From NCBI RefSeq assembly GCF_003096555.1, contig NZ_QEKM01000001.1, positions 3,534,001 to 3,598,000 on the forward strand: a stretch of 64,000 nt of DNA, given 5' to 3'. The first letter of the stretch is position 1. Each line of letters begins with the position of its first letter. Positions 1-64,000 of the stretch are shown here, in pieces. The notes beneath the pieces were generated by a model. The model did no database searches. It had not been told where the DNA came from and saw nothing but the letters and a program-made list of their open reading frames with translations. A program made the position numbers and the translations under genes. This DNA comes from Simplicispira sp. 125. Its GTDB lineage: Bacteria > Pseudomonadota > Gammaproteobacteria > Burkholderiales > Burkholderiaceae_C.

Positions 1-2281
1 AAGCGCCGAGCGTGAAGTGAAGGAAATCGAGCAGCAATACGTCTCTGGTCTGGTGACCTCGGGCGAGCGCTACAACAAGGTGGTGGACATCTGGGGCAAG
101 GCCGGTGACGAAGTCTCCAAGGTCATGATGCAACAGCTGGCCAAGCAAAAAACCACCGATCGCCACGGCAATCAGGTCGATCAAGAGTCGTTCAATTCCA
201 TCTACATGATGGCCGACTCGGGTGCCCGCGGCTCTGCAGCCCAGATCCGTCAGTTGGCCGGTATGCGGGGCCTGATGGCCAAGCCCGACGGCTCCATCAT
301 CGAGACCCCCATCACGGCAAACTTCCGTGAGGGTCTGAACGTGCTGCAGTACTTCATCTCCACGCACGGCGCCCGTAAGGGTCTGGCCGATACGGCGCTC
401 AAGACCGCCAACTCGGGTTACTTGACACGCCGCTTGGTCGACGTGACGCAAGACCTGGTGGTGACGGAGGAAGACTGCGGTACATCCAATGGCGCACTGA
501 TGCGCGCCATCGTCGAAGGCGGCGAAGTGATCGAGTCTTTGCGCGATCGCATTCTGGGCCGCACGGTGGCGGAAGAGGTGCTGCACCCCGAAACCCGCGC
601 CGTACTGGCCCCGGCGGGCATGATGCTGGAAGAGGACCTGATCGACGAGCTGGAATTGGCTGGCGTGGACGAAGTGAAGGTGCGTACAGCACTGACCTGC
701 GAAACCCGCTTTGGTCTGTGCGCCAAGTGCTACGGCCGCGACCTGGGCCGCGGTGGCCTGATCAACCTTGGCGAAGCCGTGGGTGTGATCGCCGCCCAGT
801 CCATCGGCGAGCCCGGCACGCAGCTGACCATGCGCACCTTCCACATTGGTGGTGCAGCGTCGCGTGCGGCGATTGCCTCCAGCGTGGAAGCCAAGTCCAA
901 CGGTGTCATCAGCTTCAACGCCACGATGCGCTATGTGACCAACAGCAAGGGCGATCTGGTGGTGATTTCCCGCTCCGGCGAAATCGTCATCCAGGACGAG
1001 CATGGCCGCGAGCGTGAGCGGCACAAGGTACCTTACGGTGCCGCGCTGACGGTCAAGGCTGACCAGCAGATCAAGGCTGGCACTATTCTGGCCAACTGGG
1101 ATCCGCTGACGCGCCCGATCATTACCGAGTTTGCCGGTCAGGCGAAATTCGAGAACGTCGAAGAAGGCCTGACGGTCGCCAAGCAGGTGGACGATGTGAC
1201 CGGCCTGTCCACGCTGGTCGTGATCGACCCCAAGCGCCGTGGTTCGGCCAAGGTGGTCAAGCCCCAGGTCAAGCTGATCGATGCCAATGGCAACGAGGTG
1301 AAGATCCCTGGTACCGACCACTCGGTGACCATCGGCTTCCAGATTGGCTCGCTGATCCAGGTGCGCGATGGTCAGGATGTGGGCCCCGGCGAAGTGCTGG
1401 CCCGTATCCCGATCGAAGGCCAGAAAACGCGCGATATCACCGGCGGTCTGCCGCGTGTGGCCGAGCTGTTTGAAGCCCGCACGCCCAAGGACAAGGGCAC
1501 GCTGGCGGAAGCCACTGGTACCGTGTCGTTCGGCAAGGAAACCAAGGGCAAGATCCGCCTGCAGATCACCGACCCCGAGGGCAAGGTGTCTGAAGAGCTG
1601 GTCCCCAAGGAGAAGAACATCCTGGTGCACGAAGGCCAGGTGGTCAACCGTGGCGAATCGATTGTGGACGGCCCCGCCGACCCGCAAGACATCCTGCGTC
1701 TGCTGGGCATTGAAGAACTATCGCGCTACATCGTCGATGAAGTGCAGGACGTCTACCGCCTGCAGGGCGTGAAGATCAACGACAAGCACATCGAAGTGAT
1801 CGTTCGCCAGATGCTGCGCCGCGTCGTGGTGGAAAACGCGGGTGACTCAAGCTACATCGCGGGCGAGCAGGTCGAGCGTTCCGAAATCCTCAACACCAAC
1901 GAGGCGCTGCAGGCCGAGGGCAAGCTGCCCGCGACCTACACCAACTTGCTGCTGGGTATCACGAAGGCATCGCTGTCGACCGATTCGTTCATCTCGGCCG
2001 CTTCCTTCCAGGAAACGACCCGCGTGCTCACCGAGGCTGCCATCATGGGCAAGCGCGACGAGCTGCGTGGCCTGAAGGAGAACGTCATCGTGGGTCGCCT
2101 GATTCCTGCAGGCACCGGTATGGCTTACCACCAGGCTCGCAAAGCCAAGGACGCCATGGACGACGCCGAGCGCCGCGCCATCGCCGAGGCTGAAGCCGCC
2201 GAAATGGAAGGCATGACGGAATCCGTCGAGCCAGACGGTGAACCTGATGCCGCTGGTGCGGCCGCTGCTGCAGCGGATTAA
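1..2281 (+). CDS. rpoC: DNA-directed RNA polymerase subunit beta' (3' part)
   Basis: C-terminal ~760 codons of the beta' subunit of RNA polymerase; the frame is open from base 2, so the gene begins before the window. The piece starts just ahead of the bridge-helix region ([18 protein letters not shown]) and includes the second zinc site (Cys in EEDCGT near base 476, then [11 protein letters not shown] at 698-728) and the trigger-loop segment [16 protein letters not shown]. The C-terminal tail is Ala/Glu-rich. A strong intrinsic terminator follows 22 bases after the stop, so rpoC ends its transcript here. The usual str genes (rpsL, rpsG, fusA) do not follow. Assignment is certain; only the 5' end is missing. 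Confidence 0.98.
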
Positions 2282-2303
2282 GCGCCCACCAGGCGATTGA
2301 ATG

Positions 2304-2346
2304 CTCCCGGACTGTCCAGGCCAAGGCAGTCCGGGAGTTTTTCTTT
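2304..2346 (+). terminator. Rho-independent terminator after rpoC
   Basis: A perfect 11-bp stem, CTCCCGGACTG (2304-2314) with CAGTCCGGGAG (2327-2337), closes a 12-nt loop and is followed directly by TTTTTCTTT. It should end the rpoBC transcript and isolate rsmB. Confidence 0.93.
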
Positions 2347-2406
2347 GTGGCGTCCCTTTTCTTGCCAACGTAGGCAGCAGGACGCCGCTCATCGGAGCGA
2401 TTATTT

Positions 2407-3843
2407 GTGACCTTTTCGCCGAAACAGAACAACCCACAGCCCCGTGCAGTCAGTGGGTCACCGGGGCGTCGCCCGAGGAGCGCTCCCACCGCCACGCCAT
2501 CTGCAGGAGGCAGCGTGGCCTTGTCCCGCCTGCTCCAGCCGGTTGCACGGGGGTTGCAGGATATTCGGGCAGGCCGTTCGGGCAGCGCGGTGTTGGAGGC
2601 TGTTCCCGCGCAGCAGCGGCCCGGTGTACAGGCTTTGCTTTTCCAGGTGCTGCGTTCACTCGGTAGGGCCGAGGCCTTGCGAGCCCAGTTGGCCCCCCGC
2701 AAGCCATCGCCAGCGGCGGATGCCTTGTTGTGCACGGCGCTGGCGCTGATGTGCGATGAGGACAACGCCCCCTACGAACCATTCACCCTGGTGAACCAGG
2801 CTGTGGATGCTGCCAAAGGCAATAGCGCCACGCGAACGCAGGCAGCCTTCATCAACGCCTGTCTGCGCCGATTTCTGCGTGAACGTGAACCACTGATGCA
2901 GGCCACGCACAATGATCTGCAGGCGCGGTGGAACCACCCCCGCTGGTGGGTGCACCGCGTGCAGCAAGACCACCCTGAACAGTGGCAGCAGATTTTGCAG
3001 GCCAACAACACCCAGGCACCGATGGTGCTAAGAATTAATGAGCAAAAAACCACGCTAGCGCTTTATCAGCAAGCGCTGACAGCTATCAATTGTGAGTCGT
3101 ATGCGGTCGGTGACACCGGCCTGGTGTTGCACCGTGCACTGCCAGTGTCGGACCTGCCGGGCTTCTTTGACGGACTGGCTTCCGTGCAGGACGCGGCTGC
3201 CCAGATGGCCGCGCCCTTGCTCTTGGACGGACTTGTTTTTGATCGTCCCATGCGTGTCCTTGATGCCTGCGCGGCGCCCGGGGGCAAGACCGCACACATG
3301 CTGGAATGGGCGGGCTCCAATGCGGCCCTGCAGGTGACCGCGCTGGATGTAGACCCCGAGCGCTGCGAGCGTATCCGCGGCACGCTGGAGCGCCTGGGGC
3401 TGCACGCCCAGGTGCTGGCCGCCGATGCAGGGCGACCGCAGGACTGGTGGCAAACGCACTGCGGCGGCGAGCCGTTTGATGCGATCTTGCTGGACGCACC
3501 GTGCACTGCCTCGGGCATTGTGCGCCGCCATCCCGATGTGCGTTGGCTGCGCCGGGAGAGCGATATTGCGCAATTGGCCGCCATCCAGGCCCACCTGCTG
3601 ACCACCCTTTGGCCCTTGCTGCGGCCGGGCGGACGCCTTCTCTACTGCACCTGCTCGGTCTTTCGGGCCGAGGGCGATGGGCAAGCACAAGCGTTTCTTG
3701 CGCGCCACAAAGATGCACAACTCTTGCCCTCCCCGGGCCATTTGTTGCCTGGTATGGGCGCCAAAGGGAAAGCAGTCCCAGACAATCAGCCAGGTGAACA
3801 TGACGGCTTTTTTTACGCACTCTTTCAAAAAGCAACGGCCTGA
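2407..3843 (+). CDS. rsmB: 16S rRNA m5C967 methyltransferase RsmB
   Basis: SAM-dependent RNA cytosine-C5 methyltransferase acting on C967 of 16S rRNA. An N-terminal NusB-like helical domain (about residues 40-190) precedes the Rossmann methyltransferase domain, with the SAM motif DACAAPGGKTAHML, motif IV LLDAPCTASGIVRRHPD (C366) and motif VI YCTCSVF (catalytic C416). A GTG at 2407 is used here; a second GTG at 2515 has a stronger AGGAGG (2505-2510) only 4 nt away and would give a 442-residue protein closer to the family length. Residues ~216-228 are encoded by a copy of an interspersed repeat (3053-3090) in the variable segment between the two domains. The next gene starts 7 nt after the stop, suggesting an operon. 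Confidence 0.95.
   Translation: MTFSPKQNNPQPRAVSGSPGRRPRSAPTATPSAGGSVALSRLLQPVARGLQDIRAGRSGSAVLEAVPAQQRPGVQALLFQVLRSLGRAEALRAQLAPRKPSPAADALLCTALALMCDEDNAPYEPFTLVNQAVDAAKGNSATRTQAAFINACLRRFLREREPLMQATHNDLQARWNHPRWWVHRVQQDHPEQWQQILQANNTQAPMVLRINEQKTTLALYQQALTAINCESYAVGDTGLVLHRALPVSDLPGFFDGLASVQDAAAQMAAPLLLDGLVFDRPMRVLDACAAPGGKTAHMLEWAGSNAALQVTALDVDPERCERIRGTLERLGLHAQVLAADAGRPQDWWQTHCGGEPFDAILLDAPCTASGIVRRHPDVRWLRRESDIAQLAAIQAHLLTTLWPLLRPGGRLLYCTCSVFRAEGDGQAQAFLARHKDAQLLPSPGHLLPGMGAKGKAVPDNQPGEHDGFFYALFQKATA
3053..3090 (-). repeat. Interspersed AGCGCT repeat, copy A (inside rsmB)
   Basis: Read on the minus strand it runs ATAGCT-GTC-AGCGCTT-GCTGAT-AAGCGCT-AG, matching copies at 16723, 44635, 49702 and 51171. 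The two AGCGCT cores form an imperfect hairpin. It lies in frame in rsmB and encodes TLALYQQALTAIN. Confidence 0.75.
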
Positions 3844-3850
3844 CGTATCC

Positions 3851-4456
3851 ATGGCACGCCTCTGGGTCCGTGGCTGGGTGCGCTGGTGGCTGGCAGTCTT
3901 GCTGGCCTTGAGTCTGCCGGTGCATGCAGAAAGCCGTGCGAGCATTCCAGAAATGGGACTGGAATGGAGCGAGGAAGGCGTGTTCCTCAGCGCCGTGTTG
4001 CAGTTTGACCTGCCTACGCTGGTGGAAGATGCCCTGCACAAGGGCATACCCATGTATTTCGTCACCGAAGCGGAGCTGGTGCGGGACCGCTGGTACTGGT
4101 ACGACCAACGCATCGAAACCACGGCGCGCTATATGCGCTTGAGCTACCAGCCGCTGACCCGGCGTTGGCGTTTGAATGTATCGCCTGTGCCCTTTGAGGG
4201 CAGTGGTCTGGGTGTGGCATTTGGCCAGAATTTTGATGAACTGGCCGATGTCTTGGCTGTCATGCGGCGCATTGCCCGCTGGAAGATTGCAGAGACCCAG
4301 GCCATCGACCCGCAAGCACGGTACAACGTGAACCTGCGTTTTTGGCTCGACATGTCGCAGTTGCCCCGGCCCTTGCAGATTGGGGCCATGGGCCGGTCGG
4401 GCTGGAGCCTCTCCATAGCGCGCAACCAGCGCCTGACGATGGAGCTGGGGCGATGA
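3851..4456 (+). CDS. DUF4390 secreted/periplasmic protein
   Basis: A 201-residue protein of the DUF4390 family. The start chosen at 3851 gives a clear signal peptide (Arg/Trp-rich n-region, hydrophobic WWLAVLLALSLPVHA, cleavage near residue 27). The mature part is rich in beta-strand-type segments with Tyr/Trp/Arg, e.g. RDRWYWYDQRIET. It starts 7 nt after rsmB and its stop overlaps the next start as ATGA (4453-4456), so it is translationally coupled to the NtrY-like kinase. The context suggests a link to envelope sensing by that kinase, but no activity is known to me. Family call firm, function unknown. Confidence 0.85.
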   Translation: MARLWVRGWVRWWLAVLLALSLPVHAESRASIPEMGLEWSEEGVFLSAVLQFDLPTLVEDALHKGIPMYFVTEAELVRDRWYWYDQRIETTARYMRLSYQPLTRRWRLNVSPVPFEGSGLGVAFGQNFDELADVLAVMRRIARWKIAETQAIDPQARYNVNLRFWLDMSQLPRPLQIGAMGRSGWSLSIARNQRLTMELGR

Positions 4457-6732
4457 GCCGCACCGGCGAGGCTCAGCGCCCCTCGAACGCCGTGCGTTGG
4501 GCGTTGGGTGTGGGGGCCGCCGTCATGGTGGCCATTGGCTTGGTGCTTTTATTCTTGCTCACGCTGACCACCAACAACAGGGTGCTGTACGAGCGCAACT
4601 ATGCTTGGCTGTTCGGCATCAACGTGGTGGTTGCCGTGCTGTTGGTGGCCGTCCTGGCCTGGGTGGCTTTGCGGTTGATCATGCGCCTGCGGCGCGGGCG
4701 TTTTGGTAGCCGCCTGCTGGTCAAATTGGCCGCCATTTTTGCCTTGGTGGGGCTGGCGCCGGGGCTGATGATCTATTTTGTTTCCTATCAGTTCGTATCG
4801 CGCTCTATCGAAAGCTGGTTTGACGTCAAGGTAGAGGGGGCGCTAGCGGCCGGCGTCAGCCTGGCGCGCGCCACGCTGGAAATGCAGGCCACGGACATGG
4901 CCACCCGCACGCGCAATGCCAGTACCCAGCTGGCGCAGGTGCCAGACTCCACGGCCGTGCTGGCGCTTGAGCGCATTCGGGATCAATTGGGTGCCTCGGA
5001 CGTGGTGCTCTGGAGCGCCGCTGGTCAGATGGTGGCGAGCGTGGGGCAATCACGCTTTCGCATCAACCCGCAACGGCCAACCGCACAGCTGTTGCGTACG
5101 GTGCGCGAGCAGCGGGCAGTGAGCCAGATCGAGGGGCTTGAAGACCTGACCGATCTGGGCGACCAGGCCGCGCTCAAGAATGTTCGGGTCACTGCCATGG
5201 CCTTGGTGCCGAGCACCGCCATGGGATTTCTGGCTGAGCCGCGCTACCTGCAGGTCACCCTCCCATTGCCGTCGGTTCTGGTCGATAACTCTGTTGCAGT
5301 GCAGGAGGCTAACCGCGAATACCAGGAGCGTGCCCTGGCCCGGGGAGGGTTGCGACGCATGTATATCGGCACGCTCACGCTCAGCCTGTTTCTCGCGGTT
5401 TTTGGTGCCGTGCTGCTCGCCGTGTTGCTGGGGAACCAACTGGCTCGCCCCTTGTTGGTGCTGGCCGAAGGCGTGCGCGAAGTCGCGGAAGGCAACCTCA
5501 GCCCCAAAGCGGTATTGCAAGGCAAAGACGAACTTGGGGGGCTGACGCGCTCTTTTGCGTTGATGACGCAGCAACTCGCTGACGCACGGGGCACGGTAGA
5601 GAAAAGCATGGAGGCTGTGGACGCGGCCCGTGCGCGATTACAGACCATTTTGGACAACCTGACGGCGGGCGTCATCGTGCTGGATCGGCAGGGCACCATT
5701 CGCACCTCCAATCCGGGGGCAACGCGGATTTTGCGCGCTCCCATGGCGGCCTACGAAGGGCGGTTATTGGCGCAGGTGCCCGGCCTGGAAGCGTTTGCTG
5801 CCGCTGTACAGGAGCAGTTCCACGCCTACCTCGGCCACGGCGATACCCACGGGCTGGACCATTGGCAGCAGTCGTTTGAGCTCCACGAGTCACCCAGCGG
5901 TGCTGGTCACCATGCCACCAGCCTTGTGGCCCGGGGCGCCGAACTACCCGATGCTGCGTGGCTGCTGGTTTTTGATGACATCACCGAGATCGTATCGGCA
6001 CAACGTGCGCAGGCCTGGGGTGAAGTGGCGCGCCGATTGGCCCATGAAATCAAGAACCCTTTGACCCCGATCCAGCTCTCGGCCGAGCGGCTGGAAATGA
6101 AGCTGACCGGCAAGCTGCCCGCCTCTGAACAAGCCTTGCTCACCAAGTCGGTCAAAACCATCGTTGACCAGGTCGATGCCATGAAACGTCTCGTCAACGA
6201 GTTTCGTGACTATGCCCGCCTGCCCGCCGCAGAGTTGCAGCCTCTAGACCTCAATGCCCTGGTGTCTGACGTGTTGCAACTGTATGAAGCCGAGCATGCC
6301 AGCGTTGCCGTACAGGCACAGCTCGACCCCCATTGCCCGCGCATCCTGGGGGATGCCCAGCAGCTGCGCCAAGTAGTACACAACCTGCTGCAAAACGCGC
6401 AGGACGCCACAGACCAGGCCGGAGCCAATGCGGCCGAGCCAGGCGCATTGCAGCCCGTGTGCATCAGCACCCACTGGAGCGAAACCTCGCAGCGCGTGCG
6501 ATTGCGCGTTAGTGACCATGGAACAGGCTTCCCCGCGCACATCCTGCAGCGTGCGTTCGAACCTTACGTCACGACCAAGGCGCGCGGAACAGGACTGGGG
6601 CTGGCTGTCGTGAAAAAAATCGCCGATGAGCACGGTGCCCGCATCGATCTGTCCAATCGGCAGGAGGAAGGCGTGGTACTGGGCGCTCAAGTATCGCTAT
6701 CATTCGCCCCTGAGCACAGGGTGGCGTCCTGA
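4453..6732 (+). CDS. NtrY-like membrane sensor histidine kinase
   Basis: 759-residue sensor kinase of the NtrY type. Three hydrophobic segments near the N-terminus (about residues 17-41, 50-75 and 88-110), a periplasmic sensor stretch to about 295, a further membrane segment (about 300-325), HAMP, PAS (LQTILDNLTAGVIVLDRQG), then HisKA with RRLAHEIKNPLTPIQLSAER (phospho-acceptor H531) and an HATPase domain with VVHNLLQNAQDA and GTGLGLAVVKKI. The ATG at 4453 overlaps the preceding stop. The partner response regulator follows 36 nt downstream. In this family the kinase often responds to nitrogen or envelope/redox state; the signal here is unknown. Confidence 0.93.
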   Translation: MSRTGEAQRPSNAVRWALGVGAAVMVAIGLVLLFLLTLTTNNRVLYERNYAWLFGINVVVAVLLVAVLAWVALRLIMRLRRGRFGSRLLVKLAAIFALVGLAPGLMIYFVSYQFVSRSIESWFDVKVEGALAAGVSLARATLEMQATDMATRTRNASTQLAQVPDSTAVLALERIRDQLGASDVVLWSAAGQMVASVGQSRFRINPQRPTAQLLRTVREQRAVSQIEGLEDLTDLGDQAALKNVRVTAMALVPSTAMGFLAEPRYLQVTLPLPSVLVDNSVAVQEANREYQERALARGGLRRMYIGTLTLSLFLAVFGAVLLAVLLGNQLARPLLVLAEGVREVAEGNLSPKAVLQGKDELGGLTRSFALMTQQLADARGTVEKSMEAVDAARARLQTILDNLTAGVIVLDRQGTIRTSNPGATRILRAPMAAYEGRLLAQVPGLEAFAAAVQEQFHAYLGHGDTHGLDHWQQSFELHESPSGAGHHATSLVARGAELPDAAWLLVFDDITEIVSAQRAQAWGEVARRLAHEIKNPLTPIQLSAERLEMKLTGKLPASEQALLTKSVKTIVDQVDAMKRLVNEFRDYARLPAAELQPLDLNALVSDVLQLYEAEHASVAVQAQLDPHCPRILGDAQQLRQVVHNLLQNAQDATDQAGANAAEPGALQPVCISTHWSETSQRVRLRVSDHGTGFPAHILQRAFEPYVTTKARGTGLGLAVVKKIADEHGARIDLSNRQEEGVVLGAQVSLSFAPEHRVAS

Positions 6733-6768
6733 CAACACTGTGCACTGCAGTTTTAAGGCACTTCATAC

Positions 6769-7446
6769 ATGGCAAACATATTGGTGGTTGACGATGAACT
6801 CGGCATTCGGGACCTTCTGTCGGAAATCCTGAACGATGAAGGGCACAGCGTAGATCTTGCCGAAAACGCAACGCAAGCCCGGGCTGCCCGCATCAACGGC
6901 ACCTATGACCTGGTATTGCTCGACATCTGGATGCCCGATACCGATGGTGTCTCGCTCCTCAAGGAATGGGCGGCCGGTGGCCTGTTGACCATGCCGGTGA
7001 TCATGATGAGCGGCCACGCCACCATTGATACGGCGGTTGATGCCACGCGCATTGGTGCTTTTGCGTTCCTGGAAAAGCCGATCACCATGCAAAAGCTACT
7101 CAAGGCTGTGGAGCAAGGGTTGGCGCGCCAGTCGCTGCGTCCAGCAGCTCCGGCTCCTGTCGTTGCGGCCAGCCCGCCGCCTGCCGACAGTGCTATCTAC
7201 GCGGCGCATAATCTTCCCATCACCATGGAGGCCGACACCGGTCCGCACGCCCATCAAGGGTTCGACCTGGACCGCCCCTTGCGCGAAGCGCGGGATGGGT
7301 TCGAGAAGGCGTATTTTGAATTCCACCTCGCACGGGAGGGGGGCTCCATGACCCGCGTTGCTGAAAAAACAGGCCTGGAGCGCACCCATCTTTATCGCAA
7401 ACTGCGCCAGCTGGGTGTCGACCTGGCGCGAGGCAAACGTAATTAA
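6769..7446 (+). CDS. NtrX-like response regulator lacking the AAA+ domain (REC-Fis HTH)
   Basis: 225 residues. The receiver domain (1-120) has the acidic pair D8/D9, phospho-acceptor D52 in LVLLDIWMPDTDG, the switch region VIMMSGHAT and the Lys of FLEKPIT. A Pro/Ala linker leads to a Fis-type helix-turn-helix (RVAEKTGLERTHLYRKLRQ, about 197-215). Classical NtrX carries a ~240-residue sigma54-interacting AAA+ ATPase between these parts; here it is absent with the frame intact, so the protein cannot act as a standard sigma54 activator and probably works as a direct repressor or activator. It forms an operon with the kinase at 4453-6732. Confidence 0.92.
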   Translation: MANILVVDDELGIRDLLSEILNDEGHSVDLAENATQARAARINGTYDLVLLDIWMPDTDGVSLLKEWAAGGLLTMPVIMMSGHATIDTAVDATRIGAFAFLEKPITMQKLLKAVEQGLARQSLRPAAPAPVVAASPPPADSAIYAAHNLPITMEADTGPHAHQGFDLDRPLREARDGFEKAYFEFHLAREGGSMTRVAEKTGLERTHLYRKLRQLGVDLARGKRN

Positions 7447-7480
7447 TTCGGTTCAGCGGAAAAGACGAAAAAATTTTGGT

Positions 7481-7486
7481 TATAAT
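7481..7486 (+). promoter_or_regulatory. -10 box of tRNA-Phe promoter
   Basis: A perfect TATAAT 10 bases before the mature tRNA 5' end in an A/T-rich stretch. No good -35 box at 16-18 bp is visible. Transcription would start about 7492-7494, almost at the tRNA. Confidence 0.7.
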
Positions 7487-7496
7487 TTGAGGCTTA

Positions 7497-7572
7497 GGCC
7501 CGGTAGCTCAGTCGGTAGAGCAGAGGATTGAAAATCCTTGTGTCGGCGGTTCGATTCCGTCCCAGGCCACCA
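7497..7572 (+). tRNA. tRNA-Phe (GAA)
   Basis: 76-nt cloverleaf with encoded CCA. Anticodon loop TTGAAAA gives GAA; D stem GCTC/GAGC; anticodon stem GAGGA/TCCTT; T arm GGCGG-TTCGATT-CCGTC. The acceptor stem is GGCCCGG paired with CCAGGCC, giving six Watson-Crick pairs and one C-A mismatch at position 5:68. Confidence 0.97.
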
Positions 7573-7580
7573 AAATCAAA

Positions 7581-7615
7581 CGCCCCAGTGCCCTCAACGG
7601 TTCTGGGGTGTTTTT
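7581..7615 (+). terminator. Rho-independent terminator after tRNA-Phe
   Basis: 8-bp stem CGCCCCAG (7581-7588) with CTGGGGTG (7603-7610), one G-T pair, then TTTTT. The reverse strand also has a T-rich tail (TTTGATTTT), so it may stop the HD-GYP transcript arriving from the right. Confidence 0.88.
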
Positions 7616-7683
7616 GCATTTGCGCGCAGTGGGATTGTGATTTTGGGGCTGTGACAGGGCCGGGATGTCTAGGCCTCAATCTC

Positions 7684-8964
7684 TTACCAGGGCTGGCCAG
7701 GAATACCGGACCACAGCTCGCTGAGATCCGGGAAGCGCCACCGATCGGGATCTTCGCGGGCCGCGATTTTTTCGGTGCAGTGGAGTGCTGAAAGATCCAC
7801 TATTTCAGGAGGAATGCGCAAATCCGATTTTGACGAGTAAAACACCTTGACCACCGGTGTGACCAGCGACTTGGCCGCTTGCTCCGTCACCACGCCAATA
7901 CGCCCTGAAGTCAGGCGCACCAACGAACCCACCGGATAGATGCCAATGCTTTTGACAAAAGCCTGGAACAGGCGCGCGTCGAAGTGGTCGTTGGTCCATT
8001 CGGCCATGCGGCGGATGGACTCCGACGGGTCCCAGCCGCGCTTGTAGGGGCGGTCTGAGGTGACGGCGTCGTACACGTCGCAGATGGCGGTCATTCGGGC
8101 GATCAGGCTGATCTTGTCGCCCTTGAGCTTGTCGGGGTAACCCGTGCCGTCGATCTTTTCGTGGTGGTGCAGGCAGGCGTCGAGCACGGTGGCTTCCACA
8201 TTGCCGCCTTCCTTGAGCATGTGGTAACCCTCCACCGGGTGGCTTCGCACCACGGTGAACTCATCGTCGGTGAGCTTGCCTGGCTTGTTCAGCACAGACA
8301 TGGGAATGGCGGCCTTGCCCAGGTCATGCAGCAACCCGGCCATGCCGGCGGTGCGGGTGTGCGCGTCGCTCAAGCCCAATTGCCGGGCCAGTGCCACCAT
8401 CAGGGCGCAGACGGCTACTGAGTGCATGTAGGTGTAGTCGTCCGCCGTTTTCAGGCGCGCCAGGCTGATCAGCGCACCAGGATTGCGGGACACGGAATTG
8501 GAAATCTCCGCCACCAGGCTGGATGCGCTTTCTGCGTCTACCGCGTTGCCCATGCGGGCCTCGCTGAACATCGACACCACGGCCTGCTTGGCCTGGCTGC
8601 AAATGGAGGCGGCCCTGCGCAATTCGCCCTGCATGGTGGTGGATGCACGATCATTGGCAGAGGGCAGTGGTTGAGCCGATGGCTCAACCACCATGGGTGG
8701 CAGGTCTTCCAGGTGGCTGAAGTCGGTGTCGATGCGGGCGTCCACCTCTTCGCGAGAGAGCGAGGTCGTGCCGGCCGCTACGTCTTTGCCCCGGGAGACA
8801 TCGATCCAGACCTCACGGATGGCGGTGGCACGGATCAGTGCCAGGTCTTTCGGGTCGGACAGAATGAACTTGGTGCGCCAGAAAGGGTGCTCCATCCAGG
8901 AACCACAGAACTCCTGCAGGTACATGCCCAAGGTGAGATGTTTGACATCAATGCGTTTGAGCAT
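7684..8964 (-). CDS. HD-GYP domain cyclic-di-GMP phosphodiesterase
   Basis: 426 residues. An N-terminal DUF3391 region (about 1-130) precedes an HD-GYP domain. The metal and signature motifs are intact: HDLGKAAIP (H213, D214), the downstream HHHEKIDGTGYP, and the DVYDAVTSDRPYK segment. HD-GYP proteins with these residues hydrolyse c-di-GMP; there is no transmembrane segment or receiver domain, so it is predicted to be cytosolic. It is divergent from recG, with 64 bases between the starts. Substrate follows from the family; input signal unknown. Confidence 0.93.
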   Translation of the reverse strand: MLKRIDVKHLTLGMYLQEFCGSWMEHPFWRTKFILSDPKDLALIRATAIREVWIDVSRGKDVAAGTTSLSREEVDARIDTDFSHLEDLPPMVVEPSAQPLPSANDRASTTMQGELRRAASICSQAKQAVVSMFSEARMGNAVDAESASSLVAEISNSVSRNPGALISLARLKTADDYTYMHSVAVCALMVALARQLGLSDAHTRTAGMAGLLHDLGKAAIPMSVLNKPGKLTDDEFTVVRSHPVEGYHMLKEGGNVEATVLDACLHHHEKIDGTGYPDKLKGDKISLIARMTAICDVYDAVTSDRPYKRGWDPSESIRRMAEWTNDHFDARLFQAFVKSIGIYPVGSLVRLTSGRIGVVTEQAAKSLVTPVVKVFYSSKSDLRIPPEIVDLSALHCTEKIAAREDPDRWRFPDLSELWSGIPGQPW

Positions 8965-9028
8965 GAACCAGACTCAAATGTAAATACACGGTAACAATAG
9001 GCGGCCATGTTAGCCTTTTTCACTCACG

Positions 9029-11239
9029 ATGGCTGACACTAACCTTCCCGTTCGCAAAAAATCCACGATGCCTGGGGTAGCGCAAAAGGCGCTGCACAAG
9101 CTCGGCCTGGTGCGCGATATTGACCTGGCGTTGCACCTGCCGCTGCGCTATGAAGATGAAACGCGCATCACGTTGCTGCGCAATGCACGCGATGGCGACA
9201 TGGTGCAGGTCGAAGCCACCGTCACTGCCAGTGAGGTGCAATTGCGCCCGCGCAGGCAGTTGCTCGTGCAGGTAGACGATGGCACCGGAACCTGCGAATT
9301 GCGCTTCTTCAGTTTCTACCCCTCGCACCAGAAAACCCTGGCCCTGGGCGCGCGCCTGCGTATCCGGGGGGAAGTCAAAGGCGGCTTCTGGGGACGGCAA
9401 ATGCTGCATCCGGCTTTCCGGGTGGCCGGTGGAGAACTGCCCGCCGCCTTGACGCCTGTGTACCCGACCACGGCCGGCCTGCCCCAGCCCTACTTGCGGC
9501 GGGCGGTGGCGATGGGCCTGCAGCGCGCGGACCTGTCCGATACGCTTCCCCCTGGCGTGGAGTTGCCATTCGCCAAAAATTCAGGTCAAAACGGCCTCCA
9601 GGGCTCATGCAGCCTGCGGGAAGCGCTCATTTTTTTGCATCACCCGGCGCCCCATGTGTCTCTGGCCGCACTCGAAGACCGCAGCCACCCCGCCTGGCAG
9701 CGCCTGAAGGCCGAGGAATTATTGGCCCAGCAGTTGTCGCAGCAGCAGTCGCGGCGCGCGCGTGACCAGCTTTGTGCCCCGGTCATCCAGCCGGGTAGCG
9801 GGGCACCGGGCCTGCCGCCCTTGCACGAGCAATTGCTGGCCGCGCTGCCTTTTGGGTTGACGGCTGCCCAGCAGCGCGTGGGTAAAGAAATCGCGGCTGA
9901 TCTGGCCCGTACGCGGCCCATGCACCGGCTGCTGCAAGGCGATGTCGGGTCGGGTAAAACCGTGGTGTCGGCCCTGGCTGCCTGCCTGGCCATGGAGGTT
10001 GGCTGGCAATGCGCTTTGATGGCGCCGACGGAAATTTTGGCCGAACAGCACTTCGCCAAAATGATCAGCTGGCTCGAACCCTTGTTGGCAGCGCGGGGGC
10101 GTTGCGTGGCCTGGTTGGTGGGCGGGCAAAAAAAGAAAGAACGTGCGGCCATGCTGGCAAGGGTGGCGTCCGGCGAGGCCGCGCTGGTGGTGGGCACGCA
10201 CGCCGTCATCCAGGAGCAGGTGCAGTTCAAGAACCTGGCGCTGGCCATCATCGACGAGCAGCACCGCTTTGGTGTGGCCCAGCGCCTGGCACTGCGTAAA
10301 AAACTGGCGGCGCCGGAGGGCTCGGGGTGGAGTGAGCGGCAAGCGGCCGCCGCAGATCGGGATGGGCGGCAAGGCGCGATGCCCCACGCCGAGCTCCCCG
10401 CGATGGAGCCGCACATGCTGATGATGAGCGCAACGCCCATTCCGCGCACCCTGGCCATGAGCTATTACGCCGACCTGGATGTCTCGGTGATCGACGAATT
10501 GCCCCCGGGGCGCACGCCCATCGTCACGCGGCTGATTGCCGACAGCCGCAAGGACGAGGTCATCGCACGCATTGCCAGCCAGGTGGCGGCGGGGCGGCAG
10601 GTGTACTGGGTGTGCCCGCTGATCGAGGAGAGCGAGACACTGGACCTCTCCAATGCCACTGCCACCCATGCCGATCTGAGCGAGGCTTTGCCCGGCACTG
10701 TGGTAGGCCTGCTGCACTCGCGCATGCCCAGTGCCGAAAAGAAAGCCGTAATGGCCGAATTCAGCGCAGGGCGCATGGGTGTGCTGGTGAGCACCACGGT
10801 GATTGAAGTGGGAGTGGACGTGCCCAATGCCTCGCTCATGGTCATCGAGCATGCCGAGCGCTTTGGCCTGAGCCAGTTGCACCAACTGCGCGGTCGCGTG
10901 GGGCGCGGTGCGGCTGCGTCGGCCTGCGTGTTGCTGTATGCCACCAACGACAGTGGCCGTGTGGGGCAAACCGCCAAAGAGCGTCTGCGCGCCATGCAGG
11001 AAACCAACGATGGATTCGAGATCGCCCGGCGCGACCTGGACATCCGCGGCCCGGGAGAGTTTTTGGGCGCACGCCAGTCGGGTGATGCCCTCTTGCGCTT
11101 TGCCGACCTGGTGACCGATACCCACCTGCTCGAATGGGCGCGGGCGCTTGCGCCGGTAATGTTGGACCGCTACCCCCAGCACGCCGAGCGGCATGTGGCG
11201 CGCTGGCTGGGCGGCAAGGCCGACTACCTCAAAGCGTAG
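9029..11239 (+). CDS. recG: ATP-dependent DNA helicase RecG
   Basis: 736-residue superfamily 2 helicase that drives fork regression and Holliday-junction branch migration. N-terminal wedge/OB domain (LRYEDETRI...), Walker A GDVGSGKTVV (304-313), DEQH box (D409), MMSATPIPRTLAMSYYADLDVS, and C-terminal motifs VGLLHSRMP, QLRGRVGRG and RRDLDIRGPGEFLG. A low-complexity Gly/Ala/Glu insert of about 30 residues (about 424-453, encoded 10300-10390) lies between the DEQH region and the SATPIPRT motif, where the usual protein has a short loop. Its end overlaps the convergent EAL gene by 11 bases. Confidence 0.97.
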   Translation: MADTNLPVRKKSTMPGVAQKALHKLGLVRDIDLALHLPLRYEDETRITLLRNARDGDMVQVEATVTASEVQLRPRRQLLVQVDDGTGTCELRFFSFYPSHQKTLALGARLRIRGEVKGGFWGRQMLHPAFRVAGGELPAALTPVYPTTAGLPQPYLRRAVAMGLQRADLSDTLPPGVELPFAKNSGQNGLQGSCSLREALIFLHHPAPHVSLAALEDRSHPAWQRLKAEELLAQQLSQQQSRRARDQLCAPVIQPGSGAPGLPPLHEQLLAALPFGLTAAQQRVGKEIAADLARTRPMHRLLQGDVGSGKTVVSALAACLAMEVGWQCALMAPTEILAEQHFAKMISWLEPLLAARGRCVAWLVGGQKKKERAAMLARVASGEAALVVGTHAVIQEQVQFKNLALAIIDEQHRFGVAQRLALRKKLAAPEGSGWSERQAAAADRDGRQGAMPHAELPAMEPHMLMMSATPIPRTLAMSYYADLDVSVIDELPPGRTPIVTRLIADSRKDEVIARIASQVAAGRQVYWVCPLIEESETLDLSNATATHADLSEALPGTVVGLLHSRMPSAEKKAVMAEFSAGRMGVLVSTTVIEVGVDVPNASLMVIEHAERFGLSQLHQLRGRVGRGAAASACVLLYATNDSGRVGQTAKERLRAMQETNDGFEIARRDLDIRGPGEFLGARQSGDALLRFADLVTDTHLLEWARALAPVMLDRYPQHAERHVARWLGGKADYLKA

Positions 11240-13997
11240 AGGTGCCCGGGTGTGCGATGTGGGTGGCCTCCCACGCCTCAATGGGCACCGGCCGACCCAG
11301 CAGATAACCCTGGCAGAAATGGCAGCCATGGCTGATGAGAAAGGCGCGCTGTGCCACGGTCTCCACGCCTTCGGCCACGACCTCCAGCCCCAGCGCATCG
11401 CTCATCACCAGAATGGCGCGAACAATGGCGCTACTGGTGTTGTCGTTCAGCATGTCGCGGGTGAAGGACTGGTCGATCTTCAGCAGGTCAAAGGGCAAGC
11501 GCTTCAGATAGGACAGCGATGAGTAGCCCGTGCCGAAATCGTCCAGCGCGAAGCGCAGCCCCAGGTCGCGCAATTGGTGCATCTTGGTGATGGTGGTTTC
11601 GATGTCGCCCAGGATCGCGCTCTCGGTCAGCTCCAATTTCAGGCCGCCGGAGTCAATGCCCGTGCGGTTGAGTGTTTCGTGCACCAGGGCCACAAAGTCG
11701 GCCTGGTGAAACTGCTTTGCGCTCACATTGACGGCCAGGGTCAGATGCCGGGTGGTCGGGCTGAGTTGCCATTGGGCCAATTGCTGGCAGGCGGTGTCCA
11801 GCACCCACTGGCCCATGGGCAGGATCAGGCCGGTTTCTTCCGCCAGCGGGATGAAGTCGGCGGGAGATATGGCTTTTCCGTCTGCGCCTATCCAGCGAAT
11901 CAGGGCTTCGGCGCCGACCACGGAGCCTGCCTGATCGACCTGTACCTGGTAGTACAGCTGGAAAGCACGGTGCTCGACAGCATCGCGCAAGCCCATCTCC
12001 ATGGCCACGCGGGCATCCATGGAGGCCTGCATCGTGTCATCAAAAAACAGCACGCTGCCTCCGCCTTCTTCCTTGGCGCGGTACATCGCTACCTCGGCCT
12101 GCTGGAGCAGTACCTCCGGGGGCGCCTTGCTGGCACTGAACAACGTGACACCTGCACTGTTGGCGGCATAGAGTTTCCTGGTAGCGCCTAACTCATAGGG
12201 CGCCGCCAGCGTGTTGTGCAACTGCTGTGCCAACTGGTGCGCAGCAGCCATGGCCTGTTCAGCGTCTGCGCCGAGGTTCTGCACGATGGCGGCAAACGTG
12301 TTGCTGCCCAGGCGTGCCACCGTATTCTGCGCGCCCATGCAATCCTGTATGCGCCGGGCCATCTCGCACAGCAGCAGGTCGCCTGCGGCATGGCCCCAGG
12401 TGTCGTTGATTTGCTTGAAGCGGTCGATGTCGGCCAGTAGCAGCACGCCGTGCTGTGCACTGGCCCCGAGCGCCTGCTTTAACCGGTCTTGCAACAGGGT
12501 GCGGTTGGGCAGGCCGGTCAGGGTATCGTAGTAGGCCAGCCGGTGCACCAGTTCCTCAGACTGCTTTTGCTGCGTGATGTCTTCCTTGGTGGCGACGTAG
12601 TGGGTCACCTGGCCGCTCGCATCCACGATGGGGGCAATGATGGCCATTTCCACATAGGTGGAGCCGTCTTTGCGGGTGTTGGTGAACTCGCCGCGCCACG
12701 GTTTTCCGGACGCCAGTGCCGCCCACATGGCCTTGTACGTCGCTGGGGCGGTTTTGCCACGGTTCAGTATGCGGGGGTTGTGGCCCAGCACTTCATTCCG
12801 CGTGAAGCCGCTGTTGCGCACAAAGGCCTCGTTGACGTATTGAATGCGCGCTTGTGTATCGGTAATGATGATGCTCTCAGGGCTCTGCTCCACGGCGGTG
12901 GACAGGCGCCGCAAATCCATGTCGCGCTTTTGCAGCTCGTCGGCCATGTGGTTGATGCCTCGCTCCACGGCATGCATTTCACGCACATTGGAGTACTGTG
13001 AGATCGGTGTTTCCAGGCGCCCTGAGGCGACGTTGTCGATCGCCGCGGTGATCTTGTGTGTCCAGGCCTCGATCAGGTCATAGACGCAATAGCGTGCCGT
13101 CAGCACCGACACCAGGGCAATGCCTGCAAGCAGCGCAATGCGCAGCCAGAACCCCTGGTCAATACCGGCCACCGTGTGGCCCAGAGGGGCGCCGACGGCG
13201 AACACCAGGGGCGTGTGTGAAAAACGCGACGACACAATGCCGTACATGCGCCGGTTGCCGTCCGGGCCCACCAGTTCGCTGACGGTTTGGCCGTTTTGCA
13301 GCGCAGTCAGAAATCGCTCGGCGACCTCGGGCGGCAGTCGCTGTGCTGGCGCAAGCCCCTCGCTGGGGTGGTGAGACAGCACCGCGCCCGTGCCGCTGAG
13401 CAGAAAAGCGTTCCATCCCACGGGTAGTTTGAATTGCGCCACCAGCTTGTCAAACCAGCCGATCTGGATGGAGGTGAACAGGATGGCCTTGAGTTGGCCC
13501 TGGGCGTCGTGCACCGGGTAGCCAAAGGTCATGCCGGGTCTGTGTGAAATGCGTCCGACCAGAATTTCACCGGTCGTAATGCCCTGGCCCATGCTGGCAT
13601 CGCGGAACCATTGGCGATCGCTGACCGTGACCACCGTGCGCAGCGAGATGGCACTGCAGAAAACGGCGCCGTTGGGCAGCACAGCGCCAACGTTGGCGAC
13701 ATCCTCCATGGATTGCATCAAGCGCTGCGCCAGACCAGAGCAGTCTGCGCCATCGAGCGATTGCAGGTTGTCGGCACGGGCCATGATCTGGAAGGTCTGG
13801 CGCATGCTGCGCAAGGCTGACTCCTCTGTCATATGAACCGCCGCCAGCATGCGGCCGACTTCATTGTCTAGGGCTGCGATCGCGTCATGGCGCCGTTCCC
13901 GGTAGTCCAGGAAAGCCATCAAAAAAACCGGAAGGCAGGCCATGGCAATAATTGCCCACAGGCGCAGATGCAAGGACCTGGTGGTGCGCGGTGTCAT
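11229..13997 (-). CDS. Membrane dCache-HAMP-PAS-GGDEF(degenerate)-EAL protein
   Basis: 922 residues. N-terminal membrane helix (about 13-32), extracytoplasmic dCache-like sensor (about 33-283), second helix (about 284-305), HAMP (to ~360), PAS/PAC (~370-490), GGDEF domain (~500-640) and EAL domain (~665-915). The diguanylate cyclase signature is RLGSNTF (562-568) instead of GGDEF, which should abolish cyclase activity. The EAL site is intact (E697-A-L; later DDFGTGYSSLSYLK), so the protein is predicted to degrade c-di-GMP. Start at 13997 gives MTPRTTRSLHLRLW; a longer frame runs antisense through oxyR and is not real. Ends convergent with recG. Confidence 0.93.
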   Translation of the reverse strand: MTPRTTRSLHLRLWAIIAMACLPVFLMAFLDYRERRHDAIAALDNEVGRMLAAVHMTEESALRSMRQTFQIMARADNLQSLDGADCSGLAQRLMQSMEDVANVGAVLPNGAVFCSAISLRTVVTVSDRQWFRDASMGQGITTGEILVGRISHRPGMTFGYPVHDAQGQLKAILFTSIQIGWFDKLVAQFKLPVGWNAFLLSGTGAVLSHHPSEGLAPAQRLPPEVAERFLTALQNGQTVSELVGPDGNRRMYGIVSSRFSHTPLVFAVGAPLGHTVAGIDQGFWLRIALLAGIALVSVLTARYCVYDLIEAWTHKITAAIDNVASGRLETPISQYSNVREMHAVERGINHMADELQKRDMDLRRLSTAVEQSPESIIITDTQARIQYVNEAFVRNSGFTRNEVLGHNPRILNRGKTAPATYKAMWAALASGKPWRGEFTNTRKDGSTYVEMAIIAPIVDASGQVTHYVATKEDITQQKQSEELVHRLAYYDTLTGLPNRTLLQDRLKQALGASAQHGVLLLADIDRFKQINDTWGHAAGDLLLCEMARRIQDCMGAQNTVARLGSNTFAAIVQNLGADAEQAMAAAHQLAQQLHNTLAAPYELGATRKLYAANSAGVTLFSASKAPPEVLLQQAEVAMYRAKEEGGGSVLFFDDTMQASMDARVAMEMGLRDAVEHRAFQLYYQVQVDQAGSVVGAEALIRWIGADGKAISPADFIPLAEETGLILPMGQWVLDTACQQLAQWQLSPTTRHLTLAVNVSAKQFHQADFVALVHETLNRTGIDSGGLKLELTESAILGDIETTITKMHQLRDLGLRFALDDFGTGYSSLSYLKRLPFDLLKIDQSFTRDMLNDNTSSAIVRAILVMSDALGLEVVAEGVETVAQRAFLISHGCHFCQGYLLGRPVPIEAWEATHIAHPGTSTL

Positions 13998-14087
13998 GGT
14001 TCGTGCATCATAGAGGGATTGATCCTGCACAGCACGGTATTTGGATGTGTGCTGCGCAAGGCACCGGGTGCCCATACTGCTACTCAC

Positions 14088-15053
14088 ATGACTCTCACCG
14101 AACTCAAATACATCGTTGCCGTGGCACGCGAAAAGCACTTTGGCCGTGCCGCCGATGCCTGTTATGTGTCGCAGCCCACGCTGTCGGTGGCGGTCAAAAA
14201 GCTGGAAGAAGAGCTGGACGTCAAGCTGTTTGAGCGCAGCGCCGGAGAGGTCAGTGTGACCCCGCTGGGCGAGGAAATCGTGCGCCAGGCCCAGAGCGTG
14301 CTGGAGCAGGCCGCCGCCATCAAGGAGATTGCCAAGCGCGGCAAGGACCCGCTGGCGGGAGCGTTGACGCTGGGCGTGATCTACACCATCGGCCCTTACC
14401 TGTTGCCCGATCTGGTGCGCCACGCCATTCGGAATACCCCCCAAATGCCGTTGATGCTGCAGGAGAACTTCACCGTCAAGCTGCTTGAAATGCTGCGCAC
14501 GGGCGAGATTGACTGCGCCATCCTGGCCGAGCCTTTCCCCGACACGGGGCTGGCCATGGCGCCTTTGTATGACGAGCCCTTTCTGGCCGCTGTTCCCAGC
14601 AACCACGCGCTGGCCGCACAGCCCTCGGTGTCGGCGGCGGAACTCAAGAGCGAAAACATGCTGCTGCTGGGCGCTGGCCACTGCTTTCGCGACCATGTGC
14701 TGGAGGTGTGCCCCGAGTTTGCGCGCTTTGCCAGCAACGCCGAGGGCATCCGCAAGACCTTCGAGGGCTCGTCGCTGGAGACCATCAAGCACATGGTGGC
14801 TGCTGGCATGGGCGTCACCTTGGTGCCGCGCCTGGCGGTGCCGCGCGAGGCGCTCTCGCGCCAGGCCCGGCGGCGCAAAAGCGATGAACCGCATATCCGC
14901 TACCTGCCCATCCTGGAGAGCGACGGCAGCGCACCGCCCACGCGCCGTGTGGTGCTGGCCTGGCGGCGCAGCTTTACGCGTTATGAAGCCATCGCCGCGC
15001 TGCGCAACGCCATTTATGCCTGTGAGCTGCCGGGAGTTACGCGGCTGTCATGA
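14088..15053 (+). CDS. oxyR: Hydrogen peroxide-inducible transcription regulator OxyR
   Basis: 321-residue LysR-type regulator. N-terminal winged HTH (MTLTELKYIVAVAREKHFGR, SQPTLSVAVKKLEEEL). The redox pair sits in GHCFRDHVLEVC at C199 and C208, the same numbering as E. coli OxyR, where these cysteines form the peroxide-induced disulfide. The start at 14088 matches the family N-terminus. Divergent from the EAL protein; dps follows 150 bases downstream on the same strand, a typical OxyR target. The 90-base divergent gap is the natural place for autoregulation. Confidence 0.96.
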   Translation: MTLTELKYIVAVAREKHFGRAADACYVSQPTLSVAVKKLEEELDVKLFERSAGEVSVTPLGEEIVRQAQSVLEQAAAIKEIAKRGKDPLAGALTLGVIYTIGPYLLPDLVRHAIRNTPQMPLMLQENFTVKLLEMLRTGEIDCAILAEPFPDTGLAMAPLYDEPFLAAVPSNHALAAQPSVSAAELKSENMLLLGAGHCFRDHVLEVCPEFARFASNAEGIRKTFEGSSLETIKHMVAAGMGVTLVPRLAVPREALSRQARRRKSDEPHIRYLPILESDGSAPPTRRVVLAWRRSFTRYEAIAALRNAIYACELPGVTRLS

Positions 15054-15203
15054 GCGCGCAATGCACGGTGGTCGCCGTCCTACATCGCACCGCCAAGCCT
15101 TGCGTTACAGTGAACCGGTAGCTCCTGTGAGCTTGCAGTTGCGTGTTTTGACCGCATGCGGATGTTCCCAGGTTCGATTGTTTATCCACCCCAGGAGATG
15201 ACT

Positions 15204-15722
15204 ATGGCCAAAGCCGCCAACACTACCAAAGCTCCCAAATCCAAGGTTCCTGCCATCCATATTGGCATCAGCGACAAGGACCGTGCTGCCATCGCCAGCG
15301 GCCTCTCGCATTTGCTGGCGGACACCTACACGCTCTACCTCACTACGCATAACTTCCATTGGAACGTGACGGGGCCGATGTTCAATACGCTGCACCTGAT
15401 GTTCATGGGCCAGTACACCGAACTGTGGAACGCCGTGGATCCGATTGCCGAGCGCATCCGTTCGTTGGGCCATGTAGCGCCGGGTTCGTATGCCGAGTTC
15501 GGCAAACTCGCCAGCGTGCCCGATGCGCCCAGCAAGCCACCCAAGGCCCTGGACATGGTGCGCGTGCTGGTCGAAGGCCATGAAGCCGTGGCGCGCACGG
15601 CACGCAGCATCTACCCTGCGGTGCAACGTGCCAGCGATGAACCCACGGCCGACTTGCTGACCCAGCGCCTGACCGTGCATGAACAGACGGCCTGGATGCT
15701 GCGCTCCTTGTTGGAAGAGTAA
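15204..15722 (+). CDS. dps: DNA-binding ferritin-like protein Dps
   Basis: 172-residue ferritin-fold protein that oxidises and stores iron using peroxide and protects DNA. The ferroxidase/iron ligands are in [17 protein letters not shown] and the following Asp/Glu helix ([14 protein letters not shown]). A Lys-rich N-terminal tail ([15 protein letters not shown]) is the expected DNA-binding extension. ATG 15204 has AGGAG (15193-15197) at 6-nt spacing; the ATG at 15198 lies too close. Its position after oxyR suggests OxyR control. Confidence 0.96.
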
Positions 15723-15838
15723 ATCTGTTGCGCCTGGCGGCCTGCGCGTGGCCGGCCGGGCACTGCACTACACTGCGGCGGCATCGGTTCGGCCTGCGTG
15801 CCAGTAGGCCGGATGAGCCCCAGTCTTTTTTCGTCTGT

Positions 15839-16708
15839 ATGTCTCCCTCGCCGCGCAGCCGCCTGTCCCTGTACCTTGATCTCATCCGCTGGAGCCGCCC
15901 CGCAGGGTGGCTGCTGTTGCTGTGGCCCACACTCAGTGCGCTGTGGCTGGCCGCTGGCGGCTTTCCGGGCTGGCACCTGGTGGCGGTGTTTACGCTGGGG
16001 ACCATCCTGATGCGCAGTGCCGGTTGCTGCGTGAACGACGTGGCCGACCGGGATTTTGACCGGCATGTCAAGCGCACGGCGCAGCGCCCCATCACCAGCG
16101 GCGCCGTGTCGGTGCGCGAGGCTCTGGGCGTGGGAGCTGTACTGGCACTGGTGGCGTTTGCGCTGGTGCTGACCACCAATGCGCCGACGGTGGTCTGGTC
16201 GCTGCCCGCCCTGGGGGTGACCATTCTTTACCCGTTCACCAAGCGGTTTTTTTCCATGCCCCAGGCCGTGTTGGGCGTGGCTTTCAGCATGGGCATCCCC
16301 ATGGCCTTTACCGCCGTGCAGGGCCAGGTGTCCTGGCTGGCGCTGTGGCTGGTGCTGGGTAACCTGTTGTGGGTGCTGGCCTACGATACCGAATACGCCA
16401 TGGTGGACCGCGATGATGACTTGAAGCTGGGCATGCAAACCTCGGCCATCACGCTGGGACGCTTTGATGTGGCTGCCATTGTGGCGTTCTACCTGGGTTT
16501 TGTGCTTATTTGGGCTCTGGCCCTTGCACCGTTTGCGCTGGGTGCTCTGTTTTATGTTGCTATTGCCGTGGTGCTGGCGCAGGTAGCCTGGCACTGGACC
16601 CTGATTCGGGGGCGTACGCGCGAAGGCTGTTTCAAGGCCTTCCGCGAGAACCACTGGATCGGATTCACCTTCTTTGTGGGCATTGCTGGCAGCTACGCAT
16701 TGCGTTAA
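15839..16708 (+). CDS. ubiA: 4-hydroxybenzoate octaprenyltransferase UbiA
   Basis: 289-residue integral membrane prenyltransferase that attaches the polyprenyl tail to 4-hydroxybenzoate in ubiquinone synthesis. The two Asp-rich Mg-diphosphate motifs are intact: [11 protein letters not shown] (from N66) and [12 protein letters not shown] (from D183). About eight or nine hydrophobic segments. Start at 15839 ([18 protein letters not shown]) fits the family; the frame extends upstream without a good ribosome site. Convergent with proC, separated by a repeat. Confidence 0.95.
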
Positions 16709-16722
16709 ATGCTATTAAATAT

Positions 16723-16765
16723 ATAGCTGTCAGCGCTTTAAAATAGGGCGTTAGAGGCTAAATTT
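16723..16765 (+). repeat. Interspersed AGCGCT repeat, copy B
   Basis: ATAGCTGTCAGCGCTTTA followed by a degenerate second arm (GGGCGTTAGAGGC). It fills the 66-base gap between the convergent ubiA and proC. The second core has decayed from AAGCGCTAGAGGCC. Confidence 0.75.
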
Positions 16766-16774
16766 ACCTAAAGT

Positions 16775-17620
16775 TTAAGCGCCAAACTCATTGCCCAGCT
16801 CGTGGGCGCGTTGCTGCGCTGCCTGCATGGCGCGCACAAAGGCCTCCCCCACGCCGTCCTGTTCCATCGACTGCAGCGCCGCATAGGTGGTGCCGCCCTT
16901 GGAGGTGACGCGCTGGCGCAGGACTTGAGGCGACTCGTCCGATTGCCGGGCCAGCTCCGAGGCGCCTACAAAGGTGCCGACCGCCAACTGGTGGGCCTGG
17001 GCGGGTGTCAGGCCCATGGCCGTGCCTGCGCGGGCCATGGCCTCCAGAAAGTAAAAAACATAGGCTGGGCCGGAGCCGGACAGAGCAGTGACGGCGTCGA
17101 GCTGCTGCTCATCGTTTACCCACAGGAATTCGCCCGTGGTTGCCATGATGGTCTCGACCTGCTGGCGCTGTGCTGCGCTGACGCCAGTGCGGGCATACAG
17201 CGCACTCATGCCCTTGCCCACCAGCGCGGGGGTATTGGGCATGGTGCGTACGATGCAGTCGCTGCCCAGCCAGCGGGCAATGCTGTCAGAGCGGATGCCG
17301 GCAGCCACGCTCAGGTGCAGGGCATGCTGGGTGTGCTCGCGCGCCTGCGCGGCGGCGTCCTTGAAGGTTTGTGGCTTGACAGCCCAGACCACGATGCCCG
17401 CGCGCGCCAGCGCGGGGCCGGCCGTTGCCTGCGCCTGGATGTCGAAGTTTTTTTGCAATGCCACCCGGGCTTCCTCCCACGGTTCAACCACCTCGATCTG
17501 GTGGGCGGGGTGGCCCTGGCGGATCAGCCCACCAATGATGGCGCTGGCCATGTTGCCGCCACCGATGAAGGCGATCATGGGCAGGGGGATGGAGGCTGCG
17601 GAGGCGGAAGTCTGGCTCAT
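16775..17620 (-). CDS. proC: Pyrroline-5-carboxylate reductase
   Basis: 281-residue NAD(P)H-dependent enzyme for the last step of proline synthesis. N-terminal Rossmann motif FIGGGNMASAIIGGL, mid motif RTMPNTPALVGKGM, and the C-terminal dimer/active-site helix ALSGSGPAYVFYFLEAM followed by VTSKGGTTYAAL. Start at 17620 (MSQTSASAAS); longer frames overlap glpK. It lies 74 bases downstream of glpK on the same strand, so it may be read from the glpR-glpK transcript although its function is unrelated. Confidence 0.96.
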   Translation of the reverse strand: MSQTSASAASIPLPMIAFIGGGNMASAIIGGLIRQGHPAHQIEVVEPWEEARVALQKNFDIQAQATAGPALARAGIVVWAVKPQTFKDAAAQAREHTQHALHLSVAAGIRSDSIARWLGSDCIVRTMPNTPALVGKGMSALYARTGVSAAQRQQVETIMATTGEFLWVNDEQQLDAVTALSGSGPAYVFYFLEAMARAGTAMGLTPAQAHQLAVGTFVGASELARQSDESPQVLRQRVTSKGGTTYAALQSMEQDGVGEAFVRAMQAAQQRAHELGNEFGA

Positions 17621-17694
17621 GGTGCGGTGCAGGTGCTGCTGTGGAGCCCGCCATGGTAGCGGCATCGGTGGCATGCGCCACCCATGGGCGCACC

Positions 17695-19188
17695 TCAGGC
17701 CAGCGTGGTCTGGCGCACGGCATGTTCCCAATGGGCCATCAGCTCTTGTGCGCGCGCGGCGCCCAGCGTGGGGACAAAGCGGCGCTCGGCGCGCCACAGC
17801 TGCGCGAGTTCTGCGGTGCTGCCATACACCCCGCTTGATAACCCGGCCAGGTAGGCGGCACCCAGCGCGGTGGTTTCGATCACAGCGGGCCGTACCACCG
17901 GAATGCCCAGCAAATCCGCCTGGAACTGCATCAGCAGGTCGTTGATGCAGGCGCCGCCATCTACGCGCAACTCGCTCACCGGTGCGCCACCGGCAGCCAC
18001 GGCGTCGCGGCTCATGGCCAGCAGCAGGGCGGCGCTTTGGTAGGCAATGCTTTCCAGTGCCGCGCGGGCGATGTGGGCAAGGGTGGTGCCGCGTGTCAGG
18101 CCGGTGATGGTGCCGCGTGCGTCGGGTTGCCAGTACGGTGCGCCCAGGCCGGTGAAGGCGGGCACCATCATCACGCCACCCGAGTCGGGCACGGAGAGCG
18201 CCAGGGGCTCCACCTCGCTGCTGCTGGAGATGGCACGCAGGCCGTCGCGCAGCCACTGCACCACGGCGCCGCCGACGAAGACGCTGCCCTCCAGCGCAAA
18301 TTCGGGTTGTGTCCCAGGCTGGGCGGCGCTGGTGGTGAGCAGGCCGTTTTGGCTGGTCTGGAACGTGGAACCTGTGTGCATCAGCATGAAGCAACCGGTA
18401 CCGTAGGTATTTTTTGCCATGCCTGCGGTGAAGCAGGCCTGGCCGAACAGCGCACTTTGCTGGTCACCTGCCACTCCGCCGATGCGAATGGTGTGGCCCA
18501 GCAGGTCCGCTGCGGTGTCGCCAAAGTGGGCGCTGGACGGCAGCACCGCGGGCATCAGTGCCTTGGGAATGCGCAGCAGCGCCAGCAGTTCGTCGTCCCA
18601 CTGGTTGGTGTGCACATTGAGCAGCATGGTGCGCGAGGCGTTGCTCACATCCGTCACGTGCACCTGGCCGTGGGTCAGCTGCCAGATCAGCCAGCTATCG
18701 ACGGTGCCAAAAGCCAGCTCGCCGCGCTCGGCCGCCTCGCGTGCGCCGGGCACGTTGTCCAGCAGCCACTGCAGTTTGGTGCCTGAAAAATAAGCGTCGA
18801 TCAACAGTCCGGTCTTGGACTGGATGGTGTCCGCCTTGCCCTGTTCGCGCAACTGCGCACAGGCGGGTTCTGCGCGCCGGTCCTGCCAGACGATGGCGTG
18901 GTGCACGGGCCGCCCGGTCTTGCGGTTCCACAGCACGGTGGTTTCGCGCTGGTTGGTGATGCCTACCGCCCGGATGTCGCGGGCGGTGATGCCTGCCTGC
19001 TGCAGGGCGGTGCGCGCCGTGGCGAGCTGGGTGCGCCAGATCTCCATCGGATCGTGCTCCACCCAGCCGGGGCGGGGGTAGATCTGAGGAAGTTCGAGTT
19101 GCGCCTGGGCCACGATGTGGCCGCGTTCATCGAACACGATGCTGCGTGAACTGGAGGTGCCTTGGTCGAGGGCGAGCAGGTAGGTCAT
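17695..19188 (-). CDS. glpK: Glycerol kinase
   Basis: 497-residue FGGY-family kinase converting glycerol to sn-glycerol 3-phosphate. Phosphate-binding N-terminus [16 protein letters not shown], the [19 protein letters not shown] segment, [12 protein letters not shown], and the C-terminal ATP site [20 protein letters not shown]. Length matches the family (about 500). It lies 39 bases downstream of glpR and works with the divergent importer and with GlpD. Confidence 0.98.
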
Positions 19189-19227
19189 GGTGTGTCAGTG
19201 AAAGGGCGCGCTGGAGGAGCCGTGGGA

Positions 19228-19995
19228 TCAGGGTGCGGCAAGCACCAGTTCCACATCGGCGTTTTCCAGCAGAGCGGGGAAGGGCGCAGGCGGCTGCTCG
19301 TCGGTAAACAGGCGGTCGATTTGGTCCAGGGTGGCCAGCTGCACCATGGCAGGGCGGTTGAACTTGCTGTGGTCGGCGGCCAGCCAGACCTCGCGGGCGT
19401 GTTCCACGATGGTTTGTGCCACTTTCACCTCGCGGTAATCGAAGTCGCGCAGCGAGCCGTCGTCCTCGATGCCCGAGATACCAATGATGGCGATATCCAC
19501 CCGAAACTGGCGAATGAAGTCCACGGCGGCTTCGCCCACGATGCCCCGGTCGCGCGAGCGCACCACGCCCCCGGTCACGATGACCTCGCAATCGGGGTTG
19601 CTGCACAGGATAGCCGCGACGTTGAGGTTATTGGTAATGACGCGCAGGCCCTGGTGCTTGAGCAGCGCCTTGGCAATGGCTTCGGTGGTGGTTCCGATAT
19701 TGAGGATCAGCGAGCAGTTGTTGGGCACCCGTTGCGCCACCGCCTTGGCAATGCGCGCCTTGCCCTCGGAATTGAGCGTTTCGCGCTGGGTGTGGGCAAT
19801 GTTCTCTACCGTGGAACCCGGCATGCGCACGCCCCCATGGAACCGGGTGAGCAGCCCGTGCTCGGAAAGACGCTGCACATCGCGCCGCACCGTCTGCAGG
19901 GTCACTCCCAGAGTTTCGGCGAGTTCTTCCACCGTGGCCGACTGGCGGGCGCGCACTTCTTCGAGCAGAAGCAGTTGTCTGGGATTGGTGTTCAC
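19228..19995 (-). CDS. glpR: DeoR-family glycerol-3-phosphate regulon repressor GlpR
   Basis: 255 residues from a GTG at 19995. N-terminal DeoR HTH (TVEELAETLGVTLQTVRRDVQRLSEHG begins near residue 19; read in parts), HGGVRMPGS, then the sugar-phosphate sensor domain with NIGTTTEAIAKALL, ITNNLNVA, GGVVRSRDRGIVGEAA and SGIEDDGSLRDFDYREV, very like E. coli GlpR (252 residues). A TTG at 20055 would add 20 residues but has no family support. Divergent from glpS across a 191-base A-rich gap that should hold its operators; first gene of glpR-glpK. Confidence 0.93.
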   Translation of the reverse strand: MNTNPRQLLLLEEVRARQSATVEELAETLGVTLQTVRRDVQRLSEHGLLTRFHGGVRMPGSTVENIAHTQRETLNSEGKARIAKAVAQRVPNNCSLILNIGTTTEAIAKALLKHQGLRVITNNLNVAAILCSNPDCEVIVTGGVVRSRDRGIVGEAAVDFIRQFRVDIAIIGISGIEDDGSLRDFDYREVKVAQTIVEHAREVWLAADHSKFNRPAMVQLATLDQIDRLFTDEQPPAPFPALLENADVELVLAAP

Positions 19996-20186
19996 GCAGA
20001 TTTTTGGGGAAAGGTGGCGGGTGTTGTTACTGTAAATCGAAAAAAAAGGAACCAATTAAGGGTTAACCTTGATACATTTCGAACAAAAAAGAACAAAAAT
20101 GAAAAAATACGAAAATCAACATGCTGCGGCAATCCTCCTAACACGCTGAAAAGCTGGGAGCGGCGTGCCGCAGGAAAGGTCAAGCA
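19996..20186. promoter_or_regulatory. Divergent glpR/glpS control region with phased A-tracts
   Basis: A-rich gap between the two glp units. It holds an A8 tract (20040-20047), an AAGG-GTTAA-CCTT inverted repeat (20058-20070), then 10-bp units each beginning GAA at 20081, 20091, 20101 and 20111 carrying A-tracts. GAACAAAA occurs twice in tandem. Likely site of GlpR operators and intrinsic bending; individual promoters not resolved. Confidence 0.6.
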
Positions 20187-21266
20187 ATGGAGCTGGTTCT
20201 GGAGCGCATCAGCAAAAAAGTGGGCGCGCAAACCTGGCTGTACGACATGGATCTGGCCCTGCACAGCAACGCCGTGACGGTGTTGTTGGGGGCTACGCAG
20301 GCGGGCAAAACCAGTCTGATGCGCATCATGGCCGGGTTGGATGCGCCCAGCAGCGGGCGGGTGCGGGTGGATGGGAAGGATGTGACGGGCATGCCGGTGC
20401 GCCAGCGCAATGTGGCCATGGTCTACCAGCAGTTCATCAACTACCCCTCGCTTACTGTGGCGGACAACATCGCGTCGCCGCTCAAGCTGCGCGGTGAAAA
20501 GAACCTGCAGGCGCGCGTACGCGAACTGGCCGAGCGCCTGCACATAGAAATGTTTCTGGACCGCCTGCCCGCCGAGCTTTCAGGCGGACAGCAGCAGCGC
20601 GTGGCCTTGGCCCGCGCGCTGGCCAAGGGCGCGCCGCTCATGCTGCTCGATGAACCCCTGGTGAACCTGGACTACAAGCTGCGCGAAGAATTGCGTGAAG
20701 AACTCACGCAACTGTTTGCCGCAGGGCAGTCTACCGTGGTGTATGCGACGACCGAACCGGCGGAGGCCCTTTTGCTGGGCGGCTATACGGCCGTGCTCGA
20801 CGAAGGGCGACTGCTGCAATACGGCCCCACGGCCGATGTGTTCCACGAGCCCTGCTCGCTGCGCGTGGCGCGCGCCTTCAGCGACCCCCCCATCAACCTG
20901 GTGGCGGCTGGGTCGGCAGCGAACGGCCTGCGACTGCAAGGCGGTGTGGAGCTGGTGCCGCGCAAGCCCCTGGCAGCGCCTGCCAGCGCAAATCTGACCG
21001 TTGGGGTGCGTGCCAGTGCGCTGCGCGTGCAGGCGCGCCCTGGCGATGTGGCAGTGCAGGGTACGGTGGAGCTGGCCGAGATTTCCGGCTCCGATACCTA
21101 TGTGCACGCGACGACACCGCTGGGCGACCTGGTCGCCCAGATCACGGGGGTGCATTACTTTGATCTCGGGGCCTCGGTCACGCTGTACTTCAGCCCTGCG
21201 CAGGTCTATGTGTTTGGCGGCGATGGCGGCCTGCTGCTGGCGCCGCAGCGCACGGGGGGGATTTGA
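20187..21266 (+). CDS. glpS: Glycerol ABC transporter ATP-binding protein GlpS
   Basis: 359-residue ABC ATPase with a C-terminal TOBE/MOP-like domain, one of two paired ATPases of the glpSTPQUV glycerol importer known from Rhizobium. Walker A is LLGATQAGKTSLM, the signature LSGGQQQRVALARAL is canonical, and Walker B is LMLLDEPLVNLDYKL. The H-loop position reads YATTEPAEALLLG, with Thr in place of the usual His-Asp. First gene after the divergent control region; glpT begins 1 nt after its stop. Confidence 0.93.
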   Translation: MELVLERISKKVGAQTWLYDMDLALHSNAVTVLLGATQAGKTSLMRIMAGLDAPSSGRVRVDGKDVTGMPVRQRNVAMVYQQFINYPSLTVADNIASPLKLRGEKNLQARVRELAERLHIEMFLDRLPAELSGGQQQRVALARALAKGAPLMLLDEPLVNLDYKLREELREELTQLFAAGQSTVVYATTEPAEALLLGGYTAVLDEGRLLQYGPTADVFHEPCSLRVARAFSDPPINLVAAGSAANGLRLQGGVELVPRKPLAAPASANLTVGVRASALRVQARPGDVAVQGTVELAEISGSDTYVHATTPLGDLVAQITGVHYFDLGASVTLYFSPAQVYVFGGDGGLLLAPQRTGGI

Positions 21267-21267
21267 C

Positions 21268-22344
21268 ATGGCGCATATCACGCTTGATCTGGCGCATTCG
21301 TACAAACCCAACCCCCATCAGGACAGCGACTACGCGCTGCTGCCGCTCAAGATGGAGTTCGAAGACGGTGGCGCTTACGCGCTGCTGGGTCCGTCGGGCT
21401 GCGGCAAGACGACCATGCTCAACATCATGTCGGGCCTGCTGGTGCCTTCGCATGGCAAGGTACTGTTCGATGGCAGCGACGTGACGCACAAGAGTCCTCA
21501 GCACCGCAACATTGCCCAAGTGTTCCAGTTCCCGGTGATCTACGACACCATGACGGTGGCCGAGAACCTGGCCTTCCCTCTGCGCAACCGCAAGGTGCCG
21601 CAAGACCAGATTCGCCAGCGCGTCGGAGTCATTGCCGAGATGCTGGAGATGAGCGGACAGCTGGACCAGCGTGCGGCGGGCCTGTCGGCCGATGCCAAGC
21701 AGAAGATCTCGCTGGGCCGGGGGCTGGTGCGCTCGGATGTGGCCGCTGTGCTGTTCGATGAGCCACTCACGGTGATTGACCCGCACCTCAAGTGGCAATT
21801 GCGGCGCAAACTCAAGCAGATCCACCATGAGCTCAAGCTCACGTTGATCTATGTGACCCACGACCAGGTCGAGGCGCTGACCTTTGCCGACCAGGTGGTG
21901 GTGATGACGCGCGGCCGTGCCGTACAGGTGGGCTCGGCTGATGCATTGTTCGAGCGGCCACAGCATGTGTTTGTCGGGCATTTCATTGGCTCGCCGGGGA
22001 TGAATTTTCTGCCCGCGCAATTCGACACAGGGCGCTTGCAGGTGGCTGGCCATGCCCTGGAGCTGCCAACGCCGCGCGTGCTGCCTGCGGGTGCGCTGCA
22101 GGTGGGCATACGGCCTGAATATCTGTCACTGGCGCAGTCGGGCCAGGTCGGCGCCTTGCCGTGCACCGTGTCGCGTGTGCAGGATATCGGCACCTATTTC
22201 ATGCTGACCGCACAGGCAGGTGCGCACCAAGTCAAGGCGCGTTTCAACACGGAACAGCGCTTGCCCTCTGCCGGCGATCAGGTCTGGCTGCAGGTGCTGG
22301 GTGAACACACTTGCTTCTACCAAAACGAGGAGTTGTTGCCATGA
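21268..22344 (+). CDS. glpT: Glycerol ABC transporter ATP-binding protein GlpT (degenerate signature)
   Basis: 358-residue ABC ATPase pairing with GlpS. Walker A GPSGCGKTTML, Q-loop region QVFQFPVIYDTMTV, Walker B VLFDEPLTVIDPHL and the H-loop YVTHDQVEAL are normal. The signature is LSADAKQKISLGRGL instead of LSGGQ, while GlpS has a normal signature but an abnormal H-loop; the two probably build one competent and one non-standard ATP site. Do not confuse with the E. coli GlpT antiporter. Stop overlaps glpP as ATGA. Confidence 0.93.
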   Translation: MAHITLDLAHSYKPNPHQDSDYALLPLKMEFEDGGAYALLGPSGCGKTTMLNIMSGLLVPSHGKVLFDGSDVTHKSPQHRNIAQVFQFPVIYDTMTVAENLAFPLRNRKVPQDQIRQRVGVIAEMLEMSGQLDQRAAGLSADAKQKISLGRGLVRSDVAAVLFDEPLTVIDPHLKWQLRRKLKQIHHELKLTLIYVTHDQVEALTFADQVVVMTRGRAVQVGSADALFERPQHVFVGHFIGSPGMNFLPAQFDTGRLQVAGHALELPTPRVLPAGALQVGIRPEYLSLAQSGQVGALPCTVSRVQDIGTYFMLTAQAGAHQVKARFNTEQRLPSAGDQVWLQVLGEHTCFYQNEELLP

Positions 22345-23237
22345 GCGGAACCACCAAACCGGTGAACCAAAAAGCCTGGTTTCTGATTCTTCCGGTGCTG
22401 CTATGTGTGGCCTTCTCGGCCATCATTCCTTTAATGACGGTGGTGAACTACTCGGTGCAGGACATCATCTCGCCCGAGCGCCGGGTGTTCGTCGGGGTGG
22501 AGTGGTTTGCCTCGGTAATGCGCGATGAGGAATTGCACTCTGCACTGTGGCGGCAAATTACCTTTTCGCTGGCGGTGCTGTTGGTGGAGATTCCGCTGGG
22601 TATTTTGCTGGCGTTGTCCATGCCTGCGCAGGGATGGAAGTCTTCTGCCGTGCTGGTGGTGGTGGCGCTGTCGCTGCTGATTCCGTGGAACGTGGTGGGC
22701 ACGATCTGGCAGATCTATGGGCGTGCCGACATCGGCCTGCTGGGATATACGCTGCAAAAGATCGGCATCGATTACAGCTACACGGGCAATGCCACGCATG
22801 CCTGGCTCACGGTGCTGGTGATGGATGTATGGCACTGGACGCCGCTGGTTGCGCTGCTGTGTTTTGCCGGGCTGCGCAGCATTCCCGATGCGTACTACCA
22901 GGCCGCCCGGATCGATGGGGCCAGCAAGCTGGCGGTGTTCCGCTACATCCAGCTGCCCAAGATGCGGGGCGTGTTGATGATCGCGGTGCTGCTGCGTTTC
23001 ATGGACAGTTTCATGATCTACACCGAGCCGTTTGTTCTGACCGGCGGCGGACCGGGCAATGCCACGACCTTCCTGTCGCAGTACCTCACGCAGAAGGCGG
23101 TCGGCCAGTTTGATCTGGGGCCGGCGGCAGCCTTCTCGCTGATCTACTTCCTCATCATCCTGCTGATGTGTTTCATCCTCTACAACTGGATGCAGCGCAT
23201 GGGAACCGCCGACGCACAAGGGGCTGGCCATGAATGA
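22341..23237 (+). CDS. glpP: Glycerol ABC transporter permease GlpP
   Basis: 298-residue MalF/UgpA-type inner-membrane permease with six predicted helices. The EAA loop region reads YYQAARIDGASKLAVFRYIQLPKM. Start at 22341 overlaps the glpT stop (ATGA). Its 3' end overlaps glpQ by 8 nt, so glpS to glpQ are tightly coupled. Confidence 0.94.
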   Translation: MSGTTKPVNQKAWFLILPVLLCVAFSAIIPLMTVVNYSVQDIISPERRVFVGVEWFASVMRDEELHSALWRQITFSLAVLLVEIPLGILLALSMPAQGWKSSAVLVVVALSLLIPWNVVGTIWQIYGRADIGLLGYTLQKIGIDYSYTGNATHAWLTVLVMDVWHWTPLVALLCFAGLRSIPDAYYQAARIDGASKLAVFRYIQLPKMRGVLMIAVLLRFMDSFMIYTEPFVLTGGGPGNATTFLSQYLTQKAVGQFDLGPAAAFSLIYFLIILLMCFILYNWMQRMGTADAQGAGHE

Positions 23238-24042
23238 AAAACGTTTCCAGAAGCGCACGCTGTTCCTGATCGCGTACCTGATTTTTGCTGTGTTGCCCAT
23301 CTACTGGATGATCAACATGAGTTTCAAAACGAACGAGGAAATCCTGTCGCATTTCTCGTTTTGGCCCCAGCACTTCACCTGGGCGAACTACAAAACCATC
23401 TTTACGGATCCCTCGTGGTATTCGGGCTACATCAATAGTCTGATCTATGTGGCCATCAACATGGTGATTTCGCTCACTGTGGCCTTGCCTGCGGCCTACG
23501 CATTCTCACGCTACCAGTTCCTGGGTGACAAGCATGTGTTTTTCTGGTTGCTGACCAATCGCATGACGCCGCCGGCGGTTTTCCTGCTGCCGTTCTTCCA
23601 GCTTTACACCACGGTGGGCCTCATGGATACGCATATCGCGGTGGCATTGGCGCACCTGCTGTTCAACGTGCCTTTGGCGGTGTGGATTCTGGAAGGGTTC
23701 ATGAGCGGCATCCCGCGCGAGATCGATGAAACCGCCTACATCGACGGCTATTCGTTTCCACGTTTCTTTCTCACCATCTTCCTGCCGCTGATCAAGGCGG
23801 GTGTGGGTGTGGCGGCGTTCTTCTGCTTCATGTTCAGCTGGGTGGAGCTGTTGTTGGCGCGCACGCTGACCAGCGTGAATGCCAAACCCATCGTGGCCAC
23901 CATGACGCGCACGGTCAGCGCATCGGGTATGGACTGGGCCACGCTGGCAGCAGCGGGTGTCCTGACCATCGTTCCGGGCGCCATCGTGATCTGGTTTGTG
24001 CGGCATTACATCGCGAAGGGTTTCGCGATGGGCCGTGTGTAA
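23230..24042 (+). CDS. glpQ: Glycerol ABC transporter permease GlpQ
   Basis: 270-residue MalG/UgpE-type permease with six predicted helices and EAA loop IDETAYIDGYSFPRFFLTIF. Second permease of the glycerol importer (not the glycerophosphodiester phosphodiesterase that shares the symbol in E. coli). A 58-base gap follows before the small membrane gene. Confidence 0.94.
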   Translation: MNEKRFQKRTLFLIAYLIFAVLPIYWMINMSFKTNEEILSHFSFWPQHFTWANYKTIFTDPSWYSGYINSLIYVAINMVISLTVALPAAYAFSRYQFLGDKHVFFWLLTNRMTPPAVFLLPFFQLYTTVGLMDTHIAVALAHLLFNVPLAVWILEGFMSGIPREIDETAYIDGYSFPRFFLTIFLPLIKAGVGVAAFFCFMFSWVELLLARTLTSVNAKPIVATMTRTVSASGMDWATLAAAGVLTIVPGAIVIWFVRHYIAKGFAMGRV

Positions 24043-24100
24043 CGTTTTCATGGGACAGGCCTTTAGCGCTGTTGTGCCCAATTGAACAAGGGGGATTTCC

Positions 24101-24409
24101 ATGTTTGAGTGGATGGCCTGGACCACGCCGGTGGCTGTTTTCTTTGTCTGCATCGCGCTCATGCTGGTTGGCATGACCGTGTGGGAAATCAAATCTCCCA
24201 CGGTGCTGCGCAAGGGGTTCCTGCCCATTGAAACCACACGCGGCGACCGGCTCTTCATTGGATTGCTGACCGCGGCTTTCATCAATCTGGCCTGGGTGGG
24301 TCTGGGTGAAAACATGGTGCAGTGGTTTTCGTTGGAGGCTGCACCGTCGGTATGGATCAGTTTGGTGTTGTCGATGGCGGCGCTGGCCTTTGTCATGCGC
24401 AAAGCCTGA
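24101..24409 (+). CDS. glpU: DUF2160 small membrane protein GlpU
   Basis: 102-residue protein of the DUF2160 family with three hydrophobic segments (about 8-30, 50-68 and 80-98). It sits between permease and binding protein, matching the position of glpU in the rhizobial glpSTPQUV operon. Its role in the transporter is not established; a subunit or assembly factor is likely. A GGGGGA-type ribosome site precedes the ATG. Confidence 0.88.
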   Translation: MFEWMAWTTPVAVFFVCIALMLVGMTVWEIKSPTVLRKGFLPIETTRGDRLFIGLLTAAFINLAWVGLGENMVQWFSLEAAPSVWISLVLSMAALAFVMRKA

Positions 24410-24517
24410 CGAGGCGGAGCCCTTTCGCGTCGTTTGAGATTTCGAGAAATCCGGCCCGTTCCTCCCCCGCGGCCGGGATTCATTTGTAAAAGGGGAGGCC
24501 CAATGAGGAGACAAGTG

Positions 24518-26251
24518 ATGAAGGTTCAACTGAAGGCAGTCGCATTTGCCGCAGCCGCGCTGGCCCTGGGCCAGGCCGCCTGGGCCGGGGAGGCAGAGGC
24601 AAAGAAATGGATTGACAGCGAATTTCAGCCCTCCACGCTGAGCAAGGACCAGCAAGCAACCGAATTGAAGTGGTTCATTGAGGCCGCAAAGAAGTTGCAA
24701 AGCAAGGGCGTCAAGGAAATTTCGGTGGTTTCCGAGACCTTGACCACACACGAATACGAGTCCAAGACGCTGGCCAAGGCGTTTGAGGAAATTACCGGTA
24801 TCAAGGTCAAGCACGACCTGATTCAGGAAGGCGATGTGGTCGAGAAGCTGCAGACCTCCATGCAGTCGGGCAAGTCGATCTATGACGGCTGGATCTCGGA
24901 CTCGGACCTGATCGGTACGCATTACCGCTACGGCAAGATGATGAACCTGACCGACTACATGGCCGGCACGGGTAAAGAGTTCACCAACCCGGGCCTGGAT
25001 CTGAAGGATTTCATCGGCACCAAGTTCACCACCGCGCCCGACGGCAAGCTTTACCAGCTGCCCGACCAGCAGTTTGCCAACCTGTACTGGTTCCGCGCCG
25101 ACCTGTTCGACCGCAAGGACATCAAGGACAAGTTCAAGGCCAAATATGGCTACGATCTGGGCGTGCCGCTCAATTGGAGCGCCTACGAAGACATCGCCGA
25201 GTTCTTCACCAACGACGTGAAGCAGATTGACGGCAAGCCCATTTACGGCCACATGGACTACGGCAAGAAGGATCCGTCGCTGGGCTGGCGCTTCACCGAT
25301 GCCTGGCTGTCGATGGCCGGCACGGCCGACATCGGCACGCCCAACGGTCTGCCGATCGATGAGTGGGGTATCCGCGTGGCCGACGACAAGTGCACGCCCG
25401 TGGGTGCTTCGGTCGCGCGCGGCGGCGCCACCAACTCGCCGGCCGCCGTCTACGCGCTCACCAAGTACGTGGACTGGATGAAGAAGTACGCGCCCAAGGA
25501 AGCCATGGGCATGACCTTTGGCGAATCCGGCCCCGTGCCGGCGCAGGGCCAGATCGCGCAGCAGATCTTCTGGTACACCGCTTTCACGGCCGACATGGTC
25601 AAGCCGGGCCTGCCCGTGGTTAACGCGGATGGCACGCCCAAATGGCGCATGGCACCCGGCCCGAACGGTCCATACTGGAAACCCGGCATGCAAAACGGCT
25701 ACCAGGACGTGGGCTCGTGGTCGTTCTTCAAGGGACACGACGCCGACAAGACGGCGGCCGCCTGGTTGTACGCTCAGTTCGTTACGGCCAAGACGGTGTC
25801 GCTGAAGAAAACCATTGTCGGTCTCACGCCGATCCGCGAGAGCGATATCCAGTCCAAGGCGATGACGGATCTGGCGCCCAAGCTGGGTGGTTTGGTCGAG
25901 TTTTACCGCAGTCCAGCACGTGTTGCCTGGTCGCCTACCGGCACCAATGTGCCTGATTACCCCAAGCTGGCGCAGTTGTGGTGGAAGAACGTGGCCCAGG
26001 CCGTGACGGGCGAAAAGACCCCGCAAAAAGCCATGGACACCCTGGCGGACGAGATGGATCAGGTGATGGCCCGCCTGGAGCGCGCAGGCATGGAACGGTG
26101 CGCCCCAAAGCTCAATCCCAAGAGCGATCCGGCCAAATGGTTGAGCGACCAGCATGCCCCTTGGAAGGCCCTGGCCAACGAAAAGCCCAAGGGTGAAACC
26201 ATTGCCTACGGCAAGCTGCTGCAGGCATGGAAGGAAGGCAAGGTGCGCTGA
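24518..26251 (+). CDS. glpV: Glycerol ABC transporter substrate-binding protein GlpV
   Basis: 577-residue periplasmic binding protein of the extracellular solute-binding family 1 type. Signal peptide MKVQLKAVAFAAAALALGQA with cleavage near AWA-GE; the mature protein has long Trp/Tyr-rich stretches typical of this family. GAGGAG (24505-24510) sits 7 nt before ATG 24518; an in-frame ATG at 24503 is a weaker choice. Last importer gene; a terminator-like hairpin lies 50 bases downstream before glpD. Confidence 0.94.
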   Translation: MKVQLKAVAFAAAALALGQAAWAGEAEAKKWIDSEFQPSTLSKDQQATELKWFIEAAKKLQSKGVKEISVVSETLTTHEYESKTLAKAFEEITGIKVKHDLIQEGDVVEKLQTSMQSGKSIYDGWISDSDLIGTHYRYGKMMNLTDYMAGTGKEFTNPGLDLKDFIGTKFTTAPDGKLYQLPDQQFANLYWFRADLFDRKDIKDKFKAKYGYDLGVPLNWSAYEDIAEFFTNDVKQIDGKPIYGHMDYGKKDPSLGWRFTDAWLSMAGTADIGTPNGLPIDEWGIRVADDKCTPVGASVARGGATNSPAAVYALTKYVDWMKKYAPKEAMGMTFGESGPVPAQGQIAQQIFWYTAFTADMVKPGLPVVNADGTPKWRMAPGPNGPYWKPGMQNGYQDVGSWSFFKGHDADKTAAAWLYAQFVTAKTVSLKKTIVGLTPIRESDIQSKAMTDLAPKLGGLVEFYRSPARVAWSPTGTNVPDYPKLAQLWWKNVAQAVTGEKTPQKAMDTLADEMDQVMARLERAGMERCAPKLNPKSDPAKWLSDQHAPWKALANEKPKGETIAYGKLLQAWKEGKVR

Positions 26252-26300
26252 GCACCTCGTCTCGCAGGCGATTCCTTGGCCGTGTAGTCGGGGGTTGTCT

Positions 26301-26329
26301 CCCCCGCTCCTTTGTGGAGTGGGGGCTTT
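26301..26329 (+). terminator. Hairpin terminator after glpV
   Basis: 10-bp stem CCCCCGCTCC (26301-26310) with GGAGTGGGGG (26316-26325), loop TTTGT, followed only by CTTT. The weak T-run suggests partial termination, letting some transcription pass into glpD. Confidence 0.65.
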
Positions 26330-26375
26330 AAATGCATTACCGATTGATACCGATGCGCATGGATGCAATCCCACC

Positions 26376-27968
26376 ATGACCACATACCAGAACCCTTTGC
26401 TGACTCCACGCGCCGAACTATTGGATCGTCTTGGAGAGCCACGTATTTACGATCTGGTCGTTATTGGTGGAGGCGCCACGGGTTTGGGTGTGGCGCTGGA
26501 TGCTGCGGTGCGTGGTTTTAGCGTGGCGCTGCTCGAGTCGCACGATTTTGCCAAGGGAACATCATCGCGGGCCACCAAGCTGGTGCATGGCGGAGTGCGC
26601 TATCTGGCGCAAGGGAATATTGCCCTGGTGCGCGAAGCGTTGCATGAGCGCACCACCTTGCTGAATAACGCACCACACCTGGCGCAGCCGCTGGCGTTTG
26701 TCATGCCCTCGTACCACTGTTGGGAAGCGCCTTTCTATGGCGTAGGGTTGAAGATGTACGACGCTCTTGCGGGCAAGGCGGGGCTGGGTTCTACAGAGTT
26801 TATGGGTGCGAAGCAGACGCTGCAGTGTCTGCCGACCGTGCGCGCGCAGGGACTTAAAGGCGGTGTCAAATATTGGGACGGCCAGTTCGACGACGCACGT
26901 CTGGCCTTGGCGCTGGCTCGCACGGCGGCTCGCCAAGGGGCTCTGCTGGTGAATTACTGTGCCGCACGCGAATTGCTGCATGAAAATGGGCGGGTCAATG
27001 GTGTGGTGTGTGAAAACACTGAGACCGGAACTCGCCACACTCTGCGCGCACGCTGTGTTGTCAATGCAACAGGCGTCTGGGTGGACGCCCTGCGCCAGCA
27101 AGATGGCGAGGCCACGGGCCGCCCCGTCCTTCCAATCGTGGCACCCAGCCAGGGTGTGCATGTGGTGGTGGACCGGGAGTTTCTTGCATCTGATCACGCG
27201 CTGATGGTGCCCAAGACGGCAGATGGCCGGGTGCTTTTTGCTGTTCCCTGGCTGGGTAAAGTCATCCTGGGCACCACCGACAGCCCGCGGCACGATCTGG
27301 AGCGTGAGCCGGAGCCCTTCCCGGAGGAGATGGAGTTCATCCTCCGGGAGTCAGCCCGGTATCTGCGCAAGGCGCCCACCCCTGATGACATTCGGAGCAT
27401 CTGGGTGGGATTGCGCCCGTTGGTCAAGCCGCAGGACGATGACGGCAACAATACCAAGAGCCTGAGCCGGGAGCACACTGTGCTGGCGAGCCGCAGTGGG
27501 TTGGTCACCGTCACTGGCGGCAAATGGACGACCTACCGGGCCATGGCCGAAGATGTCTTGCAGAAGTGTTTTTCAAATGGCTTGCTCGACTACAAGCCTG
27601 CTGGAGTGACTGCCCACTTTCCGCTCGTGGGGTCGCCCAGCACACCTGTGCACCATCGCATGTGCGATGCACAGGGCTGGCATTCGTACGGCGCTGAAGC
27701 AGACTTTGTGCGCCAGCTCCCGGGAGCCGAGCGCGATCTGGGAGAGGGTGTCAACGAAGCCATGGTGCGATTTGCGGCAAGATATGAATATGCACGCACA
27801 GTGGAAGATGTTCTTGCGCGGAGGTGGCGCGTCCTCTTTCTGAATGCGCGACGGGCCGCGGAAATGGCATCTGATGTGGCAGAAATTTTGCAGCAGGAGA
27901 CAGGGCATGATCCGCAGCCAGCGGCCTTCGTCTCCTTGGCGGAGCAGTATCTTCGTGTACCCCGCTAA
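26376..27968 (+). CDS. glpD: Aerobic glycerol-3-phosphate dehydrogenase
   Basis: 530-residue FAD-dependent membrane-associated dehydrogenase that oxidises glycerol 3-phosphate to dihydroxyacetone phosphate and feeds the quinone pool. N-terminal FAD motif VVIGGGATGLGVALDA (GGGATG at 31-36), GTSSRATKLVHGGVRYL, FAVPWLGKVILGTTD and TVTGGKWTTYRAMAED; the C-terminal helical domain is complete. Start at 26376 (MTTYQNPLLTPR); the frame extends back into glpV without family support. It completes the route from import through GlpK. Confidence 0.97.
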   Translation: MTTYQNPLLTPRAELLDRLGEPRIYDLVVIGGGATGLGVALDAAVRGFSVALLESHDFAKGTSSRATKLVHGGVRYLAQGNIALVREALHERTTLLNNAPHLAQPLAFVMPSYHCWEAPFYGVGLKMYDALAGKAGLGSTEFMGAKQTLQCLPTVRAQGLKGGVKYWDGQFDDARLALALARTAARQGALLVNYCAARELLHENGRVNGVVCENTETGTRHTLRARCVVNATGVWVDALRQQDGEATGRPVLPIVAPSQGVHVVVDREFLASDHALMVPKTADGRVLFAVPWLGKVILGTTDSPRHDLEREPEPFPEEMEFILRESARYLRKAPTPDDIRSIWVGLRPLVKPQDDDGNNTKSLSREHTVLASRSGLVTVTGGKWTTYRAMAEDVLQKCFSNGLLDYKPAGVTAHFPLVGSPSTPVHHRMCDAQGWHSYGAEADFVRQLPGAERDLGEGVNEAMVRFAARYEYARTVEDVLARRWRVLFLNARRAAEMASDVAEILQQETGHDPQPAAFVSLAEQYLRVPR

Positions 27969-27988
27969 CGAGGATCGTCAAAAAGCGC

Positions 27989-28017
27989 TTGACGAGCCTA
28001 CGATTTTTTGCAATACT
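27989..28017 (+). promoter_or_regulatory. Predicted promoter of the spc (rplN) operon
   Basis: -35 TTGACG (27989-27994), 17-bp spacer, -10 AATACT (28012-28017), 4/6 match. Predicted start near 28024 leaves a leader of about 150 nt before rplN. Needed because the S10 genes are not upstream. Confidence 0.65.
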
Positions 28018-28019
28018 CC

Positions 28020-28081
28020 AAGGCTTCGCTAAGAAATCAGCGAAATTCTGCCCAGGAAAGCCTTGCAAATGGTTTGCAAGG
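28020..28081 (+). promoter_or_regulatory. Structured rplN leader with mutually exclusive hairpins
   Basis: AAGGCTT (28020-28026) can pair with AAGCCTT (28058-28064). CCTTGCAAA (28061-28069) can instead pair perfectly with TTTGCAAGG (28073-28081). The shared bases 28061-28064 make the two stems exclusive. No T-run follows, so translational or antitermination control is more likely than simple attenuation. Confidence 0.55.
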
Positions 28082-28172
28082 TGGACGACGGGCCCAAGAC
28101 TGACTGGCTGCTGGGTGTTTCTCGAGGATCTCGGGATGTACATGGCTTCTGGTGCAAGTTGGGAATAATGAA

Positions 28173-28541
28173 ATGATCCAGACAGAAACTCGGTTAGACG
28201 TTGCCGACAACACCGGCGCGAAGTCCGTCCTGTGCATCAAGGTGCTGGGTGGGTCCAAGCGCCGCTATGCCAGCGTGGGCGACATCATCAAGGTGAGCGT
28301 CAAAGAAGCTGCGCCTCGTGGTCGTGTCAAGAAGGGCGAAATTTACAGTGCCGTGGTGGTTCGTACCGCCAAGGGTATTCGCCGTGGCGATGGCTCGCTT
28401 GTGAAATTCGATGGCAATGCTGCGGTGTTGCTCAATGCAAAGCTGGAGCCCATTGGCACCCGCATCTTCGGACCCGTGACGCGCGAACTGCGCAACGAAA
28501 AGTTCATGAAGATCGTGTCCCTGGCTCCTGAAGTTCTCTAA
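28173..28541 (+). CDS. rplN: 50S ribosomal protein L14 (uL14)
   Basis: 122 residues, the exact family length. N-terminus [19 protein letters not shown] and the C-terminal RNA-binding [16 protein letters not shown] are canonical. First gene of the spc block here; in most proteobacteria rpmC-rpsQ precede it, but here glpD does, so a separate promoter and leader drive it. Confidence 0.98.
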
Positions 28542-28551
28542 GGACAGTGCG

Positions 28552-28872
28552 ATGAACAAGATTCGCAAGGGCGACGAAATCGTCGTGCTCACAGGGCGCG
28601 ACAAGGGCAAGCGCGGCACGGTGTCGCTGCGCAAAGATGACTCGTATCTGGTCATCGAGGGCATCAACCTCGTGAAGAAGCACGTCAAGCCGAACCCCAT
28701 GAAGGGTACGACGGGCGGCATCGTCGAGAAGGCCATGCCGATTCACCAGTCCAATGTGGCGATCTACAACGCTGCGACGGGCAAGGCTGACCGTGTCGGC
28801 ATCAAGGTGCAGGCGGACGGCTCGCGTGTCCGCACATACAAATCCAGCGGCGCTGAAATCAAGACGGCCTAA
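28552..28872 (+). CDS. rplX: 50S ribosomal protein L24 (uL24)
   Basis: 106-residue KOW-domain protein ([20 protein letters not shown]) that initiates 50S assembly. 10 nt after rplN and 10 nt before rplE. Typical length and order for the spc operon. Confidence 0.98.
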
Positions 28873-28882
28873 GGGGTAAAAA

Positions 28883-29422
28883 ATGGCACGACTCCAACAA
28901 CACTACCGCGAAAAAGTCGCACCTGAACTCATGAAGCAGTTTGGGTACACGTCGCCCATGCAGGTTCCGCGTCTTAGCAAAATCACCCTCAACATGGGTG
29001 TGAGTGAGGCTGTGGCCGACAAGAAGGTCATGGATCACGCTGTCTCCGATCTGTCCAAGATTGCAGGGCAAAAGCCTGTGGTCACCAAGGCCAAGAAGGC
29101 TATTGCGGGTTTCAAGATTCGCGAAGAGCAGGCCATTGGCTGCATGGTGACGCTGCGTGGCGTTCAGATGTACGAGTTTCTCGATCGCTTTGTTACTGTG
29201 GCTCTGCCGCGTGTACGGGACTTCCGGGGTATCTCCGGTCGCTCTTTTGATGGCCGTGGCAACTACAACATCGGCGTCAAGGAGCAGATCATTTTTCCTG
29301 AAATCGAGTACGACAAGGTTGACGCGCTGCGTGGCCTGAATATCAGCATCACCACGACGGCAACAACCGATGAAGAGTGCAAGGCACTGCTCACGGGTTT
29401 CCGTTTTCCGTTCAAGAACTGA
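28883..29422 (+). CDS. rplE: 50S ribosomal protein L5 (uL5)
   Basis: 179 residues, family length. Contains [16 protein letters not shown], the 5S rRNA-binding region [19 protein letters not shown] and the C-terminal [17 protein letters not shown]. In E. coli the S8 repressor site of this operon overlaps the start of rplE; I did not identify the equivalent here. Confidence 0.98.
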
Positions 29423-29430
29423 GGCGGCGT

Positions 29431-29736
29431 ATGGCTAAAGTAGCATTGATCCAGCGCGAACTCAAGCGCGAAAAACTGGCAGCCAAATATGCAGCAAAGT
29501 ATGCTGAACTCAAGGCTGTCGCAACCGACGTCAAGCGCAGTGATGAAGAGCGTGAAGCAGCCCGTTTGGGTCTGCAGAAGCTGCCGCGCAACGCCAACCC
29601 CACGCGCCAGCGCAACCGCTGTGCAATCACGGGTCGTCCCCGTGGTACCTTCCGTCAGTTCGGTCTGGCCCGCGCCAAGATTCGCGAGCTGGCCTTCGCT
29701 GGCGACATCCCGGGTGTCACCAAGGCCAGCTGGTAA
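29431..29736 (+). CDS. rpsN: 30S ribosomal protein S14 (uS14), zinc-free type
   Basis: 101 residues from ATG 29431, 8 nt after rplE. The long form without the CXXC pairs: only one Cys ([19 protein letters not shown]), so zinc-independent, whereas L36 in the same cluster is a zinc form. A frame extension into rplE is not used. Confidence 0.98.
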
Positions 29737-29756
29737 GCAGGCAGGAGAGATACAAC

Positions 29757-30152
29757 ATGAGCATGAGTGATCCTATCGCTGACTTGCTGACCCGCATCCG
29801 CAATGCCCAAATGGTTTCCAAGGCTACCGTGATGGTGCCGTCTTCCAAGGTGAAGACCGCTATCGTTCAGGTGCTGAAGGACGAAGGGTACATTGACGGA
29901 TTCCAGGTCAAAACCGACGGTGGCAAGTCTGAAATTGAAATAGCCCTGAAGTACCACGCTGGACGCCCGGTTATCGAGCGTATCGAGCGCGTGAGCCGCC
30001 CTGGCTTGCGTGTGTACAAGGGTCGTGATTCCATTCCACAAGTCATGAACGGCCTGGGTGTGGCAATTGTCACCACCCCCAAGGGTGTCATGACCGATCG
30101 CAAAGCGCGCGCTACCGGAGTCGGTGGTGAAGTGCTCTGCTATGTGGCCTAA
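29757..30152 (+). CDS. rpsH: 30S ribosomal protein S8 (uS8)
   Basis: 131 residues, central 16S rRNA-binding protein and, in E. coli, the translational repressor of the spc operon. N-terminus [18 protein letters not shown] and C-terminus [19 protein letters not shown] are canonical. AGGAG lies 9 nt before the ATG; the second Met (29763) is also possible. Confidence 0.98.
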
Positions 30153-30176
30153 GCGCGGCATTGAGGAGAAACTGAA

Positions 30177-30710
30177 ATGTCTCGAGTAGGAAAAATGCCT
30201 GTGACCATCCCCGCTGGCGTGGATGTGTCAGTTAAAGATGACCAGATCTCTGTCAAGGGCTCTGGTGGCGCGTTGTCATTGGCGCAAAACATGCTGGTCA
30301 AAGTGTCCAGCAATGAGGGCAAGCTGAGCTTTGTTCCAGCCAATGATTCGCGTGAAGCCAATGCCATGAGCGGCACCATTCGCCAGTTGGTTAACAACAT
30401 GGTCGTGGGTGTCAGCAAGGGTTTTGAAAAGAAACTCAACCTGGTCGGCGTGGGCTACAAGGCTTCGGCCTCCGGTTCCAAGCTGAATCTGGCCGTGGGT
30501 TATTCACACCCTGTCAATTTTGAAATGCCTGCTGGCATCACTGTCGCAACGCCAACGCCCACGGAAGTGGTTGTCAAGGGTGCGGACCGTCAGCGCGTAG
30601 GTCAGATTGCTGCAGAGATCCGTGCGGTTCGTCCGCCCGAGCCTTACAAGGGCAAGGGAATCCGTTATGCGGACGAAAAGATCACGATCAAAGAGACCAA
30701 GAAGAAATAA
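30177..30710 (+). CDS. rplF: 50S ribosomal protein L6 (uL6)
   Basis: 177 residues, with two tandem L6 folds. N-terminus [20 protein letters not shown]-terminal signature [18 protein letters not shown]. Located 24 nt after rpsH with a GAGGAGA ribosome site. Confidence 0.98.
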
Positions 30711-30721
30711 GGAGCTGCAAC

Positions 30722-31087
30722 ATGTTGACCAAGAAAGAGCAGCGTCTTCGTCGGGCCCGTCAGACACGCATCCGCATTGCACAGCAAGGCGTGGCGCGAC
30801 TGACTGTAAACCGTACGAATCTCCATATCTATGCAGCCGTGATTTCCGGCGATGGCAGCAAAGTGCTGGCCAGCGCATCCACCGCAGAAGCCGATGTGCG
30901 TGCAGCACTGGGCGGATCTGGCAAGGGTGGCAACGCAGCGGCAGCACAGGTTATCGGCAAGCGTATTGCCGAAAAAGCCAAGCAGGCAGGCGTGGAGAAG
31001 GTTGCATTTGATCGTGCAGGTTTTGCCTATCACGGCCGCGTCAAGGCTCTTGCCGACGCCGCACGTGAAGCGGGTCTGCAGTTCTAA
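30722..31087 (+). CDS. rplR: 50S ribosomal protein L18 (uL18)
   Basis: 121 residues; Arg-rich N-terminus ([19 protein letters not shown]) and C-terminal [19 protein letters not shown], the 5S rRNA-binding protein of the central protuberance. 11 nt after rplF. Confidence 0.98.
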
Positions 31088-31104
31088 GCGGAACGGAATA
31101 CAAA

Positions 31105-31623
31105 ATGGCTAAATTTCAACCCCGAGTGCAAGACGAAGGCCGCGACGACGGCATGCGCGAAAAGATGATTGCGGTCAACCGCGTCACCAAAGTCGTGAAG
31201 GGCGGTCGTATTCTCGGTTTTGCTGCCCTGACCGTTGTTGGTGATGGCGATGGCCGCGTGGGCATGGGCAAAGGAAAATCCAAGGAAGTGCCAGCTGCAG
31301 TGCAGAAGGCAATGGAAGAGGCTCGCCGCAATATGGTGAAGGTGTCGCTGAAGAACGGCACAATTCACCATCAGGTAACGGGTCACCACGGTGCGGCCCA
31401 CGTCATGATGGCGCCGGCTCCCAAGGGGACTGGCATTATTGCTGGCGGCCCAATGCGCGCCGTGTTCGAAGTCATGGGAATGACGGATATCGTGGCCAAG
31501 AGCCATGGTTCATCGAATCCCTACAACATGGTCCGTGCCACATTTGACGCGCTCACCAATTCCACCACACCGGCGGAAGTGGCATCCAAGCGCGGCAAGA
31601 CGGTCGAAGACCTCTTCGTCTGA
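31105..31623 (+). CDS. rpsE: 30S ribosomal protein S5 (uS5)
   Basis: 172 residues. Double-stranded RNA-binding N-domain ([20 protein letters not shown]), the [17 protein letters not shown] loop, here [20 protein letters not shown], and the C-terminal [20 protein letters not shown]. 17 nt after rplR; spc order conserved. Confidence 0.98.
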
Positions 31624-31637
31624 CAGGAGCCTGGACA

Positions 31638-31820
31638 ATGTCTACACAACAAACCGTGAAGATTCAGCTGGTACGCAGCCCGATTGGGACCAAGGTCACC
31701 CATCGTGCAACCGTACGTGGCCTCGGGCTGCGCAAGCTGAACAGTGTCAGCGAATTGCAGGATACGCCTGCAGTGCGCGGCATGATCAACAAGATCAGTT
31801 ATCTGGTCAAAGTCCTCTGA
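31638..31820 (+). CDS. rpmD: 50S ribosomal protein L30 (uL30)
   Basis: 60 residues ([20 protein letters not shown], then [20 protein letters not shown]). Typical bacterial short form. 14 nt after rpsE and 10 nt before rplO. Confidence 0.98.
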
Positions 31821-31830
31821 GAGGTAAATG

Positions 31831-32262
31831 ATGGAACTTAATAACATCAAGCCAGCAGAAGGTTCAAAGCACGCCAAGCGTCGCGTCGGTCGGGGCATTG
31901 GCTCTGGTTTGGGCAAGACGGCTGGTCGCGGCCACAAAGGGCAAAAGTCGCGCTCTGGTGGCTACCACAAGGTTGGCTTTGAAGGTGGTCAGATGCCGCT
32001 GCAGCGCCGCCTTCCAAAGCGTGGCTTCAAGTCGCAGACTCTGAAGTTCAATGCAGAAGTTACGCTCACGGCGCTGACCCAGCTTGGTCTGGCGGAGATC
32101 GACATGCTCGCTCTCAAGCAGGCTGGTCTGGTCGGACAAAACGCCAAGGTCGTGAAAGTGATCAACACCGGAGCCATTGGTTCGGCGGTGAAGCTTACCG
32201 GCATCGGTGCAACGGCAGGTGCCAAGGCTGCGATTGAAGCAGCTGGCGGCTCTATCGCCTGA
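31831..32262 (+). CDS. rplO: 50S ribosomal protein L15 (uL15)
   Basis: 143 residues from ATG 31831 ([20 protein letters not shown]). Gly/Lys/Arg-rich N-terminal extension [20 protein letters not shown] threads into 23S rRNA. Two adjacent ATGs (31828, 31831); the second has better spacing from GAGAGG. Confidence 0.98.
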
Positions 32263-32284
32263 CTCGGCATTAAGGAAAGCTTCT

Positions 32285-33601
32285 GTGGCAACTAGCGCTG
32301 CACAAATAGCAAAAACCGGCAAGTACGGCGATTTGCGTCGCCGACTGGTATTTTTGCTGATGGCGCTGGTCGTATACCGTATCGGGGCGCATATCCCCGT
32401 TCCTGGTATCGATCCGGCCCAACTCAAGCAACTTTTCAGTGGCCAACAAGGCATATTGAACTTGTTCAATATGTTTTCAGGCGGGGCGCTTTCGCGTTTT
32501 ACCGTGTTTGCATTGGGAATCATGCCGTACATCTCGGCATCGATCATCATGCAGCTCATGACCTACGCGGTGCCCACATTTGAACAGCTAAAAAAAGAGG
32601 GTGAGGCAGGGCGTCGAAAGATCACCCAGTACACCCGCTATGGAACCTTGGGGCTGGCAATCTTCCAGTCATTAGGGATTGCCGTGGCGCTGGAAAGTTC
32701 TGCAGGTTTGGTGCTTGTGCCTGGGTTTGGTTTTCGCATGACGGCCGTGGTAAGCCTTACGGCAGGAACAATATTCCTGATGTGGCTCGGCGAGCAGATT
32801 ACTGAGCGCGGCTTGGGTAACGGTATATCGATCCTGATTTTCGCAGGTATCGCAGCCGGTTTGCCTAGCTCTATCGGTGGACTGTTGGAGTTGGTTCGTA
32901 CAGGTGCCATGAGCATCATTGCCGCCATCTTCATCGTACTGGTGGTTGGGCTGGTGACCTACTTCGTGGTTTACGTCGAGCGTGGGCAGCGGAAAATTCT
33001 TGTTAACTACGCCAGGCGGCAGGTAGGCAACAAGGTCTATGGCGGTCAGTCATCTCATCTTCCTTTGAAGCTGAATATGGCAGGTGTGATTCCTCCGATC
33101 TTCGCATCGTCCATCATTCTTCTTCCAGCGACGGTGGTGAACTGGTTCAGCGCAGGCGAGTCGATGCGTTGGCTGAAAGATATATCAGGAGCACTCACGC
33201 CAGGGCAACCTATTTACGTGATGTTCTATGCAACGGCCATCATCTTCTTCTGTTTTTTCTATACGGCACTTGTGTTCAATAGCCGTGAAACCGCAGACAA
33301 TCTGAAGAAAAGTGGTGCGTTCATACCTGGCATTCGGCCAGGTGAACAGACTGCGCGCTACATTGATAAAATTCTGCTGCGTCTCACGTTGATTGGTGCG
33401 ATCTACATCACGTTCGTGTGCTTGCTGCCTGAGTTTTTGATCATTAAATACAACGTGCCTTTCTATTTTGGTGGCACCTCGTTGCTGATCATTGTGGTGG
33501 TGACTATGGACTTCATGGCACAGGTGCAAAATTATCTGATGTCTCAGCAGTATGACTCGCTGCTCAAGAAGGCGAATTTCAAGTCGGGAGCAGGTGCTTG
33601 A
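32285..33601 (+). CDS. secY: Preprotein translocase subunit SecY
   Basis: 438-residue channel protein of the Sec translocon with ten membrane helices. Starts at GTG 32285 with AAGGA (32272-32276) at 8-nt spacing; the longer frame overlaps rplO. Key segments: [11 protein letters not shown], the plug region [20 protein letters not shown], and cytosolic loops with [13 protein letters not shown] and [16 protein letters not shown]. Followed by a 150-base spacer, not by infA. Confidence 0.98.
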
Positions 33602-33751
33602 CGGCGTTTGCCACCAAGTTATTTGCATATTTATGGCGCGCTGCGGTCAAAAGCTGGCGTGATTTAAAAGATGTATGCCTTGTGCTATGCACAGGCTTAC
33701 AAGGTGTTTCAGGCATGCAGCCGGAGCGCTATCTGGTTTTAGGAGTATGAA

Positions 33752-33865
33752 ATGAGAGTCTCGGCTTCGGTCAAGAAAATCTGTCGTAACTGCAAGATCA
33801 TCCGCCGCAAAGGTGTGGTGCGTGTGATCTGTACTGACCAGCGCCACAAGCAGCGCCAGGGTTGA
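33752..33865 (+). CDS. rpmJ: 50S ribosomal protein L36 (bL36), zinc type
   Basis: 37 codons, [20 protein letters not shown] and onwards. The four zinc ligands C11, C14, C27 and H32 are present. AGGAG at 33741 precedes the ATG by 6 nt. It opens the alpha-operon part of the cluster, 24 nt before rpsM. Confidence 0.97.
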
Positions 33866-33889
33866 ACAGGAAAGCATTAGAGGACGCAC

Positions 33890-34255
33890 ATGGCACGTAT
33901 CGCTGGTATCAATATTCCGCCGCACAAGCATGCAGAGATTGGCTTAACTGCTATTTTCGGCATTGGTCGCACACGCGCTCGCAAAATTTGCGAAGCATGC
34001 GACATCGCTTATTCCAAAAAGATCAAAGATCTATCGGACGGTGATCTGGAAAAAATTCGCGACCAGATTGCGCAGTTCACCATTGAGGGTGACCTTCGCC
34101 GCGAAACCACGATGAACATCAAGCGTTTGATGGACATTGGTTGCTACCGGGGTTTCCGCCATCGCCGCGGACTGCCCATGCGCGGTCAGCGCACGCGCAC
34201 AAACGCACGCACTCGCAAGGGTCCGCGCAAGGGTGCCGCTGCACTGAAAAAATAA
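33890..34255 (+). CDS. rpsM: 30S ribosomal protein S13 (uS13)
   Basis: 121 residues: [20 protein letters not shown], helix-two-turn-helix, and C-terminal [19 protein letters not shown] tail reaching the tRNA sites. Canonical. Confidence 0.98.
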
Positions 34256-34273
34256 AGAGATTGAAAGATCAAT

Positions 34274-34678
34274 ATGGCCAAGTCTCCTGCCAATAACGCC
34301 TCACAGCGTGTACGCAAAAAAGTTCGCAAGAACGTTTCGGATGGTGTTGCCCACGTGCATGCATCGTTCAATAACACCATCATCACAATTACCGATCGCC
34401 AGGGCAACGCACTGTCGTGGGCATCGTCAGGTGGTCAAGGGTTCAAGGGTTCGCGCAAATCAACGCCTTTCGCCGCCCAGGTAGCTTCAGAAACGGCGGG
34501 TCGTGCAGCTATTGAGCAAGGTATTAAAAACCTGGATGTGGAAATCAAGGGCCCTGGCCCTGGACGTGAATCTTCGGTACGCGCCCTTGGTGCCCTAGGT
34601 ATCCGCATCACGTCGATTTCTGATGTGACCCCGGTACCCCACAACGGCTGCCGCCCGCAAAAACGCCGTCGCATTTAA
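34274..34678 (+). CDS. rpsK: 30S ribosomal protein S11 (uS11)
   Basis: 134 residues; central [19 protein letters not shown] and C-terminal [18 protein letters not shown] are canonical. 18 nt after rpsM; followed by a 94-base structured spacer before rpsD. Confidence 0.98.
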
Positions 34679-34697
34679 TTGATTTAACAAGCCCACC

Positions 34698-34748
34698 GCC
34701 GTCTGCGCCGGTTTAGCCGCTGCAGACGGCTCCCGCAATGGTTTGCGG
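34698..34748 (+). other. Two hairpins in the rpsK-rpsD spacer
   Basis: A perfect 9-bp stem GCCGTCTGC (34698-34706)/GCAGACGGC (34722-34730) and a 6-bp stem CCGCAA (34733-34738)/TTGCGG (34743-34748) occupy the spacer just ahead of rpsD. No T-run, so not an intrinsic terminator; a processing site or S4-linked control element is possible. Confidence 0.6.
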
Positions 34749-34772
34749 AAGATGACATAGAAGGATATTCAA

Positions 34773-35396
34773 GTGGCACGCTATCTCGGCCCCAAGGCCA
34801 AACTCTCTCGCCGTGAAGGCACCGACCTGTTCCTCAAGAGCGCACGCCGCTCGATTGCGGACAAGTCGAAGTTTGATTCCAAACCCGGCCAGCATGGTCG
34901 CACCTCGGGTCAGCGCACGTCTGACTATGGCCTCCAACTGCGCGAAAAGCAGAAGGTCAAGCGCATGTACGGCATCCTGGAAAAGCAATTCCGCCGTTAT
35001 TTCGAGGCCGCTGACCGTCGCAAGGGCAACACGGGTGCCAACCTGTTGTCGTTGTTGGAGTGCCGCCTGGACAACGTGGTGTATCGCATGGGCTTTGGCT
35101 CTACGCGCGCAGAAGCTCGTCAGCTTGTGTCCCACAAGGCAATGACTGTCAATGGGCAGTCTGTCAATATCCCTTCGTACCTGGTCAAGGCTGGTGACGT
35201 GGTGGCTGTGCGCGAAAAATCCAAGAATCAAGGCCGTATTGCTGAGGCGCTACAGCTCGCACAGCAAGTCGGTATGCCTGCTTGGGTTGAGGTCGATGCT
35301 GCCAAGGCAGAAGGAGTCTTCAAGAAGGTTCCTGATCGGGACGAATTTGGTGCAGATATCAACGAATCCTTGATTGTTGAGCTGTACTCGCGCTAA
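34773..35396 (+). CDS. rpsD: 30S ribosomal protein S4 (uS4)
   Basis: 207 residues: [21 protein letters not shown]4 RNA-binding domain ([39 protein letters not shown]). Primary 16S binder and, in E. coli, the alpha-operon autorepressor. No N-terminal zinc cysteines. Preceded by structured spacer. Confidence 0.98.
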
Positions 35397-35427
35397 GCAC
35401 TGAGCGCAATCACCGTAGAAAATCGTT

Positions 35428-35455
35428 CCTACACCGCAAGGCATTGCGGTGTAGG
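35428..35455 (+). other. Perfect 12-bp hairpin between rpsD and rpoA
   Basis: CCTACACCGCAA (35428-35439) pairs fully with TTGCGGTGTAGG (35444-35455) over a GGCA loop. CGCTTC follows, so there is no T-run. Likely an RNA processing or stability element that separates rpoA expression from the ribosomal proteins. Confidence 0.7.
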
Positions 35456-35509
35456 CGCTTCACCAGCCTTACCGGTGTAACGAGCTGGGGGTATTGAGAG
35501 GAAGTCTGC

Positions 35510-36502
35510 ATGCAAACAAATTTGCTGAAACCCAAGGCTATCAATGTAGAGCAGCTAGGCCACAACCGGGCCAAAGTCGCACTGGAGCCGTTCGAGCGCG
35601 GATATGGGCACACGTTGGGCAATGCCATTCGGCGCGTTCTGCTCTCGTCCATGGTGGGTTATGCAGCGACAGAAGTGACGATCGCAGGCGTGCTCCACGA
35701 GTATTCCTCGATTGATGGTGTTCAGGAAGATGTGGTCAACATCTTGTTGAATCTCAAAGGCGTTGTGTTCAAGCTGCATAACCGTGACGAAGTCACGCTC
35801 AGCCTTCGAAAAGACGGCGATGGCGTCGTAACTGCACGCGATATCCAGACACCCCACGACGTGGAGATCGTGAACCCGGATCATGTGATCGCCCACTTGT
35901 CGCAAGGCGGCAAATTGGATATGCAGATCAAGGTCGAGAAGGGCCGTGGCTACGTCCCGGGCAATCAACGCCGATTCTCGGATGAAACATCCAAGTCGAT
36001 TGGACGGATCGTTCTCGACGCTTCGTTCTCCCCAGTCAAGCGGGTCAGCTACACGGTTGAAAGCGCTCGTGTCGAGCAGCGGACCGACTTGGATAAGCTG
36101 GTCGTTGAGATTGAAACCAATGGCGCGATCACTGCAGAAGATGCGGTTCGCGCGTCGGCAAAGATTTTGGTTGAACAATTGGCAGTTTTTGCGCAGCTCG
36201 AAGGCGGAGATATGCCCGTCTTCCCCGAGCCGGGCAGCCAGCGCGGCAATGCCACGTTTGATCCGATTCTGTTGCGTCCCGTCGATGAACTTGAACTTAC
36301 CGTGCGTTCGGCCAATTGCTTGAAGGCTGAAAACATTTACTACATTGGCGATCTCATTCAGCGTACTGAGAATGAACTCCTGAAGACCCCGAACTTGGGT
36401 CGTAAGTCGCTCAACGAAATCAAGGAAGTGCTCGCATCGCGCGGCCTGACCTTAGGAATGAAGCTTGAAAACTGGCCGCCAGCCGGTTTGGACAAGCGGT
36501 AA
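35510..36502 (+). CDS. rpoA: DNA-directed RNA polymerase subunit alpha
   Basis: 330 residues. N-terminal assembly domain with [20 protein letters not shown], flexible linker (about 235-250), and C-terminal domain [20 protein letters not shown] with the [16 protein letters not shown]-element-binding helices. Its stop codon is fused to TAAGCTATAAT, which is repeated after rplQ. Confidence 0.98.
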
Positions 36503-36504
36503 GC

Positions 36505-36560
36505 TATAATTTTGGTCCCCATAAGGGGAGTGCCTTGGGCAGTACCTGATACGGCTGCCC
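36505..36560 (+). promoter_or_regulatory. -10-like box and hairpins in the rpoA-rplQ spacer
   Basis: TATAAT (36505-36510) starts 2 bases after the rpoA stop. Downstream are stems TCCCC/GGGGA (36516-36520/36525-36529) and GGGCAG/CTGCCC (36537-36542/36555-36560). No good -35 is seen. Could be an internal promoter for rplQ and the initiator tRNA. Confidence 0.45.
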
Positions 36561-36587
36561 GATTTAACGATATATAAGGAAAGCACC

Positions 36588-36980
36588 ATGCGCCACGGTC
36601 ACGGACTCCGCAAACTCAACCGCACCACCTCGCACCGCCTTGCGATGTTGCAAAACATGATGAATTCGCTGCTGCAACACGAAGCCATCAAAACCACAGT
36701 GCCAAAAGCCAAAGAACTGCGTCGTGTGGTCGAGCCCATGATCACTTTGGCCAAGGTGGACACTGTTGCTAACCGGCGTTTGGCGTTTGACCGTCTGCGC
36801 GACCGTGACATGGTTACCAAGTTGTTCAATGACCTGGGTCCCCGCTTCAATGCGCGTCCCGGTGGTTACACCCGTATTCTGAAGATGGGTTACCGCGTTG
36901 GCGACAATGCACCAATGGCCTTGGTTGAACTGGTGGATCGTGCTGATGCAAATAATTCTAGCGAGAGCTCTGAAAAGTAA
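36588..36980 (+). CDS. rplQ: 50S ribosomal protein L17 (bL17)
   Basis: 130 residues ([21 protein letters not shown]-terminal [20 protein letters not shown]). AAGGAAAG ribosome site precedes the ATG. Last protein gene of the alpha operon; an initiator tRNA gene begins 19 bases after the stop. Confidence 0.98.
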
Positions 36981-36982
36981 GC

Positions 36983-36988
36983 TATAAT
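36983..36988 (+). promoter_or_regulatory. -10 box of the tRNA-fMet gene
   Basis: TATAAT two bases after the rplQ stop and 11 bases before the tRNA, within the same 11-mer found after rpoA. No clear -35. The tRNA may also be cotranscribed with rplQ. Confidence 0.6.
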
Positions 36989-36999
36989 ATACTTCTTAC

Positions 37000-37076
<77 letters not shown>

Positions 37077-37102
37077 ATATGCAAGCGGTCTCCGCTGTCA
37101 GT

Positions 37103-37130
37103 AAACGCCCACTTTTTAGTGGGCGTTTTT
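37103..37130 (+). terminator. Rho-independent terminator after tRNA-fMet
   Basis: Perfect 11-bp stem AAACGCCCACT (37103-37113)/AGTGGGCGTTT (37118-37128) with a TTTT loop, running into TTTTTG TTTTT. Ends the alpha operon/tRNA transcript. Confidence 0.93.
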
Positions 37131-37224
37131 GTTTTTGCCCATCGATATCTTGTGAGGTCGGCAAGTGGCCAATGGGCCTCAGCCCTGGCGCCAATGGCGT
37201 GCTGGGAAGGAATTTCGTGAACTA

Positions 37225-38157
37225 TCAATCATCTGTTTCGATCGATGGTTCACCTGCGCGCTGCAGCCTCAATGCACTGTCGTACAGAGCATTGCGTGGT
37301 GAACCGGTAATGGTCGCGGCGAGGCGCACCGCAGACTTCAAAGGCAATTCTTGCAAAAGCAGTTGAAGAATGCGCAGACTGTCTCTTGTATCCGTGATCG
37401 CAGCAACCGGATGCACAAGTACGACGAATTCGCCGCGCGATCGATGGGGATCTGCTTGCAGCCAAGACGCAAGAGCGTGGGCCGGCAGTGTGGTGATTTC
37501 CTCAAACTGCTTGGTCAGCTCGCGTGCCAACGTGACTGGACGATGGCCCAGGGCTGACAAGGCGTGTGCCAGTTCTTGAATGCGGTGCGGCGCTTCCAGC
37601 AGCACGATGCCGCGGGGTTCCTGCTGCAGGCGCTGCACACGCATGTTGCGCTCAGCTGCCTTGGTTGGCAAGAATCCTGAAAATACAAAACCGTCGCTCC
37701 CACTGGCAATCATTCCGGCCACGCTAATGGCCGTCGTGATGCTGCTCGCGCCAGGCAGACCCATCACGCGCAGTTCTGCCGCACGCACCGCAGCAACCAG
37801 GCGTGCCCCAGGATCGCTAACGCCTGGGGTGCCCGCGTCGCTAACGTAAGCCACCCGCTCGCCTTGCTGCAATCGGGCAATTACTGCCTGTGCAGACTCA
37901 GCTTCATTGTGCTGGTGCACGGCAAGCAGTTGGCTTCGTTCCTTGTCGATGCCATAGATTCTCAGCATGCCTTGGGTGTGGCGCGTGTCCTCACAAGCCA
38001 AGGTATCCGCCAACTGCAGCACGTGCAGCGCGCGAAGCGTGATGTCTGCAAGATTGCCGATGGGGGTGGCAACCACATACAAGGTCGCTTGAGGATAATG
38101 CTGGTCTGCGGCCGCTTCGCGGGCGGCACCCAAGGCTGATGCGAAAGATGCGCTCAA
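37225..38157 (-). CDS. rsmI: 16S rRNA 2'-O-ribose C1402 methyltransferase RsmI
   Basis: 310-residue SAM-dependent tetrapyrrole-methylase-fold enzyme methylating C1402 of 16S rRNA. Motifs YVVATPIGNLADITLRAL, CEDTRHT, YVSDAGTPGVSDPGARLV, LLEAPHR and LARELTKQFEEI. The start is a TTG at 38157; no ATG or GTG exists near the N-terminus, and the next option is another TTG at 38133. Divergent from yraN with no spacer, as in the E. coli rsmI/yraN neighbourhood, though lpoA is absent here. Confidence 0.96.
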   Translation of the reverse strand: MSASFASALGAAREAAADQHYPQATLYVVATPIGNLADITLRALHVLQLADTLACEDTRHTQGMLRIYGIDKERSQLLAVHQHNEAESAQAVIARLQQGERVAYVSDAGTPGVSDPGARLVAAVRAAELRVMGLPGASSITTAISVAGMIASGSDGFVFSGFLPTKAAERNMRVQRLQQEPRGIVLLEAPHRIQELAHALSALGHRPVTLARELTKQFEEITTLPAHALASWLQADPHRSRGEFVVLVHPVAAITDTRDSLRILQLLLQELPLKSAVRLAATITGSPRNALYDSALRLQRAGEPSIETDD

Positions 38158-38543
38158 TGGATTTCCTTGACAAGATATTTACCGGCAAGACGACCACACG
38201 CGCGAAAGGCAATGCTGCGGAGGATCTTGCATGGACCCATTTGCAGGCTGCCGGTCTGCGACTGCTTGCGCGCAATTATCGAACGCCAGGACGTGGTGGC
38301 GGAGAAATCGACGTGATTGTGCAGGAGCCCGACGGAACTGTGGTGTTTGTCGAGGTGCGCAGGCGTTCCAGCCGCGCATTCGGTGGCGCCGGGGCCAGTA
38401 TTTCATCGTTGAAGCAGCGGCGCATCATCTTCGCTGCGCGTCATTTTCTGCTGCGATGGGGCGCACCGCCCCCGTGCCGTTTCGATGTGGTTCTGGTGGA
38501 GGGCGAAGTCGAATGGATCAAGGCAGCTTTTGATGCGCCTTGA
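38157..38543 (+). CDS. yraN: YraN-family endonuclease-like protein (UPF0102)
   Basis: 128 residues with the nuclease-like core EAEDLAWTHLQA-type helix (here NAAEDLAWTHLQAAGLRLL), GRGGGEIDVIV and VFVEVRRRSS, resembling a PD-(D/E)XK restriction fold. Function unproven in the family. ATG 38157 (MDFLDKIFTGK) is preferred; in-frame ATGs at 38139 and 38148 exist. Divergent from rsmI, with start codons touching. Followed 99 bases later by diaA. Confidence 0.92.
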   Translation: MDFLDKIFTGKTTTRAKGNAAEDLAWTHLQAAGLRLLARNYRTPGRGGGEIDVIVQEPDGTVVFVEVRRRSSRAFGGAGASISSLKQRRIIFAARHFLLRWGAPPPCRFDVVLVEGEVEWIKAAFDAP

Positions 38544-38642
38544 GTGAATAGGCGAAGAAGACAAGGTACCGATTGCTACAAAATTCATAACACCGAGGGG
38601 TATCATCATCGGTCTGAAACCAGTCCAATATCGCAACGGCCC

Positions 38643-39239
38643 ATGCTTGAGCAACGTATACAGGAGCACTTCATCGAGAGTGCCGATTTGAAATACCAGT
38701 CTGCCCAGATCCTGGCGCGCCCCATCTCTGATGCCGTGCAGGCGCTGCTTGCGAGCATTACCAGTGGGGGGAAAATTCTTGCCTGCGGCAGTGGTGCATC
38801 GGCTGCGCATGCACAGCAGTTTGCGACCTGCTGCGTGGCTGGGTTCGAGCGCGAGCGTCCTGAATTCGCTGCGATTGCGTTGTGTGCAGATGGTGCGCTG
38901 CTGACCGTGAATGCGGGTGGCACGGACGAACCCCAGCAGTTTGCCCGCCAAGTGCGCGCATTAGGTCAAGCAGGAGACTTGCTACTGGTCGTGAGTACGA
39001 CTGCGGCAGATGCAAGCGTGCTGTCCGCCGTGCATGCGGCACACGAGCGAGAGATGACAGTGGTTGCGCTGACGGGCCGTACAGGTGGGAATTTGGCGAC
39101 AGCAGTGCGGGAGACCGATGTGCTGATTTGTGTTCCGCACGATCGTGCAGCGCGTGTGCGCGAAGTGCACACCCTGGTGATCAACTGTCTCTGCGATGGC
39201 ATGGACGCCCAATTGTTTGGTGAACAGGAGATTTCGTGA
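38643..39239 (+). CDS. diaA: SIS-domain protein DiaA-like (phosphoheptose isomerase family)
   Basis: 198-residue SIS-domain protein: MLEQRIQEHFIESADLKYQS, sugar-phosphate loop KILACGSGASAAHAQQFATC, and C-terminal VREVHTLVINCLCDGMD. The order yraN-SIS-BON lipoprotein matches E. coli yraN-diaA-yraP, so it is more likely the DnaA-binding replication initiator factor DiaA than GmhA. The stop overlaps the next start (TGATG). Confidence 0.88.
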   Translation: MLEQRIQEHFIESADLKYQSAQILARPISDAVQALLASITSGGKILACGSGASAAHAQQFATCCVAGFERERPEFAAIALCADGALLTVNAGGTDEPQQFARQVRALGQAGDLLLVVSTTAADASVLSAVHAAHEREMTVVALTGRTGGNLATAVRETDVLICVPHDRAARVREVHTLVINCLCDGMDAQLFGEQEIS

Positions 39240-39916
39240 TGACAAATCGTATGAATCGCGCCTTGTGTGCGGTAATGGCTGCAACCGCATTGACTGCGGG
39301 TATGGCAGGTTGCGCGACGCCCGTGGTGCTGGGCGGTGCGGCTCTTGGCGGCATGATGGCGATCGACCGCCGGACTGCGGGAACCCAGATCGAGGACGAA
39401 ACCATCGAGCTGCGCTCGTCCAATCGCATTCATGGTGCTTATGGCGACAAAGTGCACGTCAATGTGACCAGCTACAACCGCCAGGTGCTTGTAACGGGAG
39501 AGGTCGGCACGGCCGAAGCACGGCAGGAGATTGAGAAGATCGTCAGCGGCGTGGAAAATGTTCGCTCCGTGGTGAATGAGTTGGCGGTCATGCCCAGTAC
39601 TTCGCTGGGGCAACGTTCGAATGACACATTCATCACTGGCAAGATGCGCGCCAGTTTGGTCGATGCCAAGGATCTATCGGCCAGCAGTTTCAAGGTAGTA
39701 ACGGAGCGCAACGTGGTCTACCTCATGGGGTTGGTCACGCAGCGCGAGGCCGCTCGCGCCACATCCATTGCCCGCGGTGTCACTGGCGTCAGCAAAGTTG
39801 TCCGGGTTTTTGAATACTTGAGTGACGCGGACCTGGCGCGCATGACGGCGTCCAAGCCAGCGCCAGTGACCCAGGACAATGGCGAGGGCAGCGCAGCACC
39901 TCGCAGCGCACCCTGA
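39239..39916 (+). CDS. dolP: BON-domain outer-membrane lipoprotein DolP (YraP)
   Basis: 225 residues. Lipoprotein signal ending AGMAGC, then a Gly/Ala stretch and RRTAGTQIEDETIELRSSNR, matching E. coli DolP. Two BON domains (about 60-125 and 140-205) with HVNVTSYNRQVLVTGEV and FKVVTERNVVYLMGLVTQRE; BON domains bind phospholipid. ATG 39239 has AGGAG at 8-nt spacing; GTG 39236 is possible. Envelope-integrity role is known in E. coli. Confidence 0.93.
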   Translation: MTNRMNRALCAVMAATALTAGMAGCATPVVLGGAALGGMMAIDRRTAGTQIEDETIELRSSNRIHGAYGDKVHVNVTSYNRQVLVTGEVGTAEARQEIEKIVSGVENVRSVVNELAVMPSTSLGQRSNDTFITGKMRASLVDAKDLSASSFKVVTERNVVYLMGLVTQREAARATSIARGVTGVSKVVRVFEYLSDADLARMTASKPAPVTQDNGEGSAAPRSAP

Positions 39917-39948
39917 AAGGGGCAGCCAGGAGAAGGGACCGCTGATCT

Positions 39949-40863
39949 TCAGCCGAGGCGCTTGATCAAGCTGGACGTATCCCAGCGGTGCCCGCCCAGC
40001 TGCTGCACGTCACCATAGAACTGGTCCACCAGGGCCGTCACAGGCAAACGCGCACCATTGCGGTGGGCCTCGGCAAGCACCAGGCCTAAATCCTTGCGCA
40101 TCCAGTCCACGGCAAAGCCAAAGTCAAACTTCCCCGCAACCATCGTCTTGCCGCGGTTGTCGAGCTGCCAGCTTTGTGCCGCGCCTTTGCCAATCACGTC
40201 CAGGACCAGGTTCATATCCAGCCCGGCGCGCTGGCCAAAGGCGACGGCCTCCGAGAGCCCCTGCACCAGCCCGGCAATGCAGATCTGGTTCACCATCTTG
40301 GTCAGCTGACCTGCACCAGACTCGCCCATGCGGGTGAAGGCGCGGGAGAACGCCATCCCTACGGATTGCACCCTCTCGAATGCTGCCGCATCGCCACCGC
40401 ACATCACGGTGAGCAGGCCGTTCTGCGCGCCTGCTTGGCCGCCGGAGACCGGTGCATCTATGAAATGCAGACCCAGGGTGCGGGCCGCACCATACAGCTC
40501 GCGTGCCACCTGCGCCGATGCGGTCGTGTGGTCCACAAAAACGGCGCCGGGCTCCATGCCGGCAAAGGCACCATCGGCACCCAGTACCACGGAGCGCAGG
40601 TCGTCGTCGTTTCCCACGCAGCAAAACACAATTTCAGCATCCTTAGCGGCCAGGCGTGGCGAAGGCGCGTGCCGCGGAGCGTTGGTGTGGGCATATTCAG
40701 TGCACCACGCGACTGCTTTGGATTCAGTGCGGTTGTATACCGTCACTTGGTGGCCGGCCAGGGCCAGATGTGCGGCCATGGGATAGCCCATCACACCAAG
40801 TCCTAGAAAGGCGATCTTGCGAGAAGCGAGGGGTTCGTACGTACGGGCATTGGTGCTGGCCAT
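39949..40863 (-). CDS. NAD(P)-dependent beta-hydroxyacid dehydrogenase
   Basis: 304 residues, 3-hydroxyisobutyrate dehydrogenase/tartronate semialdehyde reductase family. Rossmann motif IAFLGLGVMGYPMAAHLALAG, substrate motif DAPVSGGQAGAQNG and catalytic Lys in AGQLTKMVNQI. Specific substrate cannot be told. ATG 40863 follows AAGGA by 9 nt. An intrinsic terminator ends 20 bases upstream, leaving no room for a normal promoter. Confidence 0.93.
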   Translation of the reverse strand: MASTNARTYEPLASRKIAFLGLGVMGYPMAAHLALAGHQVTVYNRTESKAVAWCTEYAHTNAPRHAPSPRLAAKDAEIVFCCVGNDDDLRSVVLGADGAFAGMEPGAVFVDHTTASAQVARELYGAARTLGLHFIDAPVSGGQAGAQNGLLTVMCGGDAAAFERVQSVGMAFSRAFTRMGESGAGQLTKMVNQICIAGLVQGLSEAVAFGQRAGLDMNLVLDVIGKGAAQSWQLDNRGKTMVAGKFDFGFAVDWMRKDLGLVLAEAHRNGARLPVTALVDQFYGDVQQLGGHRWDTSSLIKRLG

Positions 40864-40882
40864 GGCGTTCAATCCTTGAATG

Positions 40883-40907
40883 AAAAAAGCCCGCGGCGTG
40901 CGCGGGC
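40883..40907 (-). terminator. Rho-independent terminator after pilU
   Basis: Minus-strand stem GCCCGCG-CACGC-CGCGGGC followed by six T (plus-strand AAAAAA 40883-40888). Ends the pilT-pilU transcript, just ahead of the dehydrogenase start codon. Confidence 0.9.
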
Positions 40908-40932
40908 CGGGAGGCGCGCAGTCGGTGCGCGT

Positions 40933-42069
40933 TTAGACGATCACGAAATGCTCCGTACCCGAAGCGAGGTCGGTCGACTTGGCGCGCTGGCTGCTGAGCT
41001 TGATCTGCAGGCGCAGGTCGTTGAGCGAGTCGGCATTGCGCAAGGCGTCTTCGTAGGTGATGACATTGGCTTCGAACAGATCGAAAAGAGCCTGGTCAAA
41101 GGTCTGCATGCCCAGGTTGCGGCTCTTTTTCATGATCTCCTTGATCTCTGCCACGTCGCCCTTGAAGATCAGGTCGGAAATGAGCGGAGTGTTCAGCATG
41201 ATCTCGACAGCCGCTGCACGGCCCTTACCGTCTTGCTTCGGGATCAGGCGCTGCGAAACCAGGGCGCGCAGGTTGAGTGAGAGATCCATCAGCAGCTGCG
41301 CACGGCGCTCTTCCGGGAAGAAGTTGATGATGCGGTCGAGCGCCTGGTTGGCACTGTTGGCATGCAGCGTCGCCAAGCAAAGGTGGCCGGTTTCCGAGAA
41401 CGCGATCGCGTGTTCCATGGTTTCCCTATCGCGGATTTCGCCCATCAGGATCACGTCGGGCGCCTGGCGCAGTGTGTTCTTGAGGGCGGCTTCCCAGCTG
41501 TCGGTGTCCAGACCCACTTCGCGCTGCGTCACCACGCAGTTTTTGTGCGGGTGGACGAACTCGACCGGATCTTCGACCGTGATGATATGGCCGAAAGAGT
41601 GTTCGTTGCGCCAGTCCACCATGGCGGCCAGCGTGGTCGACTTGCCCGAGCCTGTGGCACCCACCAGGATGCACAAGCCGCGCTTGGTCATCGTGACTTC
41701 CTTGAGTACCTGCGGCACGCCCAAGCCGTCGATGGTTGGCAGGGTCAGCGGGATCACGCGCATCACCATGCCCACGCGGCCTTGCTGGATGAAGGCGTTC
41801 ACACGGAAGCGGCCGATGCCCGACGGTGAGATGGCGAAATTGCACTCCTTGGTGCGTTCGAAATCAGCGGCCTGCTTGTCGCTCATGATGGAGCGGGCCA
41901 GCGTCAGGGTGTGGTTGGGGGACAGCGGCTGTGGCGATACCTTGGCAATGGCTCCATCGACCTTGATGGCCGGTGGAAATTCGGCCGTGATGAACAAGTC
42001 ACTGCCATTGCGACTGACCAGCAGCTTGAGCAGATCGTTGATGAATTTACTGGCCTGATCGCGTTCCAT
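40933..42069 (-). CDS. pilU: Type IV pilus retraction ATPase PilU
   Basis: 378-residue PilT-like secretion ATPase. Walker A VGATGSGKSTTLAAM, Asp box ITVEDPVEFVHPH, Walker B PDVILMGEIRDRETM and His box ATLHANSANQALDRI. Longer C-terminal tail (LASGTEHFVIV) than PilT, typical of PilU. Last gene of pilT-cNMP protein-pilU; a terminator follows. Confidence 0.96.
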   Translation of the reverse strand: MERDQASKFINDLLKLLVSRNGSDLFITAEFPPAIKVDGAIAKVSPQPLSPNHTLTLARSIMSDKQAADFERTKECNFAISPSGIGRFRVNAFIQQGRVGMVMRVIPLTLPTIDGLGVPQVLKEVTMTKRGLCILVGATGSGKSTTLAAMVDWRNEHSFGHIITVEDPVEFVHPHKNCVVTQREVGLDTDSWEAALKNTLRQAPDVILMGEIRDRETMEHAIAFSETGHLCLATLHANSANQALDRIINFFPEERRAQLLMDLSLNLRALVSQRLIPKQDGKGRAAAVEIMLNTPLISDLIFKGDVAEIKEIMKKSRNLGMQTFDQALFDLFEANVITYEDALRNADSLNDLRLQIKLSSQRAKSTDLASGTEHFVIV

Positions 42070-42108
42070 TTCAAATCCTCCCGCACTTGGCGTCTGCGCG
42101 CTGGTGCA

Positions 42109-42741
42109 TCATTTCTGGTTTTCGCTCAAACGTGCGCTGACCACCCGCAGGCGCAGTGAGAGCTTGCGTGCCAGCAAAGCCACCAGGCTGGCGGCAAGCT
42201 GCGGATCTTTGTCCATCATGTCGTCCATGGCGTCGGCACTGAGTACGGCAATCTCGCAATCGGTCAGTGTGGTGCAGGCCGAAAAGCGGATGCCGCTGTC
42301 CAGCAGCGACATCTCGCCCAGGATGTCCCCGGGGCGGGTTTCTGCCAGTCGCAATTGCTCTCCCCACGGTTGCACACGGTCCACGGCAATGGTGCCGGTC
42401 AACAGCACGATCATGAAGTTGCCGTATTCGTCCTGGCGAATCACATCGCGGTTGGGCGGTACCTGGGCGAACTCGAAGAAACGCTCCATGCGCTTGACAG
42501 CATCCTGGTCCAAATGGGCCATGTACTTGTCTTTCGCCCACAGCGCCTGCAGCAGTTTGCCCCCTCGGCTGACCGGCATGCGCTTGGCACCTACCTCCAC
42601 CGCTCGCGCTTCCCAGGGCACCAGCATGGTTGACTCCACGCCCTGGTTGGCAAAGGCGGTCGAAAAGAAGACGGAGTCCTGGTGGTCCTGCGGCTTGTTG
42701 TTGCGCGTCGTCATACGCAAAAGACCAAGAATGCCTTTCAT
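42109..42741 (-). CDS. Cyclic nucleotide-binding-domain protein between pilT and pilU
   Basis: 210 residues with one cNMP-binding domain (about 85-195): phosphate-cassette-like GDILGEMSLLDSGIRFSA with Glu and Arg in place. No C-terminal HTH, so it is not a CRP-type DNA-binding regulator. The N-terminal ~70 residues have no recognised domain. Its position between the two retraction motors suggests it modulates them in response to a nucleotide. The pilT gap upstream carries a 7-bp GGCCGCC/GGCGGCC hairpin (42756-42773). Confidence 0.85.
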   Translation of the reverse strand: MKGILGLLRMTTRNNKPQDHQDSVFFSTAFANQGVESTMLVPWEARAVEVGAKRMPVSRGGKLLQALWAKDKYMAHLDQDAVKRMERFFEFAQVPPNRDVIRQDEYGNFMIVLLTGTIAVDRVQPWGEQLRLAETRPGDILGEMSLLDSGIRFSACTTLTDCEIAVLSADAMDDMMDKDPQLAASLVALLARKLSLRLRVVSARLSENQK

Positions 42742-42797
42742 GGGGTGCTCCAGTGGGCCGCCAGTAGGCGGCCGGTGTCAGACGGTTGAAATGAAAA

Positions 42798-43841
42798 TCA
42801 ACCTGGGAAGTTGTCGGGGATCTTGGCCTTGCTGCGGGCCTCGGCGGGGCTGATGATGTTGCGCCGCACCAGATCGGTCAGGTTCTGGTCCAGTGTCTGC
42901 ATGCCGACACTGTTGCTGGTCTGGATGGTGGAATACATCTGCGCCACCTTGGCCTCGCGGATCAGGTTGCGGATGGCGCTCGTGCCCAGCATGATCTCGT
43001 GCGCGGCCACGCGGCCAGAGCCGTCTTTGAGCTTGCAAAGGGTTTGCGAGATCACGGCCTGCAGAGACTCGGACAGCATGGAGCGGACCATTTCTTTTTC
43101 TTCGGCCGGAAACACATCGATGATCCGGTCGATGGTCTTGGCTGCGCTGGAGGTGTGCAGCGTGCCGAACACCAGGTGGCCGGTTTCTGCTGCGGTCATG
43201 GCCAGGCGAATCGTTTCCAGATCGCGCATTTCGCCCACCAGGATGGCGTCCGGGTCTTCGCGCAGTGCAGATTTCAGTGCTGCCGCAAAGGAGAGCGTCA
43301 TCGGCCCCACTTCGCGCTGGTTGATCAGGCACTTCTTGGACTCGTGCACGAACTCAATCGGGTCTTCCACGGTGAGAATGTGGCCATACTCGCTCTCATT
43401 GAGGAAGTTGACCATGGCCGCCAGCGTGGTGGACTTGCCCGAGCCCGTGGGCCCGGTCACCAGCACCAGGCCGCGCGGCTTGAGCGACAGGTCGCCAAAA
43501 ATCTTGGGTGCGTTGAGTTGCTCGAGCGTCAGGATCTTGCTCGGAATGGTCCGGAACACGGCGGCCGCGCCGCGGTTCTGGTTGAAGGCGTTGACGCGAA
43601 AGCGTGCCAAGCCGTCGATCTCGAACGAGAAGTCGACCTCCAGAAACTCTTCATAGGTTTTGCGCTGCGAGTCGCTCATGATGTCGTACACCATGGAGTG
43701 AACCGTCTTGTGGTCCAGTGCATCGACGTTGATGCGGCGTACATCGCCGTGCACGCGAATCATCGGCGGCAAGCCCGCGGACAGGTGCAAGTCAGAAGCC
43801 TTGTTTTTGACGCTGAACGCCAGCAGTTGGGTAATGTCCAC
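42798..43841 (-). CDS. pilT: Type IV pilus retraction ATPase PilT
   Basis: 347 residues from GTG 43841 (VDITQLLAFSVKNKASDLHL), matching the family. Walker A VTGPTGSGKSTTLA with K136, the same number as in Pseudomonas PilT, Asp box LTVEDPIEFVHES, Walker B PDAILVGEMRDLETI and His box GTLHTSSAAKTIDRI. Drives pilus retraction and twitching. Divergent from yggS with 36 bases between starts; a longer frame with an ATG at 43913 overlaps yggS. Confidence 0.97.
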   Translation of the reverse strand: MDITQLLAFSVKNKASDLHLSAGLPPMIRVHGDVRRINVDALDHKTVHSMVYDIMSDSQRKTYEEFLEVDFSFEIDGLARFRVNAFNQNRGAAAVFRTIPSKILTLEQLNAPKIFGDLSLKPRGLVLVTGPTGSGKSTTLAAMVNFLNESEYGHILTVEDPIEFVHESKKCLINQREVGPMTLSFAAALKSALREDPDAILVGEMRDLETIRLAMTAAETGHLVFGTLHTSSAAKTIDRIIDVFPAEEKEMVRSMLSESLQAVISQTLCKLKDGSGRVAAHEIMLGTSAIRNLIREAKVAQMYSTIQTSNSVGMQTLDQNLTDLVRRNIISPAEARSKAKIPDNFPG

Positions 43842-43877
43842 GGTTCCCTCGATCGTTTGGTACGCTTGGCAAACATT

Positions 43878-44594
43878 ATGACCACGATTGCCGACAACCT
43901 CCAACAGGTTCATGACCGGATTGCGCAGGCCTGCGCTGCCGCCGGGCGCGATCCAGCCAGTGTTTCACTGCTCGCCGTTTCCAAAACCTTTGGCCCCGAA
44001 GCCGTTCTCCAGGCGGCCCAGGCGGGGCAGCAGGCGTTTGGCGAAAACTACATTCAAGAGGCCGTGGAAAAAATGGCGGCGCTGCAGCAGATGGATGTGC
44101 CCACGCTGCAATGGCACTGCATCGGCCCTGTGCAGAGCAACAAGACACGCCTGGTGGCTGAGCATTTTGACTGGATGCATACCCTGGATCGAGCCAAGAT
44201 CGCCGAACGTCTGGCAGCCCAAAGGCCTGCGCACAAGGCGCCCTTGCAAGTCTGCATTCAGGTCAATGTGGACGGCGGGCCGACCAAATCGGGAGTGCTG
44301 CCTGACGAGGCCCTGGTCTTGGCGCAAACCGTGGCGGCGCTGCCACAGTTGCGCCTGCGCGGCGTGATGAGCATTCCTGAGCCAGCGGCCGACTACGCTG
44401 CCCAGTACGCGCTACACCAACGTGCGCGTGCCGTGTTCGACCGCATCCGCGGCTCGGGCCTGTCGGGGCTGGAGTGCTTCGATACCTTGTCGCTGGGCAT
44501 GACCGCCGACCTCGATGCCGCCATTGCTGCGGGCAGCACCCTGGTGCGCGTGGGCACAGGCATCTTTGGTGGCAGGCAACGCCCCGCGCCGTGA
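43878..44594 (+). CDS. YggS-family PLP homeostasis protein
   Basis: 238-residue PLP-binding protein (YggS/PLPHP/COG0325). PLP Lys is K36 in LLAVSKTFGPEAV, same number as E. coli YggS. GENYIQEAVEKM, HCIGPVQSNKTR and SLGMTADLDAAIAAGSTLVR are canonical. It is commonly placed next to pilT in proteobacteria. Confidence 0.96.
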   Translation: MTTIADNLQQVHDRIAQACAAAGRDPASVSLLAVSKTFGPEAVLQAAQAGQQAFGENYIQEAVEKMAALQQMDVPTLQWHCIGPVQSNKTRLVAEHFDWMHTLDRAKIAERLAAQRPAHKAPLQVCIQVNVDGGPTKSGVLPDEALVLAQTVAALPQLRLRGVMSIPEPAADYAAQYALHQRARAVFDRIRGSGLSGLECFDTLSLGMTADLDAAIAAGSTLVRVGTGIFGGRQRPAP

Positions 44595-44634
44595 AGCGCA
44601 AGTTTTCCGTGGGTTGAAAGAAAATTGGCCTCTA

Positions 44635-44664
44635 GCGCCCGTCCATTCAGCGGTAGTAGCTATT
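44635..44664 (-). repeat. Interspersed AGCGCT repeat, copy C
   Basis: Minus-strand AATAGCTACTACCGCTGAAT followed by GGACGGGCGCTAGAGGCCAA. Lies in the 95-base convergent gap between yggS and ltaE; the first core has decayed to ACCGCT. Confidence 0.72.
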
Positions 44665-44689
44665 GATTTAATAGCTATAAAGTGAATGA

Positions 44690-45757
44690 TCAGGCCGTTC
44701 TGAAGCGCTGCACACAGTCCAGTGTTCGCGCTACACCGTCGGGCCCCACGTCCAGGTGCGTGACCCAGCGCAGGCGCGTTTGGCCGCCATACAGGCTGCT
44801 GGTGCAGCGCACGCCGTGCTGTGCCAGCCAACGGGTAAGCGCCGGAGCCACATCGGCACCCACATCGGTGAACAAAATGTTGGTATGCGCCGAAACCACC
44901 GCCAGCCGCCCTTGCAGTACGGGGTGGTCGTGCCCGGCCTGGGCCAGCCCGTCGGCAAGCTGGCGCAGCAGGGCGTGGTCGTCGGCCATGCGGCGCACAT
45001 GGTGCTGCAGTGCATGGAGCCCGGCAGCCGCAAGCATGCCGCACTGGCGCATGGCGCCGCCCAGGATTTTGCGGGTGCGCCGGGCCTGGCGGATGAAGTC
45101 TGCACGCCCGAGCAACAGTGAGCCTACGGGCGCGCCCAGACCCTTGCTCAGGCAGAGCGAAACCGTGTCGAAATGGCCGCACAGTGCGCGGGCTTCGTCG
45201 TACACATCGGTGCCTTGGGCTTGCGCATAGGCCGTGGCGGCGTTGAACAGGCGGGCGCCATCGAGGTGCAGTGCCAGCCCGCGCGTGCGCGCCAGCTGCG
45301 CCACATCAAAGATGTAGGTGGCGGGCAGCACCTGGCCGCCCGTCGTGTTTTCCAGCACCACCAGGCGGGTGCGCGCAAAGTGTGGATCGTCGGGTTTGAT
45401 GGCAGCAGCGATGTCGGTGAGAAGCAGCGTGCCGTCGCTCTGCGTTTCCACCGGCTGGGGCTGGATGGAGCCCAGTACCGCCATGCCGCCGGCCTCCCAG
45501 CGGTAGGTGTGCCAGCTTTGGCCGACGATGGCCTCGTCGCCGCGCTGGCAGTGGCCCATGAGGGCGATCAGGTTGGTCTGCGTTCCCGAGGGCGCAAACA
45601 GCGCGGCCTCGAAGCCCAGCAGTTGCGCCGCATGCTCCTGCAGCGCGTTGACGGAGGGGTCGTCGCCAAACACATCGTCGCCCAGCGGCGCTGCCTGCAT
45701 GGCGGCGCGCATGGCGGGAGTCGGCTGGGTCACGGTGTCGCTGCGAAAGTCGGGCAT
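44690..45757 (-). CDS. ltaE: Low-specificity L-threonine aldolase
   Basis: 355-residue fold-type I PLP enzyme cleaving L-threonine/allo-threonine to glycine and acetaldehyde. N-terminus MPDFRSDTVTQPTPAMRAAM, GDDVFGDDPSVNALQ, LHLDGARLFNA and the PLP-Lys motif VSLCLSKGLGAPVGS. Start at 45757; further upstream is antisense-free but not family-like. 59 bases downstream of the binding-protein gene, possibly the same transcript. Confidence 0.94.
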   Translation of the reverse strand: MPDFRSDTVTQPTPAMRAAMQAAPLGDDVFGDDPSVNALQEHAAQLLGFEAALFAPSGTQTNLIALMGHCQRGDEAIVGQSWHTYRWEAGGMAVLGSIQPQPVETQSDGTLLLTDIAAAIKPDDPHFARTRLVVLENTTGGQVLPATYIFDVAQLARTRGLALHLDGARLFNAATAYAQAQGTDVYDEARALCGHFDTVSLCLSKGLGAPVGSLLLGRADFIRQARRTRKILGGAMRQCGMLAAAGLHALQHHVRRMADDHALLRQLADGLAQAGHDHPVLQGRLAVVSAHTNILFTDVGADVAPALTRWLAQHGVRCTSSLYGGQTRLRWVTHLDVGPDGVARTLDCVQRFRTA

Positions 45758-45816
45758 GGGTGTCTCTCTCGTGAAGAAGCCGCCCATGGTATCGGCCGGC
45801 GTGCCGGTGCGCAGGA

Positions 45817-47058
45817 TCAGGGCCTTGTCATCTTGCACTCCGTGCCTTGGGCCAGCTCGTTGCCGGTATAGGCTGCGTCGGTGCGAAAGCCATAGTTGGT
45901 GCCATCCCAGCCCACCTTCACAGCCTTGCCGTCCACCGGCGCAATGGTGTTCACCACCTGGGGCAGCAGCAACTGATGGTCTTCGCCGCGCATGCGCACC
46001 GGGCCGACGACGGAGTCGATCGTCAGATCCTCCATCGCCCGTGCAACCTTCATCGGGTCGGTGGACTGTGCCTTGTTGATCGCTGCTGCGAGGAAGCGCG
46101 GCGTCATCTCGATGCGTGGCGCCAGAAATTCCTTGCCTGTCTTGGCTTTGTAGGCCTGCGCCAGTGCGTCTACCTTGGGGGTTGCTGCCTGGCCGGGGTG
46201 CCATTCGGCCACCCAGGTCAGCTGGCCGAGCTTGGCTTGCGAGACGGCCAGCACCGTGCCCGGAATGGAGCCCGCGCTGTGGTTGAAATAACGCAGGTTG
46301 TAGCCCGCATCGCCCGCCGCCTTGAGCAGCAGCGTCATGTCCTGGCCCCAGTTTCCTGTGATGACCGAATCGGCTCCGCTGCTTTTGATCTTGGCCAGGT
46401 AGGGAGCGAAATCTTTGACCCGGCCAATGGGGTGCAGAGTCTCGCCCACGAACTGCATATCGGGGCGTGCCAGTCCCACCATCTCGCGGCCGTAATGCGC
46501 CCATTGCTTGCCGTGCGCGTAGTCCTGGTTGAGCAGGTAGACCTTCTTGATGTCCGGCTGCTTCTTCACGTAGTTGGCGATGGCCTTCATCTTCATGGCC
46601 GTGTTCGCCTCGAGCTGGAAGTGCCAGAAATTACAGGCCTTGCCGGTCAGCTCGGGGTCGATGGAGGAGTGATTGAGCACGATCACTTCCTTGCCCGGAT
46701 TGCGCTGGTTGTGGCGCGCTGCGGCCTGCACCAGCGCCGTCACCACCGACGAGCCCGAACCACCGGTGACGATGGCGCGGGCGCCCTGGTCAATGGCGGC
46801 CTGCAGCGCGCTCTGGCTCTCCTGGGCCGAGAGCTTGCTGTCGAACTGCAGCAGCTGCAGCTTGGTGCCCTTGAGCACGCCGCCCTTGGCGTTGATGTCT
46901 TCCACGGCGTACTGGGTGTGCGTGAGCATCAGCTCGCCCACGTTGGCGAACGGCCCCGAGAGGGGGTCGATGTAGGCGATCTTGAAGGTGTCTTGTGCGT
47001 GGGCGGCGCTGGCGCACAGCAGGGCCGCTGCCGCCAGTGGCTTGAGAAGCGATTTCAT
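45817..47058 (-). CDS. Branched-chain amino acid/organic acid ABC binding protein (LivK-type)
   Basis: 413 residues with signal peptide MKSLLKPLAAAALLCASAAH (cleavage after AHA) and a type I periplasmic binding fold: FKIAYIDPLSGPFANVGELM, ARAIVTGGSGSSVV, HPIGRVKDFAPYLAKIKSSG. Family 5 receptors bind amino acids, amides or aromatic/organic acids. No permease or ATPase gene is adjacent. Its ATG overlaps the tetR stop (ATGA), so it is coupled to that regulator. Ligand unknown. Confidence 0.9.
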   Translation of the reverse strand: MKSLLKPLAAAALLCASAAHAQDTFKIAYIDPLSGPFANVGELMLTHTQYAVEDINAKGGVLKGTKLQLLQFDSKLSAQESQSALQAAIDQGARAIVTGGSGSSVVTALVQAAARHNQRNPGKEVIVLNHSSIDPELTGKACNFWHFQLEANTAMKMKAIANYVKKQPDIKKVYLLNQDYAHGKQWAHYGREMVGLARPDMQFVGETLHPIGRVKDFAPYLAKIKSSGADSVITGNWGQDMTLLLKAAGDAGYNLRYFNHSAGSIPGTVLAVSQAKLGQLTWVAEWHPGQAATPKVDALAQAYKAKTGKEFLAPRIEMTPRFLAAAINKAQSTDPMKVARAMEDLTIDSVVGPVRMRGEDHQLLLPQVVNTIAPVDGKAVKVGWDGTNYGFRTDAAYTGNELAQGTECKMTRP

Positions 47059-47777
47059 GGTGAGGAGGTCTCCGGGGTTGAAGGGGGATGGGATGCGCCG
47101 GGGCGGCGTTTGCTGCGCAAACCCAGCACGCGCCACGACAGTTGAGAGAGTTCGCGCACCACCTCGGCGGGCGAGAGGCGTCCGTCGGGCCGGTACCAGT
47201 GGTACAGAAAGCCTGGCAGGCTGCAGGCCGCCAGCGCGGTCAGGCGCGTTTCCTTGAAATCGAACATGCCGTCCTGCCGGCCTTCCTCCATCAGGGTGCA
47301 CAGGCGTTCGTAGAAGTGGTTGGCCAGCTTCTTTTGCATGGCGATGTACTCGGGCCGGTACACCTGGGGCTCGCGGTACGGAAAGAAGGCTGCGGGGTGG
47401 TGCTCGATGGTGGAGCGGATCAGCCGCTCGATGCCTTCCGTGACTTTGGTGTGTGCGGGGCGGTGGTCGTCCTCCGGGAAATCCATGGCTGTAAAGCAGG
47501 CCACGGTGGGCCGCCACGACAGTGTTTCGAAGATTTCCTGCTTGTTGTGAAAGTAGTAGTAGACATAGGGCTTGGTCACGCCCAGCGCGCTCACGATCTG
47601 CTCCATCGTGGTGTTGGCGTAGCCCTGCTGGTCGAACAACACCTCGGCGGCCTTGAGGATGCGCTCGCGCTTTTCGTCGGTACTGGCCGTAGATGTCTTC
47701 TGGCGCCCGCGCGCCTTGACCGGCGACGTGCCCAGTGTGGCTGCGGTTGGTGTTGGTGTCGCTCTGGTTATACCCAT
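47055..47777 (-). CDS. TetR/AcrR-family transcriptional regulator
   Basis: 240 residues from ATG 47777 (MGITRATPT); ATG 47786 adds three. HTH region ILKAAEVLFDQQGYANTTME followed by ALGVTKPYVYYYFHNKQEIF. Ligand domain contains the FAD-regulator-like HWYRPDGRLSPAEVVRELS. The start codon lies inside a TACCCATGGGTA palindrome (47771-47782), so autorepression is likely. Divergent from the acyl-CoA ligase and coupled to the binding-protein gene. Confidence 0.92.
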   Translation of the reverse strand: MGITRATPTPTAATLGTSPVKARGRQKTSTASTDEKRERILKAAEVLFDQQGYANTTMEQIVSALGVTKPYVYYYFHNKQEIFETLSWRPTVACFTAMDFPEDDHRPAHTKVTEGIERLIRSTIEHHPAAFFPYREPQVYRPEYIAMQKKLANHFYERLCTLMEEGRQDGMFDFKETRLTALAACSLPGFLYHWYRPDGRLSPAEVVRELSQLSWRVLGLRSKRRPGASHPPSTPETSSP

Positions 47778-47803
47778 GGGTATCATTGTTCTACCAATCG
47801 GTA
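47771..47803. promoter_or_regulatory. Paired TetR operators TACCnATnGGTA, 21 bp apart
   Basis: TACCCATGGGTA (47771-47782) and TACCAATCGGTA (47792-47803) share the form TACCnATnGGTA. Their starts are 21 bp apart, two helical turns. They lie between the divergent tetR and ligase genes and fit binding by two TetR dimers on one face of the DNA. Confidence 0.75.
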
Positions 47804-47886
47804 TATATTGGCAAGACGCTGGCAGGGCCATGCGCCTATCGCAAACCCTGAGTCACGGCGGAATAAGACACACAGGAGACACATTC

Positions 47887-49512
47887 ATGACCGATCCCAT
47901 CCCTGGCGCCGCAGGCGCGCCCCTTGCACAGCCCCTGCATGAATACCTGCGCGGCCATGCGCGCGCCACCCCTGAAGGCGTGGCCTGCATCTGGTACGGG
48001 CACACCATCACCTGGGCCGAGCTGGACCGCGCCAGCGATGCCTTTGCCGCGCGCCTGCAGGCCCTGGGGGTGAAAAAGGGCGACCCGGTAGCGCTGTTCC
48101 TGAACAACTGTCCGCAGTACCTCATGGCGCACTTCGGCATCCAGAAGATCGGTGCCATCGTCTGCCCCTGCGGCCCGTTGAACAAAGAGCACGAACTGCA
48201 ATACCAGCTGGGCGACCTGCAGGCGCGCGTCATCGTGGCGGCCGAATCCCTCTTGCCCGTGGTGGACAAGGTGCGCGCCCAAACGGCATTGCAGCATGTG
48301 TTTGTCGTGCGCTACGCCGAACTGCTGCCCGATGCCCCCGCCATTGATGTGCCGGCGGAGTTGCTGGCCATGCGTGCCGCGGCCGCAACCGTGCCCGCCG
48401 GGTGCGAAGACTTTCTGGCCACCGTGCGCGCGGGCGGCTCGCCCGCTCCGGTGCAGATCGCCATGGACGATGTGGCACTGATGACCTACACCTCGGGCAC
48501 CACGGGCTTGCCCAAGGGCGCCATGCTGACCTATGGCAATGCATTGTTCAAGACGGCGGCGGCCGCGCAATGCAACGGTGTGCGCGGCGACGATGTGCTG
48601 CTGTCTGTCGCGCCGCTGTACCACATTGCCGGCATGGTCATGGGCGTGAACGTGCCGGTATTCACGGGCGCCACCTCGGTGCTGATGTACCGCTTTGACC
48701 CCCTGGGCGTGGCGCAGGCGCTGGAGCGCCACCGCGTGGGCTGGTGGTACAGCATCGCCCCCATGAACGCCGCCCTGATGCAGGTGCCCGGCCTGCGCGA
48801 GCGCGACCTGACAGCGCTGCGCATGAACCCGGTCACCAGCTTCGGCATCACGCTGACCGAGGCGCTGGCGCAGCAGTGGAAACAGTTTGCTCCGAACTGC
48901 GCCAGTTTTGAGGCCTCGTATGGCCTGTCGGAAACCCACACCGTGGACACCAGCATGCCGCATGACGCGATTCGCTGGGGCACCCAGGGCAAGGCCGTGC
49001 CGGGCAACGAAATCCGCATCATCGACCCCGAAACGGGCGCCACGCTGCCGGCGGGTGAAATGGGCGAAATCATCGTGCGCGGCCCCGGCAACTTCAAGGG
49101 CTACTGGAACAAGCCCGAGGCCACCGCGCAGACGCTGCGCAATGGCTGGGTGCATACCGGCGACATGGGCCGGATCGACGCTGACGGCTACCTCACCTTC
49201 ACGGGCCGCTTCAAGGAAATGATCAAGGTCTCGGGCTACAGCGTGTTCCCCGAAGAAGTGGAGGCCATCTTGTGCAAGCACCCCGCCGTGGCCCAGGCGG
49301 CGGTGATCGGCGTGCCCGATGCCGAAAAGGGAGAGATCGTGCGTGCCTTCATTGTGAAGAAACCGGGCCAGGACGTGGACGCCGCAGCCTTGCTGCAATG
49401 GGCGCGCGAGAACATGGCCACCTACAAGGCGCCGCGCGAGCTGCGTTTCATCGACGCCTTGCCGTCAACCGGCGCAGGCAAGGTGCTGCGCCGCATGCTC
49501 AAGGACGAGTGA
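47887..49512 (+). CDS. AMP-dependent acyl-CoA synthetase/ligase
   Basis: 541-residue ANL-superfamily ligase forming acyl-CoA from an organic acid. P-loop TYTSGTTGLPKGAML (200-214), A5-type YGLSETHTVDTSM, GWVHTGDMGRIDADGYLTFT, hinge GRFKEMIKVSGYSVFPEEVE, and C-terminal catalytic K532 in TGAGKVLRRML. AGGAG at 47874 gives the start at 47887. Divergent from tetR and upstream of the carboxylase. Chain-length preference unknown. Confidence 0.92.
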   Translation: MTDPIPGAAGAPLAQPLHEYLRGHARATPEGVACIWYGHTITWAELDRASDAFAARLQALGVKKGDPVALFLNNCPQYLMAHFGIQKIGAIVCPCGPLNKEHELQYQLGDLQARVIVAAESLLPVVDKVRAQTALQHVFVVRYAELLPDAPAIDVPAELLAMRAAAATVPAGCEDFLATVRAGGSPAPVQIAMDDVALMTYTSGTTGLPKGAMLTYGNALFKTAAAAQCNGVRGDDVLLSVAPLYHIAGMVMGVNVPVFTGATSVLMYRFDPLGVAQALERHRVGWWYSIAPMNAALMQVPGLRERDLTALRMNPVTSFGITLTEALAQQWKQFAPNCASFEASYGLSETHTVDTSMPHDAIRWGTQGKAVPGNEIRIIDPETGATLPAGEMGEIIVRGPGNFKGYWNKPEATAQTLRNGWVHTGDMGRIDADGYLTFTGRFKEMIKVSGYSVFPEEVEAILCKHPAVAQAAVIGVPDAEKGEIVRAFIVKKPGQDVDAAALLQWARENMATYKAPRELRFIDALPSTGAGKVLRRMLKDE

Positions 49513-49680
49513 CACCCCCCTGTGGCGCTGCGCGCCTTCCCCCCGCTCTCGCAGCGCTGCGCGCTGCGGGCAGGGGGGGCGCCACCAGCGCACGCAAGCG
49601 AAGCGCCGCCTAGGCAGCTTGGCGGCCCTTGCGCGGCTGCCCTGGCCTGGGCAGCGCCTGTTTCACACGCAGCGCCTAGA
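49513..49680. repeat. GC-rich intergenic element
   Basis: Stretch of CTGCGCGCC, CGCAGCGCTGCGCGCTGCGG, GGCGGCCCTTGCGC and GGCAGCGCC blocks after the ligase stop. It resembles a long GC-rich intergenic repeat I recall from Comamonadaceae genomes; it appears once here, so repetition cannot be shown. Strong self-complementarity (GCAGCGC/GCGCTGC) could end transcription. Confidence 0.45.
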
Positions 49681-49701
49681 TCATTGAGATGTCACCGAAA
49701 T

Positions 49702-49746
49702 AGGCCTGCAGCGCTTATGCAGCAAACGCTGGCAGCTATCAAAAAA
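49702..49746 (-). repeat. Interspersed AGCGCT repeat, copy D
   Basis: Minus-strand TGATAGCTGCCAGCGTTTGC then TGCATAAGCGCTGCAGGCC. It ends 12 bases before the carboxylase start, so it sits in the 5' leader of that gene. Confidence 0.75.
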
Positions 49747-49757
49747 GAAGCAAAACC

Positions 49758-52700
49758 ATGAACTCGCCGTATTTTTCCAAAGTCTTGATCGCCAACCGGG
49801 GAGAGGTGGCCCTGCGCATTGCGCGTGCGCTGCACGACCTGGGAGTTGCCAGCGTTGCGGTGTATGCCGACGACGACGCCCAGGCGCCCCATGTGCATGC
49901 CGCCATCGAGGCCGTGGCGCTGGGAGCCACCGGGCCTGCGGCCTACCTGGACGCTGCGCGGCTGCTGGCCATTGCGCAGGCCACAGGCTGTGATGCCGTG
50001 CACCCCGGCTACGGTTTCTTGAGCGAGCGCGCCGACTTTGCCCAGGCTTGCCAGGCGGCGGGCCTGCGCTTCATTGGTCCCACGCCCGCGCAGTTGGCGC
50101 TGTTTGGCGACAAGGCCCAGGCGCGCGCGTTGGCGCAGCGTTGCAGCGTGCCGCTGATGCCGGGCACGCAGCACGAGGTCACGCTCGAAGAGGCCCAGTC
50201 TTTCTGGCAGTCCCAGCAGGTGGATGGACGGAAGGTGGGCATCGTCATCAAGGCCATTGGCGGTGGCGGTGGGCGCGGTATGCGCGCCGTGCAGTCTGAG
50301 GCCGAACTGCCTGCCGCGTGGGACACCTGCCGCCGCGAGGCGCAGGCCGCCTTCGGCGTGGCGGGCGTTTACGTGGAGCGCCTGATGGAGAACGCGCGCC
50401 ACATCGAGGTGCAGGTGCTGGGCGATGGAGCGCAGGCGATTGCCCTGGGCGAGCGCGAATGCACGCTGCAGCGGCGCTTCCAGAAACTGGTGGAGATTGC
50501 GCCCAGCCCCTCCCTCACGCAGGAGCTTCGCCAGCGCATCACGGCAGACGCCCTGACGATGGCGCGCACCGTGGCCTATGAGGGATTGGGCACCTTTGAA
50601 TTCCTGGTGGATCTGGCTTGCGAATCATTGCCCTACGTTTTCATCGAAGCCAATCCGCGCCTGCAGGTCGAACACACCATCACCGAAGAGGTCACGGGTG
50701 TGGACCTGGTGCAGGCGCAGATCCAGCTGGCGGCAGGCCAAAGCCTGCACGACCTGGGCCTGGACCCGGCCGCGCCGCCGCCGGTACGGGGCTATGCCAT
50801 GCAATGGCGCATCAACGCCGAAACGCTGGATGCGCAGGGCGGCGCGGTGGCGGGCAGCGGCGCGCTGACGCGCTTTGACCTGCCTGCCGGGCCGGGCGTA
50901 CGTGTGGACACCCACGGTGTGGCCGGCGCCACGCCTTCGCCCCACTACGACACGCTGCTGGCCAAGCTCATCGTGTCCTCGCGCAGCAGCCACTTTGCCG
51001 ATGTGCTGCGCCGCTCGCAACGTGCCCTGGCCGAGTGCCGCATTGAAGGCGTCGCTACCAACCTTTCGCTGCTACGCGCCGTGGCCGAGCGGCCTGAGAT
51101 GGCCAGCCAGCAGGTGCACACGCGCTGGGTGGAGCAGGTGCTGCCAGCGTTGCTGTATGCTACTAAAAAGATAGCTGATAGCGCTTATCTTGTAAGCGCT
51201 GGAGGCCAAAATCATTCAAACTCTGCAACCGCCACCCCCTTGGCCGCAGCCGACCCGAACAGCGTTTGCGCCCCCATGCCCGCACGCCTGGTGCAGTGGG
51301 CCGTGGCCGTGGGCGATGTGGTGGCGGCCGGTGCCGACCTGGCGGTGCTCGAATCCATGAAGATGGAGCATGTGCTGCTGGCGCCCCATGCCGGGCGTGT
51401 GCAGTCGATGGCCGCAGCGCCCGGGGCGTATCTGGTGCAGGCCCAGCCGCTGCTGGTGCTTGCACCCGTGCAGGACGCCGCCGCAGTGGCGCAGGCCCAG
51501 GCGCACGAGAGCGACCCGGACCACATTCGCGCCGACCTGCAGCGTGTCATCGACCGCCACGCCTTCACCCTCGACGTCCATCGCCCCGCTGCAGTGGCCA
51601 AGCGCCACGCGCAAGGCCAGCGCACGGCGCGCGAGAACATTGCCGACCTGTGCGATGCAGGCAGCTTCATCGAATACGGTGCGCTGGCCGTGGCCGCGCA
51701 GGCCCGCCGCCGCAGCATGGACGACCTCATCGCCAACACCCCGGCCGACGGCATGGTGACGGGCATTGGCGCCGTCAACGGCGCGCAATGCGGTGAGGAG
51801 CGGGCGCGCACGGTCGTCATGGCCTACGACGCCACCGTGCTCGCGGGCACGCAGGGCGCGCGCAACCATGCCAAGACCGACCGCATGCTGGGCGTGGCGC
51901 TCGACCAGCAATTGCCCGTGGTGCTGTTTGCCGAAGGCGGCGGCGGCCGCCCGGGCGATACCGACATCCCCGTGGTGGCGGGCCTGCATGTCCATACTTT
52001 TGCCAGCTACGCCGCGCTGTCGGGCCAGGTGCCCGTGGTGGGCATCACGGCCGGGCGCTGCTTTGCCGGCAACGCTGCCCTGCTGGGCTGCAGCGACGTC
52101 ATCATCGCCACGCGCCAAAGCAACATCGGCATGGGCGGCCCGGCCATGATCGAGGGCGGCGGCCTGGGCGTCTTCAAGCCCGAGCAGATTGGCCCGAGCA
52201 GCGTGCAGCACGCCAACGGCGTGATCGACGTGCTGGTCGAGGACGAGGTGCAAGCCGTGGCCGCCGCACGCCACTATCTGTCGTTCTTCCAGGGGCGCCG
52301 GGCCGACTGGAGCGCGCCCGACCAGCGCGCCCTGCGCAGCGTGGTGCCCGAAAACCGCCTGCGTGTGTACGACACCCGCACCGCCATGAGCGGCCTGGTG
52401 GACGAAGGCAGCCTGCTGGCGCTGCGCACCGGCTTTGGCGCCGGCATCCATACCGCGCTGGCGCGCATCGAGGGGCGCCCCGTGGGCTTGCTGGCCAACA
52501 ACCCGCTGCACCTGGGCGGCGCCATCGACGCCGATGCGGCCGACAAAGCCGCGCGCTTCATGCAACTGTGCAACGCGCATGGCCTGCCCATCGTCAGCCT
52601 GATCGACACGCCCGGCTTCATGGTCGGCCCCGAGGTCGAGCAGACGGCGCAGGTGCGCCATGTGAGCCGCCTGTTCGTCACCGCCGCGCACCTGCGCGTG

Positions 52701-53069
52701 CCGTTTTTCAGCGTGGTGCTGCGCAAAGGCTACGGCCTGGGCGCCATGGGCATGGCGGCCGGTGGCCTGCATGCGCCCGTGTTCACCGTGGCCTGGCCCA
52801 CGGGGGAGTTTGGCGCCATGGGGCTGGAGGGCGCGGTGCGCCTGGGTTTCAAGAAAGAACTCGAAGCCCTCCCCGAAGGCCCCGAGCGCGAAGCGCTGTA
52901 CCAAAAGCTGGTCGCCAAGTCGTATGCCAACGGCGAAGCCATGCACATGGCCGCCACGCTGGAGATCGACGCCGTGATCGACCCGTTGGACACGCGCACC
53001 TGGCTGGCGCGGGGGTTGGCCTCGGCGCGCGTGGGTGCACTCGGAGCGCGCTTTATCGACACCTGGTAG
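49758..53069 (+). CDS. Single-chain biotin-dependent acyl-CoA carboxylase (BC-BCCP-CT)
   Basis: 1103 residues joining all parts of a biotin carboxylase system. Biotin carboxylase 1-450 (KVLIANRGEVALRIARAL, HPGYGFLSE, KAIGGGGGRGMR, EANPRLQVEHTITEEVTG); biotin carrier ~498-565 with ESMKMEH, biotin on K535; carboxyltransferase ~600-1103 with the two crotonase-like halves fused (SFIEYGALAV, GMGGPAMIEGGGLGVF; SLIDTPGFMVGPEVE, AMGLEGAVRLGFKKEL). It resembles the single-chain long-chain acyl-CoA carboxylase type rather than two-subunit PCC/MCC. Residues 472-485 in the BC-BCCP linker are encoded by a repeat copy. Follows the acyl-CoA ligase, likely supplying its substrate. Confidence 0.92.
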   Translation: MNSPYFSKVLIANRGEVALRIARALHDLGVASVAVYADDDAQAPHVHAAIEAVALGATGPAAYLDAARLLAIAQATGCDAVHPGYGFLSERADFAQACQAAGLRFIGPTPAQLALFGDKAQARALAQRCSVPLMPGTQHEVTLEEAQSFWQSQQVDGRKVGIVIKAIGGGGGRGMRAVQSEAELPAAWDTCRREAQAAFGVAGVYVERLMENARHIEVQVLGDGAQAIALGERECTLQRRFQKLVEIAPSPSLTQELRQRITADALTMARTVAYEGLGTFEFLVDLACESLPYVFIEANPRLQVEHTITEEVTGVDLVQAQIQLAAGQSLHDLGLDPAAPPPVRGYAMQWRINAETLDAQGGAVAGSGALTRFDLPAGPGVRVDTHGVAGATPSPHYDTLLAKLIVSSRSSHFADVLRRSQRALAECRIEGVATNLSLLRAVAERPEMASQQVHTRWVEQVLPALLYATKKIADSAYLVSAGGQNHSNSATATPLAAADPNSVCAPMPARLVQWAVAVGDVVAAGADLAVLESMKMEHVLLAPHAGRVQSMAAAPGAYLVQAQPLLVLAPVQDAAAVAQAQAHESDPDHIRADLQRVIDRHAFTLDVHRPAAVAKRHAQGQRTARENIADLCDAGSFIEYGALAVAAQARRRSMDDLIANTPADGMVTGIGAVNGAQCGEERARTVVMAYDATVLAGTQGARNHAKTDRMLGVALDQQLPVVLFAEGGGGRPGDTDIPVVAGLHVHTFASYAALSGQVPVVGITAGRCFAGNAALLGCSDVIIATRQSNIGMGGPAMIEGGGLGVFKPEQIGPSSVQHANGVIDVLVEDEVQAVAAARHYLSFFQGRRADWSAPDQRALRSVVPENRLRVYDTRTAMSGLVDEGSLLALRTGFGAGIHTALARIEGRPVGLLANNPLHLGGAIDADAADKAARFMQLCNAHGLPIVSLIDTPGFMVGPEVEQTAQVRHVSRLFVTAAHLRVPFFSVVLRKGYGLGAMGMAAGGLHAPVFTVAWPTGEFGAMGLEGAVRLGFKKELEALPEGPEREALYQKLVAKSYANGEAMHMAATLEIDAVIDPLDTRTWLARGLASARVGALGARFIDTW
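51171..51212 (+). repeat. Interspersed AGCGCT repeat, copy E (inside carboxylase)
   Basis: ATAGCTGATAGCGCTTATCT then TGTAAGCGCTGGAGGCCAAAAT, the best-preserved copy, with both cores intact (hairpin AGCGCTTA/TAAGCGCT). In frame; encodes IADSAYLVSAGGQN in the inter-domain linker. Confidence 0.8.
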
Positions 53070-53218
53070 ATCCTTGCGCCCGGCCCGTGGCAAGGCCGTG
53101 GTGCGGGCAGGGGCGTGCCCTGTTCACGCGGTGGCCGTGCTAAGCTGAAACGCTTGTCAGCCGCACCGGGCGAGCCTGCCCGGCGCAGGCCTTATCGCAC
53201 CCATCACGGAGTTCCCCC

Positions 53219-54349
53219 ATGCCCGGTCTTTTGCCCGATATCGATCCCGACGGTTTGCTCGAATTTTCGGTGGTCTACACCGACCGCGCGCTCAACCACA
53301 TGTCCAAACGCTTTACCGGCGTCATGCAGGACATCCTGGGCACGCTCAAAGAGGTCTACCACGCCCACACCGCCGTACTGGTGCCCGGCAGCGGCACCTT
53401 TGGCATGGAGGCCGTGGCGCGCCAGTTTGCCAACCAGCAAAAAGTGCTGATCGTGCGCAACGGCTGGTTCAGCTACCGCTGGAGCCAGATTTTTGATGCC
53501 GACAAAGGCCTGGGCGGCGGCGCCATCGTGTGCAAAGCCCGCAAGCAGGGCGATGGCCCGCAGGCGCCCTGGGCCCCGTGCCCGGCAGACGAAGTGGTGG
53601 CCGCCATCCGCGCCGAGCAACCCAAGGTGGTGTTCGCCCCCCATGTCGAGACCGCCAGCGGCATCATCCTGAGCGACGACTACCTGCGCGCCATCAGCGC
53701 TGCCGCACACGAGGTGGGCGCGCTGTTCGTGCTCGACTGCGTGGCCTCGGGGGCGATGTGGGTGGACATGCAGGCCACGGGCGTCGATGTGCTGATTTCC
53801 GCGCCGCAAAAGGGCTGGAGCAGTTCGCCCTGCTGCGCCATGGTGATGCTGAGTGAGCGCGCGCGCTTGGGCCTAGAAGGCACGACGAGCAGCAGCTTCT
53901 CGTGCGATCTGAAGAAGTGGATGCAAATCGCCGAAGGCTACGAAAAAGGCCAGCACGCCTACCACACCACCATGCCTACCGACGCGCTGGTACGCCTGCG
54001 CGATGTGATGCTGGAGACGCGGGAATATGGTTTTGACAAGGTGCGCCAGGAGCAGATCGAACTGGGTGCCCAGGTGCGCGCGCTGCTCGAATCGCGCGGC
54101 TTCCCCAGCGTGGCTGCCGAAGGCTGGAAGGCGCCCGGCGTGGTGGTCAGCTACACCACGGACCCCGGCATCCAGAACGCCAGCAAGTTCGCTGCCGTGG
54201 GCCTGCAAACGGCCTCGGGCGTGCCGCTGCAGTGCGACGAGGGGCCGGACTTCAAGAGCTTCCGCATTGGCCTGTTCGGCCTGGAGAAGTGGCACAACGT
54301 GGAGCGCACGGTGGGCCACCTGCGCTCGGCACTGGATCAAATCGCCTGA
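53219..54349 (+). CDS. Class V aminotransferase (alanine-glyoxylate type)
   Basis: 376-residue PLP enzyme of aminotransferase class V. AVLVPGSGTFGMEAVARQF, DCVASGAMWVDMQATGVDVL and Schiff-base K198 in ISAPQKGWSSSPCCAMVML. Related enzymes use alanine, serine or aspartate with glyoxylate or similar acceptors; the substrate here is not evident. GGAG precedes the ATG by 8 nt. ogt starts 13 bases after its stop. Confidence 0.9.
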   Translation: MPGLLPDIDPDGLLEFSVVYTDRALNHMSKRFTGVMQDILGTLKEVYHAHTAVLVPGSGTFGMEAVARQFANQQKVLIVRNGWFSYRWSQIFDADKGLGGGAIVCKARKQGDGPQAPWAPCPADEVVAAIRAEQPKVVFAPHVETASGIILSDDYLRAISAAAHEVGALFVLDCVASGAMWVDMQATGVDVLISAPQKGWSSSPCCAMVMLSERARLGLEGTTSSSFSCDLKKWMQIAEGYEKGQHAYHTTMPTDALVRLRDVMLETREYGFDKVRQEQIELGAQVRALLESRGFPSVAAEGWKAPGVVVSYTTDPGIQNASKFAAVGLQTASGVPLQCDEGPDFKSFRIGLFGLEKWHNVERTVGHLRSALDQIA

Positions 54350-54362
54350 CCACCTCCGGCCC

Positions 54363-54890
54363 ATGGCCTTGCTCTCGCGCCAGCTCTCCACCCCCTTGGG
54401 CGAGATGCTGGCCGTGGCCTCGCCCCAGGGCCTGTGCCTCCTTGAATTCGTGGGCCAGGGCGGCGTGGAGCGCGAGCTGGCCCAGGTCGAGGCCGCGCGT
54501 GGCGGCCCGGCGCAGCCGGGCGACAGCGCGGTGCTGACGCAGACGGCCCACGAACTGGCCGAATATTTCGCCGGGCAACGCCAGCGCTTTGGCGTGCCGC
54601 TGGACCTGGTGGGCACCCCCTTCCAACTCAGTGCCTGGCAGGCCCTGCTGGCCATCCCCTACGGGCAGACGCGCAGCTACGCAAGCCAAGCCCGCGCCAT
54701 CGCCCGCCCCAACGCCACGCGCGCCGTGGCGGCGGCCAACGGGCAGAACAAGGTCTCCATCATCGTGCCCTGCCACCGCGTGATCGGCAGCGATGGCAGC
54801 CTCACCGGCTTTGGCGGCGGCCTGCCGCGCAAGCGGGCGCTGCTGGCGCTGGAGTCGCCACCGGGGCGTGGCTTGTTTGCTGAAGCGTAG
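54363..54890 (+). CDS. ogt: Methylated-DNA--[protein]-cysteine S-methyltransferase
   Basis: 175-residue DNA repair protein removing alkyl groups from O6-alkylguanine onto its own Cys. Active-site PCHRVIGSDGSLTGFGGG with C137; DNA-binding helix GTPFQLSAWQALLAIPYGQT and RAVAAANGQNKVSIIV. N-terminus lacks an Ada regulatory domain. ATG 54363 lies 13 bases after the aminotransferase stop, so probably cotranscribed. Convergent with higA. Confidence 0.95.
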   Translation: MALLSRQLSTPLGEMLAVASPQGLCLLEFVGQGGVERELAQVEAARGGPAQPGDSAVLTQTAHELAEYFAGQRQRFGVPLDLVGTPFQLSAWQALLAIPYGQTRSYASQARAIARPNATRAVAAANGQNKVSIIVPCHRVIGSDGSLTGFGGGLPRKRALLALESPPGRGLFAEA

Positions 54891-54919
54891 AAGCTTGTGA
54901 GATGCGCAGGGTCTGCAGT

Positions 54920-55231
54920 TCAGGCCGGGTGCAATTCGAGGGGATTCACTGCCATCACTGCAATCTGCAGTGTTTCGTCCAGCTCGGCCGTGCGCAGGTC
55001 ATAGGCCGTTTGCAGGTTCAACCACGATTGCGCGTCACCACCAAAAAAGCGGCTTAAACGCAAGGCCGTATCTGCGGTGATGCCGCGCCGTTCCAGCACG
55101 ATGTCGTTAATGCGCGATGCTGGAACGTGCAGTTGTTTGGCCAATGCGTTGGCGCTCATTTCCATGGACTTGAGGTAATCCTCACGCAATACCTCGCCAG
55201 GGTGTACGGGACGCATACCGTTCTTGAACAT
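54920..55231 (-). CDS. higA: HigA-family antitoxin
   Basis: 103-residue XRE/HTH antitoxin: MRPVHPGEVLREDYLKSMEM, NALAKQLHVPASRINDIVLE and GDAQSWLNLQTAYDLR are typical of VapI/HigA. ATG 55231 has AAGGAG at 6-nt spacing. It lies 22 nt downstream of higB (toxin first, the HigBA order) and should repress the pair from the palindromes near 55548-55573. Confidence 0.94.
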   Translation of the reverse strand: MFKNGMRPVHPGEVLREDYLKSMEMSANALAKQLHVPASRINDIVLERRGITADTALRLSRFFGGDAQSWLNLQTAYDLRTAELDETLQIAVMAVNPLELHPA

Positions 55232-55253
55232 GTGTTTCTCCTTCTGATGGCGG

Positions 55254-55535
55254 TCAGTGGTAATCCACAATCTCCGCGTTGGCAGCACCTTTGTCCGTCC
55301 AGACGAAACACAGCCGCCACTGGTCGTTGATGCGGATGCTGTGCTGGCCTTTCCGGTTTCCTGTCAGCGTTTCCAGGCGATTGCCTGGCGGGCTGCGCAA
55401 AAAGTCCAGTGTCTGCGCCGCATCCAGTTGGGCCAGTTTCCGTTCTGCCACAGCTTGGATGTTGGTAAAGCGGCGGGTTGTACCGCTGCAGAACAGTCGC
55501 TGCGTTTCTGCGCAGTTGAAGGACAAGATCGCCAT
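55254..55535 (-). CDS. higB: HigB-family mRNA interferase toxin (RelE superfamily)
   Basis: 93-residue RelE-type toxin: MAILSFNCAETQRLF, AERKLAQLDAAQTLDFLRSP, SIRINDQWRLCFVWTDK and C-terminal EIVDYH. HigB toxins cut mRNA in the ribosome A site. Start at 55535 is family-like; a longer frame would run into the operator. Confidence 0.93.
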   Translation of the reverse strand: MAILSFNCAETQRLFCSGTTRRFTNIQAVAERKLAQLDAAQTLDFLRSPPGNRLETLTGNRKGQHSIRINDQWRLCFVWTDKGAANAEIVDYH

Positions 55536-55543
55536 GCGGTCAG

Positions 55544-55573
55544 ATTTTATACCGTTTACCGGCAATCGGTAAA
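55544..55573 (-). promoter_or_regulatory. higBA promoter/operator
   Basis: On the minus strand TATAAAAT (plus 55544-55551) is a -10-like box. Upstream lies a perfect 7-bp inverted repeat TTTACCG (55555-55561)/CGGTAAA (55567-55573), and a third half-site TATACCG (55548-55554) overlaps the -10. Suits HigA autorepression. Confidence 0.65.
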
Positions 55574-55604
55574 TAACGACTGCGCGCTGCTGGCCACCGA
55601 AGAC

Positions 55605-57296
55605 TCACCCGCCCCGTATCTGACTCAACGACCGGCTGGGCGTGATGGCCTCGGGGTCGATCAGGCAGTGCAGCAGCACGGGCAGGCGTGTGGTCTGGGC
55701 TTGTTCCCGTAGGCGTTGCAACGTCGGGGCGAACTCCTCGGTGCGTTCCACGCGTGCGCCGTGGCCGCCAAAGGCTTTGGCATAGGCGGCGAAGTCGGGG
55801 TTTCGTAGCTGTGTTCCGCTCACACGGCGCGGGTACTCGCGCTCCTGGTGCATGCGGATCGTGCCGTACATGCCGTTGTCCAGCAGCACCACGATGAGGG
55901 GCAGCCGGTACTGCACGGCGGTGGCGAATTCCTGGCCGTGCATGAGGAAGTCGCCGTCGCCCGCGAACACCACCACCGTGCGCTCGGGCCACAGGCGCTG
56001 CGCGCCCACGCCGGCCGGCAGGCCGTAGCCCATGCTGCCGCTGGTGGGCGCGAGCTGCGTGCCGAACTGGCGGAACGGCCAGAAGCGGTGCACCCAGGTG
56101 GCGAAGTTGCCCGCGCCGTTGCAGAAGATGGCGTCGGGCGGCAGCACTTCGCGCAAGTGCTGCATCACTGCGCCCATTTGCAGCTCGCCCGGGATGCGGA
56201 TCGGCGCCGGGTCGCTCCACGCCTGGTAGGCGGCATGGGCTTCTTGCACGGCCTGCTGGCGCGCGGCACTGGGCGCTTGCGCCGCCGTGCTGGGCAAGGC
56301 GGCGCAGAAGGCCGTGGGCGTGGCGTTGATGGGCAGCTGTGCCTGGTACACGCGGCCCAGCTCATCGGGGTCGGGGTGCACATGCACCAGCGGGATCTGC
56401 GGTGTGGGGATGTCGAGCAGGGTGTAGCTCTGCGAGGGCACTTCCGACAGGCGCCCGCCGACGAGCAGCAGCAGGTCGGCCGCGCGGATGCGCGCCAGCA
56501 GCGCCGGGTTCACGCCCAGGCCCAGGTCGCCCGCGTAGCAGGGGTGCTGGTGGTCGAACAGCATCTGGCGCCGGAACGAGCAGGCCACGGGCAGGGCGTG
56601 GGCGGCGGCGAAGTCCTGCAAGCGCGCCACGGCCTCGGCGTTCCAGCGGCTGCCGCCGACGATGGCCACCGGGTTGCGTGCCTGACCGAGACGTTCGAGC
56701 AGTTGCGCCATTTGCGCCGGGCTGGGAGCGCTTTCGATGGGCTGGAGCGTGCGTGCGGCAGGCGCCTCGGCGTGCTCGGTCAACATGTCCTCGGGCAAGG
56801 CCACCACCACCGGGCCGGGGCGCCCGCTGCAGGCCACGCTGAAGGCGCGCGCCACGATCTCGGGCAGGCGGCGCGCATCGTCCACCTCGGTGGCCCACTT
56901 GGCCAGCGTGCCGAAGGCGGCGCGGTAGTCCACCTCCTGGAAGGCCTCGCGCCCGCGCGCGCCGCGCTCGATCTGGCCGACGAACAGCACCAGCGGCGTG
57001 GAGTCCTGCATGGCGATGTGCACGCCGGCCGCCGCGTTGGTGGCGCCGGGGCCGCGCGTGACGAAGCACACGCCGGGCCGCCCGGTGAGCTTGCCGTGCG
57101 CCTCGGCCATCATGGCCGCGCCGCCTTCCTGGCGGCACACTGTCAGTTCGATGGGCGCGTCGTGCAATGCGTCGAGCACGGCGAGGTAGCTTTCGCCGGG
57201 CACGCAGAAGATGTGCTGCACGCCGTGCAGCACAAGCTGATCGACCAGGATCTGGCCGCCAGTGCGCAGCAGGGTGGGGGTGGGTTCAGATGACAT
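55605..57296 (-). CDS. Thiamine diphosphate-dependent enzyme (acetolactate synthase-like)
   Basis: 563-residue ThDP enzyme with the usual three domains: PYR domain with catalytic Glu in CRQEGGAAMMAEAHG (E57), central domain, and PP domain with metal/ThDP motif VFAGDGDFLMHGQEF to LDNGMYGT. No acetolactate synthase-specific FAD motifs stand out and there is no small subunit, so a 2-oxoacid decarboxylase or related carboligase is likely. ATG 57296 overlaps the FAD-oxidase 3' end by 11 bases; last gene of the three-gene operon. Confidence 0.9.
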   Translation of the reverse strand: MSSEPTPTLLRTGGQILVDQLVLHGVQHIFCVPGESYLAVLDALHDAPIELTVCRQEGGAAMMAEAHGKLTGRPGVCFVTRGPGATNAAAGVHIAMQDSTPLVLFVGQIERGARGREAFQEVDYRAAFGTLAKWATEVDDARRLPEIVARAFSVACSGRPGPVVVALPEDMLTEHAEAPAARTLQPIESAPSPAQMAQLLERLGQARNPVAIVGGSRWNAEAVARLQDFAAAHALPVACSFRRQMLFDHQHPCYAGDLGLGVNPALLARIRAADLLLLVGGRLSEVPSQSYTLLDIPTPQIPLVHVHPDPDELGRVYQAQLPINATPTAFCAALPSTAAQAPSAARQQAVQEAHAAYQAWSDPAPIRIPGELQMGAVMQHLREVLPPDAIFCNGAGNFATWVHRFWPFRQFGTQLAPTSGSMGYGLPAGVGAQRLWPERTVVVFAGDGDFLMHGQEFATAVQYRLPLIVVLLDNGMYGTIRMHQEREYPRRVSGTQLRNPDFAAYAKAFGGHGARVERTEEFAPTLQRLREQAQTTRLPVLLHCLIDPEAITPSRSLSQIRGG

Positions 57297-58482
57297 TGCG
57301 TTCGAGCAGGGGGCGGTTGTCGAGAAGGCGCTGGAAGGCCAAGGGCTCCAGGTCCAGCGTTTGCCAGCGGCCGGTGAGGATGAGTTCGGCCAGGCCGCGC
57401 CCGACGGCCGGGCACTGCTGCAGGCCGTGGCCCGAGAAGCCGTTGGCGAAGTACAGGTTGTCGCAGGCCGGGTGCAGGCCCAGGATGGCGTTGTGGTCGA
57501 ACGCATTCATCTCGTAGTAGCCCGCCCAACTGCTGTGCAGGCGCAGCGCCTCGAAGGCCGGGATGCGTGCGGCGAGCTGGGGCCACACATGGTTCTCGAA
57601 CGCGGCGTGGTCGGGGTCCAGCGGCGCATCGTCGGGGTCCGCGTCCTCGGCGGGGGCATAGCCGGCGATGAAGCCCGCACCCTCGGGCCGCAGCCAGATG
57701 CCCGAGGGGTCGATGAGCAGTGGGCAGTGCGGTAGCGCCTCGGGGCAGCTGAAATGGAACACCGTGCGCCGCTTGGCAAACACCGGCAGGTCAATGCCCA
57801 GCCACTGCGCCACCGGGCGCGCCCAGGCGCCGGCGGCGTTGACCACGGCGCTGCATTCCAGTCGCTGGCCATCCGCCAGGCGCAGCGCGCTGATGTGCTG
57901 TACGCCGCCGCTGGCCTGCGTGTCCACGCCCACGGCCTCGGCCTGCACATAGCGCACGCCCTGGGCCTGGGCCTTGCGGCGCAGGGCCTGCAGCAGGCTG
58001 TAGCCGTCGAACCAGCCTTCGCTGGACAGGCCCAGCGAGCCGAGCGAGACGCCGTCCGTGGAGAGCCAGGGAAAGCGCGCGCGCAGCGCGTCGGGTGCGA
58101 GCAGGGCCACATCGGCGCCCATGCCACGCTGCACCGCATGGTTGTCGCGCAGCACGGCCTCGCCGACCGGGCTGGCCAGGTACAGGTAGCCCGCTTCGAC
58201 CATGCCGATGTCGGGCTGCTCGCCATGCACTTGCAGGCGCGCGCCGATGTCGCGCAGGAATTCGATGCCGAACTGCGAGATGGCGATGTTGATCGGGCTG
58301 GAGAACTGCTGCCGTATGGAACTGGCCGACAACGCCGACGAAGCCTGGGCATAGCTCGGGTCGCGCTCGACCACCACGACGGGCTGCTCTGGCGCCATCT
58401 GCGTCAGGTAATAGGCAATGGCGCTGCCAATGGCGCCGCCGCCGATGATGGCGATCGGCGCGCCCTGGGGGTTGGCGATCAT
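57286..58482 (-). CDS. FAD-dependent oxidoreductase, D-amino-acid oxidase (DAO) family
   Basis: 398-residue DAO-fold flavoprotein: IAIIGGGAIGSAIAYYLTQM, SALSASSIRQQFSSPIN, VVNAAGAWARPVAQWLG, and C-terminal LYFANGFSGHGLQQCPAVGR. Oxidises an amine or amino acid; no quinone or signal sequence seen. Located 4 nt after the ALDH7 gene. Similar to AmaA-type L-pipecolate oxidases, but sarcosine, proline or other substrates cannot be excluded. Confidence 0.9.
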   Translation of the reverse strand: MIANPQGAPIAIIGGGAIGSAIAYYLTQMAPEQPVVVVERDPSYAQASSALSASSIRQQFSSPINIAISQFGIEFLRDIGARLQVHGEQPDIGMVEAGYLYLASPVGEAVLRDNHAVQRGMGADVALLAPDALRARFPWLSTDGVSLGSLGLSSEGWFDGYSLLQALRRKAQAQGVRYVQAEAVGVDTQASGGVQHISALRLADGQRLECSAVVNAAGAWARPVAQWLGIDLPVFAKRRTVFHFSCPEALPHCPLLIDPSGIWLRPEGAGFIAGYAPAEDADPDDAPLDPDHAAFENHVWPQLAARIPAFEALRLHSSWAGYYEMNAFDHNAILGLHPACDNLYFANGFSGHGLQQCPAVGRGLAELILTGRWQTLDLEPLAFQRLLDNRPLLERNVI

Positions 58483-58486
58483 GGGA

Positions 58487-60019
58487 TCAGACGTCGAAGC
58501 GCACGCCTTGCGCGAGGGGCAGCGCGTCGCTGTAGTTGATGGTGTTGGTCGCGCGGCGCATGTAGCCCTTCCAGGCGTCGGAGCCCGATTCGCGACCGCC
58601 GCCGGTTTCCTTCTCGCCGCCAAAGGCACCGCCGATCTCGGCGCCCGAGGTGCCGATGTTCACGTTGGCAATGCCGCAGTCGCTGCCCGTGCTGGAGAGG
58701 AAGCGCTCGGCCTCGCGCAGGTCGGTGGTGAAGATGGAGGACGAAAGGCCCTGGGGCACACCGTTCTGCAAGGCGATGGCCTCGTCCAGGCTGGCGCAGG
58801 TGAGCACGTAGAGGATGGGCGCGAAGGTCTCGTGCTGCACCACGCCACTTTGCGCGGGCATGCGCACCAGGGCCGGGCGGGCGTACCAGGCGTCCTCGCC
58901 CAGGGTCTGGCATTCGCGCTCGCCGCCCTGCACGGTGCCGCCTTGTTCACGCGCCTGTGCCAGGGCGCTCTGCATCTGCTCGAACGATGCGCGGTCCACC
59001 AGCGGGCCGACGAGCACACCGTCGGCCAAAGGGTCGCCCACGCGCACGCTGGCGTAGATTTTTTCCAGCCGCGCCAGCAGCGGTGCGGCCACGTCGCGGT
59101 GCACGATGAGGCGGCGCAGCGTGGTGCAGCGCTGGCCCGCCGTGCCCACGGCGGCGAAGGTGATGGCGCGTGCGGCCAGTTCCAGGTCGGCGCTGGGCAT
59201 CACCACCATGGCGTTGTTGCCGCCCAGCTCCAGGATGCTGCGGCCAAAGCGCTGCGCCACGTCCACCGCCACGGCGCGGCCCATGCGTGTGCTGCCCGTG
59301 GCGCTGACCACCGGCACGCGCGGTGAGCGCGCCAGCAGCTCGCCCATCTCGCGCCCGCCCAGCAGCAGCGTGGACAGGCCTGCGGGGGCGGCCATGCCCT
59401 GCTCGGCGGCAAATTCGTTCAGCGTCTGCTGCAACAGGTGGTGGCAGGCAATGGCGCACAGCGGGGTTTTTTCGGATGGCTTCCACGCCACGGCGTTGCC
59501 GCACACCAAGGCCAGCGCGGCGTTCCAGGCCCACACGGCCACGGGGAAGTTGAAGGCCGAGATCACGCCGACCACGCCCATCGGGTGCCAGGTTTCCATC
59601 ATGCGGTGGCCCGGGCGCTCGCTGGCGATGGTCAGGCCGTGCAGCTGGCGCGACAAGCCCACGGCGAAGTCGCAGATGTCGATCATCTCCTGCACCTCGC
59701 CCAGCCCTTCGGAGCGCACCTTGCCCGCCTCCAGCGACACCAGCAGGCCCAGCGCCTCCTTGTGCTGGCGCAGCTTCTGGCCGAGGCGCCGCACCAGTTC
59801 GCCGCGCACCGGGGCGGGCGTGGCGCGCCACTGCAGGAAGGCGGCGTGTGCGCCCTCGATGAGCGCCTGGGCCTGTGCGCTGGTGTGGCTGGCGAGCTGG
59901 GCGTACACGGCGCCGTCGCGCGGTGCGCGCACGCTCAGGCCCTGGCCGCGCCAAGGGGTGAGGTCCAGGCCCAGTTGCTGCAGGACGGAGTCGAAAAGAG
60001 GAATCGAAGAGGTGTTCAT
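58487..60019 (-). CDS. Aldehyde dehydrogenase, ALDH7 type (aminoadipate semialdehyde/P6C dehydrogenase-like)
   Basis: 510 residues. Catalytic C298 in GTAGQRCTTLRR and E264 in LELGGNNAMVV. The N-term and PSEKTPLCAIACHHLLQQTL, GRSILELGGNNA match the antiquitin/AmaB family that oxidises Delta1-piperideine-6-carboxylate/2-aminoadipate semialdehyde. ATG 60019 preferred over 60037. First gene of the operon; divergent from the LysR gene. Confidence 0.91.
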   Translation of the reverse strand: MNTSSIPLFDSVLQQLGLDLTPWRGQGLSVRAPRDGAVYAQLASHTSAQAQALIEGAHAAFLQWRATPAPVRGELVRRLGQKLRQHKEALGLLVSLEAGKVRSEGLGEVQEMIDICDFAVGLSRQLHGLTIASERPGHRMMETWHPMGVVGVISAFNFPVAVWAWNAALALVCGNAVAWKPSEKTPLCAIACHHLLQQTLNEFAAEQGMAAPAGLSTLLLGGREMGELLARSPRVPVVSATGSTRMGRAVAVDVAQRFGRSILELGGNNAMVVMPSADLELAARAITFAAVGTAGQRCTTLRRLIVHRDVAAPLLARLEKIYASVRVGDPLADGVLVGPLVDRASFEQMQSALAQAREQGGTVQGGERECQTLGEDAWYARPALVRMPAQSGVVQHETFAPILYVLTCASLDEAIALQNGVPQGLSSSIFTTDLREAERFLSSTGSDCGIANVNIGTSGAEIGGAFGGEKETGGGRESGSDAWKGYMRRATNTINYSDALPLAQGVRFDV

Positions 60020-60185
60020 GAAAGCGTTCTGGAGCAAATCGATGGAGTCCCTTGGGCGGTTCCCGGTCTGTGCCGGGGCCGTGGGCAGCGTGTGCGCACC
60101 ATGTTAAATGCGTTTAGTGCACCCAATAGCTGCTATATCCTCCATGGATGTTGAGTTTTACGAACAACTGTGGAGTGCATTTGCC

Positions 60186-61073
60186 ATGCGGAAAGACATC
60201 CCCAGCCTGGGCGTCCTCCAGGCTTTCGAGGCCTCGGCACGGCTGCAAAGCTTCTCGCGTGCGGCCCAAGAGCTGGCCCTGACGCCCAGCGCCGTGAGCC
60301 GCCATGTCGCCGCGCTGGAAGATCGGCTGGGTGTGACCTTGTTCGTGCGGGCGCGCCAGCGCCTGGCCCTGACGGACACAGGCCGCAGCTATGCGGCGCG
60401 CATACGCCTGCATCTGGAGCAGATCGAGCGCGACACGCAGGAGATCCGGGTGGGGCGTGATGAAGGCTATGTGCTGCACCTGGCGGTGGTGTCCACCTTC
60501 TGCACACAGTGGCTCATTCCGTGCCTGCCGCAGTTTGCGGCGCTGCACCCGCGCATCACGCTCAACCTCTCGGTGCGCTCCGAGGTGTTCGCTTTTGACG
60601 AGAGCGGTTTTGATGCCGCCATTTACTACGGCGACCGGCTCTGGCCCGACACGCAGGGCGGCATGGTGTTGCCCGAGGGACCGTGCGTGCCCGTGTGCAG
60701 CCCGCAGTATGCCGCCGCGCACGCCCTGCACGACGAGCAGGCCTGGCTGCACTGTCCGCACCTCACGCTGGCCTCGCGCGCCCATGCCTGGCGCGGCTGG
60801 TATGCCGAGCGTGGCTGGCACTACACCTTGCACGCCTCGCGCGGGCCACGCTATGAGTTGTTTTCCATGGTGATGGCCGCTGCCGCCGCAGGCCTGGGCG
60901 TAGGCCTGGTGCCGCAGTTGCTGGCGCAGGAGGCGCTGGACAGTGGGCGCCTGGTGCAGGCGCACCCGCAGGTGCTTGCGGGCGAACAGGGCTACTGGTT
61001 CGTGCAGCCGCAGCACCGGCCGGGGCCCGAGGCGCTGCAAATGTTCCGGGACTGGCTGTTGGCGCTGGTTTGA
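60186..61073 (+). CDS. LysR-family regulator divergent from the ALDH7 operon
   Basis: 295 residues from ATG 60186 (MRKDIPSLGVLQAFEASARL). GcvA-like LysR HTH (SFSRAAQELALTPSAVSRHV) and periplasmic-binding-like effector domain. In-frame ATGs at 60108 and 60144 exist, but CTATATCC near 60133 looks like promoter sequence, favouring 60186. Likely activator of the divergent operon. Its stop abuts the lrgB stop (TGATCA 61071-61076). Confidence 0.9.
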   Translation: MRKDIPSLGVLQAFEASARLQSFSRAAQELALTPSAVSRHVAALEDRLGVTLFVRARQRLALTDTGRSYAARIRLHLEQIERDTQEIRVGRDEGYVLHLAVVSTFCTQWLIPCLPQFAALHPRITLNLSVRSEVFAFDESGFDAAIYYGDRLWPDTQGGMVLPEGPCVPVCSPQYAAAHALHDEQAWLHCPHLTLASRAHAWRGWYAERGWHYTLHASRGPRYELFSMVMAAAAAGLGVGLVPQLLAQEALDSGRLVQAHPQVLAGEQGYWFVQPQHRPGPEALQMFRDWLLALV

Positions 61074-61799
61074 TCAGAACCAACCCGCGATCAGCGGGAT
61101 CAGCAGCGACGCTGTCACCACCTGCAGCCCCAGCGCCAGCGCGGCCCAGGCGCCAGCATCCTGGTGCACCTGCAGCGCCCGTGCGGCGCCAATGCCGTGG
61201 GCGGCCGTGCCCATGGCAAAGCCACGGGCCATCCAGCCGGTGGCGTCGGTACCGATGCCCAGCAAGGTAAACAGGGTTTTGCCGCTGAGTGCGCCAACCA
61301 GCCCCGTCACTACGGCAAAAACTGCGGCCAGGGATGCATTGCCGCCAATCTTGTCGGCAATGCCCATGGCCACGGGGGCCGTGACCGACTTGGGCGCCAG
61401 CGACAGCACGATTTCCAGGGGCAGTCCCAGTGCCCAGGCCAGGCCCACGGCGCTGCCTGCCGCGGCCGCGCCGCCGACCACCGAGGCCAGCGTAAAGCGC
61501 CCCCAGCGTACGCGCAGTTCGGCGCGCCGCTCCCACAGCGGCCAGGCCAGCGCCACCACGGCGGGCCCGAGCAGGAAGTGGATGAACTGTGCCCCGGCAA
61601 AGTAGGTGGGGTAGGCCGTGCCCGTGGCCAGCAAACCCAGGCCCAGCACCACCATGGACCACAGCACTGGGTTGGCCCAGGGCGCCTGCCCCATGCGCGT
61701 GTAAAACGCCAATGCCAGCACATAGACCACCAGCGTGGCGTTGAGCCCGAACAGCGGTGTGGACGAGAGGTACACCCACAGTTGCACGAAGTCCGTCAT
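61074..61799 (-). CDS. lrgB: LrgB/CidB-family membrane protein
   Basis: 241-residue hydrophobic protein with about seven membrane segments and the family core KSVTAPVAMGIADKIGGNAS and GFAMGTAAHGIGAARALQV. LrgB with LrgA is the bacterial counterpart of the plant plastidic glycolate/glycerate translocator PLGG1, in which both parts are fused; Bacillus PftAB (LrgAB) moves pyruvate. Start 61799 overlaps lrgA stop (ATGA). Confidence 0.92.
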   Translation of the reverse strand: MTDFVQLWVYLSSTPLFGLNATLVVYVLALAFYTRMGQAPWANPVLWSMVVLGLGLLATGTAYPTYFAGAQFIHFLLGPAVVALAWPLWERRAELRVRWGRFTLASVVGGAAAAGSAVGLAWALGLPLEIVLSLAPKSVTAPVAMGIADKIGGNASLAAVFAVVTGLVGALSGKTLFTLLGIGTDATGWMARGFAMGTAAHGIGAARALQVHQDAGAWAALALGLQVVTASLLIPLIAGWF

Positions 61800-62158
61800 T
61801 CCCTGTCTCCCGATGGTGGAGCCTGGCGCATCAGCTGTCGTAGCACCAGCGCCGTAACAGCCAGGCCGATCCACGTGGACACCACGATCACCACCAGCAG
61901 CCGCCACCCGTGCTCAGCCAGCAGCCCGAGCTGGGAAATGACGCCCACGCCCACGGGTACAAACAGCAGTGACAGGTGGGCCAGTAAAAAGCGGGCCACG
62001 GTTTGCACACGCTGCTGCACCGCAGGCCAGCGCAGTGCGCCCAGCAGCAGCACCATGCCAATCACCGGGCCGGGGTAGGGCAGGTGCAGCAGCCGCGACA
62101 GAGCCTCGCCCACCGACTGCAGCGTGAGCAGGATGGCCAGCCCCTGGAGCACTTGCAT
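61796..62158 (-). CDS. lrgA: LrgA/CidA-family membrane protein
   Basis: 120 residues, four membrane segments: LAILLTLQSVGEALSRLLHL, PGPVIGMVLLLGAL, FLLAHLSLLFVPVGVGVI and LLVVIVVSTWIGLAVTALVL. Holin-like family, now thought to be a transport partner of LrgB. ATG 62158 lies 9 bases after glcD; overlaps lrgB by ATGA. Confidence 0.93.
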   Translation of the reverse strand: MQVLQGLAILLTLQSVGEALSRLLHLPYPGPVIGMVLLLGALRWPAVQQRVQTVARFLLAHLSLLFVPVGVGVISQLGLLAEHGWRLLVVIVVSTWIGLAVTALVLRQLMRQAPPSGDRE

Positions 62159-62167
62159 GCGCGGGGC

Positions 62168-63670
62168 TTAAAAGCGGGGCAGGTCGGGGTGGCTGATCTG
62201 CCCGCCGCGCACCAGCATCTTGCCGTACTCGGCGCAGCGGTTCAGCGTGGGAATGACCTTGCCCGGGTTGAGCAAGCCCTGCGGATCGAAGGCGTGCTTG
62301 ACGCTGGACATCTGTGCCAGTTCCTCGGCGGTGAACTGCACGCACATGGTGCCCAGCTTTTCCACGCCCACACCGTGCTCGCCCGTGATGGTGCCGCCCA
62401 TGGCCACACTGGTTTCCATGATCTCGGCGCCGAACTGCTCACAGCGGTGCAGCTGGTCGGCGTCGTTGGCATCGAACAGGATCAGCGGGTGCAGGTTGCC
62501 ATCACCCGCATGGAACACGTTGGCGCAGCGCAGGCCGTACTTCTTCTCCATGTCCTGGATGGCCAGCAGGATGTCGGCCAGGCGTCGGCGTGGAATGGTA
62601 GAGTCCATGCACATGTAGTCGGGGCTGATGCGGCCGCTGGCGGGGAAGGCGTTTTTGCGCCCGCTCCAAAAACGCAGGCGCTCGGCTTCGCTGGTGCTCA
62701 CGGTCAGCGCGGTGGCGCCTGCAGCCTGCAGCACCGCGCTCATGCGTCCGATTTCCTCCTCCACCTCTTCGGGTGTGCCGTCGCTCTCACACAACAGTAT
62801 GGCCTCGGCCGTGAGGTCGTAGCCCGCATGCACAAAGTCTTCCACGGCGGCGGTCATGGGCTTGTCCATCATCTCCAGGCCCGCCGGGATGATGCCGGCG
62901 GCGATCACTGCTGCCACGGCGTCACCGGCTTTGCGCACATCATCGAAGCTGGCCATGATGCAACGCGCAAGCAGGGGCTTTGGAACCAGCTTGACGGTCA
63001 CTTCGGTGGTGACGGCCAGCATGCCCTCGCTGCCGATCACGGCGGCCAGCAGGTCGTAGCCGGGTGCGTCGAGCGCCTCGCTGCCAAAGGTGACTGCCTC
63101 GCCCTCGGCAGTGAAGCCGCGCACCTGCAGCACGTTGTGCACCGTCAGGCCGTATTTCAGGCAGTGCACGCCGCCCGAGTTCTCGGCCACGTTGCCGCCG
63201 ATGGTGCAGGCGATCTGGCTGCTGGGGTCGGGCGCGTAGTACAGGCCATAGGGCGCGGCTGCTTCGCTGATGGCCAGGTTGCGCACGCCGCACTGCACGC
63301 GGGCGGTGCGGCTGACGGGGTCTAACGACAAGATCTGGTTGAATTTGGCGAGTGAAAGCGTCACGCCCATCGCGTGGGGCAGGGCGCCTCCCGACAGGCC
63401 GGTGCCGGCGCCGCGCGCCACCACGGGCACCCCCAGGCGGTGGCAGGCCTGCAGCACCGCCTGTACCTGCGCCGTGGTTTCGGGCAGGCAAACGACCAGC
63501 GGACGCTGGCGGTAGGCGGTCAGGCCGTCGCACTCGTAGGGCGTGGTGTCTTCGGAATGCCACAGCAGTGCGTGCGCGGGTAGGTGCTGCAGCAGGGCTT
63601 GCACCACCGCGGTCTGGCGCGCGGCGCGCTCGGAGGGTGTTGCCGTGATTGCGGGGCTGGCAGAGTTCAT
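62168..63670 (-). CDS. glcD: FAD-linked 2-hydroxyacid oxidase (glycolate oxidase GlcD-like)
   Basis: 500-residue VAO-type flavoprotein. FAD-binding PCMH domain with VPVVARGAGTGLSGGALPHA and IGGNVAENSGGVHCLKYGLT; C-terminal cap with FHAGDGNLHPLILFDAND and GTITGEHGVGVEKLG. Similar enzymes oxidise glycolate, D-lactate or D-2-hydroxyglutarate. glcE and glcF are not adjacent; lrgA-lrgB follow instead. ATG 63670 gives MNSASPAITA; a GTG 3 codons upstream is possible. Ribosome site is poor. Confidence 0.9.
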   Translation of the reverse strand: MNSASPAITATPSERAARQTAVVQALLQHLPAHALLWHSEDTTPYECDGLTAYRQRPLVVCLPETTAQVQAVLQACHRLGVPVVARGAGTGLSGGALPHAMGVTLSLAKFNQILSLDPVSRTARVQCGVRNLAISEAAAPYGLYYAPDPSSQIACTIGGNVAENSGGVHCLKYGLTVHNVLQVRGFTAEGEAVTFGSEALDAPGYDLLAAVIGSEGMLAVTTEVTVKLVPKPLLARCIMASFDDVRKAGDAVAAVIAAGIIPAGLEMMDKPMTAAVEDFVHAGYDLTAEAILLCESDGTPEEVEEEIGRMSAVLQAAGATALTVSTSEAERLRFWSGRKNAFPASGRISPDYMCMDSTIPRRRLADILLAIQDMEKKYGLRCANVFHAGDGNLHPLILFDANDADQLHRCEQFGAEIMETSVAMGGTITGEHGVGVEKLGTMCVQFTAEELAQMSSVKHAFDPQGLLNPGKVIPTLNRCAEYGKMLVRGGQISHPDLPRF

Positions 63671-63754
63671 GGATGCCACTGTAGGCCATGTCGCTGCCCT
63701 GCGGAGTGATGTTTATTGCAGGGCGGTGTGAAAACGGCTGCAATGGTTGTGGAG

Positions 63755-64000
63755 CTAGGCTTGCGCCGCAAACTCCGGCTGACCGCGCAGGCGCTCGTAC
63801 AGCGGGGCAAAGTCAGCAGCCGTCATATCGAACAGTTGCTGGAAGCTGTCGATGACAAAGTAGGTCTGCTGGTAGGTGTCGATCTTGTAGCGCGTGCGCA
63901 TGGTGCGCTCCAGTTGCAGTGGCAGGCGCTGCGGTTCCGGGCTTTGTACGGCGTACGGCAGCTCGCCCGAGGAGCTCAGAATACCGGCCCCGTAGGCCCG
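63755..64000 (-). CDS. phhA: Phenylalanine 4-monooxygenase (3' end)
   Basis: C-terminal 81 codons in frame from the window edge, stop TAG at 63755-63757. RAYGAGILSSSGELPYAV and MRTRYKIDTYQQTYFVIDSF match the C-terminal end of bacterial phenylalanine hydroxylase (PhhA), which converts Phe to Tyr with pterin and Fe. Most of the catalytic domain lies outside the window. Confidence 0.9.
   Translation of the reverse strand, partial: RAYGAGILSSSGELPYAVQSPEPQRLPLQLERTMRTRYKIDTYQQTYFVIDSFQQLFDMTAADFAPLYERLRGQPEFAAQA

Follow-up and report, generated by a model that had tools for sequence, protein, structure and literature searches.

The window analysed here is a stretch of 64,000 nucleotides from Simplicispira sp. 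125, whose 3.97 Mb genome is assembled as a single contig. The genes glcD, lrgA and lrgB lie within it (Table 1), and all three reading frames are intact. The first-pass annotation had described them as co-directional, with a spacing of 9 nt and an ATGA overlap, and this description is borne out at the exact coordinates. Upstream of glcD is a gene, recognised by eye, that we take to encode phenylalanine hydroxylase.

Table 1. Genes and junctions of the glcD–lrgA–lrgB segment, in positions of the window
Feature	Position	Strand	Description
glcD	62168..63670	minus	500 aa; Pfam PF01565 and PF02913; NCBIfam best model GlcD
glcD–lrgA spacer	62159..62167	minus	9 nt; read from sequence
lrgA	61796..62158	minus	120 aa; small membrane partner subunit; Pfam PF03788, 96.9 bits
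lrgA stop/lrgB start overlap	61796..61799	minus	ATGA, 4 nt; read from sequence
lrgB	61074..61799	minus	241 aa; transporter-type membrane subunit; Pfam PF04172, 224.9 bits

The assignment of the oxidase as GlcD is well supported by sequence comparison. The protein carries FAD_binding_4 and FAD-oxidase_C domains, its two top NCBIfam models (PRK11230 and TIGR00387) are both GlcD, and its best solved relative is 9qgz, named 'Glycolate oxidase' (E-value 7.7e-85). It is also the sole GlcD-type protein in its own genome at E ≤ 1e-80, the other FAD-oxidase_C rows being five in number and spread over four other open frames. The earlier observation that no glcE or glcF follows holds at the locus but not genome-wide, since both genes are present at 3.348 Mb, approximately 250 kb from the operon, arranged as glcE–DUF1275–glcF. 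Their products score above the NCBIfam cut-offs (GlcE 494 bits, cut-off 284; GlcF 683 bits, cut-off 333), and there is no GlcD-type match near them. Since the window encodes the only GlcD-type protein and the distant glcE and glcF lack a glcD of their own, the operon most likely contributes the GlcD subunit to a split glycolate oxidase, in which GlcD would work together with the distant GlcE and GlcF. The protein thus looks like a GlcD subunit rather than the unspecified, stand-alone 2-hydroxyacid oxidase of the first reading, and the expected substrate narrows to glycolate. Such splits are common: among the genera of the host's family with both genes, GlcD and GlcE lie within 3 kb of each other in 39 of 84 and are separate in 45, a count made with one genome per genus and in which a few of the 'apart' cases could be contig breaks.

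Escherichia coli has a glcDEF glycolate oxidase together with a GlcA permease. The window genome resembles it in having genes for GlcD, GlcE and GlcF, as well as malate synthase G (1186 bits, cut-off 989), but differs in that glcD is located away from glcEF and joined to lrgAB, in that there is no match to PF02652, the family of GlcA/LctP-type permeases, and in that the regulator gene beside glcD in the relatives of the window is LysR-type. No protein of the genome reaches the cut-off for glyoxylate carboligase (best score 337, against 711).

Two-part membrane proteins of the LrgAB type are usually labelled as regulators of cell lysis. The window pair is, by sequence, a clear member of the LrgA/LrgB (CidA/CidB) family: the genes are paired and both domains score above the Pfam cut-offs, which are 28 bits for LrgA and 25 bits for LrgB. 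LrgB is the only match of its kind in the genome and its AlphaFold2 model has a pLDDT of 91.5. It scores 146 bits against PRK10711 (cut-off 267); YohJ and YohK are presumably the members behind PRK01821 and PRK10711, respectively. Some of its relatives go under names like 'putative effector of murein hydrolase'.

Several members of the family have been reported to move small carboxylates. PftAB of Bacillus subtilis is a facilitated, gradient-driven pyruvate transporter that works in either direction, and its genes are induced by pyruvate via LytST (PMC5626966); LrgAB of Staphylococcus aureus imports pyruvate, and neither of its subunits alone complements (PMC8805020, PMC12632267). The window pair is likewise a two-subunit LrgA–LrgB system, but shares its operon with a subunit of glycolate oxidase. 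Plant PLGG1 carries glycolate and glycerate (as cited in PMC8805020 and PMC5626966) and has the same pair of LrgA and LrgB domains and an overlapping predicted substrate, although it is a fused single polypeptide, whereas the window has two genes that overlap by 4 nt and a transport role that is putative. E. coli YohJK, which also consists of LrgA/LrgB family proteins, is reported to be a putative transporter of 3-hydroxypropionate, conferring tolerance; it differs in that no oxidase partner is mentioned in the retrieved passages of its report (PMC7642389).

Scanning named contigs with the window LrgB brought up 336 relatives, and the analysis covers the best 80 of these. The nearest is from a Giesbergeria bin (95 % identity), and others in the Comamonadaceae include Comamonas granuli (89 %) and Simplicispira hankyongi (87 %). 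These 80 loci were picked for their similarity to the query and so are not independent of one another. In 69 of them a glcD in the same orientation precedes lrgAB; it was not found in ten, and one (L037) is cut by a contig end. Combining the 69 with 11 loci from a draw of the host's family (below) and the window itself gives 81 glcD–lrgAB loci, over which the median gap between glcD and lrgA is 12 nt; the gap is 60 nt or less in 66 of them and exceeds 1 kb in three, and by estimate lrgA and lrgB overlap in 64. The gene-order comparison omits L136 and L169, set aside in advance, as well as L137 and L200, which dropped out because they contain no LrgB.

The family draw comprised 90 genera, with one genome each, and found GlcE in 84, GlcD in 86, LrgB in 42 and Lactate_perm (PF02652) in 37. 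Of the 42 genera that have LrgB, 18 carry it next to glcD or glcE: in 12 the arrangement is glcD–lrgAB, and in six (G009, G021, G046, G061, G065 and G073) lrgAB is flanked by glcE and glcF. The glcD of G021 is at another place in the genome (L136), and the glcD and glcE pieces of G073 run off the two ends of a single contig. In all 12 genera with glcD–lrgAB, glcD and glcE are apart. Counted by locus, 18 of about 49 LrgB loci adjoin glcD or glcE, against approximately 0.2 expected in a rough calculation that ignores shared descent, and the linkage is thus far beyond chance. The locus analysis excludes the second LrgB of G063 and two LrgB rows of G003, both at about 1.002 Mb. Linkage in related genomes, on which the original idea depended, is therefore present (69 of the 80 named loci, 18 of the 42 genera). 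The proposal that LrgAB serves the neighbouring oxidase gains from this conservation, but the arrangement is not universal, as in the remaining 24 of the 42 LrgB-bearing genera LrgB is linked to neither glcD nor glcE.

Beyond the family, a class-wide draw of 206 genomes contained LrgB in 28, three of which belong to the host's family. LrgB lies beside glcD or glcE in none of the 25 LrgB genomes of other families, 15 judged from fetched loci and ten by coordinates alone, and 13 of the 25 carry GlcE. Of the three genomes from the host's family, G171 has the order glcE–glcF–lrgAB with glcD elsewhere, and G268 has three LrgB loci, none adjoining glcD or glcE. The conserved glcD–lrgAB operon is thus real and, as far as we have searched, seen only in the host's family. 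We found no report of it in the open-access literature searched by titles and passages.

A quick tree of 145 LrgB rows, with SH-aLRT support only and long branches flagged (L173 and L179 were left out), places the window LrgB in a clade of 107 rows with an SH-aLRT value of 100. This clade contains 81 glcD–lrgAB rows, five glcDE–lrgAB, one glcE–lrgAB, one that is cut off and 19 that are unlinked, and only a single glc-linked row, that of G171, is found among the 38 rows outside it. The association of glc linkage with the clade is very strong (Fisher p ~1e-18, uncorrected for shared descent or choice of rows), and much of the glcD–lrgAB linkage reflects common ancestry inside a single LrgB clade. 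The position of the G171 LrgB outside the clade indicates that lrgAB joined the glc genes independently there.

The distribution of the permease bears on what lrgAB may do. Seven genera (G007, G009, G023, G037, G041, G056 and G062) have an intact PF02652 gene no more than about 1.3 kb upstream of glcD; of the six for which the locus was fetched, four read lysR–glcA–glcD–glcE–glcF, that of G056 has DUF1275 before glcF, and that of G009 contains lrgAB as well. The PF02652 gene of G073 is broken, with in-frame stops and in separate pieces, and lrgA and lrgB of the same genome read through; it looks like a permease lost after lrgAB had arrived, in a single case. Across the family draw there is no significant avoidance, PF02652 being present in 6 of 18 genomes with linked lrgAB and in 29 of the 68 remaining GlcD-bearing ones (Fisher p 0.59), or in 5 of 18 when the broken G073 copy is not counted (p 0.29).

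Glycolate is a waste product of algae. The sharing of an operon between LrgAB and a glycolate oxidase subunit suggests that LrgAB is probably the door by which glycolate enters the cell for GlcDEF, and transport by LrgAB, with glycolate as its main substrate and an inward flow, would follow from this reading of the gene order. Glycolate, for example from algae, would cross the inner membrane via LrgAB by facilitated diffusion and would be oxidized to glyoxylate by GlcD together with the GlcE and GlcF encoded some 250 kb away; the electrons would enter the respiratory chain, with glyoxylate converted to malate by malate synthase G. Irreversible oxidation would keep internal glycolate low and so set the direction of flow. 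By analogy with the known facilitators, LrgAB should allow glycolate to equilibrate, and GlcDEF would act as a sink. In the host's family LrgAB is, in our view, the foremost candidate to carry glycolate, and this is a strong prediction. Weighing against it are the GlcD scores below both curated cut-offs, the loci that have purU and lrgAB but no glcD, the LrgB genomes inside and outside the family that show no glc linkage, and the lack of avoidance between linked lrgAB and the permease.

The gene neighbourhood suggests a broader role, which we consider unlikely but worth weighing: LrgAB could be a general monocarboxylate facilitator (for pyruvate, lactate, formate and glycolate), its position beside glcD being partly an inherited gene order and its main substrate perhaps a different one, such as formate from PurU. 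The commonest order among the loci is indeed purU–lysR–glcD–lrgA–lrgB (37 loci; in L018 purU reaches the NCBIfam cut-offs), nine loci have purU–lrgAB without glcD, and the genome of one of the latter (G063) has neither a GlcD-type match at E ≤ 1e-80 nor a GlcE match at E ≤ 1e-60. In the G048 locus, lrgAB comes after an LctP-type permease and a 927 aa FAD/Fe-S oxidase of the GlcD/YdiJ kind, which scores below the cut-offs of both models and which we take to be of the D-lactate type; the substrates reported for relatives of LrgAB (pyruvate, glycolate/glycerate and 3-hydroxypropionate) also differ. Neither purU nor the matching LysR gene was found in the fetched stretch around the window's glcD. 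The LysR type of the glcD loci also precedes glcA–glcD–glcE–glcF in five loci, one of which has DUF1275 before glcF, and glcA–glcD–glcE–methyltransferase–lrgAB–glcF in another, and thus mostly goes with glcD, the exception being L168, where it accompanies purU and lrgAB without glcD. Against the broader role, the fetched stretches of all six loci with lrgAB between glcE and glcF are without purU, and G171 has joined a second LrgAB lineage to glcE–glcF; the common partner across these rearrangements is therefore the glycolate operon.

A facilitator works both ways, as PftAB does in moving pyruvate along its gradient, and the tolerance conferred by YohJK is what might be expected of a valve. LrgAB could accordingly release excess glycolate, glyoxylate or a downstream acid and not act as an importer at all, but we consider this improbable: with no PF02652 permease in the window genome, this reading needs some other importer. 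It is very unlikely that GlcD works without GlcE and GlcF on another 2-hydroxyacid, such as D-lactate or D-2-hydroxyglutarate, with LrgAB serving that acid. The location of glcE and glcF outside the operon is consistent with such an activity, as are scores below the curated cut-offs of both GlcD models (PRK11230, 755 against 897 bits; TIGR00387, 506 against 567.9 bits), but those glcE and glcF genes have no GlcD-type match nearby, the window protein being the sole candidate in the genome, and its identity to the GlcD of fetched glcDEF loci is 78–84 %, though only 68–69 % to that of G016 and G053, where glcD likewise adjoins glcE. Least probable of all is a holin/antiholin-like pair controlling lysis beside an incidental neighbour, as suggested by the murein hydrolase names, by a match of LrgB to the NCBIfam 'autolysis modulator' model TIGR00659 that falls below its cut-off, and by the report that S. 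aureus CidA and LrgA act as functional holins in a lysis assay (PMC8805020), since the short spacing to glcD is conserved, lrgAB lies inside the glycolate operon in several genera, the LysR beside glcD in relatives (L018) is best matched by GcvA (231 bits, cut-off 288), and the LysR downstream in the window, which adjoins an aldehyde dehydrogenase gene in five relatives, scores 239.5 bits as GcvA (below cut-off) against 48.6 as CidR.

If glycolate is indeed transported by LrgAB, this would be bacterial evidence for CidB/LrgB as a family of carboxylate transporters and would correct the 'murein hydrolase effector' label on some of its relatives. A more specific form of the proposal, which we advance tentatively and with somewhat less than even confidence, is that the Comamonadaceae LrgAB is a dedicated glycolate carrier that moved into the glycolate oxidase operon, took the place of GlcA in certain genera, and joined the operon at least twice from different LrgAB lineages. 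It would then correspond, on the bacterial side, to PLGG1, the photorespiration carrier of plastids, and the 'murein hydrolase effector' names within the LrgB clade would hide a glycolate uptake system. In a comparison of genomes with and without the Calvin cycle, PF04172 is one of the ranked genes that separate the two groups, with fewer copies in the positive genomes (0.32 against 0.48), and the retrieved passages of that report draw no link between LrgB and glycolate oxidase (PMC7895386). The glcD gene is described as a biomarker for consumers of algal glycolate, and some Comamonadaceae glcD transcripts have been recruited from lake blooms (PMC8457463); the glcD–lrgAB linkage offers a directly testable carrier for such consumers. 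When 29 of the 107 clade rows were compared with 30 of the 38 other LrgB rows, 32 positions besides the first residue, including V81, R91, T198, A205 and Q226, were found to separate the clade from other LrgBs, and these constitute a first list of candidate specificity residues.

Within the bacterial family to which the window belongs, split and joined glycolate oxidase genes occur with roughly equal frequency, since in a draw of one genome per genus glcD lies apart from glcE in 45 of the 84 genera that have both.

The commonest arrangement upstream of glcD is purU followed by a GcvA-like LysR gene and then glcD itself, as seen in L018 (the locus of a relative) and 36 further loci; the purU product is formyltetrahydrofolate deformylase. 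In the window genome two other putative genes lie upstream of glcD, for a phenylalanine 4-hydroxylase and a 4-hydroxyphenylpyruvate dioxygenase, and when the hydroxylase was used as a query against the loci of 80 named relatives (the best 80 of 336), no counterpart was found among the matches listed. Downstream of lrgB, the best named model for the aldehyde dehydrogenase is L-piperidine-6-carboxylate dehydrogenase (802.6 bits, against a cut-off of 730), and the pairing of this dehydrogenase with a LysR gene is seen again near lrgAB in five close relatives.

Features of the window and of the loci compared with it
Feature	Sequence	Coordinates	Remark
Putative phenylalanine 4-hydroxylase and putative 4-hydroxyphenylpyruvate dioxygenase genes	Window; L014 (own genome)	63755-64000; 3756-5923	Upstream of glcD; by eye
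Putative thiamine-diphosphate enzyme and putative FAD oxidoreductase (both by eye), aldehyde dehydrogenase, LysR gene	Window	55605-61073	Downstream of lrgB
glcE and glcF flanking a DUF1275 membrane protein gene	L013 (own genome, 3340000-3356000)	6080-9248	
Broken glcA-type permease gene	L137 (G073)	1577-3205	Adjoins glcD
927-aa FAD/Fe-S oxidase, LctP-type permease, universal-stress-protein-like gene (by eye)	L160 (G048)	2094-8192	lrgAB after them
lrgAB and opposite-strand FAD oxidase gene	L201 (G100, another family)	3148-6997	About 1.5 kb apart

The opposite-strand gene of L201 encodes a protein with 58 % identity to an FAD oxidase paralogue of the window genome, which we take to be of the D-lactate/2-hydroxyglutarate type. 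A gene of the DUF1275 kind also lies between glcE and glcF in G056, G067 and G080. In G009, G011 and G059 glcE is followed by a gene for a methyltransferase. We note that in G073, the genome with the broken permease gene, lrgAB itself is found between glcE and glcF.
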